Assembly (NCBI GenBank): GCA_021234155.1
Contig: JAJEKV010000031.1
Span: forward strand, 6,958,748-7,022,747
Direction of reading: 5' to 3'
DNA length: 64,000 nucleotides
DNA from: Isoetes taiwanensis
Lineage: Eukaryota > Streptophyta > Lycopodiopsida > Isoetales > Isoetaceae
In this document: positions 1-64,000 of the stretch, one piece after another
Position numbering within the stretch: position 1 is the stretch's first letter
How the letters are laid out: every line of letters starts with the position of its first letter
The notes under the pieces: generated by a model
The model's database searches: none
Told to the model about the DNA's origin: nothing
Seen by the model: only the letters and a program-made list of their open reading frames with translations
Program-made: the position numbers and the translations under genes

Positions 1-111
1 AGGGCCCTCATTTGTCATTTTCTCCCCATCAGAACTGCTCTTAGCCCCTTTGGCGATTTTCTAGCCCTTTGCTTAATCCCAGCAGCCATTTTTCATAGCC
101 ATCTCTTCTCA

Positions 112-510
112 ATGGCGCCATCAAGCTTTGTTAGATGGTACAATGACTCCAATCACATCCGTGAACTCCCTGCTGAGCAAGCCTTTCATGTCTTCGATCA
201 TCTCTTTGATCTTCATGCCACTTTGACCAGAACTCCCTACTACACTGACATCATTTGCCAATATGATCAGCAAATTCTGCCCTGGGAAGTTAGCTTGCCA
301 CCTAGGGGAGGGAAATGGGTTTCTTTAGACTCTCTTACTCAAGCCATAGGTGGGGGATCCAGGGGCAAGAACAAGCTGTGGGATAGAACCAGAAACATGC
401 CGGATTACATGACCTGTAAGCATCATAGGCATAGGTACCTCTCAAACCAAGCAGCCTTTAGCTTTGTTCATGCAAAGATAGGGCGCTTAACCAACCCGGG
501 GAGCCGCTAA
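112..510 (+). CDS. Hypothetical protein upstream of gypsy gag
   Basis: A 132-residue open frame that I do not recognise. It starts MAPSSFVRWYND and has a mixed soluble composition with a His/Arg-rich patch near the end (KHHRHRY). No signal peptide, membrane span or zinc motif is visible. It precedes the decayed gag of the gypsy element on the same strand, so it may be an extra 5' ORF of that element, as some large plant gypsy elements carry, or the fragment of an unrelated gene. The next frames (620-871, 894-1250, 1057-1500) are short, basic and overlapping, which suggests that coding capacity downstream has decayed. Function unknown; it may not be translated. Confidence 0.3.
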   Translation: MAPSSFVRWYNDSNHIRELPAEQAFHVFDHLFDLHATLTRTPYYTDIICQYDQQILPWEVSLPPRGGKWVSLDSLTQAIGGGSRGKNKLWDRTRNMPDYMTCKHHRHRYLSNQAAFSFVHAKIGRLTNPGSR

Positions 511-2285
511 TTCAACCTTTGATTTGGCACCTCACGACACTCGGGCAAAGACAGATAAGCATCCATGAGATCGAGATCAAGCATATACGAACATTACGGC
601 TCCACATCGGGAAGCACCTATGTTGGAGATTGGGCAGGATTACGAAGAGGAGGAGGAAGAGAACCCAAGTTGGGAGATGAGGGAGGCAAGAAGGATGGAG
701 AGGCGTCTAGCTCGACAACAGGAAGTACTAAGGCAGGATTTTGAGCCACCCATGGGTATCACGCCCCTCACCCCAAAGATCATCGACGGCGAGGGAGTAT
801 ATATTCGCCACCGATATCCTCAACCTTCCCTATTGTCAAGAGGAGGGCCTCGTGGATCGATGAGCTCCTAAGCCTTATGGCACAAGAGCGGTAGTGACTT
901 CATCGACTACTCCTACCAAGAGATTCCACGGAGGTAGCCGAGCGACACTCCTATGCAGGGAAACCATGTCGGGACATCCGTGCATACCAAAAGATATAAG
1001 GCGATGTTTCAAAGCAAAGAACCCATCATCCAAGAAGAATTTCAAAAATCCAAAGCGTGGTTGTACAAGCCGAAGAGGCCCAAGCTCCAAAGCCGACCAA
1101 AGGCGCCCAGAGTATCGTGAATCATCTAGCAAAGATCAATTTGGAGAACACAACAACTATGTGGAGGGACCACGAAGATCTTACCGCAATAGATGTGTTC
1201 GGGCGAGGCGCCAAAGGAAGAGTACGGAGCCACGGGGCCGAACAGGGTAAATCACTGGTACTATCTTCCGCCCTTAGCCAAGGACGGATGATAGTCTTCC
1301 ACAAGGAGTTCAGCCCAAGGGGTGAAGAATCCGCGGCGCCCCTCATAGCACTCTCGTGGCTTTGGACAAAGACGCCAGATAGATTTCGGGATGGACCATG
1401 TTATTCTCTTCAAAAGATCCGTAGCCCTTCATGCCCTCGACTTCGCAAGGGGCCACCTCAGGGATGCGCACTTGTCGATAGTGGGCGCAAATCGCACTGA
1501 ACTTCCAAAGACCACGGATGGCAAGAGCATTGGAGGGAGGATCGGCGCCGTAATCCCGGGCGGTAACATGGGCAAGGGCATAGGATTCAAGAAAATCAAG
1601 AACTTCTTCAAGCGACATCGTTGATGGAAAATTTGTTTTGTTAAGTTAATTAAAGTGCATTGTAATTCTCTTTTAAGTATTATCATGTAATTCATCAAAT
1701 GTATCCCTATATACTAATTAATGTATTACCATGATTTTGACTTGTAAATGAAATTTTCATATGATTTCTTTTGTACCTAACAACAATTTAATTGTAAGCA
1801 AAAATGACTATTGTCTAACTTAATAACGTGTATTGATGATCGATCCTTGCAAAGAAGGAACTCAAGTGCGTGATCTCAAGACCAAAGACCGATAACGCAA
1901 TTGGGTACCAAGGAATTTGTTTGGCGTGAGAACAAAAAGACCTTTGAGCGGATATGTCACCGTGAGGCAATCAACGCAAGGCTGGTGCGGATGAGGAACC
2001 GTGATGCAACACCCGATCAATCTGGCGACACCTCCGATGAATGAGCAGAAGATGGTCCTCTACCTCCACCTCCACCTTGCCTTCCAGGTGGTGACGAAGT
2101 CCCTCGCCAGAAGGGGAGGGCAACCAGGGAACGCCGTGGGATAGGAGAAGGAAGAGGAGAACCAGGAGCCCATCGTCATCTAGCTCCAAAGACATCGAGA
2201 TAGTTCTTCCAAGAGGACAGCTCTAGCTCGGCACAAATCGGTCCGACACACCTAGGGCAAGAAAAAGGGCAAGAAAGACAGATGA
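511..2285 (+). other. Decayed 5' region of gypsy element, no recognisable gene
   Basis: Short overlapping open frames without a recognisable domain. About 620-760 encodes a Glu/Arg-rich coiled-coil-like stretch; about 1000-1250 encodes basic peptides. 1620-1830 is AT-rich and non-coding in all frames. From about 1880 the composition again resembles coding DNA leading into gag. No LTR, primer site or splice structure could be supported. Confidence 0.4.
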
Positions 2286-3130
2286 CTACCGTAAAAAAGT
2301 GGATAGTGCTATGAGCAACGATGGAAAACAAGGAAGCCGGGCCGCCTCGGGAAAGATAGATCGGGCATGGAGGCTGAAGTATGGCTTGATGAAATGGAAG
2401 AATTTGGCAACTCTTACGGTATGAAAGACAAGGACATAGGGAAAGTTGCTACAGCTAACCTTATCGGACCCAAGCAAGGATCCGGTAGAAGGGATATGCT
2501 AAGTCCAACAAGTCAAGAGGAACAATTGCAGATTTAAGACCTTCAAAAGGCTTTTCGCGAAGCACTATGTGCCAAGGTCTCATACGAAAGGCCGATCCAA
2601 AGCAGCTTTTGCTGTGTTGAATCAAGGTAGCTTGTCAAGAGCTAAGTATACCGAAGAATTCATGCGCCTCGTGCTCCATGTTCCCTGGGTCTCGAAAGGC
2701 AAGCGGTGGATACCTACATCGAGGGGTTGAACAAAGAATATCAAGAGGCTTGTTAGAGCAATCAACCCAAGGTCGGGGCCAGAGGCGAAGATAAAGCTAT
2801 AAGTTTGAGGCACCGCAACCCCAAAGAGAGAAACAAATAACCTTCGTGGGTAAGAGTTCGTGGCGCGATCGGGGGCAATATCGGGGGTAAGCAATCGCCA
2901 GCCTACACCATCGGGAGGCCAGCCAGCAAGGTAAGAGTCGAATAAAGCCTTTGGGGACCGTAAAGTTTGAGAATGCATCGGGGCAAGGCTCTTAAGCCGC
3001 CTCCTAGACAACCGGCCGAAAGAGAAGAGACAGAATGCATCGAGAAAAGTTATGCTTCAGGTGCTTCCAAAGATGATTGTCCATTCGTCATGCAAATAAC
3101 CTTGGCGTAACTTGTGGATTGGGACTCCCC
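2286..3130 (+). pseudogene. Gypsy gag remnant
   Basis: Short frames in different registers resemble a plant gypsy Gag. Around 2380-2470 one frame reads VWLDEMEEFGNSYGM and around 2634-2755 another reads VPWVSKGQAVDTYIEGLNKE, both typical of the retrotransposon capsid region. Near 3045-3075 a frame contains CFRCFQ, the start of a zinc knuckle whose second half is lost to a stop and a frameshift. Gag would coat the RNA in virus-like particles. No frame is open across the region, so it is a pseudogene. It lies directly upstream of the protease frame, as expected for this family. Confidence 0.6.
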
Positions 3131-3137
3131 AACGTAA

Positions 3138-3395
3138 GTGGACGAAGACGACGACCAGCAGGAGGCCCAGGATTTCATAGATGGTGAGTGCCACATATGT
3201 GCAAACATTGAGTCAGGTGATATTGAGAATCAATCGACTGTCATCGCGGCTGATGGGATCATAGATAGTAATCCATATGTAGTCCTCATAGATACAGGTA
3301 GCTCTCACAATTTTGCATCTCCTAGGTTGGCTGCCCTAATGAAGAACAAGGTATTGAAGTCTAAGCCAAGGCCAGTGGCTATGGCAAATGGCTAA
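3138..3395 (+). pseudogene. Gypsy pol: aspartic protease part
   Basis: An 85-residue frame contains VLIDTGSSHNFAS, the DTG/S active site of a retropepsin, which cleaves the Gag-Pol polyprotein. The acidic lead (DEDDDQQEAQDF) matches the linker between zinc knuckle and protease. The frame stops at ANG*, while the protease flap and hinge continue from 3388 in another frame (MANSHTKG...), ending with a [10 protein letters not shown] motif near 3490-3520. A small insertion near 3390 therefore breaks the gene. Retropepsin of a Ty3/gypsy element; not functional in this copy. Confidence 0.8.
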
Positions 3396-5110
3396 TTCGC
3401 ACACTAAGGGGAGGAGGATCATCTTTGACATAGACCTTAGTGGGGCTAAGTGGCCGATGGGGGCGGAAGTCATGGATATTGGAAGGTATGATCTTATTGT
3501 GGGGATGGAATTCTTGAAGCCAGCTAAAGCGGTGATTGATTGTGACTGGAACGAAGTCACCATGACGGCACCGGACGGCAACAAGCTGATAGTGAAAGGT
3601 AAGAAGGTAGCTTCTCCCATGCAGTGTATCTCTTTGAAGCAGCTAAGGAAGTGTATAGAAAGGAATAAGGTGGACTACATCTTGAGGATGGAATCAGTTG
3701 AGCCAGGCAAGCAGGATGGAAGTGACCCAAAGGGGAATCAACTACCCAAGCAGATAGCAAGGCTTATTTCAGAATTTAAGGATGTATTTCCAGATGAAAT
3801 CCGGCAGCTGCCACCTTATAGGGGTGTGGAATGTGAGATCACATTGGCTCCAGATGCCAAGCCTACCAGTAAGGCGCCATATAGAATGAGCACCCCAGAA
3901 TTGATTGAGCTCAAGAAGCAGCTTCAGGAATTGCTCGAGCTTGGGTTTATAAGAGCAAGTGTGTCTCCTTTTGGAGCACCTATACTCTTTGTGAAGAAGA
4001 AAGATGGGAGCTTAAGAATGTGCATAGACTATCGCCAGCTCAATAAGCAGACGATAAAGAACAAGTATGCATTGCCAAGGGCAGAATGACCTAATGGACC
4101 AGTTACAAGGAGCAAAGATATTCTCTAAAATTGATTTGAGGTCAGGATACCACCAGATAAGAATAAAAGAAGAGGATATCCATAAGACCGCTTTCAGAAC
4201 GCGGTATGGTCATTTTGAGTTTACAGTAATGCCCTTTGGATTGTCAAACACTCCAGCAACGTTTATGCGCCTCATGAATGACATCTTCAGAGACTTCTTG
4301 GATGAGTTTGTCATTGTCTTCTTCGACGACATTCTAGTCTACAGCAAGTCCATTGAGGAACATTGTCAGCATCTCAGGAAAGTGTTGGAAAAGTTGAGAG
4401 TCATAGGTTGTATGGGAAGCTCTCCAAGTGCCACTTTGCAACAGGCCGAGTGGAATATTTGGGGCATGTAGTAACATCCGAAGGAATCTCTACAGATCCA
4501 TCTAAGATAGAGGCAATAGTTGATTGGCCAGCTCCAAGGAATGTGGCAGAAGTTAGAAGCTTTCTCGGGTTGGCGGGATATTACAGAAAGTTCGTGAAGG
4601 ACTTTGCTAAGTGGGCGTCCCCTCTGTCGGACCTCACCAAGGCCAAGAATATCAAGGATTGGGCTAGTCATTGGTTAGAGAAAGTCCAAGCTTCCTTCGA
4701 GAAGCTTAAGGAGGCCTTAACAACAGCACCAGTGCTTGTTCTCCCGGATCCGAGTAAAGATAAGTTGGTAGCAACAGATGCGAGCAAGATAGCAACAGGG
4801 GCAGTCTTGATGCAAGAAGGAAGGGTAGTCGCCTACGACTCGAAGAAGATGAACGACGCCGAGCAACGCTACCCAACCCATGATCAGGAGCTGCTAGCCA
4901 TTGTCAGGGCGTTAAGGATATGGAGGCATTATTTGCTGGGGAGGAAGTTTCAGTTAGATACTGATCACCAGAGCCTTCAGTATCTTTTCACCCAACCACT
5001 CCTCAACTTAAGGCAAAGGAGGTGGATGGAATTCCTTGAGGAGTATGATTTTGATATTATATACAAGCCTGGCAAGCTTAATGTGGTAGCAGATGCCCTC
5101 TCTAGGAGAC
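3388..5110 (+). pseudogene. Gypsy pol: reverse transcriptase and RNase H
   Basis: The RT palm and fingers are clear: [18 protein letters not shown] (about 3985-4040), [15 protein letters not shown] (about 4120-4160), [15 protein letters not shown] (about 4220-4265) and the catalytic FFDDILVYS (about 4320-4345). RNase H follows with [14 protein letters not shown] (about 4767-4810), [12 protein letters not shown] (about 4870-4905) and [10 protein letters not shown] (about 5083-5115). The enzyme would copy genomic RNA into DNA and degrade the RNA template. Two frameshifts, near 4070-4090 and near 4390-4400, split the frame into three overlapping pieces. The sequence order and the C-terminal chromodomain further on place it among Ty3/gypsy chromoviruses. 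Confidence 0.9.
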
Positions 5111-6084
5111 CATTTCAGACAAGGACGCATTGTAATGCGATTTCCACTCTCTCGAGTGACTTTGGCAAGCGGATTGAGGAGTCCTTGCCAACGGATGTGG
5201 ACTTCAAGGAGGTATGGGAAAGCATCTCCAGGGAAGCCAGAACAGATAAAGAGCGGGAAGCCTTCAAGCATTATAAGAAGGAAGGCAACCTGTTGTACTA
5301 CAAGCATAAGTTGTGTGTGCCCGAATCTTCAGGGGTAAGGAAGTTAATTCTTCATGACACACATAACAGCCCAATAGCAGGGCATGCCGGCTTCGTGAAG
5401 ACCTATTTCAAGATTCGAAGTAGTTACTTCTGGCCAAGAATGAAGAGGCAGATAGCTGCATATATTCGGGATTGCCAGTTATGTCAGCAGACCAAAGCGG
5501 AGCAACTTCGGATTCCAGGTGCTCTTGAGCCATTGGGGGTGCCAAATGCGAAGTGGGAGGTCATAAGCATGGATTTCATCACAGGTCTCCCTAGAACTCT
5601 TCGAGGCAAGGATGCATTGATGGTTGTCGTAGACAAGTTATCTAAGATGGCACATTTTGTGCCTTGCAAGACTACTGACACCGCATTAGATACTGCCAAG
5701 TTATTTGTGAAGGAGATTTTTAGGCTCCATGGCATGTTTCGGGAGATAATATCTGATAGGGATTCCAAGTTTATGAGTGCCTTTTGGCAGGACCTCTTCA
5801 TCACCATTCAGATGAAGCTCTCGATGAGCACGACATATCATCCCCAGACAGATGGCCAGACGGAAAGGACGAATCGAATCATTGAAGACATGCTTCGAAG
5901 TTATGTGTGGAACAAGCAGTATAAGTGGGATGAGTACATCCACTTGGTGGAATTCGCCTACAATAGTGCCAAACAGGAGTCATCTCAGATGTCTCCTTTC
6001 ATGGTAAATTACGGGTACCAGTGCCTAACCCCGGATACACCGCAACAATCCCGTCGAAGGTGGAAGTATCCCAGCAGATGTTAG
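5111..6084 (+). pseudogene. Gypsy pol: integrase
   Basis: Continuous with the RNase H frame. The zinc-binding HHCC domain is visible: H in [13 protein letters not shown] (about 5350-5390) and CQLCQQTKA (about 5475-5500). The catalytic core follows with SMDFITGLP (about 5567-5593), [10 protein letters not shown] (about 5752-5777) and [14 protein letters not shown] (about 5835-5880), giving the D, D and E residues that insert the DNA copy. The frame fails at about 6040, where YGYQCLTP runs into an unrelated tail while the true continuation appears in another register. A single indel probably separates the core from the C-terminal domain. Confidence 0.9.
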
Positions 6085-6659
6085 GGGATATGCAGCAGCT
6101 AGTGGAGGAAGTAAGGGGTTACTTATTGGCAGCAAGAAGTCGGCAGAAGAGTGTAACCGACAGGCACAGGACCGTAAGAGAGTTCAAGGTAGGCGATAGC
6201 GTTTGGTTGAAGATCAAGGTGAAGCAAGCCAAGCTTCGGATTGGGAGTTGTAAGAAGCTTGCCCCTAGGTGGGCTGGTCCGTTCAAGATTTTGGAGAAAG
6301 TGGGCTCTCAAGCCTACAAGTTGGATCTTCGGGCCCATCTCAAGGTTCACAAGGTCTTCCACGTAAGTTTATTAAAAAGGCACAATCCTAACCCTGAGGA
6401 GGTTTTGGATACCCCAACTTTGTTGGAAATGACGGAGGAGCAAGTAGAAATAGTGCCTGAATTACTTCTCGATAAGTCATTCAAGAAGACTAGGAGGTCT
6501 CAGTTCCTCCAATATTTGGTTAAGTGGAAGCACTTACCCGTGGAAGACGCGACATGGGTATTGAAGCAAGATTTGGAGAAGCAATACCCAGAGTTTATGA
6601 AGGAGTTTGATGGGCGAGTCGTCTCCGACTTGGTCGACCCCGACTTGCCAGGTGGTTAG
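6021..6659 (+). pseudogene. Gypsy pol: integrase C-terminus with chromodomain
   Basis: A 212-residue frame continues the integrase in a shifted register. It contains the GPY/F-like segment KKLAPRWAGPFKILEKVG (about 6253-6305), LKVHKVFHVSLLKRH (about 6340-6385) and a chromodomain-like ending with QYLVKWKHLPVEDATWV (about 6510-6560). In chromoviruses this domain directs insertion into particular chromatin. The frame ends with TAG at 6657-6659, followed by about 850 bp of untranslated sequence before the 3' LTR. Confidence 0.85.
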
Positions 6660-7500
6660 CTAGTATGTTGTTAGTTAGCCTAAGCCTGGCGCATGCATTC
6701 TAGTTAGTAGGGTGCATGTGCCAGAACCTTGGATCGTGTGGGCGATGATGGGATACGCCTTTAGGGCATTCTCTAGGCCACACGCACCAAGAGGTGCGCA
6801 TGACCATTAGGGTCATGTGAGTGAGGAATGAAGCATGGTGGGCGATGATGGGACATCGAGCGGATGCTCTCTATGCCACGATGCGGGGGACGCACACCTG
6901 GCCGTAGGAGGGTCATGGTGAAGGTTAAAGTGATCATGCGCGATGATGGGATCGTGAGACGTTCCCTAGCTTCAAACCCTTGGGGCATGATGCACTAGGG
7001 GTACTCGGCACCGGGTAACCGAGTACAAGGTAGCACTCGATCATGGGCGATGATGGGAGCATCTTAAATGATCCTTAAGCTCAAATCCGAAAGGGCCATG
7101 ATCTTATGCAAGGTAGTAGGACAACCTTGCGCCAGTAGTTCGGCTCAAGGAGGTAAGGGGGGTGGTCCCCTAAAACCACAAATTATTAACTAAACTAACG
7201 TAATGTGTTCCTTTTGCAGGCAAGTAGAAGGGGGACTTCAACGAGAAGCGCATTACGAGAAGATAGGAGGAGCCATAATTTAGATTATGAACCCTAATAA
7301 CTCTTATAATAGTATTTTGAATTATTGTAAGAAATAACGGTGTTAAGGCTATATAATTTTGTATAAGTACAAATATAGCCTAAAATTTGACTTTTAACTA
7401 ATAAAACTTGATTGCTAAAGCAAACTAAAGGTTATGACATGTTGTTGCTTTTGCAGGCATAAGGTAGGTTCGTCACCTTAAGCGCAAATGTCGACATTGT
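6660..7500 (+). repeat. Gypsy 3' untranslated region with GGGCGATGATGGGA repeats
   Basis: Non-coding stretch between pol and the 3' LTR. The motif gGCGATGATGGGA recurs at about 6738, 6840, 6932 and 7045, at intervals of roughly 90-115 bp, with related sequence around each copy. This is a degenerate tandem repeat of about 100 bp. The remainder (7190-7480) is AT-rich with no visible gene. Confidence 0.65.
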
Positions 7501-7503
7501 CCT

Positions 7504-7513
7504 AAGGGGAGAA
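7504..7513 (+). promoter_or_regulatory. Polypurine tract of gypsy element
   Basis: AAGGGGAGAA immediately precedes the TG of the 3' LTR. This is the expected plus-strand primer site for LTR retrotransposon reverse transcription. Its exact abutment to 7514 supports the LTR boundary. Confidence 0.85.
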
Positions 7514-9150
7514 TGTGATTTGGTCCAGGGAATATACGCCATAAATACGATATTCCTCGATCCGTCACTATACAAGTCTATCTTCATAGCCTTGTATACC
7601 ATAGATTGTGGCACTAGGGGGCATGGCCAAGTTATTCTCATAACTTAGCCAACCATAGGTTAAGACCATTATCCACGTGGCCTTAACCTATTGGGCACCC
7701 GCCACACGAGACTCACCCGATTGGTGCCACGTGGCATCCTAGGTGGACCTAACTTATATAGGCTGGAACCCTAACCCTAGGCCTCTTTCCAGCCCTAGCA
7801 CCCAGAGACTCACCTACTCGTTCGAAACCCCGTTTCAAACATCGTTTGTGGCATAGATCGGTGCAAAGGCCCCAGGTAGACTCGTTCTTGGAGCAAGAGC
7901 AAAGATCACGTGAGTCAAGACCATGGAGGCACACGGATCTGGAGGGAGAGCATCGGGAGCGGTATGTAGGGTAGTAGTTGTGATAGCTCATCCGGAATTA
8001 GCATTCCAGATGTGCTAGTATCTTGTATCTAGAGTAGAGCCATCCTAGAACCCGTATTCAACATCTTGAACCCTAATCAATGAACCCTAACCCTTAGTTA
8101 GATTGTATGATTAGGTTAAGATGTTATTCTTATGATCATTCTTAGGATATGATGATTATGTGATGTTGGTTGATCATGTTTGCTCCTCTTGTATTGGGAA
8201 GGGGGGTAGAGACCTAGGGCCATATGTAGTATGCTCCTAGAGTAGATCCCTTAGTTCCTATTAGATGCGGCCTGTGCATAGGAGCCCACCAGGCTATCGA
8301 GGCTATGATATGACTCAGCACCACATAACGGGGCTAGAGGGATTGTGGAGGGAGGATCCCTGCCGAGCGGGGGCTTCGGGGGATCCCATAGTGGGCTAGG
8401 CTTATGGTCGGTCACTTTTGTGTGGGTCGAGCATGGGTCCGACACCTCCTGGGGCAATGGTGTCGCCCTGCCTCTCGAGAGCTGCAAGTGTTGGCTTGGC
8501 TCTCGTTTTGGGGGGTTAAGTCGGGTACGAATCGTGTGTCGCCACGATTCTCTAGCCGCCCACGGAACCTCTAGACCCTGGGAGGGGGAGATGCAACCCT
8601 TCCTGCCTCATCGGACCAAAGAGATGCAACCTGGAGCATTCCCGATGGGTGATGCCATGGGATTGCGTATCCGGAAGGCTAGAGTCATGCCAGAGCCTGA
8701 TTTAGCCCATCTGCAAAGTATGCACAGGAGGGGCGGATGGAGTGGTCAACCCTAGCCATTGTTCTATGCCAGCCCTCGCCATTGCCATGACTCGGTCTGC
8801 TCTATCTTGAGGCCTAGCTAGTCAGTCATCCTCCTTATGAGTCTGAGCCTGGGTAGGAGCTCTCATGTTTTACGGTTTGTGTTTATCATCTTTGTATTGG
8901 TATATGTGTGATGCACTATCCTTCGAGGTAGTATTTATATGTTTGATGCTAGTTCTGACGTGTTATCGCTTCCGCTGTTATAGGAGCCCCTAGGGGAAGG
9001 GCGCGCAAGACACCTTCGTGTTCCCTCCCCGCACTAGGGGTCACCTCAGAGTGCGGGGTAGACGAAGGGCCCGTGCGGTTGTTGAGCCGGACGGGGGATT
9101 TCCTGCCGAGTGTACGGCTGGGCGCCGTATGTTTAGCAGGGAGCGTCACA
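7514..9150 (+). repeat. 3' LTR of gypsy element
   Basis: 1637 bp, starting TGTGATTTGG just after the polypurine tract and ending GGGAGCGTCACA. The ends form the inverted TGTGA/TCACA typical of LTRs. A TATATAGG box at about 7754-7762 fits a U3 promoter. Telobox-like AACCCTAA motifs occur around 7768-7780 and 8085-8097. The 5' copy is outside the window, so pair identity and the target duplication (the base after the LTR starts ATTAG) cannot be checked. Confidence 0.85.
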
Positions 9151-9503
9151 ATTAGCATTGGAATCCCCCCAAAAAAAGCAACATTTTTTAAGCCTTTTCA
9201 TTTTTAAAAGAGGGCAAAAAAAAAATGCTTGTTTTGAGGAGAGAAACATTAATTTTGATAACTCAGTAAGTATTTATTGTTAAAAACAGAAGGAAATATA
9301 GTTTGTCTTTTGCAAGCTTAATATAAGTACTAAGAAAATCAAACATTGGAAAGACAAAGAGTGTGAAATCATGGAGCAAGAAAGAGTTGTTTTAATTAAG
9401 TATAGTTGAAGAGACAAAGCTTTCAATTTAAAAATCATCATCAAAATAAATTATAATAATACTTAGCACATAGTTTACAATGAAAGTAGTTAAGAACTCT
9501 GTC
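9151..9503. other. AT-rich spacer, no gene seen
   Basis: AT-rich sequence between the gypsy LTR and the 3' end of the methyltransferase gene. It contains short A-runs and no convincing frame. It may hold the polyadenylation region of the minus-strand gene and one edge of the putative two-gene mobile element, but no terminal inverted repeat was recognised. Confidence 0.5.
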
Positions 9504-9519
9504 TGTATAAATTTATACA
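9504..9519. repeat. Palindrome TGTATAAATTTATACA at gene end
   Basis: A perfect 16-bp palindrome that supplies the stop codon of the methyltransferase frame (TAA at 9513-9515, minus strand). Same core as the intronic palindromes upstream. Confidence 0.8.
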
Positions 9520-10879
9520 AGAGGTGGGAGAGGTGGCTCTTCCCAGTCCACAGGACTCTCATACCCCTTAGGATCTGGCTCTTGCGAGCTTACAACAGCA
9601 GAGACGCCTCCTTCTGATTCGATTCCTACCGGCACAGGCGGTTTCTCTGGCTCAGGCACCACAGGCTCCAAGTCGACAAACTCCACCTCCTCATCTTTTC
9701 TTCCTGTAAGTGGAGGCTGTATTTCTGTGTAAGTGCCTTTAACATCGCTGGCACCGTTCTTTGCTCCCAGTTCCTCAGGAAAGGATTCACAAGAGCTTAT
9801 CCTGGTCCTGATGAAACTTACTTTATCTGGGTCTATGTCGACGGAGACGACATTGCGACCCTGCTTAAGGGCGCAAACAGCTGTGGTGCCTGATCCAGAA
9901 AAGGCATCTAAGATTCAGTCTCCAGGGCGAGAAAACCACTGTATCAAATTATTAATAAGCCATTGTGGCTTCTGATAATGGGACACCACAGCGCCTTGTC
10001 GCTGTGGGTCTCTTAATTTCTGCAGAACAGCTGGGAACTGAAAAGCATTGCAAGGAGAAGTCTTCTCATTCTGCGTGTTGAAACGGACCATGGTTTTTTT
10101 GGCATCTGCGCTGTAAAAACCTATATGAAAATGCTCGAAACAACTCACTAAGCGCGGACCACCACCATGACCCTTGACATTTGTTTTAAGCCTGCCAAAC
10201 AGTACAACAATTAAATATTAGTAAAATAAAAACAAGGAAAATAAGTTAGCTCAGTAGTGTGGCGGTATAAATTTATACCAGGCAAGGCAATGTCTGTATA
10301 AATTTATACCACGGCTGCAAGCCGTATAAATTTATACAGACATTGCCTTGCCATTTAAATTTAAACCTTAGGGCGGTTGTGGTATAAATTCATACCGTGG
10401 AGTTACTAAAAAGAAAAGCGTTGAATGTAAAGCTTACCAAACGCAGTTTTCGAAGCCGGCGTTACAGACAGCTCCCATAGGTTTAAGCACCGACATCGTT
10501 TGTAGGTCGGAATGGAAAATGATGACCCTCCAGTTAGCAGATAAGGTGACTTCCTTCAGGCCATCCAAAAAAGAGTGGACTTGCACGTGCGTGAAAGCCT
10601 CCTCGTCAAAAGCGTTGTCCTTAATTTTGAAACCATAGGGAATATCTGCAATGCATAATGTAAAGTTCTCGCTTGTCCAAAAGTGTCCCCGACCTCATGC
10701 AAAACCACTAACAACTCTGTACATGCAAATCCCCGACCAAACGCGTTGTAAATCTTTCATAAGAAGTGTCAAAGCTGCTAGTGGCGACCTCCTTTCCTTG
10801 TTCCATTGCCTTAAGTCTCTGCCTCTCTTCCTTGGCCCTACGAACCAGGTTTAAAAATCCAGCGGGTAGCTCCTTTTTT
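9513..10879 (-). pseudogene. C-terminal N6/N4-type DNA methyltransferase exons
   Basis: The upstream part reads RRAKEERQRLKAMEQGKE, then after a register break CIADIPYGFKIKDNAFDEE. DIPYG occupies the place of the (D/S)PPY catalytic motif. A GTAAGC donor at 10437 and a TTGGCAG acceptor at 10192 bracket an intron with five palindrome copies. The last exon reads GGGPRLVSCFEHFHIGFYSA, then SHYQKPQWLINNLIQWFS, RPGD, stop, ILDAFSGSGTTAVCALKQG. The DAFSGSGTT segment is the SAM-binding FxGxG motif, downstream of the catalytic motif as in beta-class (PF01555-like) enzymes. Such enzymes methylate adenine N6 or cytosine N4. The TGA at 9915-9917 lies where Trp is usual. The final stop TAA lies inside a palindrome. 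Confidence 0.75.
10264..10396. repeat. Intronic palindrome cluster with 29-bp inverted repeat
   Basis: Copies of the GTATAAATTTATAC core lie at 10264-10279, 10296-10309, 10324-10337 and, with one change, 10381-10396. Positions 10281-10309 and 10324-10352 form perfect 29-bp inverted arms around a 14-bp loop. The whole cluster sits inside one intron of the methyltransferase gene. Confidence 0.85.
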
Positions 10880-10946
10880 CTTGTTACGTAAAGAATACTT
10901 GTGAGAAAAAGGCACAAACCGTGAATATATTTTTAGCAAAACTTAC

Positions 10947-11390
10947 CCGACCCCAAAGTTAACAGCGTGCTCTCTAATGATACTATCGGTGGTACAACTT
11001 GGGTCTGAAGCTTGCACTCCTCCCAGTCCTCTAGGTTTTAGCCGCTTCATTAACTTCGGCCCGGCGGTGACAATGTCTTTCCTGACCGCAAAGAGAAACA
11101 TGTTGTAAGACCCGTAAAATGTAGAAAAAACACGGCATTGCAAATGAGGCTTACGTCTTAGCTTCCTTGGCCATTTCGTCTAATGTGAATTCCTTGGCCA
11201 CGACTTTTTCCAAAAGGCGAACAAAAATTTCTTTGCTTTTTAGACCCTGTAACTGCGTTCAGGGTACAATGCTCATATTTTTCTGTTTTGGTTCTCCACC
11301 CTTTTTTGGTTTTTTCCCTGCGGAGCTGGCTTGTTCTTTAAGCTCACCATCTTCGAACATACAAAAAATTCTTTCTTGAAGATCCCACAC
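10947..11390 (-). pseudogene. Two linker exons of ParB-methyltransferase gene
   Basis: Exon 11390-11155 follows a CATTTACAG acceptor and reads VWDLQERIFCMFEDGELK, then a Lys/Pro-rich linker, a TGA at 11259-11261, then KEIFVRLLEKVVAKEFTLDE. It ends at a GTAAGC donor. Exon 11081-10947 follows GCGGTCAG and reads KDIVTAGPKLMKRLKPRG, ending at GTAAGT. The phases of both junctions agree, which supports real splicing rather than chance frames. The helix-rich second half may extend the ParB-like region. No catalytic motif is seen here. Confidence 0.55.
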
Positions 11391-11484
11391 CTGTAAATGG
11401 ACAAACGTCATTAGTTTAGTGTTGCTTGGCGTAAGAGAATATATTGCACAGTCTACTGTCTAAATGCGCACGGTGTGTAGTCAC

Positions 11485-11557
11485 GGTATAAATTTATACC
11501 GTGCCCAGGCGCTGTGTAAATTTCTACCGTGACCTGGGCACGGTATAAATTTATACC
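11485..11557. repeat. Intronic palindrome cluster
   Basis: Perfect GGTATAAATTTATACC copies at 11485-11500 and 11542-11557, with a degenerate copy (GTGTAAATTTCTACC) between them. Each is embedded in extended inverted context (CACGG...CCGTG and GCCTGGGCAC). All lie in the intron between the ParB exon and the next exon. Confidence 0.85.
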
Positions 11558-11621
11558 GTGCCCAGGCACTTGTAACCAAGCTAAACATACTACAAAACAC
11601 AGAAAGAAAGCATTTACTTAC

Positions 11622-12575
11622 TTGACCATCTCTGAATGCCAGTTGAAAGTAGTTATCGTATTGCTTTACTGCCATAATGGGCTTCTTATCAGAGTCATAA
11701 CTGAGGCAGCACTCTGTCACATAGGCTTCTCGAAGCTCCTACAGCTTGTTCTTTTGCTTTTTAAAATCCTCTCCATGCATTTGTTTAAATTCCACGTACT
11801 CACGGTGCATGAAACGGATCTTGTCTATTAAACTCATTTTTAATCTGAAGTCATTGTCGAGATTATGACTCACGGCAATGACTTTTGCTTCTTCATCTAT
11901 TACACCCACGTATATATGCGCTTCCACGCTCTTCCACACTTCGTTACGGCTTTCTTCCTTTGCTAGTTCTTTCCTTGCCTTGTAACTATGTGTGCCTCCA
12001 AGAACGTAGTATGTGTAATCTTCGAAGTCAGCCTTCTTGTAATCTTTTAGTTGGTTGCATTGACTCCTGTCCACCATAACAACTAGTGGCGACACATGGG
12101 CATGAGGATTCCTTCTCATTCTTTGTTTCAGTATAGCCACATGTGCCGCATACAGCTTCCAGACCTGTAGCACTCTGACCCCATCTTCATTTTTAGGTGG
12201 CCTCTTAATGGTGCTCAATGTCAAAGAAATAGTTTGCTTAAGCAGTTTAGTGTCATTCACTCGCTTGAGAATAGCACTTGATTTATCTGCGGGCTTCACA
12301 ACAATATCTGCTCCAGGAGCCTTCTGAAGAGCTTCTGTTGACTCCTCTATAGTCAAAGACTTTGTGATTCTAGATTTCTTTTTTGTGGGAGCCTGTATAT
12401 CTACTACCAGGGAATGCTTCCTACCCTTTCCCTTTGTTACCACTGGTTCCTCTTCCTCTTCTTCTTCTATTTCCTCGTCCTTCTCTTCCTCTTCGTTAGG
12501 AGTGGGGTACCACAGACCTTTGACCAACACCTTTTCTTCGCAAAGCACCACTGACATCAAAATGTCCACTGTATC
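11622..12575 (-). pseudogene. ParB-like domain exon
   Basis: A 954-nt exon (318 codons) between a TTACAG acceptor and a GTAAGT donor. It begins with an acidic linker of Glu runs and a basic patch (TKKKSRITK). The ParB/sulfiredoxin-like core follows: SPLVVMVDR, then YYVLGGTHSYKARKEL (the GxHR-like nucleotide-binding motif, here GGTHSY), then VEAHIYVGVIDEEAKVIA and SHNLDNDF. In phages and bacteria such domains occur fused upstream of N6/N4 DNA methyltransferases and help recognise or process DNA. A TAG at 11739-11741 interrupts the frame 40 codons before the donor; the frame resumes cleanly, so it looks like a point mutation. Confidence 0.65.
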
Positions 12576-12607
12576 CTGTAATGCAGGGTTAAGTTAGGAG
12601 GATGACG

Positions 12608-12621
12608 GTATAAATTTATAC
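12608..12621. repeat. Single intronic palindrome
   Basis: GTATAAATTTATAC inside the 70-bp intron 12645-12576 of the methyltransferase gene. The palindrome takes up a fifth of this very short intron. Confidence 0.8.
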
Positions 12622-12645
12622 GTAAAGACACTAAAAATTACTTAC

Positions 12646-13009
12646 ATAGCCGCTCTTGTAATTGTCAGACACGTAGTCATGCACGTCTTTGGGTTTGCAC
12701 ATGCTTATTCTAAGCATTTTACTATTAAGAACATAGAAGACTTCCCCTTTGTCATGCATGCACTTCATTAAAATTTCATCATCGTTCTCTGTAGCAACAA
12801 GGTTGACAATTTCGCCGGCAGGGTAATAATCATCAGACTTGTACTTGCCCTTCCCTGATTGATGACACAAGTAAAGGTACGCCTCAGTGGATTTCCTCTC
12901 TCTTGCGCCCCTGTGGACAAACCACGTCTGGTCTTTCAGTTCGTATGTCTGTGGCTCTACTGGTGCAGCCTTTGATGATTGGCCCTTGTGTACAAACCTG
13001 ATCTTGGGG
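12646..13009 (-). pseudogene. N-terminal exon of ParB-methyltransferase gene
   Basis: Open for its whole length in one frame after a TTTTTCCAG acceptor, ending at a GTAAGT donor. It contains WFVHRGARERKSTEAYLYL, DDYYPAGEIVNLVATENDDE and VFYVLNSKMLRISMCKP. The mix of beta-strand-like segments suggests a small folded domain, possibly a chromatin-reader or BAH-like fold, but no diagnostic motif is present and I do not assign it. The following intron (12645-12576) is only 70 bp and contains one copy of the GTATAAATTTATAC palindrome. Confidence 0.55.
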
Positions 13010-13238
13010 CTGGAAAAAGCGTAAGAAAGGCCATTTTTATGCAAGAAATAGAACCTTTTTCGACCTTTTGTAACACAAAAACAGTAAAAACAGAGGCTAA
13101 AAGGGCATAAAATCCACACTAAATTAACACTTTATTTGTGTTATTTAAGCTTAAAACGCAACAATATTACTAAAATATTAAGGTTCGGGACAATTCTTTA
13201 AGCACTAGACACCAAGATTCCGAAATGGTAATGGAACG

Positions 13239-13521
13239 GTATAAATTTATACGCCCCGAGCACGAGCGGTATAAATTTATACCGTTCCAGAACACAATCG
13301 GTATAAATTTATACGCCCCGAGCACGAGCGATATAAATTTATACCGTTCCAGAAGACATTCGGTATAAATTTATACCGCAGGTGTTCTGGAGCGGTATAA
13401 CAGAACACTGCGGTATAAATTTATACCGAATGTCTTCTGGAACGGTATAAATTTATACCGCTCGTGCTCGGGGCGTATAAATTTATACCGATCCCGATCC
13501 ATATCGGTATAAATTTATACC
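13239..13521. repeat. Palindrome array in first intron
   Basis: At least nine copies of the GGTATAAATTTATACC family (about 13239, 13268, 13301, 13330, 13362, 13412, 13444, 13475, 13506), one truncated (13393). Intervening spacers are shared and inverted (CCCCGAGCACGAGCG and its complement). It lies in the apparent first intron of the minus-strand gene, next to the divergent promoter. Confidence 0.9.
13297..13492. repeat. Large near-perfect inverted repeat (about 93-bp arms)
   Basis: Arms 13297-13389 and 13401-13492 are reverse complements with one mismatch and one single-base indel, separated by 11 bp. Each arm holds three palindromes, so the structure can fold as a long hairpin with nested cruciforms. 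Confidence 0.9.
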
Positions 13522-13619
13522 GTGGGCGCTTACACTCTAACAGATTAAAACAAAAGAGAAACTAGAACACGATGCGGATAGTGGACTTACGCGTGGCCAT
13601 GGCAAGATGGACTCGCGTA

Positions 13620-13760
13620 TGGAGACGTTCCTGAGAGCAAATAAGGGGGTATATAAGCCGCGACCGCCGCCTTCGACTCCGGCTGTATATATAGAAAATA
13701 GGGTGGCCGTGCGGGCTTAAGTACCTACGCTAAGTCCGCTTCGTGATAGCGCTTCTCCAT
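13620..13760. promoter_or_regulatory. Divergent promoter of methyltransferase and transposase-like genes
   Basis: TATATAA at about 13650 reads on the minus strand as TTATATAC, about 50 bp upstream of the candidate minus-strand ATG at 13600. TATATATAG at 13685-13693 faces the plus-strand gene. The two boxes are about 35 bp apart around a GC-rich centre. This arrangement fits two genes transcribed away from one short promoter. Start sites are inferred, not seen. Confidence 0.5.
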
Positions 13761-13796
13761 AAAGTTTTCAATACAAGTGTAATACGTGAGTTTTCG

Positions 13797-13961
13797 TGAT
13801 AAATTTATACCGTTTACGTTCTATGTTGCCCTCCTCCTATAAATTTATACCACCTCTCGTATAAATTTATCGCCTCGCCACCTTGTTTTTTCTTCCCCGT
13901 ATAAATTTATACCATCTCTGTGTAAATTCACACCATTTGTTACGTCATATAAATTTATACT
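13797..13961. repeat. Degenerate palindromes in 5' leader intron of plus-strand gene
   Basis: Five or six half or full copies of TATAAATTTATACC (about 13797, 13837, 13857, 13899, 13920 and 13947). They lie between a GTGAGT donor at about 13786 and a TTTCTTTAAG acceptor at about 13984, so probably inside an intron in the 5' leader of the transposase-like gene. Confidence 0.65.
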
Positions 13962-13986
13962 GATTAATGGCTAACTTTCTTTAAGT

Positions 13987-16855
13987 ATGGCTCGAGAGAA
14001 AAGAACCTGCCAGAGCCTCCAAGTCTCCGTTCGCGGGCTTCCCTCCCCGCAATGACTTTCACACCTCCTCAACAGACACCAAGAAGTAGCCACGAATATT
14101 CTACCTCCGACATTCAAACCCCCAGCTCAGTTGAGTTTACTCCAGCACGACCACCTCGGCTTCCACCACCAGTTCAATTTACTCCACCACACCCCTCCTC
14201 AACGCCGTTTGCCCCCACCAATCGTTTTACTCCACCACAAGGCTAGAGAGCTCGGACTACCTCCTCCAGGTTCATTTTAGTATCGTCCGCCCATAGTCCA
14301 CCGCCGAGGCTCCCCTCCCGGAGGCAAATCACGCCAACTCCATCCATTTCACTAAATGGTACTACAACAAGTGGGAGCGGTCGTGACAGTAACTCCCCGT
14401 GTTCTCACGACACTTCAGGAGCTGGTCAACTACGTCACCAACCTCAATTACTTTTTCCCAGAGAGAGGGACAACACCTCCCCCAGGACTTGCCCACACCA
14501 AACCTCTCAGCATCTACAAGTACACCTCTTGTTGATCTCTCAGACGAAGAAACACCTCATGTTGATCTCTCAGACGAGGATCTACCAAAGCCACAAGACT
14601 CCATGTTCAAATTCAAAGCCCCTGCAAGTAAGAATCTTAAGCGTAACTTACACAAGAAAGCATGTACAACCGTTAGAAGAAAGAAACTCATGGACGAGGC
14701 TCACTTGAGGGCAACACATACAAAGCACTGTTGTTCTCAACGTTGTCGATTGGACTAAAGGAATTGAGGTTGATTCGTGATAGTTACAGTTCAATGACTC
14801 TGCTAGACCAAAGGGGCTACTTAGCCTTCAATATTAGGCCAGATTATGGTGAGAAGTTTACTTACACACTGGTGGCCACACCGTCTCATCAAACGGCCTT
14901 CAAATTGATTCATGCTTTAGGCAAAGGACGACTTGACCCCTGAAGAAAAGGCTTGACAAGAATCCAGGCATTAATGACTACTGCCATTCAGGAGGTATAT
15001 CCAGAATTCATGCCCTTCAATGTTTTCCTGGATGGAAGGTTTCTTTAAGGAGTCTTGCAAGAAACTCCCTAACAGCCCCATGTACCACTTGAGTGACAAC
15101 TTCACGAAACGTGAAGTCTACGATAATTATAAGGAAATGTGTGTTGAGGCTGGAGAACGCCATGTCTGCTACTCTTACTTCAACGTGTTCGGAAAAAAGA
15201 GTTTTCGGCGTGTCCATTCCTAGAAAGCATAGGATGTCCGTTTGTGCTACATGCTCAAATTAAAAGCTCAGAGACAAAATGCAAGGACACTTCACATTAA
15301 AAGTAAGCTTCCAGGACGTGTTCTTGCCTAGTTCTACTTAAAAGTAGGTTCTTTCCTAAATATATTTTCATTTCAGATGCATTGAAGGAGAAACTGAACA
15401 AGCACAGAGAACAACAATCTTTGGAAAGGAGAAAATTGACAAAACATAGGAAGAAAGCACTGGAACAACCACTCAACTACATATCGGTTGTTATTGATGG
15501 AATGGACCAGAAGAAGACCACCCTACCACATTTTGTCAATGTGCCTAAGGATCTTTGTTGAAGAAGATTTCATACATCCGCATGTTGTTGGTGCTATGGT
15601 ATTTAATGGAAAACTATCTTGCAAGGCATTTTTGAATTATCCAAACATTCATGCTGATCCAAATCTCACTATCACAATATTGAATAAGCTTCTTTCCAAT
15701 CTAGAACATATACCCACCGGTTCAATATCTTCAGCTAGACAACACGACAAGGGAAAATAAGAATCAGGCGTTGTTTGCTTACTGTGCTATGCTAGTAGAG
15801 AAACAAATCTTCAAGAAGGTGAAGATTGGTTTCCTGCTTGTTGGTCATACACACGATCAAATTGATCAGATGTTCAGTAGGTTCTCTAAACGTCTTGCTC
15901 GAAAAAAAGCTCTCAGCCTACCAACAATGATTGAGGTTATCCAAGATTCCTACAATCCTCGTCCAGACATCTTCGGAGAGATCAACTGGGTCAGTGTGCT
16001 ATTGAGCCCTTGAGAAACATTACATTTCAGCATCAAATCAAAATTTCACTTGAAGATGGCAAGGCCATCTTACAAGGAAAGAAATATGTCACATCCTTGC
16101 AGTGGCAGCCAGCAGCAGGTATTCAATTCATTCGCACCATCCCCAATACTAGTTCCATGCTCTCTGCAGAGCAAATGCCTCTAAAAAGCTTGAAAGAAAT
16201 CACAAAGAGTAAAAAGGAGGGAAGAGCATTTGACTCAAACAAATCATTGAATTATATTGAGACAAGTATTCAGTCGTGCTCTAACCACTTTGGGGAGGCA
16301 GATGCTTTATGGTGGCCTCAGTTTTTTTCTCGGCAACGTGACATGTTGCAAGCTTCATTACAAGGTCGAAGAACAGTTATATTCAACTGGCCATCTAGGC
16401 AAACTCTCCCTGTGCAAGTTAAGAATCAAGAGGAACATGTAGAGATATTGGCTAGCTTAGATGAAGATGACAGAGTCATGTGCACTGGCCCCAGATGCAC
16501 GGCACAACAAGTTGCTCGAGTATCTGGTTCAGTCTCAGAGATTCAGAAAGGAATGCTCATAGCTGTCCCAGCTGATAATGGTGAATCTGGGAAGCCATTC
16601 TGGCTAGCTAAAGTACTGGAGGTAACAAGAGAGGATGGAATTCCCACTCAACTAAAAGTGCACTGGATGAGAACGAATACTGCTAATGCTTTCAGTGGGA
16701 GTTATACTTTGGAGATGGTAAAAACAGGAGTGGGAAAGAGAGCAAAGTCCAAAGCAAGCACTGATGTCATAGATCTAGCTGAAGTAAAGGTTCTTGCATA
16801 TGACTTTGTTCTCGACCGCTTTGCTAATAAGTTACGATGGTCACTCAAACTTTAA
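13987..16855 (+). pseudogene. Transposase-like gene (DGMDQ / LDN / GHTHxxID family)
   Basis: Starting at ATGGCTCGAGAG (13987), broken frames give a Pro-rich region with FTPP repeats (14052-14240), an acidic VDLSDEE pair (about 14530-14590), a Cys cluster KHCCSQRC (about 14727-14750), and RDSYSSMTLLDQRGYL. Next come NFTKREVYDNYKEMCVEAG (about 15095-15160), an intron at 15303-15376, YISVVIDGMDQKKTTLPHF (about 15478-15535), LDNTTRENKN (about 15735-15765) and IGFLLVGHTHDQIDQMFSR (about 15822-15880). The order matches a widespread eukaryotic protein family (DUF7869-like) whose acidic residues suggest an RNase H-fold transposase; that function is inference. At least four frameshifts or stops inactivate it. 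Confidence 0.65.
16010..16855 (+). pseudogene. C-terminal part of transposase-like protein
   Basis: The longest intact frame of the gene (281 residues). It follows the GHTHDQID segment after one stop. It contains NYIETSIQSCSNHFGEADAL, then a region with MLIAVPADNGESGKPFWLAKV and LKVHWM. This PFWLxKV...VHW pattern resembles small chromo/Tudor-like or BAH-like barrels at the ends of transposase-like proteins. It ends LRWSLKL followed by two TAA codons. An acidic, lysine-rich stretch (KKDDDEDS, EEEDRS) continues in frame after the stops to about 16970, perhaps the original tail. Confidence 0.55.
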
Positions 16856-17479
16856 TAAGGCTCGGCATGTGGATTAGACAAACAACCTAGAAAGGTGGCA
16901 AAAAAAGATGATGATGAAGACTCACTTGTAGACGGTGAGGAAGAAGATCGCTCGAAAGTACATCCGTTTTGAGAGTGAAGTGAGGATGAAGGCTCAAGTG
17001 ATCGAGGATTAAATGAGTCTGGAGGATGAGATGCATCATGATCTTGTTTGCAAAATGTAAGTTTGTCCGATGACTTCGAACATGTAAAGAAATGAAAGTG
17101 TGTGATGAGTGTTTGTCAAAATGTCCTATATTTTTGACAATTTTGTTCATAATTTTGTACAATTTTCACAACCTTGAATATATCACTTCTTTGTCATTCT
17201 ACTACCCTTGCTATTTTTTTATTGCCCCTTTTTTGCTACACTTTATAAAAGTAACTATTTTTTGTTCTAGTTTAGGAGGATGAAAATTTCTATTTAAAAT
17301 TTGTGCATGAAAGTTATGTTCAATCAACCCCTCAAAAATGGTACCTAAATTACTTAAATTGTCACACCTGTCACAAAAAAATCTAAAAAATGGACTTTTT
17401 TAAGGGAATTTTAGGGAATCTTTCAAAGATTCCTTTTGAAGTGCGTTTGCAGCAAATAAGTGCGTTTCATTTTAAACTT
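16856..17479. other. AT-rich tail region, no gene seen
   Basis: After the acidic tail of the transposase-like gene the sequence becomes AT-rich with homopolymer runs and no convincing frame. If the two-gene block is a transposon its right end should lie here, but no inverted match to 9151-9500 was recognised. Confidence 0.45.
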
Positions 17480-17535
17480 TGTTGGTGGAAGTATGGGGCC
17501 CAGTAGTATCACTTGCTACTTGGAATGACTTGGAG
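17480..17535 (+). pseudogene. LINE fragment, left of CACTA insertion
   Basis: Reads TLLVEVWGPVVSLATWNDLE, matching the segment after the RT domain of LINE ORF2 proteins ('LLYGVEVWG...W..L..VQK'). The frame continues at 30099 (QVQKAFLVRALGV) once the CACTA element and one copy of its GAG target duplication are skipped. It appears 5' truncated here. Confidence 0.7.
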
Positions 17536-17820
17536 CACAACAAGAGAATGGACATTTAGCGACGTGGGCTTGCGACGTCTGTGCGACGTGACGTCGCAAA
17601 TAACGTGACCATGCGACGTCAATGCGACGTCCGCGTCGCGGGACACGCCGTCGCATCGCGACGTGTGGTGCGACGTCGACACCGCGTGGCGTGGCGATCC
17701 GGTCACGCCCGGTGCACCACGCCGCATCGCTGCGTCGTCCACTTTGTGCGACGTGGACGTCGCGTCGTGGCGACGTGATGTCGCTACGGACGGATCGCCG
17801 CTACGGGACGCCTGGCGGGC
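17536..17820. repeat. Left subterminal GCGACGTC repeats of CACTA element
   Basis: GC-rich stretch with roughly a dozen GCGACGT/ACGTCGC motifs in both orientations. In CACTA elements such subterminal repeats are binding sites for the transposase. The counterpart lies at 29850-30080. Confidence 0.8.
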
Positions 17821-17832
17821 GTCTAGTGTACT

Positions 17833-18329
17833 TTGTTCTTTTTGGAGAACAAGGATGGTCTTCTGGCCACGAAAGTTGGTCCCCAGGGTAATGTCGATAT
17901 TCTGAGTCCATTGGAAGAGCCAAATCATGGTTTTGGAGAGGGGAAATTGCTCGTCCATCGCCAGTGGCCTTCGTAAAGAGAACTTTTGTGGCGAAGATGT
18001 GAGCTCTGGAAGACTTCGGAGCTATTTCATCGTGCACCAACACCGCATATCCTAGTGAAATGTTTTTCTCATGTCCGCACCGCAAGACGTTGCACCGCTT
18101 GTCAAAATTCCACCTTTTTTTCGATGCGAAATTTTTTAGTTATGCGTTCTTTTGCATTCATGCTTCATAAATTCGTAATTAATGCATGGTATGGAATTAA
18201 ATTCTGATTTTTTGTCAGTTGGCTTCCTATGTCATCCCCAAAGATACAAATTTTTAGAATTTCGGATAAAGTTCTGATCAAATAGGTAGCATTGGAACGG
18301 TCTAGGCACTTGTTGTTGAGGCAGAGAGC
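17833..18329 (+). repeat. Diverged lead-in units of the 1.13-kb array
   Basis: 17833-18000 matches the 'GGTCTT-TGGCCA-GAAA-TTGGTCCCC' part of the repeat unit but with many changes. 18150-18320 matches the 'TTCATAAATTCGTAATTAATGCAT' part. Both are shortened and more diverged than internal units, as expected at the edge of a tandem array. Confidence 0.7.
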
Positions 18330-21300
18330 AAGACATTCATAAATTCGTAATTAATGCATAGTACGGAATTAAATTCTGATTTTTTTGTCAGCAGGCTTCC
18401 TAAGACATCGCCAACATACAGAGCGCGGTTTGAGAATTTCGGACAAGGTTTAGATCAAAGTGTTTGCATTAGAACAATCCGGCAAACTTTGTTGTTGGCG
18501 TAATGAAATGGGCACACTTGCCCAAGTCAAACAAGGCCAGGACCTTGCAAGGCCACCTCATTAGAGGGGAGAGTCCGGACCCCGGGAGGCGAGCCCCAAA
18601 AGTTTCCCCGAGGCGACCTTTCCCCGGCCCACGGGGCCGTGACGCTAAAGACCACACTCCGGATCTCGGTTCCCCTATCCGGCCGTTGAATCCTTCGTTC
18701 AAGAGCCCCTGTCTCGATAAGGTCCAAAAATCCAACATCCGTCCGTGAGAACTTATCAAACCGCTGGCGTCCCGCGGTCGGCAGGTGTAGAAACCAAAGT
18801 GTTTTGTCGTTCGGACATTGCGAAGGCTCGGAATGGCGATTCGACTTAGCCACATCGTCCCCGAGGCCAAAATTACCCTAGAGACCAAGTTGCACCGGTC
18901 GGTTTGCAAAAGAAAGAAACACTTACGCCCTACGCTTGCGATTCGACAGCCCACCTCCTAGGCCAATTGACTACGAGTGTGTTGGACATGAGATAGTTTG
19001 ACGCTACCTCGAAAGGGGTGGTCTTTTGGCCATGAAACTTGGTCCCCGGGGCAATGTCGACGTTCTCGAGTCCATTGGTAGAGCGAATCACGATTCCGGA
19101 GAGGGGAAGTTGCGTCCGTTGCCGGGGCCAGCCGGGAGAGGACTTTTGGGGCAAGCTGCTTCGGATGGTTTTTAGGGTCGGTGCTCAAGCGTCAACACCC
19201 CCCTCTACGTCAAGACACGCGCCAAGGTCCTAGTCGAATCGACAAGGATAGAGCCTCAAACGTAAACCCTATGAGTTGCCGTGGGTTCTAGCGGGGTTTT
19301 GCGTTTTGGGTGCCGAAGTTTTGGTCCTTTGCACTTGGGACTTGGCCGATAAGATGCAGATTGAGAACGCGAAGCAAGGGGAACTGCGGAATGGAGTTTG
19401 GATCTCACTCCTCCCCGTTGTGGCGATTAAGTAAAGGGGCAGCTTTTGCGAAAGAGCAAGACATTCATAAATTCGTAATTAATGCATAGTACGGAATTAA
19501 ATTCTGATTTTTTGTCAGGCAGGCTTCCTGAGTCATCGCCCAGATACGTGGCCAGTTTTCAAAATTTTCGGACAAGGTTTAGATCAAAGTGTTTGCATTA
19601 GAACGGTCCGGGCAGCTGTTGTTGGGCAGCCAACCGCACACTTGCCCAAGTCAAATAAGGCCAGGACCTTGCAAGGCCACCTCATTAGAGGGGAGAGTCC
19701 GGACCCCGTGAGGCGAGCCCCAAAAGTTTCCCCGAGGCAGCCTTTCCTCGGCGGCTCCCCCCGGGGGCCGACGCGCTAAAGACCACACTCCCGGGATCTC
19801 CGGTTCCCCTATCCGACCGTTGAATCCTTCGTTCAAGGGCCCCGTCTCGATAAGGTCCAAAAAAATCAACATCCGTCCGCGGAGAACTTATCAAACCGCT
19901 GGCGTCCCGCGGGTCGGTGTAGAAACCAAAGTGTTTTGTCGTTCGGACATTGCGAAGGCTCCGGAATGGCGATTCGACTTCGCCACATCGTCCGGGAGGC
20001 CAAAATTACCCTAGAGACCAAGTTGCACGGTCAGTTTTGCAAAAGAAAGAAACACTTACCCTCTACGTTGCGCGATTTAAACACCACCTCCTAGGCCAAT
20101 TGACTCACGAAAGTGTGTTGTACATGAGATAGTTTGATGCTACCTCGAGAAGGGGTGGTCTTTTGGCCATGAAACTTGGTCCCCAGGGCAATGTCGACGT
20201 TCTGAGTCCATTGGTAGAGCCGAATCACGATTCCGGAGAGGGGAAGTTGCCCGTCCGTTGCCAGGCCCTTCGGGAGAGGACTTTTGGGGCAAGCTGCTTC
20301 CTGGATGGTTTTAGGGTCGGTGCTCAAGCGCCAACACCCCCTCTACGCCAAGACACCGGCGCAAGGTCCTAGTTGAATCGACAAGGATAGAGCCTCCAAA
20401 CATAAACCCTATGAGTTGCCGGTTCTAGCAGTGGTTTATGTTTTGGGTGCCGAAGTTTTGGTCTTTTGCACTTGGGACTTGGCTGATAAGATGCAGGTTG
20501 AGAACGCTGGCAAGAGGAACCGACGGAATGGAGTTTGGATATGTACTCCTCCGTTGTGGTAGTTAGAAGTAAAGGGCAGCTTTTGCAAATAGCAAGACAT
20601 TCATAAATTCGTAATTAATGCATAGTACGAATTAAATTCTGATTTTTGTCAGCAGGGCTTCCTAAGTCATCGCCAACATACAGGCCAGTTTTCAAAATTT
20701 TTGGACAAGGTTTAGATCAAAGTGTTTGCATTAGAACGGTCCGGGCAACTGTTGTTGGCAGTAGAAAGCTGCACACTTGCCCAAGTCAAATAAGGCCAGG
20801 ACCTTGCAAGGCCACCTCATTAGAGGGGAGAGTCCGGACCCCGTGAGGCGAGCCCCAAAAAGTTTCCCCGAGGCAGCCCTTTCTGGCGGCGCTCCCAGGG
20901 GCCGTGACGCTAAAGACCACACTCCCCCGGATCGGTTCCCCTATCCGACCGTTGAATCCTTCGCTCAAGGGCCCCGCCTCGATAAGGTCCAAAAATCCAA
21001 CATCCGTCCCGTGAGAACTTATCAAACCGCTGAAGCCCCCGGTGGGTCGGTCGTGTAGAAACCAAAGTGTTTTGTCGTTCGGACATTGGCGAAGGTTCGG
21101 AATGGCGATTCGACTTCGCCACATCGTCCGAGGCCAAAATTACCCTAGAGACCAAGTTGCACCTCCGGTTTTGCAAAAGAAAGAAACACTTACGCCCTAC
21201 GTTGCGATTCGGCAGACCACCTCCTAGGCCAATTGACTACGAGTGTGTTGGACATGAGATAGTTTGACGCTACCTCGAGAAGGGTGGTCTTTTGGCCATG

Positions 21301-24300
21301 AAACTTGGTCCCCGTGGGCAATGTCGACGTTCGAGTCCATTGGTAGAGCCGAATCACGATTCCTGAGAGGGAAGTTGCCCGTCCCAAGGCCGGACCCCGG
21401 GAGAGGACTTTTGGGGCAAGCCGCTTCCGGATGGTTTTTAGGGTCGGTGCTCAAGGCCAACACCCCCTCTACGTCAAGACACGGCGCAAAGTCCTAGTCG
21501 AATCGACAAGGATAGAGCCTCAAACGCGTAAACCCTATGAGTTGTCGTTCTCTAGGGTTTGCGCTTTGGGTGCCGAAGTTTTGGTCCTTTGCACTTGGGA
21601 CTTGGCCGATAAGATGCAGTTGAGAACGCTGAAGCAAGGGGAACTGACGGAATGGAGTTTGGATCAGTACTCCTCCCGTTGTGGCGCTTAGAAGTAAAGG
21701 GCGGCTTTTTGCGAAGCAAGACATTCATAAATTCGTAATTAATGCATAGTACGGAATTAAATTCTGATTTTTTGTCAGCAGGGCTTCCCGAGTCATCGCC
21801 AAAGATACGTGCCAGTTTTCAAAATTTTCGACAAGGTTTAGATCAAAGTGTTTGCATTAGAACGGTCCGGCAGCCTGTTGTTGGGCAGCGGAAGCCGCAC
21901 ACTTGCCCAAGTCAAATAAGGCCAGACCTTGCAAGGCCACCTCATTAGAGGGGAGAGTCCGGACCCCGTGAGGCGAGCCCCAAAAAAGTTTCCCCGAGGC
22001 AGCCTTTCCCGGGTGCTCCCCGGGGCCGTGACGCTAAAGACCACACTCCCGATCTCGGTTCCCCTATCCGACCGTTGAATCCTTCGTTCAAGGGCCCCGC
22101 TCTCCGATAAGGTCCAAAAATCCAACATCCGTCCCGTGAGAACTTATCAAACCGCCCAAGCGCCCCGCGTCGACCGTGGTAGAAACCAAAGTGTTTTGTC
22201 GTTCTGGACATTCGAAGGCTCGAATGGCGATTCGACTTAGCCACATCGTCCGGGAGGCCAAAATTACCCTAGAGACCAAGTTGCACGGTCAGTTTTTTGC
22301 AAAAGAAAGAAACACTTCGCCCTACGTTGCATTAAGATTCGGCCCACCTCCTAGGCCAATTGACTACGAGTGTGTTGTACATGAGATAGTTTGATGCTAC
22401 CTCGAAAGGGGTGGTCTTTTGGCCATGAAACTTGGTCCCCAGGGCAATGTCGACGTTCTGAGTCCATTGGTAGAGCCGAATCACGATTCCGGAGAGGGGA
22501 AGTTGCCCGTCCGTTGCCAGGCCCTTCGGGAGAGGACTTTTGGGGCAAGCTGCTTCCGGATGGTTTTTAGGGTCGGTGCTCTGGCGTCAACACCCCCCTA
22601 CGCCAAGACACCCGCCAAGGTCCTAGTTGAATCGACAAGGATAGAGCCTCCCAAACATAAACCCTATGAGTTGCCGCCGTGTTCTAGCGGGGTTTGCGCT
22701 TTGGGTGCCGAAGTTTTGGTCTTTGCACTTGGGACTTGGCTGATAAGATGCAGTTGAGAACGCGAAGCAAGAGGAACTGACGGAATGGAGTTTGGATATG
22801 TACTCCTCCCGTTGTGGTAGTTAGAAGTAAAGGGCAGCTTTTGCAGTAGCAAGACATTCATAAATTCGTAATTAATGCATAGTACGGAATTAAATTCTGA
22901 TTTTTTGTCAGCAGGCTTCCTAAGTCATCGCCAACATACAGCCAGTTTTTCAAAATTTTTGGACAAGGTTTAGATCAAAGTGTTTGCATTAGAACGGTCC
23001 CGCAGCCTTGTTGTTGGGCAAATGAGCCGGCACACTTGCCCAAGTCAAATAAGGCCGGACCTTGCAAGGCCACCTCATTAGAGGGGAGAGTCCTGGACCC
23101 CGTGAGGCGAGCCCCAAAAAAGTTTCCCGAGGCGGCCTTTCCTGCGGCTCCCGGGGGCGTGACGCTAAAGACCACACTCCCGGATCTCGGTTCCCCTATC
23201 CGGCCGTTGAATCCTTCGCTCAAGGGCCCCGTCCTCGATAAGGTCCAAAAAATCCAACATCCGTCCGGTGAGAACTTATCAAACCGCGAAGCGTCCCGCG
23301 GTCGAATCGTAGAAACCAAAGTGTTTTGTCGTTCGGACATTGCGAAGGCTCCGGAATGGCGATTCGACTTCGCCACATCGTCCGGGAGGCCAAAATTACC
23401 CTAGAGACCAAGTTGCACGGTCAGTTTTGCAAAAGAAAGAAACACTTACGCCCACGCGCTAAAAGATTCGACAGCCCACCTCCTAGGCCAATTGACTACG
23501 AGTGTGTTGGACATGAGATAGTTTGACGCTACCTCGAAGGGGTGGTCTTTGGCCATGAAACTTGGTCCCCTGTGGCAATGTCGACGCTCGAGTCCATTGG
23601 TAGAGCCGAATCACGATTCCTGAGAGGGGAAGTTGCCCGTCCCATTGCTGGGATTCTTCGAGAGGGACTTTTTAGGGCAAGCCGCTTCCGATGGTTTTAG
23701 GGTTTGGTGCTCAAGGCCAACACCCCCCTCTACGCCAAGACACGGCGCAAAGGTCCTAGTCGAATCGACAAGGATAGAGCCTCCTGAAACGTAAACCCTA
23801 TGAGTTGCCGTGTTCTAGCGGTGGTTTGGCGCTTTGGGTGCCGAAGTTTTGGTCCTTTGCACTTGGGACTTGGCCGATAAGATGCAGCGATTGAGAACGC
23901 TACAAGGGGAACCGGACGAATGGAGTTTGATCTGTACTCCTCCCGTTGTGGCGCTTAGAAGTAAAGGGCAGCTTTTTGCAGAGAGCAAGACATTCATAAA
24001 TTCGTAATTAATGCATAGTAATGGAATTAAATTCTGATTTTTGTCAGCAGGCTTCCTGAGTCATCCAAAGATACTGAGGCCAGTTTTCAAAATTTTCGGA
24101 CAAGGTTTAGATCAAAGTGTTTGCATTAGAACGGTCCGGGCAGCCTGTTGTTGGGCAGCCGAGCCGCACACTTGCCCAAGTCAAATAAGGCCAGGACCTT
24201 GCAAGGCCACCTCATTAGAGGGGAGAGTCCCCCCCGTGAGGCGAGCCCCAAAAGTTTCCCCGAGGCAGCCTTTCCTCGGCAGCTCCACGGGGCAGACGCT

Positions 24301-27300
24301 AAAGACCACACTCCCGGGATCTCTGCCCCCTATCCGACCGTTGAATCCTTCGCTCAAGGGCCCCGCCTCGATAAGGTCCAAAAAATCCAACATCCGTCCG
24401 CGAGAACTTATCAAACCGCTGGTTGCCCCCGCGGTCGATCGCGGTAGAAACCAAAGTGTTTTGTCGCTCGGACATTGCGGTAAGGCTCCGAATGGCGATT
24501 CGACTTAAGCCACATCGTCCCCGAGGCCAAAATTACCCTAGAGACCAAGTTGCACGGTCAGTTTTGCAAAAGAAAGAAACACTTACGCCCCTACGCTGCG
24601 GATTCGACGTACCACCTCCTAGGCCAATTGACTACGAGTGTGTTGTACATGAGATAGTTTGATGCTACCTCGAGAAGGGGTGGTCTTTTGGCCATGAAAC
24701 TTGGTCCCCAGGGCAATGTCGACGTTCTGAGTCCATTGGTAGAGCCGAATCACGATTCCGGAGAGGGGAAGTTGCCCGTCCCGTGCCCGCAGACCGGGGA
24801 GAGGACTTTTGGGGCAAGCTGCTTCCGGATGGTTTTTAGGGTCGGTGCTCTGGCGTCAACACCCCCCCTCTACGTCAAGACACGGCGCAAGGTCCTAGTT
24901 GAATCTGACAAGGATAGAGCCTCCGAAACATAAACCCTATGAGTTGCCAGGTTCTAGCAGGGTTTGCGTTTTGGGTGCCGAGTTTTGGTCTTTTGCACTT
25001 GGGACTTGGCTGATAAGATGCAGTTGAGAACGCGAAGCAAGAGGAACTGACGGAATGGAGTTTGGATATGTACTCCTCCCGTTGTGGTAGTTAGAAGTAA
25101 AGGGCAGCTTTTGCAGTAGCAAGACATTCATAAATTCGTAATTAATGCATAGTACGGAATTAAATTCTGATTTTTTGTCAGCAGGCTTCCTAAGTCATCG
25201 CCAACATACAGGCCAGTTTTCAAAATTTTTGGACAAGGTTTAGATCAAAGTGTTTGCATTAGAACGGTCCGGGCAGCCTGTTGTTGGGCAGCCGAGCTGG
25301 CACACTTGCCCAAGTCAAATAAGGCCAGGACCTTGCAAGGCCACCTCATTAGAGGGGAGAGTCCGGACCCCAGGAGGCGAGCCCCAAAAAAAGTCCCCGA
25401 GGCAGCCTTTCCCCGGCAGCTCCCACGGGCCGTGACGCTAAAGACCACACTCCCGATCTCGGTTCCCCTATCCCACCGCTGAATCCTTCGTTCAAGGGCC
25501 CCGCCTCTCGATAAGGTCCAAAAATCCAACATCCGTCCGTGAGAACTTATCAAACCGCTGGCGCCCCCTGTCAAGGTCGTGTGTAGAAACCAAAGTGTTT
25601 TGTCGTTCGGACATTGCGAGGGCTCCTCGAATGGCGATTCGACGCCACATCGTCCGGGAGGCTGAAATTACCCTAGAGACCAAGTTGCACGGTCAGTTTT
25701 GCAAAAGAAAGAAACACTTACGCCCTACGTTGCAGTATTCGACAGCCACCTCCTAGGCCAATTGACTACGAGTGTGTTGGACATGAGATAGTTTGACGCT
25801 ACCTCGAGAAGGGGTGGTCTTTTGGCCATGAAACTTGGTCCCCAGGGCAATGTCAACGTTCCGAGTCCATTGGCAGAGCCGAATCACGATTCCGGAGAGG
25901 GGAAGTTGCCCGTCCGTCGCCAGCCTTCCTTCGAGAGGACTTTTTAGGGCAAGCCGCTTCCCAGTGGTTTTTAGGGTCCGTGCTCGCCGTCAACACCCCC
26001 TACGCCAAGACACGGGCGCCCAAGGTCCTAGTCGAATCGACAAGGATAGAGCCTCCCAAACGTAAACCCTATGAGTTGCCGTGTTCTAGCGGGGTTTGGC
26101 GCTTTTGGGTGCCGAAGTTTGGTCCTTTGCACTTGGGACTTGGCCGATAAGATGCGCTTGAGAACGCTGGCAAGGGAACCGACGGAATGGAGTTTGATCT
26201 CAGACTCCTCCCGCTGTGGCGCTTAGAAGTAAAGGGCGGCTTTTGCAAAAGTAGCAAGACATTCATAAATTCGTAATTAATGCATAGTACGGAATTAAAT
26301 TCTGATTTTTTGTCACAGGCTTCGAAGTCATCGCCAAAGATACACGCCAGTTTTCAAAATTTTCGGACAAGGTTTAGATCAAAGTGTTTGCATTAGAACG
26401 GTCCGGGCAGCCTGTTGTTGGGCAGCCGAGCTGGCACACTTGCCCAAGTCAAATAAGGCCAGGACCTTGCAAGGCCACCTCATTAGAGGGGAGAGTCCGG
26501 ACCCGTGAGGCGAGCCCCAAAAAAGTTTCCGAGGCGGCCTTTCCTGGCGGCTCCCTCGGGGCCGACGCTAAAGACCACACTCCCGGATCTCGGTTCCCCT
26601 ATCCGACCGTTGAATCCTTCGTTCAAGGGCCCTGCCTCGATTAGGTCCAAAAAAATCCAACATCCGTCCGTGAGAACTTATCAAACCGCTGGCCGCCCTA
26701 GGGGTCGCCGTGTAGAAACCAAAGTATTTTGTCGCTTCGGACATTGCGAGGGAGGGAATGGCGATTCGACTTCGCCACATCGTCCGGGAGGCGAAATTAC
26801 CCTAGATACCAAGTTGCACGGTCGGTTTTGCAAAAGAAAGAAACACTTACGCCCTACGCTGCGGTGATATTCGGCGACCACCTCCTAGGCCAATTGACTA
26901 CGAGTGTGTTGGACATGAGATAGTTTGACGCTACCTCGAGAAGGGGTGGTCTTTTGGCCATGAAACTTGGTCCCTAGGGCAATGTCGACGTTCCGAGTCC
27001 ATTGGCGTAGCCAATCACGATTCGGAGAGGGGAAGTTGCCCGCTCGCCCGAGGCCTTCGGGAGAGGACTTTTGGGGCAAGCCGCTTCGGATGGTTTTTAG
27101 GGTCCGTACTCAAGCGCCAACACCCCCCTCTACGCCAAGACACGGCGCAAGGTCCTAGTCGAATCTGACAAGGATAGAGCCTCCGAAACGTAAACCCTAT
27201 GAGTTGCCAGGTTCTAGCAGGGTTTGCGTTTTGGGTGTCGAGTTTTGGTCCTTTGCACTTGGGACTTGGCCGATAAGATGCAGATTGAGAACGCTGAAGC

Positions 27301-27817
27301 AAGGGAACCGACGGAATGGAGTTTGGATCACACTCCTCCCGTTGTGGCGGTTAAAGTAAAGGGCGACTTTTGCGGTAGCAAGACATTCATAAATTCGTAA
27401 TTAATGCATAGTACGGAATTAAATTCTGATTTTTGTCGTGAGGCTTCCTAAGTCATCGCCAACATACAGGCGATTTTCAAAATTTTTCGGACAAGGTTTA
27501 GATCAAAGTGTTTGCATTAGAACGGTCCGGCAGCTGTTGTTGTTGCAGCCGAAATGGGCACACTTGCCCAAGTCAAACAAGGCGGGGACCTTGCAAGGCC
27601 ACCTCATTAGAGGGGAGAGTCCTGACCCCGTGAGGCGAGCCCCAAAAAGTTTCCCCGAGGCAGCCTTTCCTCGGCAGCTCCCGGGGGGTCGTGACGCTAA
27701 AGACCACACTCCCGGATCTCGGTTCCCCTATCCGGCCGCTGAATCCCTTCGCTCAAGGGGCCTTGTTCGATAAGGGCCAAAAAATCCAACATCCGTCCGG
27801 AGAACTTATCAAACCGC
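18330..27817 (+). repeat. Tandem array of about 8.4 units, 1.12-1.14 kb each
   Basis: Units beginning AAGACATTCATAAATTCG start at 18330, 19458, 20594, 21718, 22851, 23987, 25121, 26256 and 27380; the last is cut short at about 27817. Period 1124-1136 bp. No conserved frame runs through the units: open frames differ from copy to copy because of 1-4-nt indels, so they are not genes. AT-rich segments are nearly invariant, while GC-rich spots differ between units. Confidence 0.95.
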
Positions 27818-28010
27818 CACCCTGTGCTCAAACATGCCACCCCGTGCTCAAACGTTCGTAAGTAGTAGCAATAGAAGATTGGTTAAATCCGCAATGTGAT
27901 TTTGATCGCATATATGGCTCGGGAATGTCCAAATTAGCATAAGGACAAACTTTCATGACCATCGATGAAAAAAAAAAAAAAGGCACCAAAAATTAAAAAA
28001 GTGTTAGACG

Positions 28011-28190
28011 TCACTATAACAAAATATCGTCGCGGACATCGCCGCATGCGACGTTAAACAGATATCACGATTTTGAAATCAGATATACGATTTTGAAATC
28101 GATATATACGATTTCAAAATCGTATATACGATTTCAAAATTACGTCAAGATCTTGACGTCGCGCGCGTCGCATGCGACGCCGTGTTTTTT
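28011..28190. repeat. Possible second CACTA-type terminus, nested
   Basis: CACTATAACAAAATATCG followed by GCGAC-type motifs resembles a plant CACTA end. It is followed by a palindromic stretch of CGATTTTGAAATCG units (about 28065-28140) and ACGTCAAGATCTTGACGT. No matching partner end was found, so it may be a truncated nested element. Confidence 0.4.
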
Positions 28191-28369
28191 TCAATCCCAG
28201 GCCGCCTCTTTTCCGGACCATTCCTAGGCTTCCTTCTATCGACTATTTTGGGCGATCTTGGCATGACCTTGAATGACTTGCAAGCACTCTTTTTAAGGTT
28301 AGTAGATCATGCTTTTTTGGATTGAATGGTTTTTTGGATTGAATGATTTAGTGTAGATTTCAAATTTTT

Positions 28370-28800
28370 TTTCTATCTCTTTCCTTCTTTTTCTTCTTCT
28401 TGTTTTCTCGCATTCTTCTTCTTTTTTCCTTCTTTCCTCATTTCTTTCTTGATTCTTCCCTTATTTCACTCTTCCATTCTTCCATTCTTCTATCTTCTTC
28501 CATTTCATTCTCTTATTTCTTCCATTCTTCTCTTTCTTCCCCTAATTTCTTTTTCTCCTCTTTTCCCCTTCTCTTCTTTCTCCCACCCTTCTCTTCTTCT
28601 TTGATTCATTCATTTTTTTTTTCTTTCTTGTTTTACTATTTCTTCATCTTTTTTTTTTTTTTTTTTTGTTTCTTCTTGATCTTTTTTTTTCGTTGTTCTT
28701 ATTCTTCTAACTCTTTGTTGCTTTCTATTTCGATTTGGACCCTCGGGATCTTGTTACACACGCCCTTCTTTTGGTAAGTTGATCGCTTGCATTTTATTTT
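28370..28800. repeat. Pyrimidine-rich low-complexity tract
   Basis: About 400 bp almost entirely T and C on the plus strand with TTCTTC-type simple repeats. The open frame through it encodes only Phe, Ser, Leu and Ile runs and is not a gene. Confidence 0.85.
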
Positions 28801-28830
28801 TATAATTTTAAGCGGGTTAAAAAAATTGAT

Positions 28831-29135
28831 GGAGTGGCTTGTTCAAGGGCACGGGTTCGGCTCCACCTAGAGTGGGGAGGACCATGTACCCGGTTCAAGT
28901 CCACTTCACTCACGATCATATATTTTCCCTAGGTTAAGGAGTGGCTTGTTCAAGGGCACTCCGGCTCCACCTAGAGTGGAGAGGGCCACGCATCCGTTCA
29001 AGTCCACGTGCACTTGTTATTTTTAGGTTTAAAATAAAATTGTAGTGGCTTGTTCAAGGGCACGTAGGGCTCCACTACACGAGTGGAGACGACCAGTGTT
29101 CGGGTCCAAGTCGACTTTTTCTTGTAATTCTTAGG
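28831..29135 (+). repeat. Three tandem repeats of about 105 bp with tRNA B-box-like motif
   Basis: GTGGCTTGTTCAAGGGCAC starts units at about 28833, 28941 and 29044. Each unit also has a CTCCAC...GAGTGGAG inverted pair and a late GTTCAAGTCC or GGTCCAAGTC resembling an RNA polymerase III B box. Divergence between units is considerable. Located in the right part of the CACTA element. Confidence 0.7.
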
Positions 29136-30095
29136 TAGAGGTGGCCAAATCTAGCTTATAACCCTAAAGCCGTATGTTAGCCAACTCTAGCTTTTAATCC
29201 GACTAATCCAGATTTGGAAGGGGCTCATTTCGATGATGGGGGGAGCTGCTTCGAAAAAGAAGGTACATGACCTAGTCATAGTCTTATTTTTATTCTTTTG
29301 TTTTGTGTTAATCTATCGATTTATAGAAAAGGCAAAGAGTGATTGCAAAATTGAAGTCGAATGCCAAAAAATTGGGAGGCGATTGGTCAAAGGTCCCTAA
29401 ACCACTTAATCTGTCCATAAGGAAGATATCAAGGTATTTGTTATTTGTTGCCATTCGTTCAATTCGAAATAAGACATTTAACTTGTCATGTTGTATTCCT
29501 TGCAATCAGATCACTTTCGAACGTGCAAAGGATTCCAAGAAAAAACATCTGCCTCACGGACTGCCAAGGCAACTTCAAGCAAACGAATTCCGTCTCACTT
29601 GGGTTCTGGCGGCCGAAATAGATTCGTAAGTGCTATAAACTCTTAGTTCACGTTAACTTTCAATGTCATTGTCTAATATTGGTCGTATTGTTATAGAATT
29701 GGCTATACGGGTTTTCCCCTAACAGGGAACACGTAAAGATAGCCACTACTCGCCTCTTGTATATGATATTGTAACTAACTATTAAAATTCTTTCCTTTTT
29801 TTTTTTTAATTTTTTTTAATTTTTTTTTTTTTTTTTTTTTTTTTTTCGTCCACCACGTCGCACGCGACGTCACGTCGCACGCGACGTCTGAGCGACGTCC
29901 CCTCGAGTCACGCCTGAAGTCACGCCTCTGGCGGCGCTCGAAGCGAGCGACGCCGCCGACGCCGCATGCGACGACGCCGCATGCGACGATATTCCGAACG
30001 ACGTCGTGGAGACGCCCGCGGCGACGTCGGGACGTCGCATAGACGTCGTTCAGACGTCGCTATAGACGTCGCTAAATGACCCTTTTCTTGTTGTG

Positions 30096-31062
30096 GAGCA
30101 GGTCCAGAAAGCCTTCTTAGTACGAGCACTAGGGGTGAAGTCCACAGTCCCATATCAAATTCTACTGCAGGAGACAGAATTCTTGCCTCTTCAGAGGGCG
30201 GCCCTTGATCGCCACATTTTCTATTTTCAGAAGGTGGTCAATATGGACGATGCTCGTCTCCCTAAACTAGCTTATATCATGGCAATGGGGCGCAGCGGCG
30301 CCCAAGGCCTCTTTGGAGGGAAAAGAGAGCTCAATGGTTGGCTAGATGGAATGTGCAGGAGCACAGGTGCATACATGTGCAAACAGAGGCAGATCGCCAT
30401 AGTTTGAGGCAATATCTTGACGCTTGCTTCCTCAGCAAGCTTTGGGATGCCAATGCCCTTGAACATGTCAAGACAAAGACACTATCGGACCACATAAATC
30501 TCACATTGGAACGAGGCCCGCAATGCTACTGCGCGTACCCACTTGCCCATGAAAAGGCGCACTCATTGCCTCCATTCGCATTGAGGGGCACATCATCTTG
30601 AATTGAGGCGAGGCGGATGGATTGGTGAGCCACGCCAGGATGTGGCTCTCAATCTTTGCCAAATGGGAGTCATTGAGGATGAATCTCATACCCTTCAAAG
30701 TTGCCCAACAGATATGATCAAATTCGGACGCTTATCTTTTTGCCGAGTTGGTCGTCGGCCACCGTTACATGTGACATTGAACACAGCATCCGTACGGGTG
30801 CTGGGATCATACCTTCAGGAGGTTATGGACATGCGAGATCAGCTATGTCCTCGGGCACACACTTGACATGTATATATACATTGATGTATACTTGTACAGT
30901 TTGACAGCATTCTTATTACTGCCACGGTTTTTCCCTCGAAAACCCTTCGGGGCGGGGGTTTTTTAACCCGGACAGTAATAAGCTTGCTGCGCTCCTTGTG
31001 GGTCCCATAGGCCGATTGGCCTCAGTGGACGATAAAAGATCATTCTCATTCTCATTCTCTTA
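30096..31062 (+). pseudogene. LINE 3' part, right of CACTA insertion
   Basis: Continues the LINE frame begun at 17480: VQKAFLVRALGVKSTVPYQI, ETEFLPLQRAALDRHIFYFQ. After a frameshift near 30400 the C-terminal zinc-knuckle-like LCQMGVIEDESHTLQSCP appears at about 30650-30710. This is the region after reverse transcriptase in ORF2 of plant LINEs. The element ends in an ATTCTC simple repeat (31042-31060), a typical LINE tail. Stops and frameshifts inactivate it. A related fragment lies on the minus strand at 58560-59430. Confidence 0.75.
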
Positions 31063-31970
31063 TTGTGGATGACTGCACAATTGATGTCGCTTAGTTTTAT
31101 AAAAATATCCTTTACTTTAAAATGTGGTGGCAAAGTGATGGTGTCATTGCAATTGTACAATTTTTATTTGTCATAGTGAGTTTTTATTGGAGGTGATGTT
31201 TCCTTTACTAAAGGCGTGATTACATCTAGTAGAATGAATAGAAGTTGTAGAATCTTGGATTGTATGTTGAACTTGCAGGTTGGAGTTGTTGCAATGTTGG
31301 AGGCCTTTGGAAGTGCAGGCAGAGCCATCAAACATGATTTCCATCTCTAGCTTTATGGGCATGTTTGGATTTGATTACCAAGGATCCTTTTGCTAGCTGC
31401 ACTTCCATTTGTGAATTTTTGTTGTATGCCTATATCTTTCATGTGGAAAGTATATTAAGGGACACCATTACATATTCATTGTGCAAGTTTATTCTTTTTG
31501 GAATGTGTTTGGTATTCCAATTCTAGGTTTCCATCGTGGTGGCTCAGGTCTAATCTGGAAAGGTATATTTTAGGTTGGTCCTGAGTCAAGCCAGAATTTA
31601 GAGATAAGGATGGATATAGCAATAAAGATGGATTAAGGACTGTATCAACAATTTGAATGCGCAGAAAGTAGAGCATACCCATTGCAAACCCTCCAATTTC
31701 TCTGGCTAGAAGACAAAAATAGAGCTTGAAGCCAAGTATGGGTCTTAGTAGCTCTAACTAGAAGATAAAGAGACTTTGCTACATGACAAACCCAGTTACG
31801 AACTGGAAAATATGTAAAACCCACTTATGTTGCATTCTGTCAGTCTGGGCCAATCATGTATTGCCATGTAGAATGTAATGTAAGTGATTTTCAAATAACA
31901 AAAATGTCACTTTAGGTAACATTCTCATGTATCAACACTGCCTTCGTGCATCAGCATGTCGACAGTGTTT
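31063..31970. other. No gene seen
   Basis: AT-rich, only short unconvincing frames on either strand. Nothing structural was recognised. Confidence 0.5.
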
Positions 31971-31987
31971 CCAGATGAGAATATCAT

Positions 31988-32272
31988 CTAAAGTGACATT
32001 CTTCTATCATTAGTGAAGTGATGGTGCTTGAGCATCTTCCCTATATATATTACCCTAGCCAAATGTCTTACTATATCATTGTTAGCAATGATCCTTTGTA
32101 TATATTGTGACCAATCATTCTCCCTGATATCTTTGTATGTTGTACATCCCTGAACTATGTGGGCTTCATCCTCTATTTGTCCCATGTCACATAGCCTACA
32201 TGTCCGGTCTTTTCTTTCTCCATCAGTCCCTTTCAATTCTCCAGTCATGGCTGCCCATTCTGATCTTGACAA
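31988..32272 (-). pseudogene. LINE ORF2 C-terminal fragment
   Basis: A 94-residue frame with CRLCDMGQIEDEAHIVQGC, the same Cys/His arrangement as the LINE fragment at 30650-30710 (LCQMGVIEDESH...C). It is followed by a polar helix. This zinc-binding tail follows reverse transcriptase in a family of LINE ORF2 proteins. No RT sequence was recognised upstream (above 32272), so it is a short truncated relic on the minus strand. Confidence 0.65.
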
Positions 32273-34650
32273 CTACATTAATCTATTTCCATTCAAGTCA
32301 CCGTTTGTGCGTTTAGTAAGTTGCTATCCTTTGTGGGTTGAGTGTTGTTCAGCTTTAGCCCATGTGTGAATGTTCAATCAATTTCTTATGGCTAATCCCA
32401 TCCATTATTTCTTTTCGAAAAAGAAAATTCGATTCTTTTATATTAATAGGGGTCTTTCTTTTATATTCACTCCAGTGGCAGATGCACTGATAAGAGAGAC
32501 CATACTGCGCCAGAGTGTGAAGTTGAAGGGCACCTCACTAGATGTCAATGACGACCTCACCCTGTGGCAACAAGAATCTTGTAGACAAGAGCTAGGCCTT
32601 TAAAGGACCATCCACTGCATTGGAGGAGCCGCCGCCCTGGTCCGAGGCAAAGCACGAGTTTTCAGACCAATGCAAATGTGGTATATAGAGCTACTACAGC
32701 CCCTCAAGGTGCTGCTTCAAAAGCTGCTGCTATAGCTGGTGTTAAGGCTGACACTGCTGCTACTACTTTTGCTCTTGATGCTGTCACTTCTGCCCATGCT
32801 AATAGTACTGTCGTTAGTTGCCTGTGTTTACATCCCTCAGGGTATTGCTACTACATTCACTGCCCATCCTGCTCCTATATTGTGCCCTAATGCTACCTCC
32901 CTTGCTACTTACTGTTGCAACTTCAAGAAAGCCTACATCCGCTACCACCAAATAGGAATTGTCCTTCCATATGGTTTCCTAGAAATGTAGGAGCTTTTCT
33001 CAGTAGAAGGAAGATAGTCTCGACTTCAATTTCATCTTCCTTATGGAGATTTGGAAACATGCTAGACATAGACTGCCAAACCTCTGTTAGATTTAGCTTT
33101 GAAAGATTTAGCTTTAAAACGTTGCATTGCCTTTGCTAGATTTATCTTGGAAGTCCCCCACCCCCACCCCCACCCCCGCTTTGACCCACACATAAATGGC
33201 ATTTTTTTTTATCGAAAAGGTGGCACCTACCCTGGGTCAAGCGATGCCTCTACTTATTGGATCTCCAACTTCTCCTAGTAGAGGTACTTATACTGAAGGA
33301 TAGCTATGAGAATTGCTTTTGGCTTTCGATGTAGATTCTGATTTGGCATGACAAATTTTATACGGTGTATTGTTAATTTCTTTCTGGCACTGTCCAAAGA
33401 TGGATTAATTTGATATATAAATTACTATGTCACACTTGTTCAGCTCTTTCTCACTTGATGCTAAAGGTTTCAATAGAAGATTGTATTATTTTTATTCAGT
33501 TGTCGACACTCGAATAATGCATTTGACAGAAATGCAATTTCAATATTTTAGATTGATGCTATTGCCACATTTCCTTATTTTGATTGAGTTACAAATGGCA
33601 TAGTAGTGATCTAGATGACATTGCATGAATACTCTAGGCAAAGTTGACCCCTACTACTCTAATCTCTGCAGGTAGTAGGTGTTATTGATAAAGGATTTGG
33701 ACGGATAATGAATTTTATTATAGAGTAAAAATTACATGACTGCATAGCCAATAGACACATTCTCGCACAGGTTTGAAGGGAGGTAGCTATAGAGTCAATG
33801 TACAAATTAGTAAACGGTATTGAGGATACCTAGCCCCCATTCCATACCATTTGCTTTCCCTCTCATTTACTTTTTCAATGCCTGTTTTGTTATGTTTAAG
33901 TTTTGTTTATCTTTAACCTAGGGACATCTTTCCTGAATGTTACAACATGGGAATCGAGTTTCCCTTTCACAAGTTCAATTTTTCTATTGACTCATTGAAA
34001 GACTTTGATATATGCATTTGATCCTGATGCGTTCACATTCCAATACAAGATAGGGCAATTCCAGTAATATCATTCATGTCAATTTTATAAGTTTTTATAA
34101 GCTCAGTGACATAAGAGAGCCTTTTTGTTAATTCAAGACAAAAGGTTGTGTATTTCATAGGCTGCATTGTTAGTATGAATTTATTTCTATCTTATCTATT
34201 AAAAAAGGAGATGGGTTGGGTTGCGTGCAGGAATCCCACATGTGCAGCTGCATGCGGCGTTCCCTTTGGCGTTAAATGCTATTGTTTGCAGTTTGTATTT
34301 TTTTTATTTAGAGCTGAAGAGAAAAAAATTGAAATGCTTTTGAGGAAACTTTTGAAATGCTTTTGTATGCTTCCTGGTGGTCATACCGGAGTTCTATGCA
34401 CCCTTACACAACTCTACACTAGCATTGATACAATACGAGTAACTCAACAGTCCAAATGATAGTAACACAAAGAAATAACACTCCAAATAACCCAACCAGG
34501 CTCAGATCCCTTGCAAGAAATTGTTATCTTGCGGTTTTCACAACAACACAAGAGTTTCAATACTAATAAGACAAGCTAGACTGGATTCGGTAGTAGACTA
34601 GGGCACAAAAACTTCTGCAAGACTCAGGCATTCCAGCTTCATGGTCCTCT
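32273..34650. other. No gene seen; simple repeats
   Basis: AT-rich sequence with short frames of low-complexity composition (Ala/Thr-rich at about 32680-32890). A CCCCCA simple repeat lies at about 33155-33178. No conserved domain or mobile-element end was recognised. Confidence 0.5.
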
Positions 34651-34659
34651 CCTAAGAAG

Positions 34660-35038
34660 CAGGCTTTCCATCTGTGTAAGGCGTGGTTAGTTTGGTTGAT
34701 TTGGAAACGGCGTCGTTTATGGATTTTTCAAGGGATTCAGCAACCTGCAGCCTCTCTAGTTCCACGACTCAGACATAAGCTATTCCAGAGTTTTCTTGTG
34801 TTTACTGGCCTAAAGGAGACAAAGTTTTGCATCTTGCGAGATATTTTGCACATTGTAAATGCGAATGGGGAGTTTGTACAGTGATTACTAGAGGCGATTG
34901 GAAGTTTACGCTCTAGTTTTTAGTATGGAGTGCTGAGGTGTCTTTGTCCCTTCGGGGCATTCTTTTTCCTCACTACTCCTCTTGTATCATTGCCATTCTT
35001 TTAATATAAGTGTCTCAGTTCTTCAAAAAAAAAAAAAA
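34660..35038 (+). pseudogene. LINE 3' end with poly(A) tail
   Basis: Reads KAWLVWLIWKRRRLWIFQ (about 34680-34735), resembling the W-x-IW-x-xRN..IF segment at the end of plant LINE ORF2 proteins (zf-RVT-type tail). The frame stops at 34882. It is followed by about 130 bp of untranslated sequence and a 14-bp poly(A) ending at about 35038. A 5'-truncated copy from a different LINE family than the 30-kb fragment. Confidence 0.6.
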
Positions 35039-36900
35039 GCAGGGTCTTCAATCAAAACTCTTTCTTCTGAGTACTGCTCTATCTGGATAGGAGCTATCAC
35101 ATATTTGTCGCACTGATTCCTGGGAAGCGATTATAGCCAGGCCAAAACATGGTGCCTAGATTTCAATGTGCTAGTAACTTATGAGTCCAAGTGAGGAAAT
35201 GCCACAAAATATTTGTTTAATTTCTCTCTACAGACTTCTAATGAGATTCTTGCATGTCAGATTCATTGTCTCGGCCAAGACAATCGGATTTGTTGTCGTC
35301 TCACTTGCAGAGGGATGCCCTTAGCCTTCGTCTAAGGTCATGTCTATCAGGCGACAAAGGTCTAGGGCAACTAAATAAAGCGGTTGCAGAGCAAGAGGAG
35401 GTGATCTAAAATTGTAACTTATGTAGAGGCCACTAAAAAAGGAAGAATAACAAAGTAGAATGGAGCTCAACTGGCTATTAAAGTGAATTATTTTTATTTT
35501 AATTTTACTATAATACTGGTATGTTTCTACTTAGCAATGTGGATAGCAACTATAACTCCATTTATCTGAACAAGAATCTATATATGACCATACACAACTT
35601 CACAATGTGATGCTCTACCAGAAGATGCATGAGTTCTAAGATAGTAGTTTTGCTTGATCATGTAGAATGTTTGCAATAGTTGGTGGAGTAGTTGCATCTT
35701 CTCAGGTAATTTTTGTAGAAAGTTCTCCGTCATGCATTCAGTAGGATGTGGCTTAGCTTTCCAAATATTTTAGACAACTATCATGCACAATGTTCAGACC
35801 CATAATGTTTTTGCTTATGGCTTTTTTCTTGACTGTTGTGGTACTAGATTGGTACAGATGGACAACGCTAGAGGCAATAGCGAACGATCTATGTTCCCTT
35901 TTTTTGAAAGATTTCACAACTATTTTTCGGCCACAAAAACCTCTTCTTAATGAAGTTTCAAGTTTCCGACTTTATCTCTATTTTATTCGTCTGCTCAAGC
36001 TCTATCCTATTTTTCATTCCAACACGCAGCTTATCCACGAATCTGTTTGGAAGTATCAGATGGTCTTCTGCTTTGTAGAGCAAAGAACCATGTGGTTTGT
36101 GAAGTGCTTCTTGAGGTTAATATGGAGCTAAAAATGCCTTGCAGTTATCCGGTGCTGTTTCACATGACTTACCTTTTTCTTGGGAACAAGTAAGAAGTAG
36201 ATTTTGTAAGTATTGTTTAGCTCATCCCCAAAATGTTTGATTTGTGACTTTTAACTACACATTTGAAACAATGCTCGTCCTTTTAAAGTGGGTTTTCCTT
36301 TATTGATTATCTATCAACCATGAGGTATGGTAGAAGATTGTTTTTACATAAAAAGAAATGAACATATTGAAAGAACCAATAGCTTCAACGAGGTATTGCA
36401 TGGTAAATTTTAGTAGTTGACAACAAAGGGAGCTTGAATTCAAATCAAATGGGCAATCTCTCAGGGCAGCCCCTTTCTCTTTTGATAATCCATAGAAGCA
36501 AAATACAGGTCTATGCTATTTGCCAAATCAATAAGGTTGGTATATTTTAAGTTGATAGGATTGACCAATTTGGCATCCATATGCTTAACTTTGACAAAGA
36601 ATATTAAATGAACCGGAAGAGTCCACGTGCAAAACCATCCAACCATCCAAGGCATCTGTGTAGACGTTGAATATACAGAAGAAGCTAACAATTACTCATT
36701 TCAAATGTTCTTCAAGTTTGTCCTAATGTAGATCAATTCCAATACGTTCATAACATTTTAATGCGTGAATCATATCCCTTGCTATAATTCACAAATTATA
36801 AGTCTTTGCAACTATGATATTAGGTTCTCTAATATTATATTAAGTGATCTTTGCACATAGCGTTATTGAATGCATAGAAGAGCTTTAAAACAAACAATTT
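35039..36900. other. No gene seen
   Basis: AT-rich, with a hydrophobic 113-residue frame at 35790-36131 that has coding-unlike composition and no recognisable domain. Nothing else could be supported. Confidence 0.5.
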
Positions 36901-36907
36901 AATTCCT

Positions 36908-36949
36908 CATTCCTAGGATGGGTCCTATGCCACAACCAAGTGGCCGATA
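36908..36949. repeat. 42-bp direct repeat, copy 1
   Basis: CATTCCTAGGATGGGTCC and what follows recurs at 38021-38062 with one mismatch. The two copies bracket about 1.07 kb that includes the hairpin repeat family. They could be a relic of an LTR or insertion boundary; no further structure was recognised. Confidence 0.6.
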
Positions 36950-37417
36950 AGTAAAGTGGTGTTCTCATTGAGTTTTTGTAAAATCTTTGAGTACATACTG
37001 ATCCCCCTACTAGGGGATGAAACGCTTGAAAAAATGAACACTCCGAAACTAGACAATTTATCGAGAGCATGATAAAACTGAAGAGTGCTAGATAAAAGAC
37101 AATTGTTCCGCTATTGGTATATGCAAATGTGAGAAAACCGACTACCGCTTCTCATCGAGATGAGAAACTCTGCTACTCTTTCGGGTTTTCGAGGAAACCC
37201 CTAATGAAAAATGGTCGCCAATGCTCTCATTGAATGCCACCAGCATACGTCGGCCAAGGAGTGAGCCGTAGCAAACATAATGGCACTGGCAACCGAGAGA
37301 ACTGCAAAAAAGGACCTGCACTAGAAAGTCTGAAAACGAGAATGACATGTTAGAAAGTTAGGAGCTTTAAGCCAGGGCCTGTTCCAAACTTCAGTTTAGA
37401 AAAAGAATATAATAGCA

Positions 37418-37690
37418 CTCGGAGGCTCCAAGGCCACGCCGAGGAAGAAACAACAGCCAACTAACCAGGAACTGTCCACGGAATGACCATCGCAGAAAAA
37501 ACATCTGGTTAGTGCTGCCTCGGAGGCTACATTGCCACGCCGAGAGAAAATAAAAGAGAAGAAAACCTTGGAGGCTACAGTGCCACGCCAAGAAAGAACA
37601 AAATAATAAGTATGTCTCGGAGGCTACAGTGCCACGCGGAGAGAAAAAGAATAATATATCATATCTCGAAGGCTACAGTACCACGCCGAG
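37418..37690. repeat. Five copies of a 26-bp hairpin motif
   Basis: CTCGGAGGCTACAGTGCCAC...GCCGAG-type units at 37418-37443, 37519-37544, 37567-37592, 37616-37641 and 37665-37690. The ends pair (CTCGG with CCGAG). The third copy carries matching changes on both sides (CTTGG with CCAAG), keeping the stem. Spacing is about 49 bp for the last four. Confidence 0.75.
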
Positions 37691-37869
37691 AAAATGAGAC
37701 TATTACAGAATCCCACCAAAGGAAGAAATGATAATAAGAAAAGAAGTCTCAATCCCCCCAAGTCAGGGTGGGAGGGATGAGGGAAGCTAGGAGGAATAGA
37801 ATAGAGTAGACGTAGACTGAAAAAATGGGTCTGATCTCTTGGCAGAGAATTAAGGGAGGGAGGGTGAGG

Positions 37870-38024
37870 GAAACTGGTAGAACAGAGAAGGAGGAGAAAT
37901 TAGCTCAAGAGAATGCCGATGAATGAAAATAGGAGAAGAGGCAGAATAAATAGGAGATGTGAGATGAGGCGTCCCCATCCAAGGAATGTCGGTTCTATTG
38001 CTATCGCAATAGAACCGTGGCATT
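37870..38024. repeat. Leader repeat, copy 1
   Basis: 155 bp nearly identical to 48452-48619 in the same orientation, 10.6 kb away. It contains the hairpin GGTTCTATTGC-TATC-GCAATAGAACC at 37991-38016. On the minus strand it looks like a leader or short LTR with a CTATTTATTC box. The 42-bp repeat copy 2 follows directly at 38021. Confidence 0.75.
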
Positions 38025-38062
38025 CCTAGGATGGGTCCTATGACACAACCAAGTGGCCGATA

Positions 38063-41000
38063 GAAGAGGAATCCACCCTAAAAGAATAATGCGAACTAGG
38101 TTGACAGGAGGAAAAAAGACGAAACAAATGAAGTGAGGAAATAACAAATAGGATGGCTAGAAGACAAGACAAGAGTAGCAAATCGTGGAACAGATGACAT
38201 AACAGAGATCAAAGGGATAAAGAGGCAACAAGATAACAGAGCAATGAGACAAACGGGCAGAAGGGGCAATTGAGAAGTACTAGAGTACCGAAGGAAATGG
38301 CTCGTCGAGAGCAAAGAGCAACCAAGGCAACCGGAGTAAATGGAAGGAAGAAGAAACCAAGAAAAATAGAGGAAAATGGAATAAAGAGAAGATAGAAACG
38401 ATGGAGCAATGAAGTAGAATGAGCAAGTAACGCTGGAATCCAGACAATGGAATGAGTAAAAAGGACACAATGGAACAATGCAGTAAGAGATAGAAAGGGA
38501 CATCAACAAAGGACACAACGGAACAATGTAGTAAGAGATGGGAAAAGGAACTTATAGACAATAGCAGATCAAGCCATAAACATGGTAATATCAGCATGTA
38601 AAGATCTCAAATGACTAATATACTAGTAAATACTACACTAACAATGATACTATAAACCCGAACTAGCCTTCCTAGCAAATAGAAGAGAGCAAGAAGACAA
38701 AGAAACCAAAGAGGAACCATGCAATAAAAAGGAGTAATAAGGTCAACAAAGTTAAACAGAACAAGCCAAAGGAACTTTATGAAGGAAAGAATGTAAACAC
38801 AATAAAAAAGAGAAATGATACTAAATGGCACAACTGAGCTAATGAGAAGCATATAGCAACTAGAGCGCAACAAATCCTCAAAGGAGTAAGTTAGAAATAA
38901 TAGAATAGTTAGAGCAAAGAAGAGAAGTGGAGAATTGGGTCTATCAACGTCAAGACTAAAGAATGATGAATTGACACTGAAGGGACAACTGAGGTATTCG
39001 TAATAGAAGGAGGAAGGGGAAACAAGAGCTAATGGAATGAATTGGAAAAACTAATATGGCATAAGTTGACATAGAAAATGGCCAAACAACCGCGCATTGG
39101 TATCATGCCGAAAGAGAAACAGAGTTAGGCGCCACTGGAACACATGAAGAAACGAGATAGAGAAAATGATAGAGGAAACATAGACTAGATGAGAAAAGTG
39201 CATGAGGGTATCAAACAACCATATTGGTAAACCAATATACCTACCATGAACATATGTAATATCATACCATAATGAAGCACAAACACCCATCTCTAGCACC
39301 TTGATCAACGTCCCAACAAAAAAGAAACGAATTCAATCACCATAGTAGATATGGGGAACTACGAGGGAAACAATTGCCTATGAGACAAGACCAAGCCAAT
39401 GTTAGCATAAAGATCTGCCAATCGTATCAAGAAGGAACTACATTACAAAAATGCAAAATAGAGAACAAGCAAACTAACTATTATGGGACAAAAGTCGCCC
39501 TAATAGGAGCAAAGCAGAGGAAAGAACAATGATGTGCAAAGAATTAACAAAGAAGGAACATGAGAAAAATGGGTTAACCAAGACAGAAGGAACAAACACA
39601 AAAATAGCAGACCAAAGGAGCAGCTAGACCAATAGGATATAGGAACTAAAGATACAAATGAACCAAATAGGGGGCAAATTGATACAAGTGAGGGGCGCCT
39701 AAAGGTGCAACAACATGGAGCAAGGGACCACATAAGCAAGTGGCTAGAAGAGACGATGAGGTAATGGTAACCAATGAAATGAAGAGACCAAAGGAAGTAC
39801 TTGAACTGGACCAACATAGACGGAGCAATGACAACAAAGGAGTTGATATGGCCCGGAACCATGGTGCCCTCAGACTAAGAGAAAGAAGTAAGCAAGAGGG
39901 GAACAAATGGAATAATAGCGGGCAAAGGTACGATGCAAGAGAAAATAGCAAGCCTAAAGCAAAAGGAGTCAAAGAACGAGAAAAGAAGAAAATAAAAGAC
40001 CGGGACGAATCATTTCAATGAGATCAATAGCATAGACAAAAGTATTAAGCCAGCAAAATTCAAGGAACACATGGAACCACTAAGAATGGATCATAACCCA
40101 CCATATTTAATGCCCTTTCAGTAGCAAAACTAAGAACCTACCACAATACAACAATAAGAGAGCGATAAAAAATGGACACCATGACCAAAGATAATAAATG
40201 GTTCAACTGGGCAACACCTACTGCCATCAAGTAATGGCATATCAAGAATAAGAAAATAAGAAATAATAATAGAAACAAGGAAAGAAATGCAAGTCACGGG
40301 CAAACAAAAATCGTGCAAGCATATGAAATCCCAAATGAAAATACAAGCATTGAGAAAATGAAGAGAATAGACCATCCATCATGAAACTCCATGAAACCCA
40401 AGAATGGTGTAAATGCAGAGCACAAATATTGAACCCCAAAACACGTAGAATAAAAAGAATAGAACTCCTGTCAAACGTCATATTCACACCAGACGATACG
40501 CACTTGTCAAAAATAAAAATATAACCTCAAGAGAATGTAAAGATAGAATTTGACGAAATATCAAAGTGATCCACTAGACATCCAACCATGAAAACACTAC
40601 ATGCTAAATGAATGCCGATACATCCTAAGAAACAACGTGTAATTGGAACAAAAACAACTGAATAAGCATCTATGACTAGAATAGAATAGTTACATGTGGA
40701 GGATCAATTAAAAAAGAAGAAATCATGCTAAACCAAGACCGTCCACATGAGAATGGCAAGGACATAGAAAGACAAGATTTACCCGGACATAAATTGTAGA
40801 AGCTTAGAATAACTCGGTTGAATTTGCCTTAACCAATGCATGTGAAAACATGAAAAGCACGTATAAACAACACAGATAGAAGAAGCAAGTAACTGTATGG
40901 ACGCAAAACTCACAACCCCCATGTGCAGATCGTCGAGCTAAAAATATCTCAGCACGATGCAAAGAGGAAAGGGAACTCACTTTAAAGATAATAGAAAGAA

Positions 41001-42752
41001 TAAGTGAAGTCCTACCGACCATAAAAGAAAGGCAATGTTGATGTTGGGCTCCAACATAACCACAAACCTTTATAAAAATGGCATAAACAACCCATAAAGA
41101 ACTCCTAGGCCGTCGCCAATATGAGGGCACTAGCTGAAAGAAAAATCAAGATCAATTATATTAGACCTCAGTACCGCATAATGTGAGTGTTGTGAATTGC
41201 AACCAAAGGGCCACAATACTAATAGACAACAAATAGTAGCGCAAATAAGGATAACATGCATGTGTGATCGTGTCCTCGAAACACCTACAAGAACAATGGT
41301 TAATGCTAAATGAAACCGGCATTTAGAAAACAACTCTAAGAACCATGTATACACATAAATTGAAAATAGAACGAGCGAAATTCCTGAGAAAGCATACCTG
41401 ACCCCCCGTTGAGAGAAGCATGTGCCCTAAAATACGAGCAGTAAAAAACTAGAAACCCCCAACAAATTGACTAAAGACATCAGGGATACTGGAATATAAA
41501 ATTAAGGAAATCGTAGAAAACAGTTGGGGCACCAAAATATCCACACTTTATTATGATTAAGGGAACACACAGGGAAGAACGTCACAAGAAGCCTAGGCAA
41601 AGGGACAAACATGCTAAACCTTGAACCCCTAAAAACTAAACGATGTCAAACTTCTCGCTCAAGAGAAACTTGTCAGGAACCAAACAACCAGGACGGTGGA
41701 GCATTAAACCCCTAACCCCATTAAACCCCTAATCCATACTGCAAAGCTAGATTCAGAGAGAAAACGAAACTAGACTCACCAATCCAAAGGTTAGTGATAT
41801 CCACAACAGAGAGGCACCCCTATTACGCCGTTAATGCGCAACCAAGAAGAAAAGACCCTTACCAATATACAAAAAAAAAGGAGAAACCATGGAACCCAGA
41901 AAGAGGGGAGAAAAGGGGCGACTTAACAACAACTACCAAAGCAACTTTAAAGGAGACGAAGCAAGCAAAAGAACAAATGCAGAACCGACAAAAATGAGCA
42001 GGGACGCACAAGCTCGAGAAAGAAATTGAAGAGCACAGGAACAAGGGAACTAGGCTCTAGCAAGTAGAACAAATGAAAGAGCGAGAAAATAATAAAGCTT
42101 ATAGGAAATATATGAAAACCATTAAAAAGCAAAAGATATGAAGGATAACGCCAGCCATATTAAAGATAAAAAACGAGAAAAGATAAAGCTGAAAAGAAAG
42201 AAAAGAATAAGATAAATAAAAGAGATAGATTAATGTCCAATGGAATACTCACAGACCTTATGGGACGAGCACAGAGCAAAAGGGTCGGGCCCAAAGCAAA
42301 CTTGAGGATTGAATGGGAAAAATATAACAAAGAAGAGGTGCAAGGGCCATAGAACAACAAAAGGGAAAGCAAAAACATGGTATCCCCATCAAAAAAGGGG
42401 AAAAAGCCTTGCATCCAGCTTCCAAGTGTTTGTGACAGAGACGGAAGCGGTTGCCTATTGCAGAGAGGGAAAGACTCGAGAGAGTGATTGCAGGAGAAGG
42501 TTGCATATTAGGGAAGCAGATGCAGGTCAGATGCGGCTGAGTACGCTTCATAACCACATCGGATCAGCCATTGAAAAAGCAGAGGCGATCATAGCAAGAA
42601 CAAGAATCCATGGTAGAATCGAATAAGAAAGGCAACGCAATAACAGATATAACCGCTCGAAATCTGGCAAGGGAAGGTCGGAATAGATCTCTACTGCCAA
42701 ATCGTTATAGGTATAGGGCAAAACTGAGTCCGCTTGATCCACAAACCAGACA
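38063..42752. other. Purine-skewed stretch without recognisable genes
   Basis: About 4.7 kb strongly rich in A and G on the plus strand (T/C-rich on the minus). Minus-strand frames are hydrophobic and Ser/Phe/Leu-rich, which reflects the skew rather than proteins. The last 200 bp on the minus side (about 42752-42548) reads VSVWFVDQADSVLPYTYNDL and could be an exon of the candidate gene cut by the copia element at 42758. No TE protein was recognised. Confidence 0.5.
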
Positions 42753-42757
42753 GAAAC

Positions 42758-42951
42758 TATTGAAACTAAGCGAAAAGCATACAAAAGACAAGAACAAAGG
42801 AAGTAATCCCAAAGACTCAAATCATGTATTGAATATGAACACATATATAAGTACATGGAAAAAGGCATGCCTAAATATGGAAAAGGCATGTCTATACTTG
42901 CAAGGGCTAAATATAGAAAAAGGCATGAGAGCCCAACGTGGCATCTCAACA
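42758..42951 (-). repeat. 3' LTR of copia element 1
   Basis: 194 bp, identical to 47663-47856 base by base as read. Flanked on the outside by GAAAC (42753-42757). Confidence 0.95.
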
Positions 42952-42960
42952 CCCCCCCTG
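42952..42960 (-). promoter_or_regulatory. Polypurine tract of copia element 1
   Basis: CAGGGGGGG on the minus strand directly before the 3' LTR start TGTTGAG. Confidence 0.85.
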
Positions 42961-43187
42961 CAACGTTGGCCTCTCAATAAAAGAGAACCAAAAATACAAT
43001 ATATAAAATGTCATATACAATTACTCAGAAGGTGACCAAGGATGCACACACCAAACATTCCCCTTTGCAACCTTGGTCATGTGCCCTGTTAAAAACCTTT
43101 GTGGGAATCAAAAGGAAAACCGTGGCACCCTTCAAAACAAAAAACTAAGTAGAAGAATTAAGAAGCCGCTATCGACTAGTAAAATCT

Positions 43188-43616
43188 TCATGCTTGGTCA
43201 GATAATGCTTTAGTAAATATATCTGCTATCATATTATCTGTAGGACAATACTGTAACACAATTGTCTTCTTCTTGACTTCCAATTTAATGTAGTGATAAT
43301 GAATCGCAATATGCTTAGATTTTGAATGGAAAACCTCATCCTTAGTCAACGAAATAGCACTTTGATTATCACAATATAAAACTGTTGGGCTAATCAAAAC
43401 CTGCTGAAAAGATTGAAGTAGACGCCGTAACCATATCAACTCTCTACTTGCCATACTAGCTGCAACATATTCTGCTTCAGTAGTAGACACCGCAACACAA
43501 TGTTGTTTCTTACTGTACCAAGATATCAAAGAATGATCTATAAAGAAACATGCACCACTTGTGGAACGAAAAGTATCAGGGCAACCTCCCCAATTCGCAT
43601 CAGTATAACCAACCAA
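43188..43616 (-). CDS. Copia pol: RNase H
   Basis: In the same register as the frame upstream, separated only by TAG (43617-43619). It reads LVGYTDANWGGCPDTFRSTS, STTEAEYVAASMASRELIWL, YCDNQSAISLTKDEVFHSKS and MIADIFTKALSD. These contain the acidic residues of copia-type RNase H, which removes the RNA template. Without readthrough it cannot be made as a fusion; it lacks its own ATG at the right place. Either the TAG is a recent mutation in a copy mobilised by others, or it is read through. Confidence 0.85.
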   Translation of the reverse strand: MVGYTDANWGGCPDTFRSTSGACFFIDHSLISWYSKKQHCVAVSTTEAEYVAASMASRELIWLRRLLQSFQQVLISPTVLYCDNQSAISLTKDEVFHSKSKHIAIHYHYIKLEVKKKTIVLQYCPTDNMIADIFTKALSDQA

Positions 43617-46340
43617 CTATGAACCATGAGAACCTATATCTTGACGAGCATATGTCAAAGCATAATTTATAGTGCCTTTAAGATAGCGAAGAACTCGTTT
43701 AGATGCATTCCAATGCTGACGCCCTGGATTAGACATAAATTGTCCCAATGTGTTAACAACATAACTTATATCTGGTCTCATAGCATGTGCTAAGTATATT
43801 AAAGCACCAACAAGACTTGCATATGGATAGTTAGCCATATCAAGACGCTTAGCTTCTGTTTGAGGACACATCTGCTTAGTCAACTTAACATTAGGCCCCA
43901 ATGGTGTTAACTGAGGCTTAGCATTAGTCATATCATATTTATCAAGTAACTCAGAAATATATTTTGGTTGACTCAATCTTATGCAACCTTCTTGACGTTC
44001 TATTTGAAGTCCAAGACAAGATTTGATAGAACCAAGATCAACCATATCAAACGCAGCTCCAAGACTGGCCTTGCACTTATTAAGAAACAGAAGATCATTC
44101 GATGCTAAAATAGTGTCATCAACATAAAGCGCAATGAAAGTGAAGACAACACCAACTTTTTTATAATAAAGATTTGCATCGGCAGTAGTGGGTAAGTAAC
44201 CATCAGAAATAAGAAATGCATGCATCTTCTTATACCAAGCACGTGATGCTTGTTTTAAACCATACAGAGCTTTCCTTAATTTGCAAACCAAATTCTCTTG
44301 ACCTGAAACCTTATAACCATCAGGTTGTGCCATATAAATATCTTCTGTAAGATCTCCATTTAGAAATGCTGTTTTAACATCCATTTGATGAATATAGAGA
44401 TTATGATTAACTGCGAATGCTAACAAAGCACGCACAGTGGCAAGACGCACTACAGGCGAGAATGTTTCATGATAATCAACACCAGCAATTTGTGAAAACC
44501 CTTTTGCAACCAACCTTGCTTTAAATCTGTCAAAAGTACCATCTGCTTTAGTTTTAACTCGAAAAACCCACTTACATTTTATAGCTTTACGTAAATCCCA
44601 AGTGCCTTTACTTATCAAAGAATGATATTCAGCATCCATTGCTTGTTGCCAATGTTCACGTTCATCAGAATTTAGAGCATCATGAATAGTAACAGGCTCA
44701 GTAGTAGACACAAAAGTATAATAATCACGCAAAGTAATTGGAGGACGCCGTCTAATAATACGAGTGTCATGAAATTCTTGTTGAGACATAACTCTAGAGG
44801 ATTGTGCAGAATTATCTTCAGGTGATATAGTGTAATGATCATCTAGTGAAATAATATTCTCATGTAACTGATCAGATAAATCTTCATATTCTCCTCCAAC
44901 ACTATCAGGTAAATCCGAGATATCAGGTAAAGTAGAAGGTTGATGTGACGGTACTTTCTCAACACCACTCTCATTGAAAATATTTTCATCAGAATACTCA
45001 CGAAAATTTGATAGGACATCATGATCATGATCATTAGATTGCGAAGGAGATTGGATCATAACATTTTCATTAACAACAGTATCTCTATAGCGGCATAACA
45101 CAACCTTTCCAGAAACCAAGTCAAATAGTCGATAAGCAGGTGCATTATCAGCATAACCTAAAAAGACAACCTTTTGAGCAACTGGCTGCAACTTAGTCCG
45201 TTTCTCCTTAGGAATATAAGCATAAGCCTGAGATCCAAATACTTTAAAATGTTCAACTGTAGGCTTTTTTCCATGCCATACCTCAAACGGTGTTAAACCA
45301 TCAACAGAAGAAGAAGATATACAATTCTGAACATAAACTGCTGTACTTGCTGCTTCAGCCCAAAACTTTACATCCAAACCAGAATGAAGTAACATACTTC
45401 GAATAGCATTTAAAACAGTTCGGTTTTTACGCTCAGCAACCCCATTATGTTGTGGTGTATGAGGAACTGTATACTCTCGCAAAATACCAGCATGAGCACA
45501 AAAAGAATCAAACTCATTATTTTTGAATTCACCACCATTGTCACTACGGATACTTTTCAAAGTCTTTTCCTTTTGTAATTCCACCATGGCTTTCCATTTG
45601 CAAAATGTAGCAAAAACTTCAAGTTTCTTCTTAAGTGCATAGATGAAACAATAACGTGAATAATCATCAATTATCAGTAGAAAATAAACGGCACCACCAA
45701 GTGACCGTGGTAAAGGCCCACAAAGATCCATATGAACCAACTCTAAGATAGATGATGCACGAGGAGCAACATGATTAAAAGGACGCCTACAAGGTTTACC
45801 AAGTATACATGCTTCACAAGGCGCTAATACCGCTCTTGAATCCATCGAAAAACCATGCACAACACCGTATTTTTTCATATGCAATAATACCGGAAAAGAT
45901 GCATGACAAAAACGTCCATGCCACAAATCTCCATCAGAATTTCTTACAATAAGTGCATAAATCAGATCATCTGTGATCTTATACTCATATAGATTATGAT
46001 GACGCATACCAGTACCAAGAATCAAGCCATCTTTTAAAAGATAACAAAAGAGTTCATCAAAGTAGATATGAATCCCAACATCAGTTAAGCGAGAAACTGA
46101 AAGTAAATGACGATGTAAGGCAGGCACATGTAATACACCACGGAGAAAATGAATCCCTGAACGAGCTTGTAATGGCAAATCACCAATTCCAAGAATTTGT
46201 TGGCGACTATCATCACCCATATAAACATACTTCAAAACACGCAAAGGATGATAATTTCTAAGCAAGGATTTCTCAAACACCATATGTTGAGTAGCACCTA
46301 TGCCAACAAAAATACACAAAAATATAAAATCCAAACTCAA
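43617..46340 (-). CDS. Copia pol: protease end, integrase, reverse transcriptase
   Basis: A 907-codon frame. True coding probably starts at 46297 after the intron-like insertion, with GATQHMVFEKSLL (protease). Integrase follows: LWHGRFCHASFPVLLHMKK and CEACILGKPCRRPF (HHCC zinc site), then HMDLCGPLPRS, SIRSDNGGEFKNN and GVAERKNRTV (D, D, E). RT follows with KWVFRVKTKADGTFDRFKAR, QMDVKTAFLNGDL, LRKALYGLKQASRAW and the catalytic FIALYVDDTILAS. It integrates and copies the element. The frame stops with TAG at 43617-43619 directly before the RNase H domain. Confidence 0.9.
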   Translation of the reverse strand: MSLDFIFLCIFVGIGATQHMVFEKSLLRNYHPLRVLKYVYMGDDSRQQILGIGDLPLQARSGIHFLRGVLHVPALHRHLLSVSRLTDVGIHIYFDELFCYLLKDGLILGTGMRHHNLYEYKITDDLIYALIVRNSDGDLWHGRFCHASFPVLLHMKKYGVVHGFSMDSRAVLAPCEACILGKPCRRPFNHVAPRASSILELVHMDLCGPLPRSLGGAVYFLLIIDDYSRYCFIYALKKKLEVFATFCKWKAMVELQKEKTLKSIRSDNGGEFKNNEFDSFCAHAGILREYTVPHTPQHNGVAERKNRTVLNAIRSMLLHSGLDVKFWAEAASTAVYVQNCISSSSVDGLTPFEVWHGKKPTVEHFKVFGSQAYAYIPKEKRTKLQPVAQKVVFLGYADNAPAYRLFDLVSGKVVLCRYRDTVVNENVMIQSPSQSNDHDHDVLSNFREYSDENIFNESGVEKVPSHQPSTLPDISDLPDSVGGEYEDLSDQLHENIISLDDHYTISPEDNSAQSSRVMSQQEFHDTRIIRRRPPITLRDYYTFVSTTEPVTIHDALNSDEREHWQQAMDAEYHSLISKGTWDLRKAIKCKWVFRVKTKADGTFDRFKARLVAKGFSQIAGVDYHETFSPVVRLATVRALLAFAVNHNLYIHQMDVKTAFLNGDLTEDIYMAQPDGYKVSGQENLVCKLRKALYGLKQASRAWYKKMHAFLISDGYLPTTADANLYYKKVGVVFTFIALYVDDTILASNDLLFLNKCKASLGAAFDMVDLGSIKSCLGLQIERQEGCIRLSQPKYISELLDKYDMTNAKPQLTPLGPNVKLTKQMCPQTEAKRLDMANYPYASLVGALIYLAHAMRPDISYVVNTLGQFMSNPGRQHWNASKRVLRYLKGTINYALTYARQDIGSHGS

Positions 46341-46530
46341 ATACCAGATATTGCTTCATAATAAAACACACACTTGTTTCTTCTTTTATTCCAACAAAAA
46401 AACTCGAAATAAACATACAAATATCACCACAACATATTTTTTTTTTTTTTTTTTTTTAAATCTCACACCACCACATCACACCAACACTACTCAATAGTTC
46501 TCACTTATTTAGAAGGAACATGATGCACAC
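46298..46530 (-). other. Intron-like insertion inside copia protease active site
   Basis: 233 bp that begins GTGTGCATCATG and ends GTTGGCATAG on the minus strand, with a T-rich stretch before the AG. Exact removal joins GATTCAG to GTGCTACTCAACATATG and gives DSGATQHM, the copia protease signature. Left in, it introduces a stop after DSGVHHVPSK. AGGTG stands at both edges, as expected either for splice junctions or for a 5-bp target duplication. A 20-bp A-run lies inside. Confidence 0.75.
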
Positions 46531-46938
46531 CTGAATCTATCATCATGTTATTAGTACTCCCTAGAACACTTGTATTAGGTGGAACAGAAGGTCCACTAGG
46601 CTTGTCCACATCATAACGCTCAACATCACGTGACATGCTAACATAATTAGCTTCAGCAGCCCGCTTCTCATCATCTTGTCTATCATAACATCTTGCAATT
46701 CCATGACCAAGCCGACCACAATAATCACATGCATAAGGTTGATAACCACGTGGCCCTCGACCACGTCCATAGCCTACACGGCCACTACGACCACCACTAC
46801 CATGACCACGATCATCATAACCACCACCACCACCACGACCACGACCATACGAATCATATGTTCCACTGTTATAACCACGACCATACCCACGACCACCACC
46901 TCCATAATAACCACGAGAAAACCGAAACCTTTTTTTTT
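46531..46938 (-). pseudogene. Copia gag zinc knuckle and start of protease
   Basis: In the +1 register relative to the capsid frame, after an A10 run. It encodes an Arg/Gly-rich RNA-binding segment (GRGYGRGYNSG, RGRGGGGGYDDRG), then a CCHC zinc knuckle CDYCGRLGHGIARC (about 46717-46676), then a linker ending NNMMIDSG, the first residues of the protease active site. The exon-like segment breaks at 46531 at an AG|GTGTGC junction, and the active site continues after 233 bp. No start codon of its own is expected; it would be reached by frameshift or belong to an ancestral single frame. Confidence 0.8.
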
Positions 46939-46940
46939 TG

Positions 46941-47663
46941 TTATTCAGTAAATTCAGAAGAACTTTGTCTCTTTCGTGTATCTGCTACCATAGCAACATC
47001 TTTAACAATAGGAGGCGCAACAATACGCCGCACATGATCCTCTAAGGATTCACAAGCATCTTCAAAAGAAATATTTTTCTTATTCATTAAGATGGAAATA
47101 ATCACCCCAAACTCAGAAGACGGAAAAGTTTCTAATAACTGCATAACTAACTCATCTTTTGATATAGGTGCACCAGCTGCAGCTAATTGTTCGACAATCT
47201 CTTTGAAACGGTCAATATGTTCTCGTACAGTAATCGACGAATCAAACTGAAGATTTGCTAAACTCCTCTTTAAGAAAAGTACTTCTTGCTTTGTTCTTTT
47301 ATTATAGACTTGTTCCAAATAATTCCAGACTTCGCTAGACGTAACAAATTGATCAACATCCGCATGGATCGAATCTTTCAATCCATAAACTAATAAACGC
47401 CGTGCTGCACGATCTTTAATTTTCCACTGTTCTTCTTCTTTTACCCATGCGTCAAAATCTTTTCCAGAAGTGACCAATTGATCACCCTGCACTAGTTGCT
47501 TCGGGCGCTCCTTTTTACCAATAACAAAATCAAGCAAATCATCGCTTTCTAATACACACTTTATTTTTCTTTTCCAACCTGGATATCCAGTACCATTAAA
47601 AACATAAATCGTCTTTGCTGACGAATCGCCTTTCACAGTTATTACCTGCTGCTCTGATACCAT
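46941..47663 (-). CDS. Copia gag (capsid)
   Basis: ATG at 47663-47661 spans the LTR/primer-site junction and gives MVSEQQVITVKGD. The frame continues 240 codons to TAA at 46941-46943. It holds the copia Gag (UBN2-like) core: GTGYPGWKRKIKCVLE, VYGLKDSIHADVDQF, SSEVWNYLEQVYNKRTKQEV and ISILMNKKNISFEDAC. Gag forms the particle shell around the RNA. An upstream in-frame Met at 47717 lies within the LTR and is unlikely to be used. The zinc knuckle continues in another register just after the stop, past a run of ten A, so this copy separates the capsid from the rest of Gag-Pol. Confidence 0.85.
   Translation of the reverse strand: MVSEQQVITVKGDSSAKTIYVFNGTGYPGWKRKIKCVLESDDLLDFVIGKKERPKQLVQGDQLVTSGKDFDAWVKEEEQWKIKDRAARRLLVYGLKDSIHADVDQFVTSSEVWNYLEQVYNKRTKQEVLFLKRSLANLQFDSSITVREHIDRFKEIVEQLAAAGAPISKDELVMQLLETFPSSEFGVIISILMNKKNISFEDACESLEDHVRRIVAPPIVKDVAMVADTRKRQSSSEFTE
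47645..47662 (-). promoter_or_regulatory. Primer-binding site of copia element 1
   Basis: TGGTATCAGAGCAGCAGG on the minus strand directly after the 5' LTR. It matches the complement of the plant initiator tRNA-Met 3' end over the first 12 bases. The A of the LTR end plus TG of this site forms the gag start codon. Confidence 0.9.
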
Positions 47664-47856
47664 ATTGAAACTAAGCGAAAAGCATACAAAAGACAAGAAC
47701 AAAGGAAGTAATCCCAAAGACTCAAATCATGTATTGAATATGAACACATATATAAGTACATGGAAAAAGGCATGCCTAAATATGGAAAAGGCATGTCTAT
47801 ACTTGCAAGGGCTAAATATAGAAAAAGGCATGAGAGCCCAACGTGGCATCTCAACA
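47663..47856 (-). repeat. 5' LTR of copia element 1
   Basis: 194 bp, on the minus strand starting TGTTGAGATGCC and ending TTTCAATA, abutting the primer-binding site. GAAAC duplicate at 47857-47861. Confidence 0.95.
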
Positions 47857-48059
47857 GAAACGAAATATGCGACCTGAGGAAGGAGGAAAGCAATTTCGGA
47901 AAACCAATCCAGGGCATAATATCGAAAACGTTGTAGAAGGCCAGATAAGAGGAGATCAGAGAGAGTAGAAGACGCTTACAGGGAAAAGGAAGGAATAGAA
48001 AGGACTGAAAAACCATGAACCTGTCACTGCTGATCACGAACTCAAGGATAGCGTGCTTT

Positions 48060-48440
48060 CAAATAAAAACAAAAAAGCAAAGAAGGAAAAACCTTACCGA
48101 CAAGTCGTGGCAAAAACTATGTTCCTGTAGACTGGGGCAGAACAGCTACCACTGAAGTCTGCAAAACGAAACCAACAACAGAAATACTGTAAAAAACGAG
48201 ATTCATACCTTATAAGAAATGTGTTCTGAGAGCATGGAGTGCTTGATGCAAATCGGGCAACTTGTGGAAATCCGATTTTGTGGAGCGCGGCGTGCTTTGA
48301 AGCAGGTGGCGCTGCTTGTAGAAACATCTGAATCTGTTTGTGGCGAGAGATGGAGTGAGTGGGGCTGCTTGTAGGAAATACTGAATTCTTTTGTGGCTAG
48401 AGGTGGAGCGTGGAACTGGTTGGGACAGGCAGCCATCCAC
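48060..48440 (-). CDS. Candidate first exon(s) of unknown host gene
   Basis: On the minus strand, downstream of the leader repeat 48619-48452, a frame reads MFLQAAPPASKHAALHKIG and continues Ser/Ala/Arg-rich, poor in acidic residues, like an organelle-targeting peptide. It runs to a TATAAG|GTATGAATC donor at about 48210; a TTTTGCAG acceptor follows near 48165 with more frame beyond. Copia element 1 then interrupts the region at 47857, and 42752-42548 could hold the continuation. No domain is recognised, so the product is unknown and the gene call is tentative. Confidence 0.3.
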
Positions 48441-48451
48441 AAAGAACCCTA

Positions 48452-48619
48452 GAAACTGGTAGAACAGAGAAGGAGGAGAAATTAGCTCAAGAGAATGCCG
48501 ATGAATGAAAATAGGAGAAGAGGCAGAATAAATGGGAGATGTGAGATGAGGCGTCCCCATCCAAGGAATGTCGGTTCTATTGCGCGGTTCTATTGCTATC
48601 GCAATAGAACCGTGGCATT
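48452..48619. repeat. Leader repeat, copy 2
   Basis: 168 bp matching 37870-38024, with a 13-bp extra copy of GCGGTTCTATTGC inside the hairpin region. Together the two copies bracket the purine-skewed stretch and copia element 1. Confidence 0.75.
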
Positions 48620-48729
48620 GCCTGCCCTATGTGATTATTGTAGGAAGTTAGATTTCTGTAAGCTGAAGCAATACATGATAAATCTTTAGACATGCTATTA
48701 TAGAGTGCAAAATATTGCATTGTTTATAT

Positions 48730-49050
48730 TCGAGATACCAAGCATTTCAGCAAATGCCAAGCTTAGGAAGGGCTATAGGGCTCTTGATACTACAAGACGC
48801 AATCTGCCAATGTCTAGAGAAATGGGTATGTTTACCTTTCTGCCTTAAAGCATGCAGTGTGAGATAAATCTTTTACAAGGAGGCTTTATCCACAGACAAA
48901 TGATTTCAGATGGACTGCAAAATGACGTTGTTTTAGGCAACACTCTCAGTTGACATGTATGCTACTTGGGGAAATTTAAAAAATGCACAATGTGTGCTTA
49001 ATAAGTTGCAAAATACAAGTGTTGTGTCCTGGAATGCGATATGCCCACAC
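48730..49050 (+). pseudogene. Pentatricopeptide repeat (PPR) gene fragment
   Basis: Broken frames read FTFLP.LKAC-like sequence, then GGFIHRQMISDGLQNDVVLG, NTL, a stop with a one-base shift, then DMYATWGNLKNAQCVL and TSVVSWNAI. This matches plant PLS-class PPR proteins ('GxxIHAQIIKSGL.SDV.VGNTLVDMYAKCG...VVSWNAMI'), organelle RNA-binding factors. Only about two repeats survive, with frameshifts. It is immediately followed by intron sequence and exon 2 of the NTF2-like gene copy at 49153, so a rearrangement joined two unrelated genes here. Confidence 0.75.
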
Positions 49051-49152
49051 TCTGCAATTTTTAACTGCTTAAATGCATATAATTGTGCATTTGATTTGAT
49101 CCATATCATTGTTCCTAAATGGCTAAATGTCCTCTTTGATCCTGTTGTATAG

Positions 49153-49359
49153 GATGGCAGATTGCTGAAGCGAATAAAAGTCCAGAGGGACTATTTCCAA
49201 TGTGCTACTGTTATTGTCATATTGCCATTCATTGGAGACATATATGGATATCCTAAAATCGGGTGGTTCATCAGGTGGGCTCGAGCCATAAGTTTCAGAG
49301 CCTTTAAAGGTACATTGTTTGATGTTCTTCTTGGGAGCTTCATGGCAGCTTTGGGCTAG
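49153..49359 (+). pseudogene. NTF2-like gene, exon 2 copy (inverted duplicate)
   Basis: After a TGTTGTATAG acceptor this 207-nt exon reads DGRLLKRIKVQRDYFQ, then VIVILPFIGDIYGYPKIGW and FRAFKGTLFDVLLGSFMAAL, ending in TAG. The C-terminal half is hydrophobic, as in NTF2-like proteins that end in membrane-associated helices. It corresponds to the exon at 52841-52647 on the opposite strand but is intact and 12 nt longer. Its first exon is missing: PPR pseudogene sequence lies upstream instead. It is therefore a truncated paralogue, probably silent. Confidence 0.65.
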
Positions 49360-50700
49360 TAGTGGAATAGAATTAGTGAAATAATCAGCCTCTCTCTATC
49401 TAAAAAGTTTGTCATCAAGTGTATAACTTTGTTGTATCTATTCAACAAAACTCTTACAATATAATGAACAAGAATATTATCTCGGCAGCATTTCTTTGGT
49501 CCAAAATTTGTGGGTTTGGACTCCTGTGTAAAGTTGGAATACGTGTGAAATATTATTGTAGATAATAGAGTTCAATCCATGATTGATTTTTTACGATTAA
49601 AATCCAGAGTGGATGATTCAAATACCCTTTTTTGGATAAGGAATTAATGTGACTAGAAATGTGTGCCCGACGATGCCAGGCATTGGTCGTGGACCTGAGA
49701 AATGGGTAAATGTAATGGACTTTGTAGGTGGAACATAATGTTGAGATATAATCATGTCCATAGAATGAAGTACTAAGATATAAATGATACAATAATTGTG
49801 AGTGAAGTGGGATGAATGGGTATTTGCATTAATGGATAAGAGAATGGATCTTGGATTTAAGTAAGAACCAAACATGTTCAGTTTCAAGTGGCAAAATGAT
49901 ATTTCTAGAGGCAGTTCTAAGTGCACATAATTCTAAAACTGTTTATCCAGATTGCAAAGTTCTAATGTCAGATAGTACATAATCATTATGTTACCCCCAC
50001 TCCTCATCATGGTGTAAGAGGCCATACTTACTAAAATGACCATTTGCGACCATCCTATCCCCCACATCCTTCCAAAAGTCAAGGAAATTCAAAGGATAGT
50101 GGTTCCTTATCGTTACGAGATTTTGGCTTCCTGTCTAGTCAACATGATTATCTAAAACACCACTTTGAGAAATTGTATAGAGGGTGGAAAATGAAACCCC
50201 ATAATCTATTCTAAAATGGTTGCATGGTGATGCCAAACATTGGTAACCAAGCGTTCATTCTAGAGCCTTGTAGGAATTGGAGTTATTCTTGCATTTTGGT
50301 AGGGCAAAGTTGTCGAGCCATACCTTAATTATTTATGTGCATGTGTTATGTGGTTAAAGTTGTCCAGCCGTACCTTATTTGTGTACATCTGTACTGTGTA
50401 TATGTGGATGGGGATGTTTGATGGTGAATTTAGTCACTTAAATTGGTGTCAATTAGAGTTCTTCAATTGTTATTGCATGTCTGGTTTAATTTTGGTGTTC
50501 CAAAAAGGGCGTGACCATCCATTTTTTGCAATGGCTCTGGACTGGTTTTTTCCTAAACCTACAAGCGTGTGGAGATCTGCACATGGTTTCCGGATCTGCT
50601 CCAGCAGGATGGCAAGTTTGAATTTGCGGGTGGGTGTTTCTATGTTTTCTACTTCTAGAAGAAGAGGGCAGCGATGGCAGAGAGCACTTCATCAACACGA
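49360..50700. other. No gene seen beyond duplicated 3' flank
   Basis: 49360-49575 is homologous, in inverted orientation, to 52646-52348 (the 3' flank of the NTF2-like gene). The rest is AT-rich with unconvincing frames. Confidence 0.5.
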
Positions 50701-50702
50701 TG

Positions 50703-50806
50703 TATAAGGGTAAGACAACTGAGAAGTGATTCCCGGATTGGCAGCGACCGGCGTTAGCCGGGAGCTGCAAGCCGGTGAATCACTGACCGATTTTCTTACC
50801 CTTATA
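50703..50806. repeat. MITE-like imperfect hairpin, 104 bp
   Basis: Begins TATAAGGGTAAGACAACTG and its other end, reverse complemented, begins TATAAGGGTAAGAAAATCG. The arms match imperfectly for about 35 bp through AGTGATTC.CCGG. No clear target duplication was seen. It could be a small MITE or a transcribed hairpin. Confidence 0.5.
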
Positions 50807-50914
50807 ATATCATGGTTGGGGAGTGATTTTGAGCTCACGGCTGATGGCTATGGTGCTATGATTTTAATCCCTATTTGGTTTTGATCTCTGTTTCCCTTTC
50901 ATATCCGTTCTTCA

Positions 50915-51682
50915 GCTGCTGTACAAGGTCAGAATAAGAAGCAAAACACAAATAGTTGTTCTTCAGCTTCTGTACACGGTCGGACGGAACAAGCAGCAAC
51001 ACAAATTCCTGTTTCTGTAACCGGATCAACAGGTAATCCGGAATCTTCATACCCGATTAGCATTCCTGGATATTGGCCGTGCCACATGGCATCAGGGAAA
51101 TACACCACCGGAAGAAATCACGACCCAACCATGATATTGTCCTGTAGGTACATTTTCATTGTTTTGAAGCGTTCAGCCAGGATGTCTGCTTCAGGTTTTT
51201 GCTTGGACGAGGAAGGACGCCCGCCGAAGAGTAGCTCAACTACTGCATCCAGGTGTATCAGGGATTCAATGCAGGTGCCATCTGAGCCCTTCGTTGCTTT
51301 GAAAATCCGAGCGCAGGATGAGAAGGCAGAGAACAGTGTTTTCTCGACAGGCACTCTTGTGGAGGTGCCGTTACAAATTTGCCAGGACAGGCTGCATCTT
51401 CTTGCAGATGCATGCGACGCTAATGCACATGCTCTTGGAAAGAGATGTGGGCTTGAGCCGGATGTTGCTCTAAAGATTTTGGAGCAAGATGAGAGGCAAG
51501 GAAAGAAGAGGCAAAGGCGAACAAAAATGAAGATTTGTGTTGTACTGCACATGCAAAACATCCTTGTTCATACATGCCTCTTTCATCATGGCAGGAAAGA
51601 GAGGATTGCTACCTTGGGCTATACGCTTACAACAATGCTATCCACTCATTTGTACACACTGTCAATGGCACCTAAATTATGA
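50915..51682 (+). CDS. Hypothetical protein, possibly one exon
   Basis: A frame open from about 50915 (SAAVQGQNKKQNTNSCSSAS) through the ATG at 51086 and on to TAA at 51680-51682, about 198 residues from that ATG. It includes a Ser/Thr/Gln-rich start, a pair of similar segments (EPFVALKIRAQDEKA and EPDVALKILEQDERQ) about 60 residues apart, a Cys/His-containing stretch, and a basic patch KKRQRRTKMK that could be a nuclear signal. I do not recognise the family. A possible donor (TGTAG|GTACAT) near 51147 lies inside. It lies between the two inverted NTF2-like exons. Gene status uncertain. Confidence 0.3.
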   Translation, partial: AAVQGQNKKQNTNSCSSASVHGRTEQAATQIPVSVTGSTGNPESSYPISIPGYWPCHMASGKYTTGRNHDPTMILSCRYIFIVLKRSARMSASGFCLDEEGRPPKSSSTTASRCIRDSMQVPSEPFVALKIRAQDEKAENSVFSTGTLVEVPLQICQDRLHLLADACDANAHALGKRCGLEPDVALKILEQDERQGKKRQRRTKMKICVVLHMQNILVHTCLFHHGRKERIATLGYTLTTMLSTHLYTLSMAPKL

Positions 51683-51689
51683 ATAGGTT

Positions 51690-52640
51690 GCTATAATGGG
51701 AAGCTATGTACATATATGGAAATGGGTTATGAATGGATGTTGCAGAATGGATGTTGCATTGCAGAATGGATGTTGCAGAATGGATTATGATTGCATGTTA
51801 CAAATGCTGCTTTTGTTGGCAACTTGCATATACACAAGCGACGTTGCTCTTTGATTTCGTTCAATGACACATGTACAGCTCACAATTTAATTGCGAGATC
51901 CATGGCTTGTTGAACACATAAACAAGGCATTGTGGACAAGATTGCCCGTGAAATCTATGCAAGTCCGTAATTGCCAATAAAAAAGAAACCAAATAATTGT
52001 AATCATGTACCTTTCGTAATCCTACATATTGTATGGAGTAAATGAATTATCCTTCTAGTTCAAGCTTGCAATCTTATAGATGATTTATATGGTTATGCAT
52101 ATGTGTCCATTGGTTTTAAGTCAAAACATTTTCAAAAATTAGTAATGTGTATTATCATGACGCAACAATAAATGAAGCAATTATCTCCTTGTTCAAGCTT
52201 GCAACCTTATGGATATGCTCTATATGATTATGCATACCTATTTTAGTCATGATACGGAGAAAAATGAGCATGATTAGACATGAGAATTTTCAAATAATCC
52301 AAGGTTTAGGCAAATAATAATACTTTGTACTATATTAAGCATATGGATTGAACTCTACTGTCTACAGTGATAACTTGCACCAGAGTTTATTAATTTCACA
52401 CGGATTCCAGCTTTACACAGGCATTGCATTTCAAGGACAGAAATAGTGGGGGACCAAAGAAGCGTGGCGGAGATAATTTTCTTGTTCATTATGTTGTTAT
52501 TGTAAGAGTTTTTGTTGAATGGATACAACAAAGTTAATACTCTTGATGACAAATTTTTTAGACAGAAAGAGGCTGATTATTTAATCTATTCTATTACTAG
52601 ACTAGAAGAAAGCTGCCAGGAAGACTAATTCTATTCTAAT
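51690..52640. other. No gene seen; small tandem repeats
   Basis: GCAGAATGGATGTT-type repeats at about 51735-51790. The remainder is AT-rich. 52348-52640 is the 3' flank of the NTF2-like gene, homologous to 49360-49575 on the other strand. A local duplication of about 45 bp with ACTAGACTAGAAG occurs at 52590-52660. Confidence 0.5.
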
Positions 52641-52646
52641 ACTAGA

Positions 52647-52841
52647 CTAGAAGCCCAGAGCTGCAAGCGCGCGCCCAGGAAGAACAGAAAACAATGCAGC
52701 TTTAAAGGCTCTGAAACTTACTGCTTGAGCCCACCCGATGAACCACCTGATTTTGGGAGATCCATATATGTCCCCAATCAATGGCAATTACCTTTGGAAA
52801 TAGTCCCTCTGGACTTTTATTCGCTTCAGTAATCTGCCATC
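52647..52841 (-). pseudogene. NTF2-like gene, exon 2
   Basis: Follows a GCTGTATAG acceptor on the minus strand. It reads DGRLLKRIKVQRDYFQR, then TAA at 52788-52790, then LPLIGDIYGSPKIRWFIGW and AALFSVLPGRALAALGF to TAG at 52647-52649. The intact duplicate at 49153 has extra residues where the stop lies, so a small deletion created the TAA. Phase 0 agrees with the donor at 53261 after exon 1. The product would be the C-terminal part of a small NTF2-like protein. Confidence 0.65.
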
Positions 52842-53261
52842 CTATACAGCAGGATCAAAGAAGAAATTTAGCCTTTTCCACACAATGAATATGGTTCAAA
52901 TCAAATGCACAAGATTGTGCAGATTCATATCAGATCACAGCGAATGAATTACAAGTTTACTCAACTTCAAATGCGCATCATGACAAAGAAAAACTCGAAG
53001 CCTAACTCTCTGCATGATATTAAGTACTCACTAACCAAAGCACAAGATTCCAAATTCACATGACCAGAATTCATATAAGAGGCACAAAGAAAATGAAAAT
53101 CTTCCAGAACAATTTCAATCTTCAGGCTTTCAACACTTACACACATGCCCCACAGAATAAGATCATACGAAAAAATATTTAGGTTTTGAGACTCCAAGCA
53201 AGCAAGCGCAGTTCTTCTGAGGCACAAACCGCATTCAACGCTTGAGTTTGAAAATTCTTAC

Positions 53262-53343
53262 AGGCGATTTAAAATCTTCAAGCTCGATCTCAGTAAGAAA
53301 TTCAAGAACGCCTGTATGGAGCTTAAAGATAGGCAAAACATCG
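53262..53343 (-). pseudogene. NTF2-like gene, exon 1, second half
   Basis: Continues the frame from 57502 across the copia insertion: LPIFKLHTGVLEFLTEIELE, ending DFKSP at a GTAAGA donor (53261). If not spliced, the frame reads on to TGA at 53235-53237. With the first half (57502-57761) it makes 114 codons in frame, counting one copy of the CATCG duplication. Confidence 0.7.
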
Positions 53344-53573
53344 TTGACAGGTGTCATCGCAAGCCTAAAGCGGTCATCGGTCACCTAATTACAGCATGAA
53401 TTGTTGGCTAAACATGAGGCCTAAATATCTGCCTAGATTTGTGTTCTTCGTTGTTATTTAGAGCTGAGAAATCTCAGCTCCAAGCAGTTCTTTTCTGCTC
53501 TTTGTATTCCGTTCTTTCAATCAATGTTATCACTGTTGTGATCTCCATCATCTTGTGATCCCTGAGTTCTTCA
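53344..53573 (+). repeat. 5' LTR of copia element 2
   Basis: 230 bp, identical to 57267-57496 as read; left target duplicate CATCG at 53339-53343. An internal hairpin GAGCTGAGAAATCTCAGCTC lies at about 53462-53481. Confidence 0.95.
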
Positions 53574-55834
53574 TGGTATCAGAGCCAGGCGCTACTCAAG
53601 AGATGGACACCAACTCTGCAACATCCTCCGTCACCGCTGCTGTGATTGCACCCGCATCACCGGAATTGTTCGATCCTACAAAAGGCCTGAAAGAATTTGG
53701 GATTGAAAAATTCAAAGGAGAGAATTTCCCGATGTGGAAATATCAGATGCGGACCTTTTTTGAAGCAGCAGGATTATGGGAGATTGTCAACGGGAAAGAG
53801 ACCAAACCTGAGGGAGATCCGTCTGCGGCAAAGAAATGGATGGCAAAAGATTCTCGGGCGCACTCACAGCTCATTTGCAGCGTCCATCACACCATTCTCA
53901 ACCGAATCAAGGTCTCCCACAGTGCTTCTGAATGCTGGTCCAAACTGTTGCGCCTATTTGAAAGCAAGACTCTGGCCACCCAAGTCATGCTCAGGCATCA
54001 ACTGTATGCCACCAAAGTACAGGATGGAGAATCCATGAGTCTGCACATTGGCAAACTCCGAAATCTGATGGATCAGTTAGAGGAGGCTGGTGAAATCAAG
54101 CTATGCTCAAATTGCTCCTGCTTCATGGAGCAGCACAATTGTCTCACGCTTCTCTCAAGCCTCCCCCCTGCATATGGAAATCTGGTGGTCGTGCTCTCTA
54201 ATAATACTCATGTTCTCACATGGGAAGAAGTAAGCGCCAAGATCTTACAGGAAGAGGTACGATTACAGCAGCAGGGATCATCCGATCCTCAGTTAGCCTT
54301 GTTCACCACCAACAAGGCCCCCAAAATCGATCAGCGGATGACCGGGAAAGAGGACAAACGTCCTCGTTGCATCCACTGTCGACGCCGGGGGCACCTCAGT
54401 GAGGGTTGCTGGAAATACTTGGCCGGTAAAGCCCAGCAGCAGCCACCACCACCTGTTGCAAAACCGCCGATCTCAACCGGAAATGCGAGCTACACCAACG
54501 CTGAGGCCCAATTGCAGCCAGCAGGAGCCTTCATGACAGTAGCACATGCCATTCCTGGCACCAATACTTGGTGGATCGATAGCGCAGCATCTCACCATAT
54601 GACAGGTATAAAAAGTGATTTTCTTCACTCACAGTTCCTGTCCCAGCCGATCTGCATCTCCACCAGCAATGGACATCAGCTTGTTGCCTCCCACATCGGG
54701 ACTGTTCGAATCTGGGTTGGAACTTTCGCACTCACAGTAGCCAATGTTCTTCTGGTTCCGGGTCTCGATCAAAAGCTTCTTTGTGTGGCACAATTAGCCG
54801 ACTCTGGCTTCAAGGTGGATTTCAATTCTAGTGAAGCTCGCATCATTGATTCCCGCACAAGAAAGGTTATGGCTACCTGCACACGATTCGGCAATCTATA
54901 CAAGCTGCACACCTTTGTTCCCGGATTTGCTTTGCATACCCAAATTACTGATGAACAGTGGCACATACGATTGGGTCACGCTGGCATCGACAGTGTTCAT
55001 GAAACACTTCAATCCAATGCTGTCACAGGCCTCCCATCACAGTTATCATTCTCTCGCCTCTGCGAGATCTGCACCATGGGGAAGCAGCACCGACTCCCAT
55101 TTCCACATGATCCTCATCGATGCACACTTCCGGGCGAAAGAGTTCACAGTGATATTTCTGGCGCACACCCTCGCTCTGTTGGAGGTTCTTTTTACTTCCT
55201 GACCTTCATAGATGATGCCACCCGTTACACCCAGGTATTCTTTCTTCATCGAAAGTCTGAAGTCTTCCATTACTTTCAAATTTATGTTGCCTGGGTACAC
55301 ACCCAATTGGGTCGGCCACTCCGCAGTCTCATGAGTGACAATGGAGGGGAGTATACTTCATCTATGCTGCAGCAGTTTTGCACCTCAAAAGGCATTGAGC
55401 ACAGGACCTCCATTGCTGGCACATCGGAACAAAATGGTTTGGCTGAACGCATGAATCGCACCATCAAAGACATGGCCCGCTGCCTCCTTCTTCAAGCCCG
55501 ACTTCCCTTGGCTTTCTGGGCTGAAGCAGTACACACTGCGGTCTACCTTCGCAATCGTCTTGTTCCACAGAAATCCTCCTCCAAGCAAACTCCCTTCCAA
55601 CTTTGGACAGGCCAAGTTCCGGATCTTAGCCACCTGCGCACCTTTGGTTGTCTGGCCCCCAAGCATATCAGTGGAAGCAGGCTATGGATCAGGAGATTGC
55701 TTCACTTCACCGCAACCAAACATGGCAGCTTGTTCCTCTTCCCCCAGACCGGAAGTTGGTTTCCTCCAAATGGATTTTCAAGATCAAGTACAAAGCTGAT
55801 GGCACCCTGGATCGATTCAAGGCTCGGTTTGTAG
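53573..55834 (+). CDS. Copia Gag-Pol part 1: gag, protease, integrase
   Basis: Start ATG 53573-53575 spans LTR and primer site (MVSEPGATQEMD); an upstream in-frame Met at 53555 lies in the LTR. Gag core with FKGENFPMWKYQMRTFFEA, then a zinc knuckle CIHCRRRGHLSEGC (about 54367-54408). Protease active site WWIDSAASHHMTG (about 54571-54610), with DSA in place of DSG. Integrase: HIRLGHAGIDSVHET, CEICTMGKQHRLPF, VHSDISGAHPRS, MSDNGGEYTSS and SEQNGLAERMNRT. The frame leaves the true sequence after LRTFGCLAPKHISG (about 55670), where a deletion joins it out of register to the RT part; the last 55 or so residues are a shadow. Confidence 0.85.
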   Translation: MVSEPGATQEMDTNSATSSVTAAVIAPASPELFDPTKGLKEFGIEKFKGENFPMWKYQMRTFFEAAGLWEIVNGKETKPEGDPSAAKKWMAKDSRAHSQLICSVHHTILNRIKVSHSASECWSKLLRLFESKTLATQVMLRHQLYATKVQDGESMSLHIGKLRNLMDQLEEAGEIKLCSNCSCFMEQHNCLTLLSSLPPAYGNLVVVLSNNTHVLTWEEVSAKILQEEVRLQQQGSSDPQLALFTTNKAPKIDQRMTGKEDKRPRCIHCRRRGHLSEGCWKYLAGKAQQQPPPPVAKPPISTGNASYTNAEAQLQPAGAFMTVAHAIPGTNTWWIDSAASHHMTGIKSDFLHSQFLSQPICISTSNGHQLVASHIGTVRIWVGTFALTVANVLLVPGLDQKLLCVAQLADSGFKVDFNSSEARIIDSRTRKVMATCTRFGNLYKLHTFVPGFALHTQITDEQWHIRLGHAGIDSVHETLQSNAVTGLPSQLSFSRLCEICTMGKQHRLPFPHDPHRCTLPGERVHSDISGAHPRSVGGSFYFLTFIDDATRYTQVFFLHRKSEVFHYFQIYVAWVHTQLGRPLRSLMSDNGGEYTSSMLQQFCTSKGIEHRTSIAGTSEQNGLAERMNRTIKDMARCLLLQARLPLAFWAEAVHTAVYLRNRLVPQKSSSKQTPFQLWTGQVPDLSHLRTFGCLAPKHISGSRLWIRRLLHFTATKHGSLFLFPQTGSWFPPNGFSRSSTKLMAPWIDSRLGL
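53574..53586 (+). promoter_or_regulatory. Primer-binding site of copia element 2
   Basis: TGGTATCAGAGCC directly after the LTR, matching initiator tRNA-Met priming. With the last A of the LTR it forms the gag start codon, as in copia element 1. Confidence 0.9.
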
Positions 55835-57270
55835 CTCGTGGCTTCTCCCAAATTGCAGGGGTTGATTTTGTGGACACTTACTCTCCTGTCGTCAAGATGA
55901 CCACGATCCGAATCCTCCTTTCCTTTGCTGCTGCAAATGATCTTGAAATCCAACAGATGGACGTTGAAGCGGCTTTTCTCTATGGTGATCTCTCTGAGGA
56001 CATCTATCTGGAGCAGCCAGCAGGTTATGTTCAATCCGGCCAGGAGAATCTCGTCTGCAAGCTCAATAAGGCTCTCTATGGCCTTCGTCAAGCACCCCGG
56101 GCTTGGTATCACAAAATCCATATGTTCTTGCTGGCTCAAGGATTCACTAGTGGAGACTCCGACACCAACCTGTACATCCAACAAGACAGCTCTGGATTTC
56201 TGCTTCTCGGCCTATACATTGATGACGTTGTCCTTATCAGCAACTCTCTCTCCAAGATCAACACTATCAAGCAAGCTCTCAACACTGCCTTCTCAATGCA
56301 CGATCTCGGCAACATCAGCAGCTGCCTAGGCCTCCGGATCACCCGCAATCGGCCTCAACGCTTGCTCTGTATTGATCAAACTCAATATGCTCATGATGTC
56401 CTCACCAAGTTTGGTATGCCCGATTGCAATGGCTGTGCAATTCCCCTTGATCCAGGATCCAAACTCTCTGCTGCTCAATGCCCTCAGACTGATGAAGACT
56501 GTGCCCTTATGCAAGACATTCCTTACCGCAGTCTCCTTGGATGCCTCAACTATCTGATGATGTCCACACGCCCTGACCTTGCCTACTCTGTCAGTCTCCT
56601 CAGTCGCTTCATGACCGACCCCGGCATGCCACACTGGACTGCGCTCAAACGAGTTCTCCGCTACCTGCAAGCCACCAAAGATTACGGGCTTCTGTATGGT
56701 TCTCCTTCCTCCTTCCCTGCCAATCACTTTATTGGATATTCCGATGCTGATCATGCTGGAGACCCTGATGAAGCCAAGTCTACTTCAGGCTTCTGTTACT
56801 TACTCAATGGTGGGGCTGTTACCTGGAGTTCCAAGAAGCAATCCGTCACTGCACTCTCAACCACCGAAGCCGAATACATAGCTGCCTGTGAAGCTGCCAA
56901 AGAGGCCGAATGGCTCATCAAAGTCACCACAGATCTTCCAATGCAGCAGGAGCTTCCACTCACCATCTTCTGTGACAACCAAAGTGCCACTGCCCTTGCC
57001 AAAGACTCTCAGTTCCATCCCAAAACCAAACACATCAAAACTCGCTTTCATTATCTTCGCGAAGAAGTCCAAGCTGGTCGCATTCTGCTACCTCACTGTT
57101 CCTCCCAGTCCATGGTTGCTGATATCCTCACTAAACCTCTTCCTAAACCAAAATTTGAACAGCATCGCACTGCTCTTCGTGTCGTCCCCCGGACATCAGT
57201 TCAAGCAGGAGACATGCCAATCACAGGTGACCTTCTGCCCTCGGCTCACTCAGACAAGCAGGAGTGTTGA
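55648..57270 (+). CDS. Copia Gag-Pol part 2: reverse transcriptase and RNase H
   Basis: Overlaps part 1 in another register from the deletion point: PQAYQWKQAMDQEIASLHR, then KWIFKIKYKADGTLDRFKAR, QMDVEAAFLYGDLSEDIYLE, LNKALYGLRQAPRAWYHK and the catalytic LLGLYIDDVVLIS (about 56200-56240). RNase H follows: GYSDADHAGDPDEAKSTSGF, STTEAEYIAACEAAKEAEWL, FCDNQSATALAKDSQFHPKT and MVADILTKPLPKPKF. The stop TGA at 57268-57270 lies just inside the 3' LTR. There is no start codon suited to independent translation. The domain itself looks intact. Confidence 0.85.
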   Translation: MSGPQAYQWKQAMDQEIASLHRNQTWQLVPLPPDRKLVSSKWIFKIKYKADGTLDRFKARFVARGFSQIAGVDFVDTYSPVVKMTTIRILLSFAAANDLEIQQMDVEAAFLYGDLSEDIYLEQPAGYVQSGQENLVCKLNKALYGLRQAPRAWYHKIHMFLLAQGFTSGDSDTNLYIQQDSSGFLLLGLYIDDVVLISNSLSKINTIKQALNTAFSMHDLGNISSCLGLRITRNRPQRLLCIDQTQYAHDVLTKFGMPDCNGCAIPLDPGSKLSAAQCPQTDEDCALMQDIPYRSLLGCLNYLMMSTRPDLAYSVSLLSRFMTDPGMPHWTALKRVLRYLQATKDYGLLYGSPSSFPANHFIGYSDADHAGDPDEAKSTSGFCYLLNGGAVTWSSKKQSVTALSTTEAEYIAACEAAKEAEWLIKVTTDLPMQQELPLTIFCDNQSATALAKDSQFHPKTKHIKTRFHYLREEVQAGRILLPHCSSQSMVADILTKPLPKPKFEQHRTALRVVPRTSVQAGDMPITGDLLPSAHSDKQEC

Positions 57271-57496
57271 CAGGTGTCATCGCAAGCCTAAAGCGGTCAT
57301 CGGTCACCTAATTACAGCATGAATTGTTGGCTAAACATGAGGCCTAAATATCTGCCTAGATTTGTGTTCTTCGTTGTTATTTAGAGCTGAGAAATCTCAG
57401 CTCCAAGCAGTTCTTTTCTGCTCTTTGTATTCCGTTCTTTCAATCAATGTTATCACTGTTGTGATCTCCATCATCTTGTGATCCCTGAGTTCTTCA
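57267..57496 (+). repeat. 3' LTR of copia element 2
   Basis: 230 bp, identical to the 5' LTR; followed by the duplicate CATCG at 57497-57501. Confidence 0.95.
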
Positions 57497-57501
57497 CATC
57501 G

Positions 57502-57761
57502 ACGCTCATGCGGAGATAAAGGATATCGTTAGAAGAATCAAAAGAAACGGAATGGAAATGGACCTTTTGATAGCAAACAAGGGTTTGGGAAGCCTGGTAA
57601 AGGGCGATGAGATTTTCCAAGCCCGTAACATTTGAGTAAATGTGGGTAAAGACGCAATCCGGCGACCAGTATCGGCGAAGGGTCTGTTCTTGGCGCCGGT
57701 ATGTGGGGCGATCGACCAAAGCCCTGATTATGCCCCGAATCTCCTTCTCAGGATCCTCCAT
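57502..57761 (-). pseudogene. NTF2-like gene, exon 1, first half, cut by copia insertion
   Basis: ATG at 57761 starts MEDPEKEIRGIIRALVDRP, then RYWSPDCVFTHIYSNVTG and VHFHSVSFDSSNDILYLRMS. The order (short N-terminal helices, 'Y(F)xPD..FxH', a strand pair) resembles the SigF-like / NTF2-like domain proteins of plants and fungi, a cone-shaped alpha+beta fold with uncertain role. The frame is cut after SVD by copia element 2 and resumes at 53343. The host gene was probably intact here when the element arrived, since the frame across the site is undisturbed; the stop in exon 2 may predate or follow it. Confidence 0.65.
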
Positions 57762-57839
57762 AGCCAGAAGCTCTGTTCTTGCATTTTCTTTTATTTCAGA
57801 AATGCGCCTTCCATTTTTTCGCCACGTTACATTTTTTTA

Positions 57840-58550
57840 AATAAAAAAAATTCCAAATGTATGGACGTTTGAAACTACCTGGCTGCTTTTAGCAGTGAAC
57901 AATGTCACGATCCGGACCATTGCTGAAGCGTGCAAATTACGGGCTGCAATTAAACTTTGTCAGTGGGGAATATATTGATCGAATATACTTTCTTAAATCA
58001 CAGGTCCCCTAACTTATCAAGGACCACGAGCTCCTCATTGTCTGATCTCTAGGTGGTAAAATCAAGACCTCATCACAGTAGGAGAATAGGATATATCGGT
58101 ATAATCACATCAGAGATTATCTTGATATTAACCTCCTGAAACATATCTGCCTGTTGATGATCAAGCTTGTTCCTGATCATCGGGCTAAACTGGAACTAAA
58201 TTACTCGACTCTCGATTTGAGGAGGTCAATGCGGCCCTCTCGCAAGTTCGCACAATCACCCACTTGGCCTGGCGGCCTCGTGGATTATTCTGCAAAACCT
58301 GCTCGAGGGAAGCATTAACCTCCTCAAATTTAGTTTCCAGAATTCCTCCCTACATCTTTAAAATCCCTAACAGGTTGCTACCTCAACAGAATTTAGTTTA
58401 CCCTCAACTCCCTTCTAAAAAGAAATATATGCTTCATTTATATGGCCATTCTCGGCATCAAAAGGCTGCCAATCAAGCTTACCCTAAGAACATATTAGAC
58501 TTGATTATGGCTGAGAACTTGAAGAAGATTAAGCAACGTAATGCCCCCCT
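57840..58550. other. No gene seen upstream of NTF2-like gene
   Basis: Promoter side of the NTF2-like gene (minus strand) followed by mixed sequence. A 110-residue plus-strand frame at 58264-58596 has no recognisable domain. Confidence 0.45.
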
Positions 58551-58559
58551 AATTACTTC

Positions 58560-59430
58560 CCACAACGTATTGATATGTCGGCACGAAGATAAATAAGGGG
58601 ACACAAACAAAGACAACTTCTTCATAACCTGATATCAAAATGTGATTATCTGTTATCTTCAAATCAAAATAGAAACGAATTGAATTGAATAAGTTTTTAT
58701 CGTCCACAAGACCAATAAGCCTATGGGACTCAAACAAAGAGCACAACAAATGCGGCACTGCGAACCCATTGCCATGGTAGGTAAGGTTTGGGAGGCAAGT
58801 GTTGCTCATACTGACCACCTTCTAAAAGTAAATAAGGTGATGATCTAGCGAAGCCCTTTGTAGAGGCAAGAAAACGGGTCTCCTGCAGAAGTATCTGATA
58901 CGAGGACCATGGGCCTTACTCGAATTGCTCGAGCCAAAAAAGGCCTCTGGAGCCCCCTCTGAGCTATTCCTGGTGCAAGTGATACCCCGGTCCCCATTCA
59001 TCAGCCCATATAAAGAATAGGCTCCATTAAGATCATAAACAAGTGCGATTGGTGGGCCACTTGTAAAGCTCTGCTTTATAATTGTTTTTCTGCATTGCAT
59101 ATAGCACCCTTCAGCCTGCCGTCATTCGTTGCCGAATAGAAGTATTCCAAAATGTGGTAGTAATGAACTCCACTCTCAGGAACTTGTAGGTGGCCATAAC
59201 CTCCACATTTTGACATTGATACATGAAGGACGGCGGTCTTGGCTCACGTAAAGACAAGATGAGGAGCATCTTTGTCTTAGCTAAGTTGATGCACATTCTA
59301 ATAGCCTGGCAGAAAGTATTCAAGGCATTCAAATGTTGTTGCATATGTTGACCGGATTTTTGGCAAATCATGGTCAACATAGAAGAATTGCACTCTAAAG
59401 GTGAAGGAGGGTCAATTATAAAGCCCAAAT
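58560..59430 (-). pseudogene. LINE ORF2 fragment (RT end and downstream region)
   Basis: 59428-59111 reads QQHLNALNTFCQAIRMCINL and AKTKMLLI, the segment after the RT catalytic site of LINEs. 59100-58822 reads RPVFLPLQRASLDHHLIYF, closely like ETEFLPLQRAALDRHIFYF in the LINE at 30200. 58818 onward continues the same family (VVSMSNTCLPNL...). Frames change several times. It is a decayed relative of the LINE interrupted by the CACTA element. Confidence 0.75.
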
Positions 59431-60100
59431 ATTGTAAAGGTCTAAGGCATCAAAAAATTGAGGTGCCTAGATCTGCTTGTTAAAATTTAAGGGCTTAGAT
59501 TTGAGGACAAAGGTGGTTGCAACAAAATTTTCAAAAAAGGGGCAAGGTTCAATGATATGGCACTATCAAGGGTGGAGATCTTCATCAAATCAAGTGTCAA
59601 GATTTATTAAGAGAATTATAAATATTTTTAGGAGCAAAATGCTCCTCCTTTCTCCCTGATCCATGGATCTTGCAAGAGGGTGGCAGCCTCTTGTTTGATT
59701 CAAGATTAGAGGCCCTCCATGGTCAAAGACATGGAGGGCTCAACCATTTGTATTCTTTACTTGATTTTATTATATGAAAGACTTATTTGGGCCCAAGAAT
59801 TTCTTCTTCAAATTTCTCTTATTTTCCTTTCTTTGCAAGAGCAACATTGATCTCATCTATGCCTTAGAAGGCCGAATGCATGCGGGTTGGGGAATCCGTC
59901 ATCATTGTAGGTCCTACCGAGATCGTTTCTTCCCCGGGATCAAGCTTTGATGTTGCTGTATTATTTTTAGTCCATTCTTTGCCTATCTCGAAGTTTTTCT
60001 TCCTTTTGTTCCATCTGCTCTACTTTCCATTATCTCTCGCCTGTCACAAAAGCCTGCAATCAGAGTCTATCTGGCATTCTCTTGGCAAGGTACCATGTAA
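59431..60100. other. No gene seen
   Basis: AT-rich sequence with no recognised feature up to the MITE at 60102. Confidence 0.45.
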
Positions 60101-60101
60101 A

Positions 60102-60292
60102 TACTACTACAAAAATAGGTAGAAATGGCACAAAAGTGACGTATATGCTCCGCCTTTTTACATAGGATAAACGTCACTTTTGTGCCATTTGGGGAGCACA
60201 AACGTCATAAATGGCACAAAAGTGACGTTTATGCTCCGTAAAAAGGCGGAGCACAAACGTCACTTTTGTGCCATTTCTATTTTGTAGTAGTG
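60102..60292. mobile_element. CACTA-type MITE, 191 bp
   Basis: Right end reverse complemented reads CACTACTACAAAATAGAAAT; left end reads TACTACTACAAAAATAGGTA. Both continue into AAATGGCACAAAAGTGACGT and GCTCCGCCTTTTTAC. The motif GGCACAAAAGTGACGT occurs four times in alternating orientation. AAA flanks both ends as a likely 3-bp target duplication. Non-coding. Confidence 0.8.
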
Positions 60293-61164
60293 AAAAGAGA
60301 AAAAACATCAGTAATTCTGTCAAGATGTACATGCAAGAGAAAGAATTACAAAGCGGTTCAGATGAGTTTTTGCTCCATGGAACAAGGGCAGAATACTGTT
60401 GGGGAATTGTAAGCGCAAGATGAGAGTTTGAGAGACCTTCCAAAAAGTACTTCCTATTTCGCCTCTGCTTGTTCTCAAACCAGTAGATTTCTTCTCTATT
60501 CAATCTGCAACCCCCATCAAATTTGGCTATCAGCCACTTCTGTTGTGCCTTATTCTAAACTTGTATCTGTCTTGCGCCCAAGAATCCTCCACCATACCTA
60601 TTATCTGGTCGAATCTACTCTAAACAAATTGAAATCCATTTTGCCATGTCTACCTTCCATCTGCCATAGCTACCTGCTCATTGCCATTCTGCCCTTCTTG
60701 CCGCCCACGAGCAACAGAAAATAGAGAATTACTTTTACTTTCTGTTCATCCATTTTCGCCCTTTCTTGTTCCACGTCTACTTTTTGTTTTATTTACCACA
60801 ATTCTTTTTTTAGCACTTTGCCTTCCATTTATCTTACCTAATAATATTGGCATGAGATAATCTTGCCCTGGATTGGAAACAGTCCTCCGGGATCCCCACA
60901 TAGGATCTCCTCTTCTAGGATCTTGCAGTCAACGGGATCCCCTCCTCCAGGGCCCCGCAGTTTACTGCGCAGTTAATGGGTGACTGCGCAGTTTAGGGAC
61001 AATGTTTGGTCCCATGTGTCATGAACCTATGTGAAAACAAGAAAAATACGTGGAGAATACGCAAGAAATACGAAAGAAATATGCCAAGATCGGCAAAGAA
61101 TCTGATATATGAACAGGAATCAAGAATACAATGGCCCGAAGGCAAGCAGGAACACGAGACAGAT
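60293..61164. other. No gene seen
   Basis: Pyrimidine-rich to mixed sequence without a convincing frame. GGATCC/GGATCCCC motifs recur around 60890-60960. Confidence 0.45.
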
Positions 61165-61172
61165 GCCTAGAA

Positions 61173-61994
61173 CAGTGTTGTCAGGTACGTTTAGTACGGT
61201 ACGGGTATTATACGTACTTAACGTATTAGTACCGTATGCATACCTCTCATTTAAAAAGTACTTTAAATACGTTTTTTGGAATTATAAAATACTTATTAAA
61301 TACGTAAAATATGTACTTTACGTATAGTACGTTAAGTACTTCCTGTAATTTTTTAGAACTATTATTTCTTGTATTGCAGTTGAAATAGTTGCAATAACAA
61401 CTAGTATGAGGAACTTCAAGTTTTAAATAATGACCCAAAATATATTCAAGTTATATATTCTAATTTGCAATCTACACCCATAGATAAATAAATTTAAGTA
61501 CTTGTTGCTCATTTGTTGCATCTGAAGCTATTAACTGCCGCTGACCTCTGCATTTCTTTCCTGGCATGAATGCAAGCTACTAAAGTATTAAGGAGAAGAT
61601 CTGCCTCCTGCCATGACAAAACAAAGAGAAAGGTGGGTCTGCATCTCCATCTCCATTCCGATTCGACGGCTATGGTAAGAAGAAAGAGGGGGAGAAAGCG
61701 GAGGTTTTGGGTTTTGATTTGCAAGAAGATTGCTTTTCCTTTTTTTTTAGAAACTACAATTCCATGATGTGTTTTTTACTCCTATTCTTTAATATATAAT
61801 AATGCATTTTTCTTAATGTATAATTTTACCAATTCTATATAAAGTACGTATCATACGTCCTGTATGTATTAATACGTTAAGTATAAAACAAGAGCTCAAT
61901 TTGACCTGTCAACTTATAGGTATAGTACGTATAGTACTGTGAGGAAGGTACGGAACATATGTAAACGTAAAATACGGGTACGTAAACAACACTG
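61173..61994. mobile_element. hAT-type MITE, 822 bp
   Basis: Left end CAGTGTTGTCAGGTACGTTT and reverse-complemented right end CAGTGTTGTTTACGTACCCG. An 8-bp target duplication GCCTAGAA is perfect at 61165-61172 and 61995-62002. CAGTGTTG ends and 8-bp duplications are hallmarks of the hAT superfamily. TACGTA- and AGTACGT-type subterminal motifs crowd both ends. No transposase; small frames inside are not gene-like. Confidence 0.9.
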
Positions 61995-62204
61995 GCCTAG
62001 AAGGCTCAAGACTGGCGTTGAACCGGAATGGTTCGACAAGAAGGAGGTGCCTCCTTATATATCTAGGCCAACGGTCAAGATCGTGCCACTCCAATGGATG
62101 AGATCGCGCCAAGTGTCGCGTATGCATTTAGGTTCTAGAATATTCTAGAACCTTCTGGAGATAGTTCCACATATGAGAAGGACGTGAAGGAACGTCTTCA
62201 ACAA

Positions 62205-62283
62205 ATATTGGTAGCGCACTTGGCAAGGGTGTGTGACTTGCAACTGGAAGGTTGCGAGTTCAAACCCTGTTCACTTGGCGAGT
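62205..62283 (+). repeat. tRNA-like sequence, possibly SINE head
   Basis: GGTAGCGCACTTGGCAAGG resembles a D-arm/A box and GGTTGCGAGTTCAAACCCTG a T-arm/B box, about 50 bp apart. The anticodon arm is not convincing, so a functional tRNA is unlikely. It abuts the chromodomain of the minus-strand gypsy fragment, suggesting insertion of a tRNA-derived element. 62003-62204 before it shows nothing recognisable. Confidence 0.45.
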
Positions 62284-62287
62284 AACC

Positions 62288-62374
62288 TTCCCAATCGACA
62301 AAGTAATACAATCGTTGACGAAGAAACTTGGAGTCCAGAATCTCTCAAACCTCGAACTCCTTATGATCATCAAT
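62288..62374 (-). pseudogene. Chromodomain of gypsy element 2
   Basis: Reads EFEV, stop, EILDSKFLRQRLYYFVDWEG, YSPSE, the classic chromodomain core, then diverges at about 62288 where the tRNA-like sequence begins. The stop and truncation mark it as dead. It follows the integrase and linker of the same minus-strand element. Confidence 0.7.
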
Positions 62375-62379
62375 TTCTA

Positions 62380-62730
62380 CTAGTGGTGGCTGGATGAAAC
62401 AGATGAAACACTGAAACATGACATATGAAATACTGGATGAAGCGAAACAGCTGGAGGGAGCTCGAGCCAGAATGCCACATTGATGATCTGGGTTGTGATC
62501 CGGTAAGGATCAAGGCAACGATAGTCAAGCTTATTGCAGGGACGTGAGGTAGGGAGGTCCCTACGAAGAAGCCAGACAAGGTCACCAACGTGAAACTTAG
62601 GAGCTTCCTGCCCATGCAAATCAGCATAACGCCGATAGCATTCCTGCTCGGTGAAGATGATGCTGAAGATTCGATTGAAGAGCATGGAGTTTCTCAAGTC
62701 GAGACTCAGCACTAGGATTGACCGAGTCAC
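62380..62730 (-). pseudogene. Gypsy element 2: integrase C-terminal segment
   Basis: Shifted register relative to the integrase core. Reads CYRRYADLHGQEAPKFHVGD, LVWLLRRDLPTSRPCNKLDY and ELPPAVSLHPVFHMSCF. These match the 'K.R.Y.D.HR....F.VGDLVWL...LP' and 'ELP....IHPVFHVS.L' segments of chromovirus integrases. A frameshift near 62640 separates it from the core, and the chromodomain follows at lower coordinates. Confidence 0.8.
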
Positions 62731-63553
62731 CGCCAGCGACGCTAACAGAGTTTAGAAAGAATGGAGTCTGGCCAGTGGAAGCGTGTACTGAGTTATTATA
62801 GGTAAACTCAGCTAGTGGAAGATAATCGACCCAATCATCCTGCTGATAACTGATAAAGCACCTTAAATATTGCTCCATGGTCTGATTAGTGCGCTCCGCC
62901 TGCCCATTACTTTCTGGATGATGACCAGATGTTAGTGAGCGGTCGATATGCAATAATTCCAAAAGCCGCTTCCAAAAACCTGCGACGAACTGTGATCCAC
63001 GATCGCTGACGATAGTATCGGGCAAGCCGTGAAGTCTGACTACTTCACAAAGAAGAAGATCTGTTGTTTCCTCATTGGTGATGGTGACGTTGCAGGGAAT
63101 AAAATGAGCCACCTTAGAGAAACGATCAACGACAACCATGATGGCATCATAACCCCGAGAGGCTGGCAACTCCGGGATAAAGTCTATAGAAATGCTCTTC
63201 CAAGATCCATCTGGTACCCGCAGTGGCTGAAGAAGGCCATGAGGAAGATGCCTTGGAACCTTGGCTCGACAGTAGATTTCACAGGATCGAATAAAAACTT
63301 CGACAGAGCGACGAAGTCCAGACCACCAATACTCTCGACTAATAAGTTCAAGAGTCTTGGCTACTCCAAAGTGTCCGGCCATAGGTGAATCATGGCAAGC
63401 CTGGAGAACCCGAAGCCTAGAAGCACCATCTGGCACATACAGAAGCCCATCATGGAACAGGAGTCCATCTCGAACCTTAAAACGATCATAGTCTGATCGC
63501 ATCTGCTGAGAAGATGATGCAGAGCCAAGGTGTGAGAATACATCTTGAGCCAA
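62621..63553 (-). pseudogene. Gypsy element 2: integrase core
   Basis: A 310-residue frame. Zinc domain: HDSPMAGHFGVAKTLELISR and SCEIYCRAKVPRH, with the second Cys pair shifted (CEIYC). Core: SISIDFIPELPASRGYDAIM, DTIVSDRGSQFVAGFWKRL and HHPESNGQAERTNQTMEQ (D, D, E); then WVDYLPLAEFTYNNSVHAST. A different lineage from the gypsy element at 1-9150. Upstream on the minus strand an in-frame TGA (about 63574) precedes PHDTALLESV; RNase H and RT would lie beyond but were not recognised before the window edge. Confidence 0.9.
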
Positions 63554-63749
63554 TGGATGGGAAGGCAGAGATGCTCAAACAGACTCCAACAAGGCCGTAT
63601 CATGAGGCAACTCGAACAAAGTGGGTGTTTGGGGTCTGGGTTCGGGAACTCCTGGAAGACAGCCCTCTGTGAGGACCCGTGGATCTAACAGGAGAGTCCG
63701 GGGGACTATGTCATGCGGGATTTGCAAGAAGAGAAGAAGAAGAAGAAAA

Positions 63750-64000
63750 CAGAACAAATGAGAGAAAAATGATAAGCTTCCTTGATATCAATGATGAGAA
63801 TACATGAGCTCTCGCAATAGAGAGAAAACTGAAAGGAGACAAGACTCAAAACTCATCTAAAAACTCATGTGCTAGCTCTACTCCTATATATAGTACAATG
63901 GCCTTGGGCCCAATATAGACACTCTGACTGATCTCGGTGCCGACTCCTGGAAGGAGGCCTGATTTGCAGGAATGTTTGGCGGTGCCTCTTGAAGTGCCTA
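63750..64000 (-). repeat. Possible LTR or retroelement promoter at window edge
   Basis: On the minus strand a CTATATATAGGAG box (about 63880-63895) is followed by a purine/pyrimidine leader ending near 63750. This looks like the U3-R-U5 part of an LTR inserted in or near gypsy element 2. The boundary is cut by the window end and no second copy is visible. Confidence 0.3.

Follow-up and report, generated by a model that had tools for sequence, protein, structure and literature searches.

The locus lies in a 64-kb stretch of Isoetes taiwanensis DNA, referred to here as the window, and comprises two broken, divergently oriented genes, one encoding a ParB-like and a beta-class amino-methyltransferase domain (hereafter the methyltransferase gene) and the other a DUF7869 protein, together with arrays of a conserved, non-coding palindrome occurring only at this gene pair within the window (Table 1). 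The positions assigned to both genes in a preliminary description of this DNA were borne out, and the opposed TATA boxes which it had reported were found again, located between the 5' ends of the two genes.

Table 1. Features of the gene pair (window positions; a dot denotes no strand).
Feature	Position	Strand	Basis
ParB-like/amino-methyltransferase gene, six exons	9513..13009	-	GT-AG borders, homology to P0001 and P0002
Methyltransferase exons	13009-12646, 12575-11622, 11390-11155, 11081-10947, 10879-10438, 10191-9513	-	GT-AG introns between
ParB/sulfiredoxin-like domain (GGTHSYKA ... HNLDND)	11763..12095, approximate	-	PHROG, hhalign
Beta-class amino-methyltransferase domain	9762..10670, approximate; interrupted by intron 10437-10192	-	PF01555, PHROG, PDB
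Opposed TATA boxes, presumed bidirectional promoter	TATATAA 13650(+), TATATATA 13693(-)	.	sequence; promoter role putative
Broken DUF7869 gene	14000..16858, 5' limit approximate	+	PF25273, relatives P0003, P0004, P0056
Predicted RNase H-like core	15478..15971	+	model of relative P0004, fold comparison, mapping, conservation
Candidate acidic residues	DGMDQ (15496), LDN (15738), GHTHDQID (15864)	+	mapping, conservation
Region matching predicted BAH-like domain of P0004 (residues 681-797)	16514..16846	+	fold comparison, mapping
Palindrome on methyltransferase stop codon (TAA 9515-9513)	9504..9519	.	palindrome scan
Palindrome array, intron 10437-10192	10264..10396	.	4 sites and one with 4 mismatches
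Palindrome array, intron 11621-11391	11485..11557	.	3 sites
Single palindrome, 70-bp intron 12645-12576	12607..12622	.	palindrome scan
Palindrome array, presumed 5' intron upstream of exon 13009	13238..13521	.	9 sites
Palindrome array, DUF7869 gene 5' region	13796..13961	.	5 sites and one with 4 mismatches

As previously proposed, the methyltransferase gene is a decayed multi-exon gene, in which exons with a summed length of 2810 nucleotides are interrupted by three stop codons (TAG 11741-11739, TGA 11261-11259 and TGA 9917-9915) and by a frame break near 10.7 kb in exon 5. Judged from the sequence, a short additional first exon upstream of position 13009 is likely; the ATG at 13600, which is followed by a GT donor, has no in-frame join to exon 2. 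A non-standard code with TGA read as tryptophan was considered, since both TGA stops occupy tryptophan positions in the relatives; it was ruled out by the TGG codons that are also present, by the TAG stop and by the frame break, and C-to-T decay would be the simpler account of the TGA codons. An endogenous virus was likewise not favoured, since the gene has introns and viral genes were not noticed.

The gene carries the motifs GGTHSY, DIPYG and DAFSGSGTT. Motif IV (DIPYG) in exon 5 precedes motif I (DAFSGSGTT, 9908-9882) in exon 6, and the gathering score of the N6_N4_Mtase family (PF01555; 26.7 bits) was exceeded by exon 6 (29.3 bits) and by the relative P0002 (65.7 bits), confirming the earlier assignment to the beta-class DNA methyltransferases. 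Furthermore, the domain matched DNA methyltransferases in PHROG, and P0002 matched the PDB entries for RsrI, MboIIA and CcrM. The SAM motif FxGxG is represented by DAFSGSGTT in the window and DLFSGSGTT in P0002, but by DLFAGTDTT in P0001. The canonical catalytic motif of amino-methyltransferases, (D/N/S)PP(Y/F/W), is absent from all three genes, in which the motif is non-canonical and variable (DIPY in the window, EAPY in P0001, DIPH in P0002). The ParB-methyltransferase is a putative methylating enzyme.

The ParB-like domain claimed in the preliminary description gained support from PHROG and hhalign comparisons, whereas the Pfam profile ParB_N (PF02195) matched none of the five plant members tested. 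All three PHROG rows obtained with the window domain were ParB-like partition proteins (E 0.013–0.03). When profile A6 was compared by hhalign with 99 ORFs, ranks 1–4 went, at modest probabilities (18.7–69.9%), to four phage ParB-like proteins chosen from a tblastn list built with the window sequence; among them, L008 belongs to ParB_N according to Pfam (E 8.5e-7), and the ParB-like assignment of L007 and L009 comes from annotation only. For each of the four, none of 100 shuffles reached the score, and the best of 73 DUF7869 proteins serving as controls scored 23.1 compared with 28.3–34.3 for the phage proteins. Pfam rows for the window domain consisted solely of IgA0_D2 (0.0089) and Mlh1_C (0.022), both unrelated families. 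DUF6551 was matched by three of the five plant members (best E 0.0014), with scores in the full proteins (14.2–14.9 bits) below the cut-off of 26.8 bits, and structure prediction for the ParB-methyltransferase yielded a mean pLDDT of 33.6. Taken together, the domain appears to resemble the ParB/sulfiredoxin superfamily beyond chance, through matches that are individually weak.

The second gene, previously noted for its DGMDQ/LDN/GHTHxxID motifs, proved to be a decayed DUF7869 copy: the piece 15705-16013 matches PF25273 with an E-value of 6.8e-37, and its reading frame is disrupted by one or more stops and roughly four frame changes. An intron at approximately 15302-15380 was read by eye. Relatives include P0003 (53%), P0004 from Ceratopteris and P0056 from Adiantum. 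A weak match to the N-terminal part of the family at 14764-14937 (27.7% over 65 residues of P0013), which reaches an E-value of 2.75e-4 only if linked with a second piece, places the 5' end of the gene towards the methyltransferase gene. In a model of P0004 the core is probably RNase H-like (transposase-type), and a BAH-like domain is predicted as well. Among 34 aligned rows, aspartate occupies position 323 in 32 (asparagine in P0004), positions 326 and 404 in 33 each and position 446 in all 34, and the window copy retains it at 323, 404 and 446; these conserved acidic residues may represent the catalytic triad.

Within the window, 23 near-copies (at most 3 mismatches) of the palindrome GGTATAAATTTATACC were detected compared with 0.26 expected, and no more than two were present in any of 100 shuffled sequences. 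All 23, as well as all 21 window occurrences of the palindrome 10-mer ATAAATTTAT, are confined to 9504-13961; position 9504, at which the preliminary description began, is itself the first base of one palindrome. The sites are distributed over four methyltransferase introns, the methyltransferase stop codon and the 5' region of the DUF7869 gene, thereby flanking the TATA-pair region, the putative shared promoter, on both sides. No site lies inside a methyltransferase exon, the one at the stop codon overlapping it, and the window scan found none in the DUF7869 gene body or 3' of it. Comparing sites from six separate places with one another (198 pairs) gave 87.6% identity for the 16-mer but near-chance identity for the flanks (32.8% against 30.9% by chance), so that the palindrome was not merely copied along with its surroundings; its conservation suggests a recognition site under selection. 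If the sites were products of ordinary repeat expansion, or AT-rich promoter-like elements that no dedicated protein reads, this would suit the recurrence of spacers within a single array (a unit of 62 bp, 2.3 copies, 96% matches) and the fact that the arrays are inverted repeats of themselves (arms 13267-13381 and 13408-13522 in the nine-site array, 92% complementary). This explanation appears unlikely, however, as the palindrome was kept although spacers are unrelated from one array to another, and as it avoids exons. Palindrome pairs sought in IMG/VR gave no matches.

Considering genes and palindromes together, the locus is tentatively interpreted, with somewhat less than even confidence, as a defunct selfish unit, roughly 8 kb long and with two genes, whose ParB-methyltransferase or its complex recognized and bound or marked the unit's own palindromes. 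Its genes, transcribed divergently, would have encoded a transposase-like protein with an RNase H-like core and a chromatin-reading BAH-like domain, and a ParB-like/amino-methyltransferase; the latter, or a complex containing it, would have recognized the palindrome CGGTATAAATTTATACCG, clusters of which would have been kept in the unit's introns, around the shared promoter and at the methyltransferase 3' end. Protein bound at these sites may have marked the unit's DNA and/or repressed its promoter. We infer both that the two genes formed one element and that the ParB-methyltransferase was the reader of the palindrome. Alternatively, one element may have existed in which the DUF7869 transposase-like protein bound the palindromes. 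Sub-terminal repeats are binding sites for some plant transposases, and clustered short motifs, with 13 of 19 within-array spacings at 28–32 bp (4-mismatch sites included), would suit such a protein; this alternative is nevertheless considered unlikely, because the palindromes occupy the methyltransferase side and the middle, not both ends, and are lacking 3' of the DUF7869 gene.

Regarding the association of the two genes, methyltransferase relatives in plants comprised P0001, from the fern Adiantum nelumboides, together with six gene models with Gb_ labels (including P0002, Gb_37443), which we take to be Ginkgo; the best aligned pieces of these six are 54–96% identical and their lengths vary. 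None of the 73 DUF7869 matches listed carries a Gb_ label, which weakens the pairing of the two genes, and no methyltransferase match was listed for Ceratopteris or Riccia, both of which possess DUF7869. Absence from these lists carries little weight. Among the matches listed, Adiantum nelumboides is the only named plant with both families, and has them on different contigs (2,221,469 and 2,655,382 bases). P0001 was absent from the matches listed though part of the query, showing that the protein search misses true relatives.

Scans for element ends (blastn-short and short TIR plus TSD) on both sides, also beyond an inserted CACTA-like element, returned only chance-level pairs as terminal inverted repeats or target duplications; the ends may have disappeared. 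The CpG observed/expected ratio of 1.59 at 13352-13951 indicates no depletion around the palindromes and promoter; values of 0.61 for the methyltransferase exons, 0.48 for the DUF7869 gene and 0.34 for its 3' half show that depletion differs somewhat. The two genes could be chance neighbours, namely an independently amplified plant ParB-methyltransferase family with its own palindromic control sites next to a separate DUF7869 transposon fragment, as the missing terminal repeats, the separate contigs in Adiantum nelumboides, the end of the palindromes before the DUF7869 body and the unequal CpG depletion would suggest. This is a serious possibility, although a doubtful one: a single short stretch, with TATA boxes pointing either way, separates the opposed 5' ends; palindromes continue through this stretch as far as the 5' region of DUF7869; decay has affected both genes; and the search on which the distribution rests overlooked P0001.

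The selfish-unit interpretation retains part of the earlier proposal of a mobile element that marks its own DNA. The ParB-like/methyltransferase order, the transposase-like partner, the divergent arrangement and the window-private palindromes argue for it, and the restriction of the palindromes to the gene pair within the window fits such marking; terminal repeats and target duplications at chance level and Gb_ models without a listed DUF7869 match argue against it. A eukaryotic DNA transposon with partition-like self-recognition, whose ParB-methyltransferase and 23 private sites, located in introns and the shared promoter, identify, mark and control its own DNA independently of host 5-methylcytosine, is regarded as rather unlikely. 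Land plants mark DNA mainly by 5-methylcytosine. Bacterial-type ParB-methyltransferases in plants, with candidate targets in their own introns, make it possible to ask concretely whether ferns, and perhaps gymnosperms, use amino-methylation (6mA or 4mC), and also whether a mobile element marks itself. Since the candidate palindrome is exact and abundant, the marking question is testable with native long-read data of a plant carrying an intact gene copy.

Outside plants, viral contigs contained one methyltransferase relative, a 372-aa ORF without a long extra domain, and in prokaryote genomes 383 stretches fitted a peptide pattern, none of them a relative. In the two plasmid records inspected (of 40 matching) the methyltransferase adjoins a ribonuclease HII gene, and the two phage records inspected (of 93) contain short methyltransferase genes; annotation of these four records noted no ParB fusion. 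No single place in the phage and plasmid records covers 80% of the two Gb_ queries employed. A literature search returned no mention of DUF7869 or of the Gb_ gene names and, for ParB and methyltransferase combined with plants or transposons, no such plant gene among the matches listed.

Among known systems, ParB-DNA methyltransferase fusions of prokaryotes and phages are exemplified by a protein of Mycolicibacterium phage phi1_186018 (L006, 428 aa), which likewise has a ParB-like stretch before N6_N4_Mtase, whereas the window gene is split by introns and carries an extended N-terminal region; the methyltransferase parts share 29% over 73 columns, and the ParB-like parts align over 49 columns at a probability of 18.7%. 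DUF7869 (PF25273) proteins known from ferns, liverworts and some animals share sequence, motifs and C-terminal part with the window copy, which differs in being broken and divergent to a methyltransferase gene. ParBc domains are reported to be often fused to DNA methyltransferases, with unknown function (PMC12783734). The bdelloid rotifer N4CMT, a chromodomain fusion described in PMC8885841 as depositing 4mC at transposons, is similarly a bacterial-type amino-methyltransferase in a eukaryote; the window gene, by comparison, appears to belong to a selfish unit, with the BAH-like domain predicted on the neighbouring protein. Mobile elements encoding DNA methyltransferases are also described in PMC5890265, namely DNMT-carrying retrotransposons in Symbiodinium and Klebsormidium and DIRS elements with Dam-like methylases, with DNA transposons with DNMT in marine viruses also mentioned. 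The enzymes of these retrotransposons are of the C5 or Dam-like type, whereas the locus in the window combines a beta-class enzyme and a ParB-like domain, beside a DUF7869 gene, with private palindromes.

The window is made up of repeat-rich plant DNA with Gypsy- and Copia-like reading frames recognised by eye. Between an apparent Gypsy LTR end and a CACTA-like element, two broken genes were located, and their preliminary description as a decayed, divergent pair was borne out by exons with GT-AG introns, stops, frame breaks and TATA boxes between their 5' ends. The methyltransferase gene comprises six exons separated by GT-AG introns; one TAG and two TGA stops interrupt it, and exon 5 has a frame break. 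Both TGA stops align with W in relatives, the pattern that C-to-T decay on the opposite strand would be expected to leave. The reading frame of the DUF7869 gene shifts about four times and meets at least one stop. Its upstream part weakly matches DUF7869-family N-terminal sequence; therefore, the 5' ends of both genes face each other. In the fern Adiantum nelumboides, gene model P0056 (L7F22_061815) combines DUF7869 with a retroviral-type integrase domain (rve), a combination that may represent a gene-prediction fusion. Two Copia-like elements in the window are probably recent insertions, since their flanking direct repeats are 100% identical.

Table. Features of the locus and its surroundings (window positions).
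Feature	Position	Strand	Details
Apparent Gypsy LTR end	about 9150		placed from sequence
Methyltransferase gene	13009-9513	-	
Palindromes, all 23	9504-13961		
Palindromes in introns			17 in four introns of methyltransferase gene: 9 (presumed 5' intron), then 1, 3, 4
Palindrome across methyltransferase stop codon			one
Palindromes in 5' region of DUF7869 gene			five
Inverted repeat (array upstream of exon 13009)	13267-13522		115-bp arms, 92%
Intact CpG	13352-13951		o/e 1.59
TATA box	13650	+	
TATA box	13693	-	
DUF7869 gene	about 14.0-16.86 kb	+	
DUF7869 N-terminal match	14764-14937	+	
CACTA (En/Spm)-like element	17536-30095		presumably CACTA, from its termini; 30-bp terminal inverted repeats (90%), start CACAACAAG; 3-bp target duplication GAG; sub-terminal GCGACGT repeats
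Tandem array within CACTA-like element	18325-27818		unit roughly 1.13 kb, about 8 copies, 88-90% identity
Copia-like element (by eye)	42758-47856		flanking direct repeats 194 bp
Copia-like element (by eye)	53343-57496		flanking direct repeats 231 bp

The earlier observation was confirmed, and the most informative feature of the locus, a palindrome array, was absent from it. Allowing up to 3 mismatches, GGTATAAATTTATACC occurs 23 times in the window; 100 shuffles averaged 0.26 occurrences, with a maximum of 2. None of the 23 sites lies inside exons of the methyltransferase gene or in its introns of 73 and 67 bp; for 22 sites placed randomly in 9504-13961, the probability of zero in exons is about 3e-10, which overstates the case because sites within arrays are not independent. 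Within arrays, spacing is 28–32 bp in 13/19 cases. When sites from different places were compared in 198 pairs, identity was 87.6% for the 16-mer, a figure inflated by picking sites for likeness to it, and 32.8% for the ten flanking bases on each side, vs 30.9% in random pairs. Neither the number of exact 10-mers nor the confinement of the sites is affected by this selection. The symmetrised consensus reaches CGGTATAAATTTATACCG, with the outer C/G present in 32/46 half-sites. Furthermore, the promoter and arrays lie in DNA with intact CpG, and the 3' half of the DUF7869 gene is CpG-depleted (0.34), suggesting that the arrays are either young or shielded from 5-methylcytosine decay. If transcribed, the inverted repeat could form a foldback RNA that serves as input for small-RNA silencing.

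Using the read-through protein as query, two relatives were found among 7993 scored candidates, namely P0001 from Adiantum nelumboides (E 2.8e-84) and P0002 (Gb_37443, E 1.4e-62), the Gb_ label presumably denoting Ginkgo biloba. A profile search returned 18 proteins, six Gb_ models including P0002 and 12 distant methyltransferases, one of them named as Clostridia; this search overlooks true relatives, because P0001 is missing from its answer although it was part of the query alignment. The proposed methyltransferase domain was upheld, scoring above the Pfam cut-off, and motif IV is non-canonical in the window gene and its relatives (DIPY, EAPY, DIPH). Five Gb_ proteins (P0002, P0076, P0077, P0078, P0080) carry a near-start fragment weakly resembling the C-terminus of the window methyltransferase (in P0080, 44% over 27 residues, E 0.005), as if a second methyltransferase copy stood ahead of them.

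The earlier family assignment proved largely right. For the domain preceding the methyltransferase, PHROG and phage ParB-like matches lean to ParB, and the Pfam profile search gave no match to PF02195 (ParB_N). In PHROGs, the window domain, alone among the five plant members, matched three families (E 0.013–0.03), each consisting of ParB-like partition proteins; two further families of unknown function were each matched by one member. In Pfam, DUF6551, presumably a ParB relative, was matched by 3/5 members (best 0.0014), and the window member matched two unrelated families; NCBIfam gave a single weak, unrelated row. In the PDB search, sulfiredoxin appeared in 4/5 rows (E 0.35–0.45, all closely similar chains). 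The window domain matched 56 phage records (E 0.6–8 among the matches listed), and 20 of the 25 listed carry a ParB-like annotation, with many coming from near-identical phages; the corresponding Gb_ domain matched a single phage record, unannotated, and one hypothetical protein came from the plasmid search. Using hhalign, four phage ParB-like proteins ranked 1–4 of 99 ORFs, each score being reached by 0/100 shuffles, a result that is not fully independent since these proteins came from the window domain's own phage-match list. One of them, from Mycolicibacterium phage phi1_186018 (L006, 428 aa), has a methyltransferase domain following its ParB-like stretch. In phage records L008 (1848-4046) and L009 (1-2327), ParB-like genes immediately precede those for queuine tRNA-ribosyltransferase, QueC and QueD, a hint at a role of small ParB-like proteins in DNA modification. 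Despite the PF02195 miss, several libraries lean to one superfamily, and at sequence level a ParB/Srx-like domain has good but not final support. The ParB/sulfiredoxin superfamily is named in PMC12839542, and PMC12783734 describes fusions of the ParBc domain to DNA methyltransferases as frequent and of unknown function.

On the simplest account, judged from sequence, the ParB-methyltransferase would read private palindromes in the non-coding parts of its own gene; it is favoured as reader since the site is private, symmetric and repeatedly kept there. It might thereby mark the unit's DNA, control its own promoter, or both. The palindrome would suit a dimer, and its clustering would fit cooperative binding or spreading, which is known of ParB proteins. 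The DUF7869 protein is the alternative candidate reader.

Whether the pair forms one mobile unit was considered from its flanks and relatives. No element ends were found in a scan of the locus flanks in the window. Six methyltransferase models bear the Gb_ label, which is absent among DUF7869 matches; Ceratopteris and Riccia have DUF7869 matches without a methyltransferase match. Among named plants, Adiantum alone shows both families, on separate contigs. The pairing as a mobile unit is therefore an inference, and the whole account including it is given somewhat less than an even chance.

Among the literature matches listed, no plant ParB-methyltransferase with private palindromes was found. 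Mobile elements with DNA methyltransferases are already known (PMC5890265) and resemble this locus, as a putative unit, in that a mobile element carries such an enzyme. Likewise, a bacterial amino-methyltransferase in a eukaryote, known from PMC8885841, resembles the window gene as a bacterial-type amino-methyltransferase in a eukaryotic genome.
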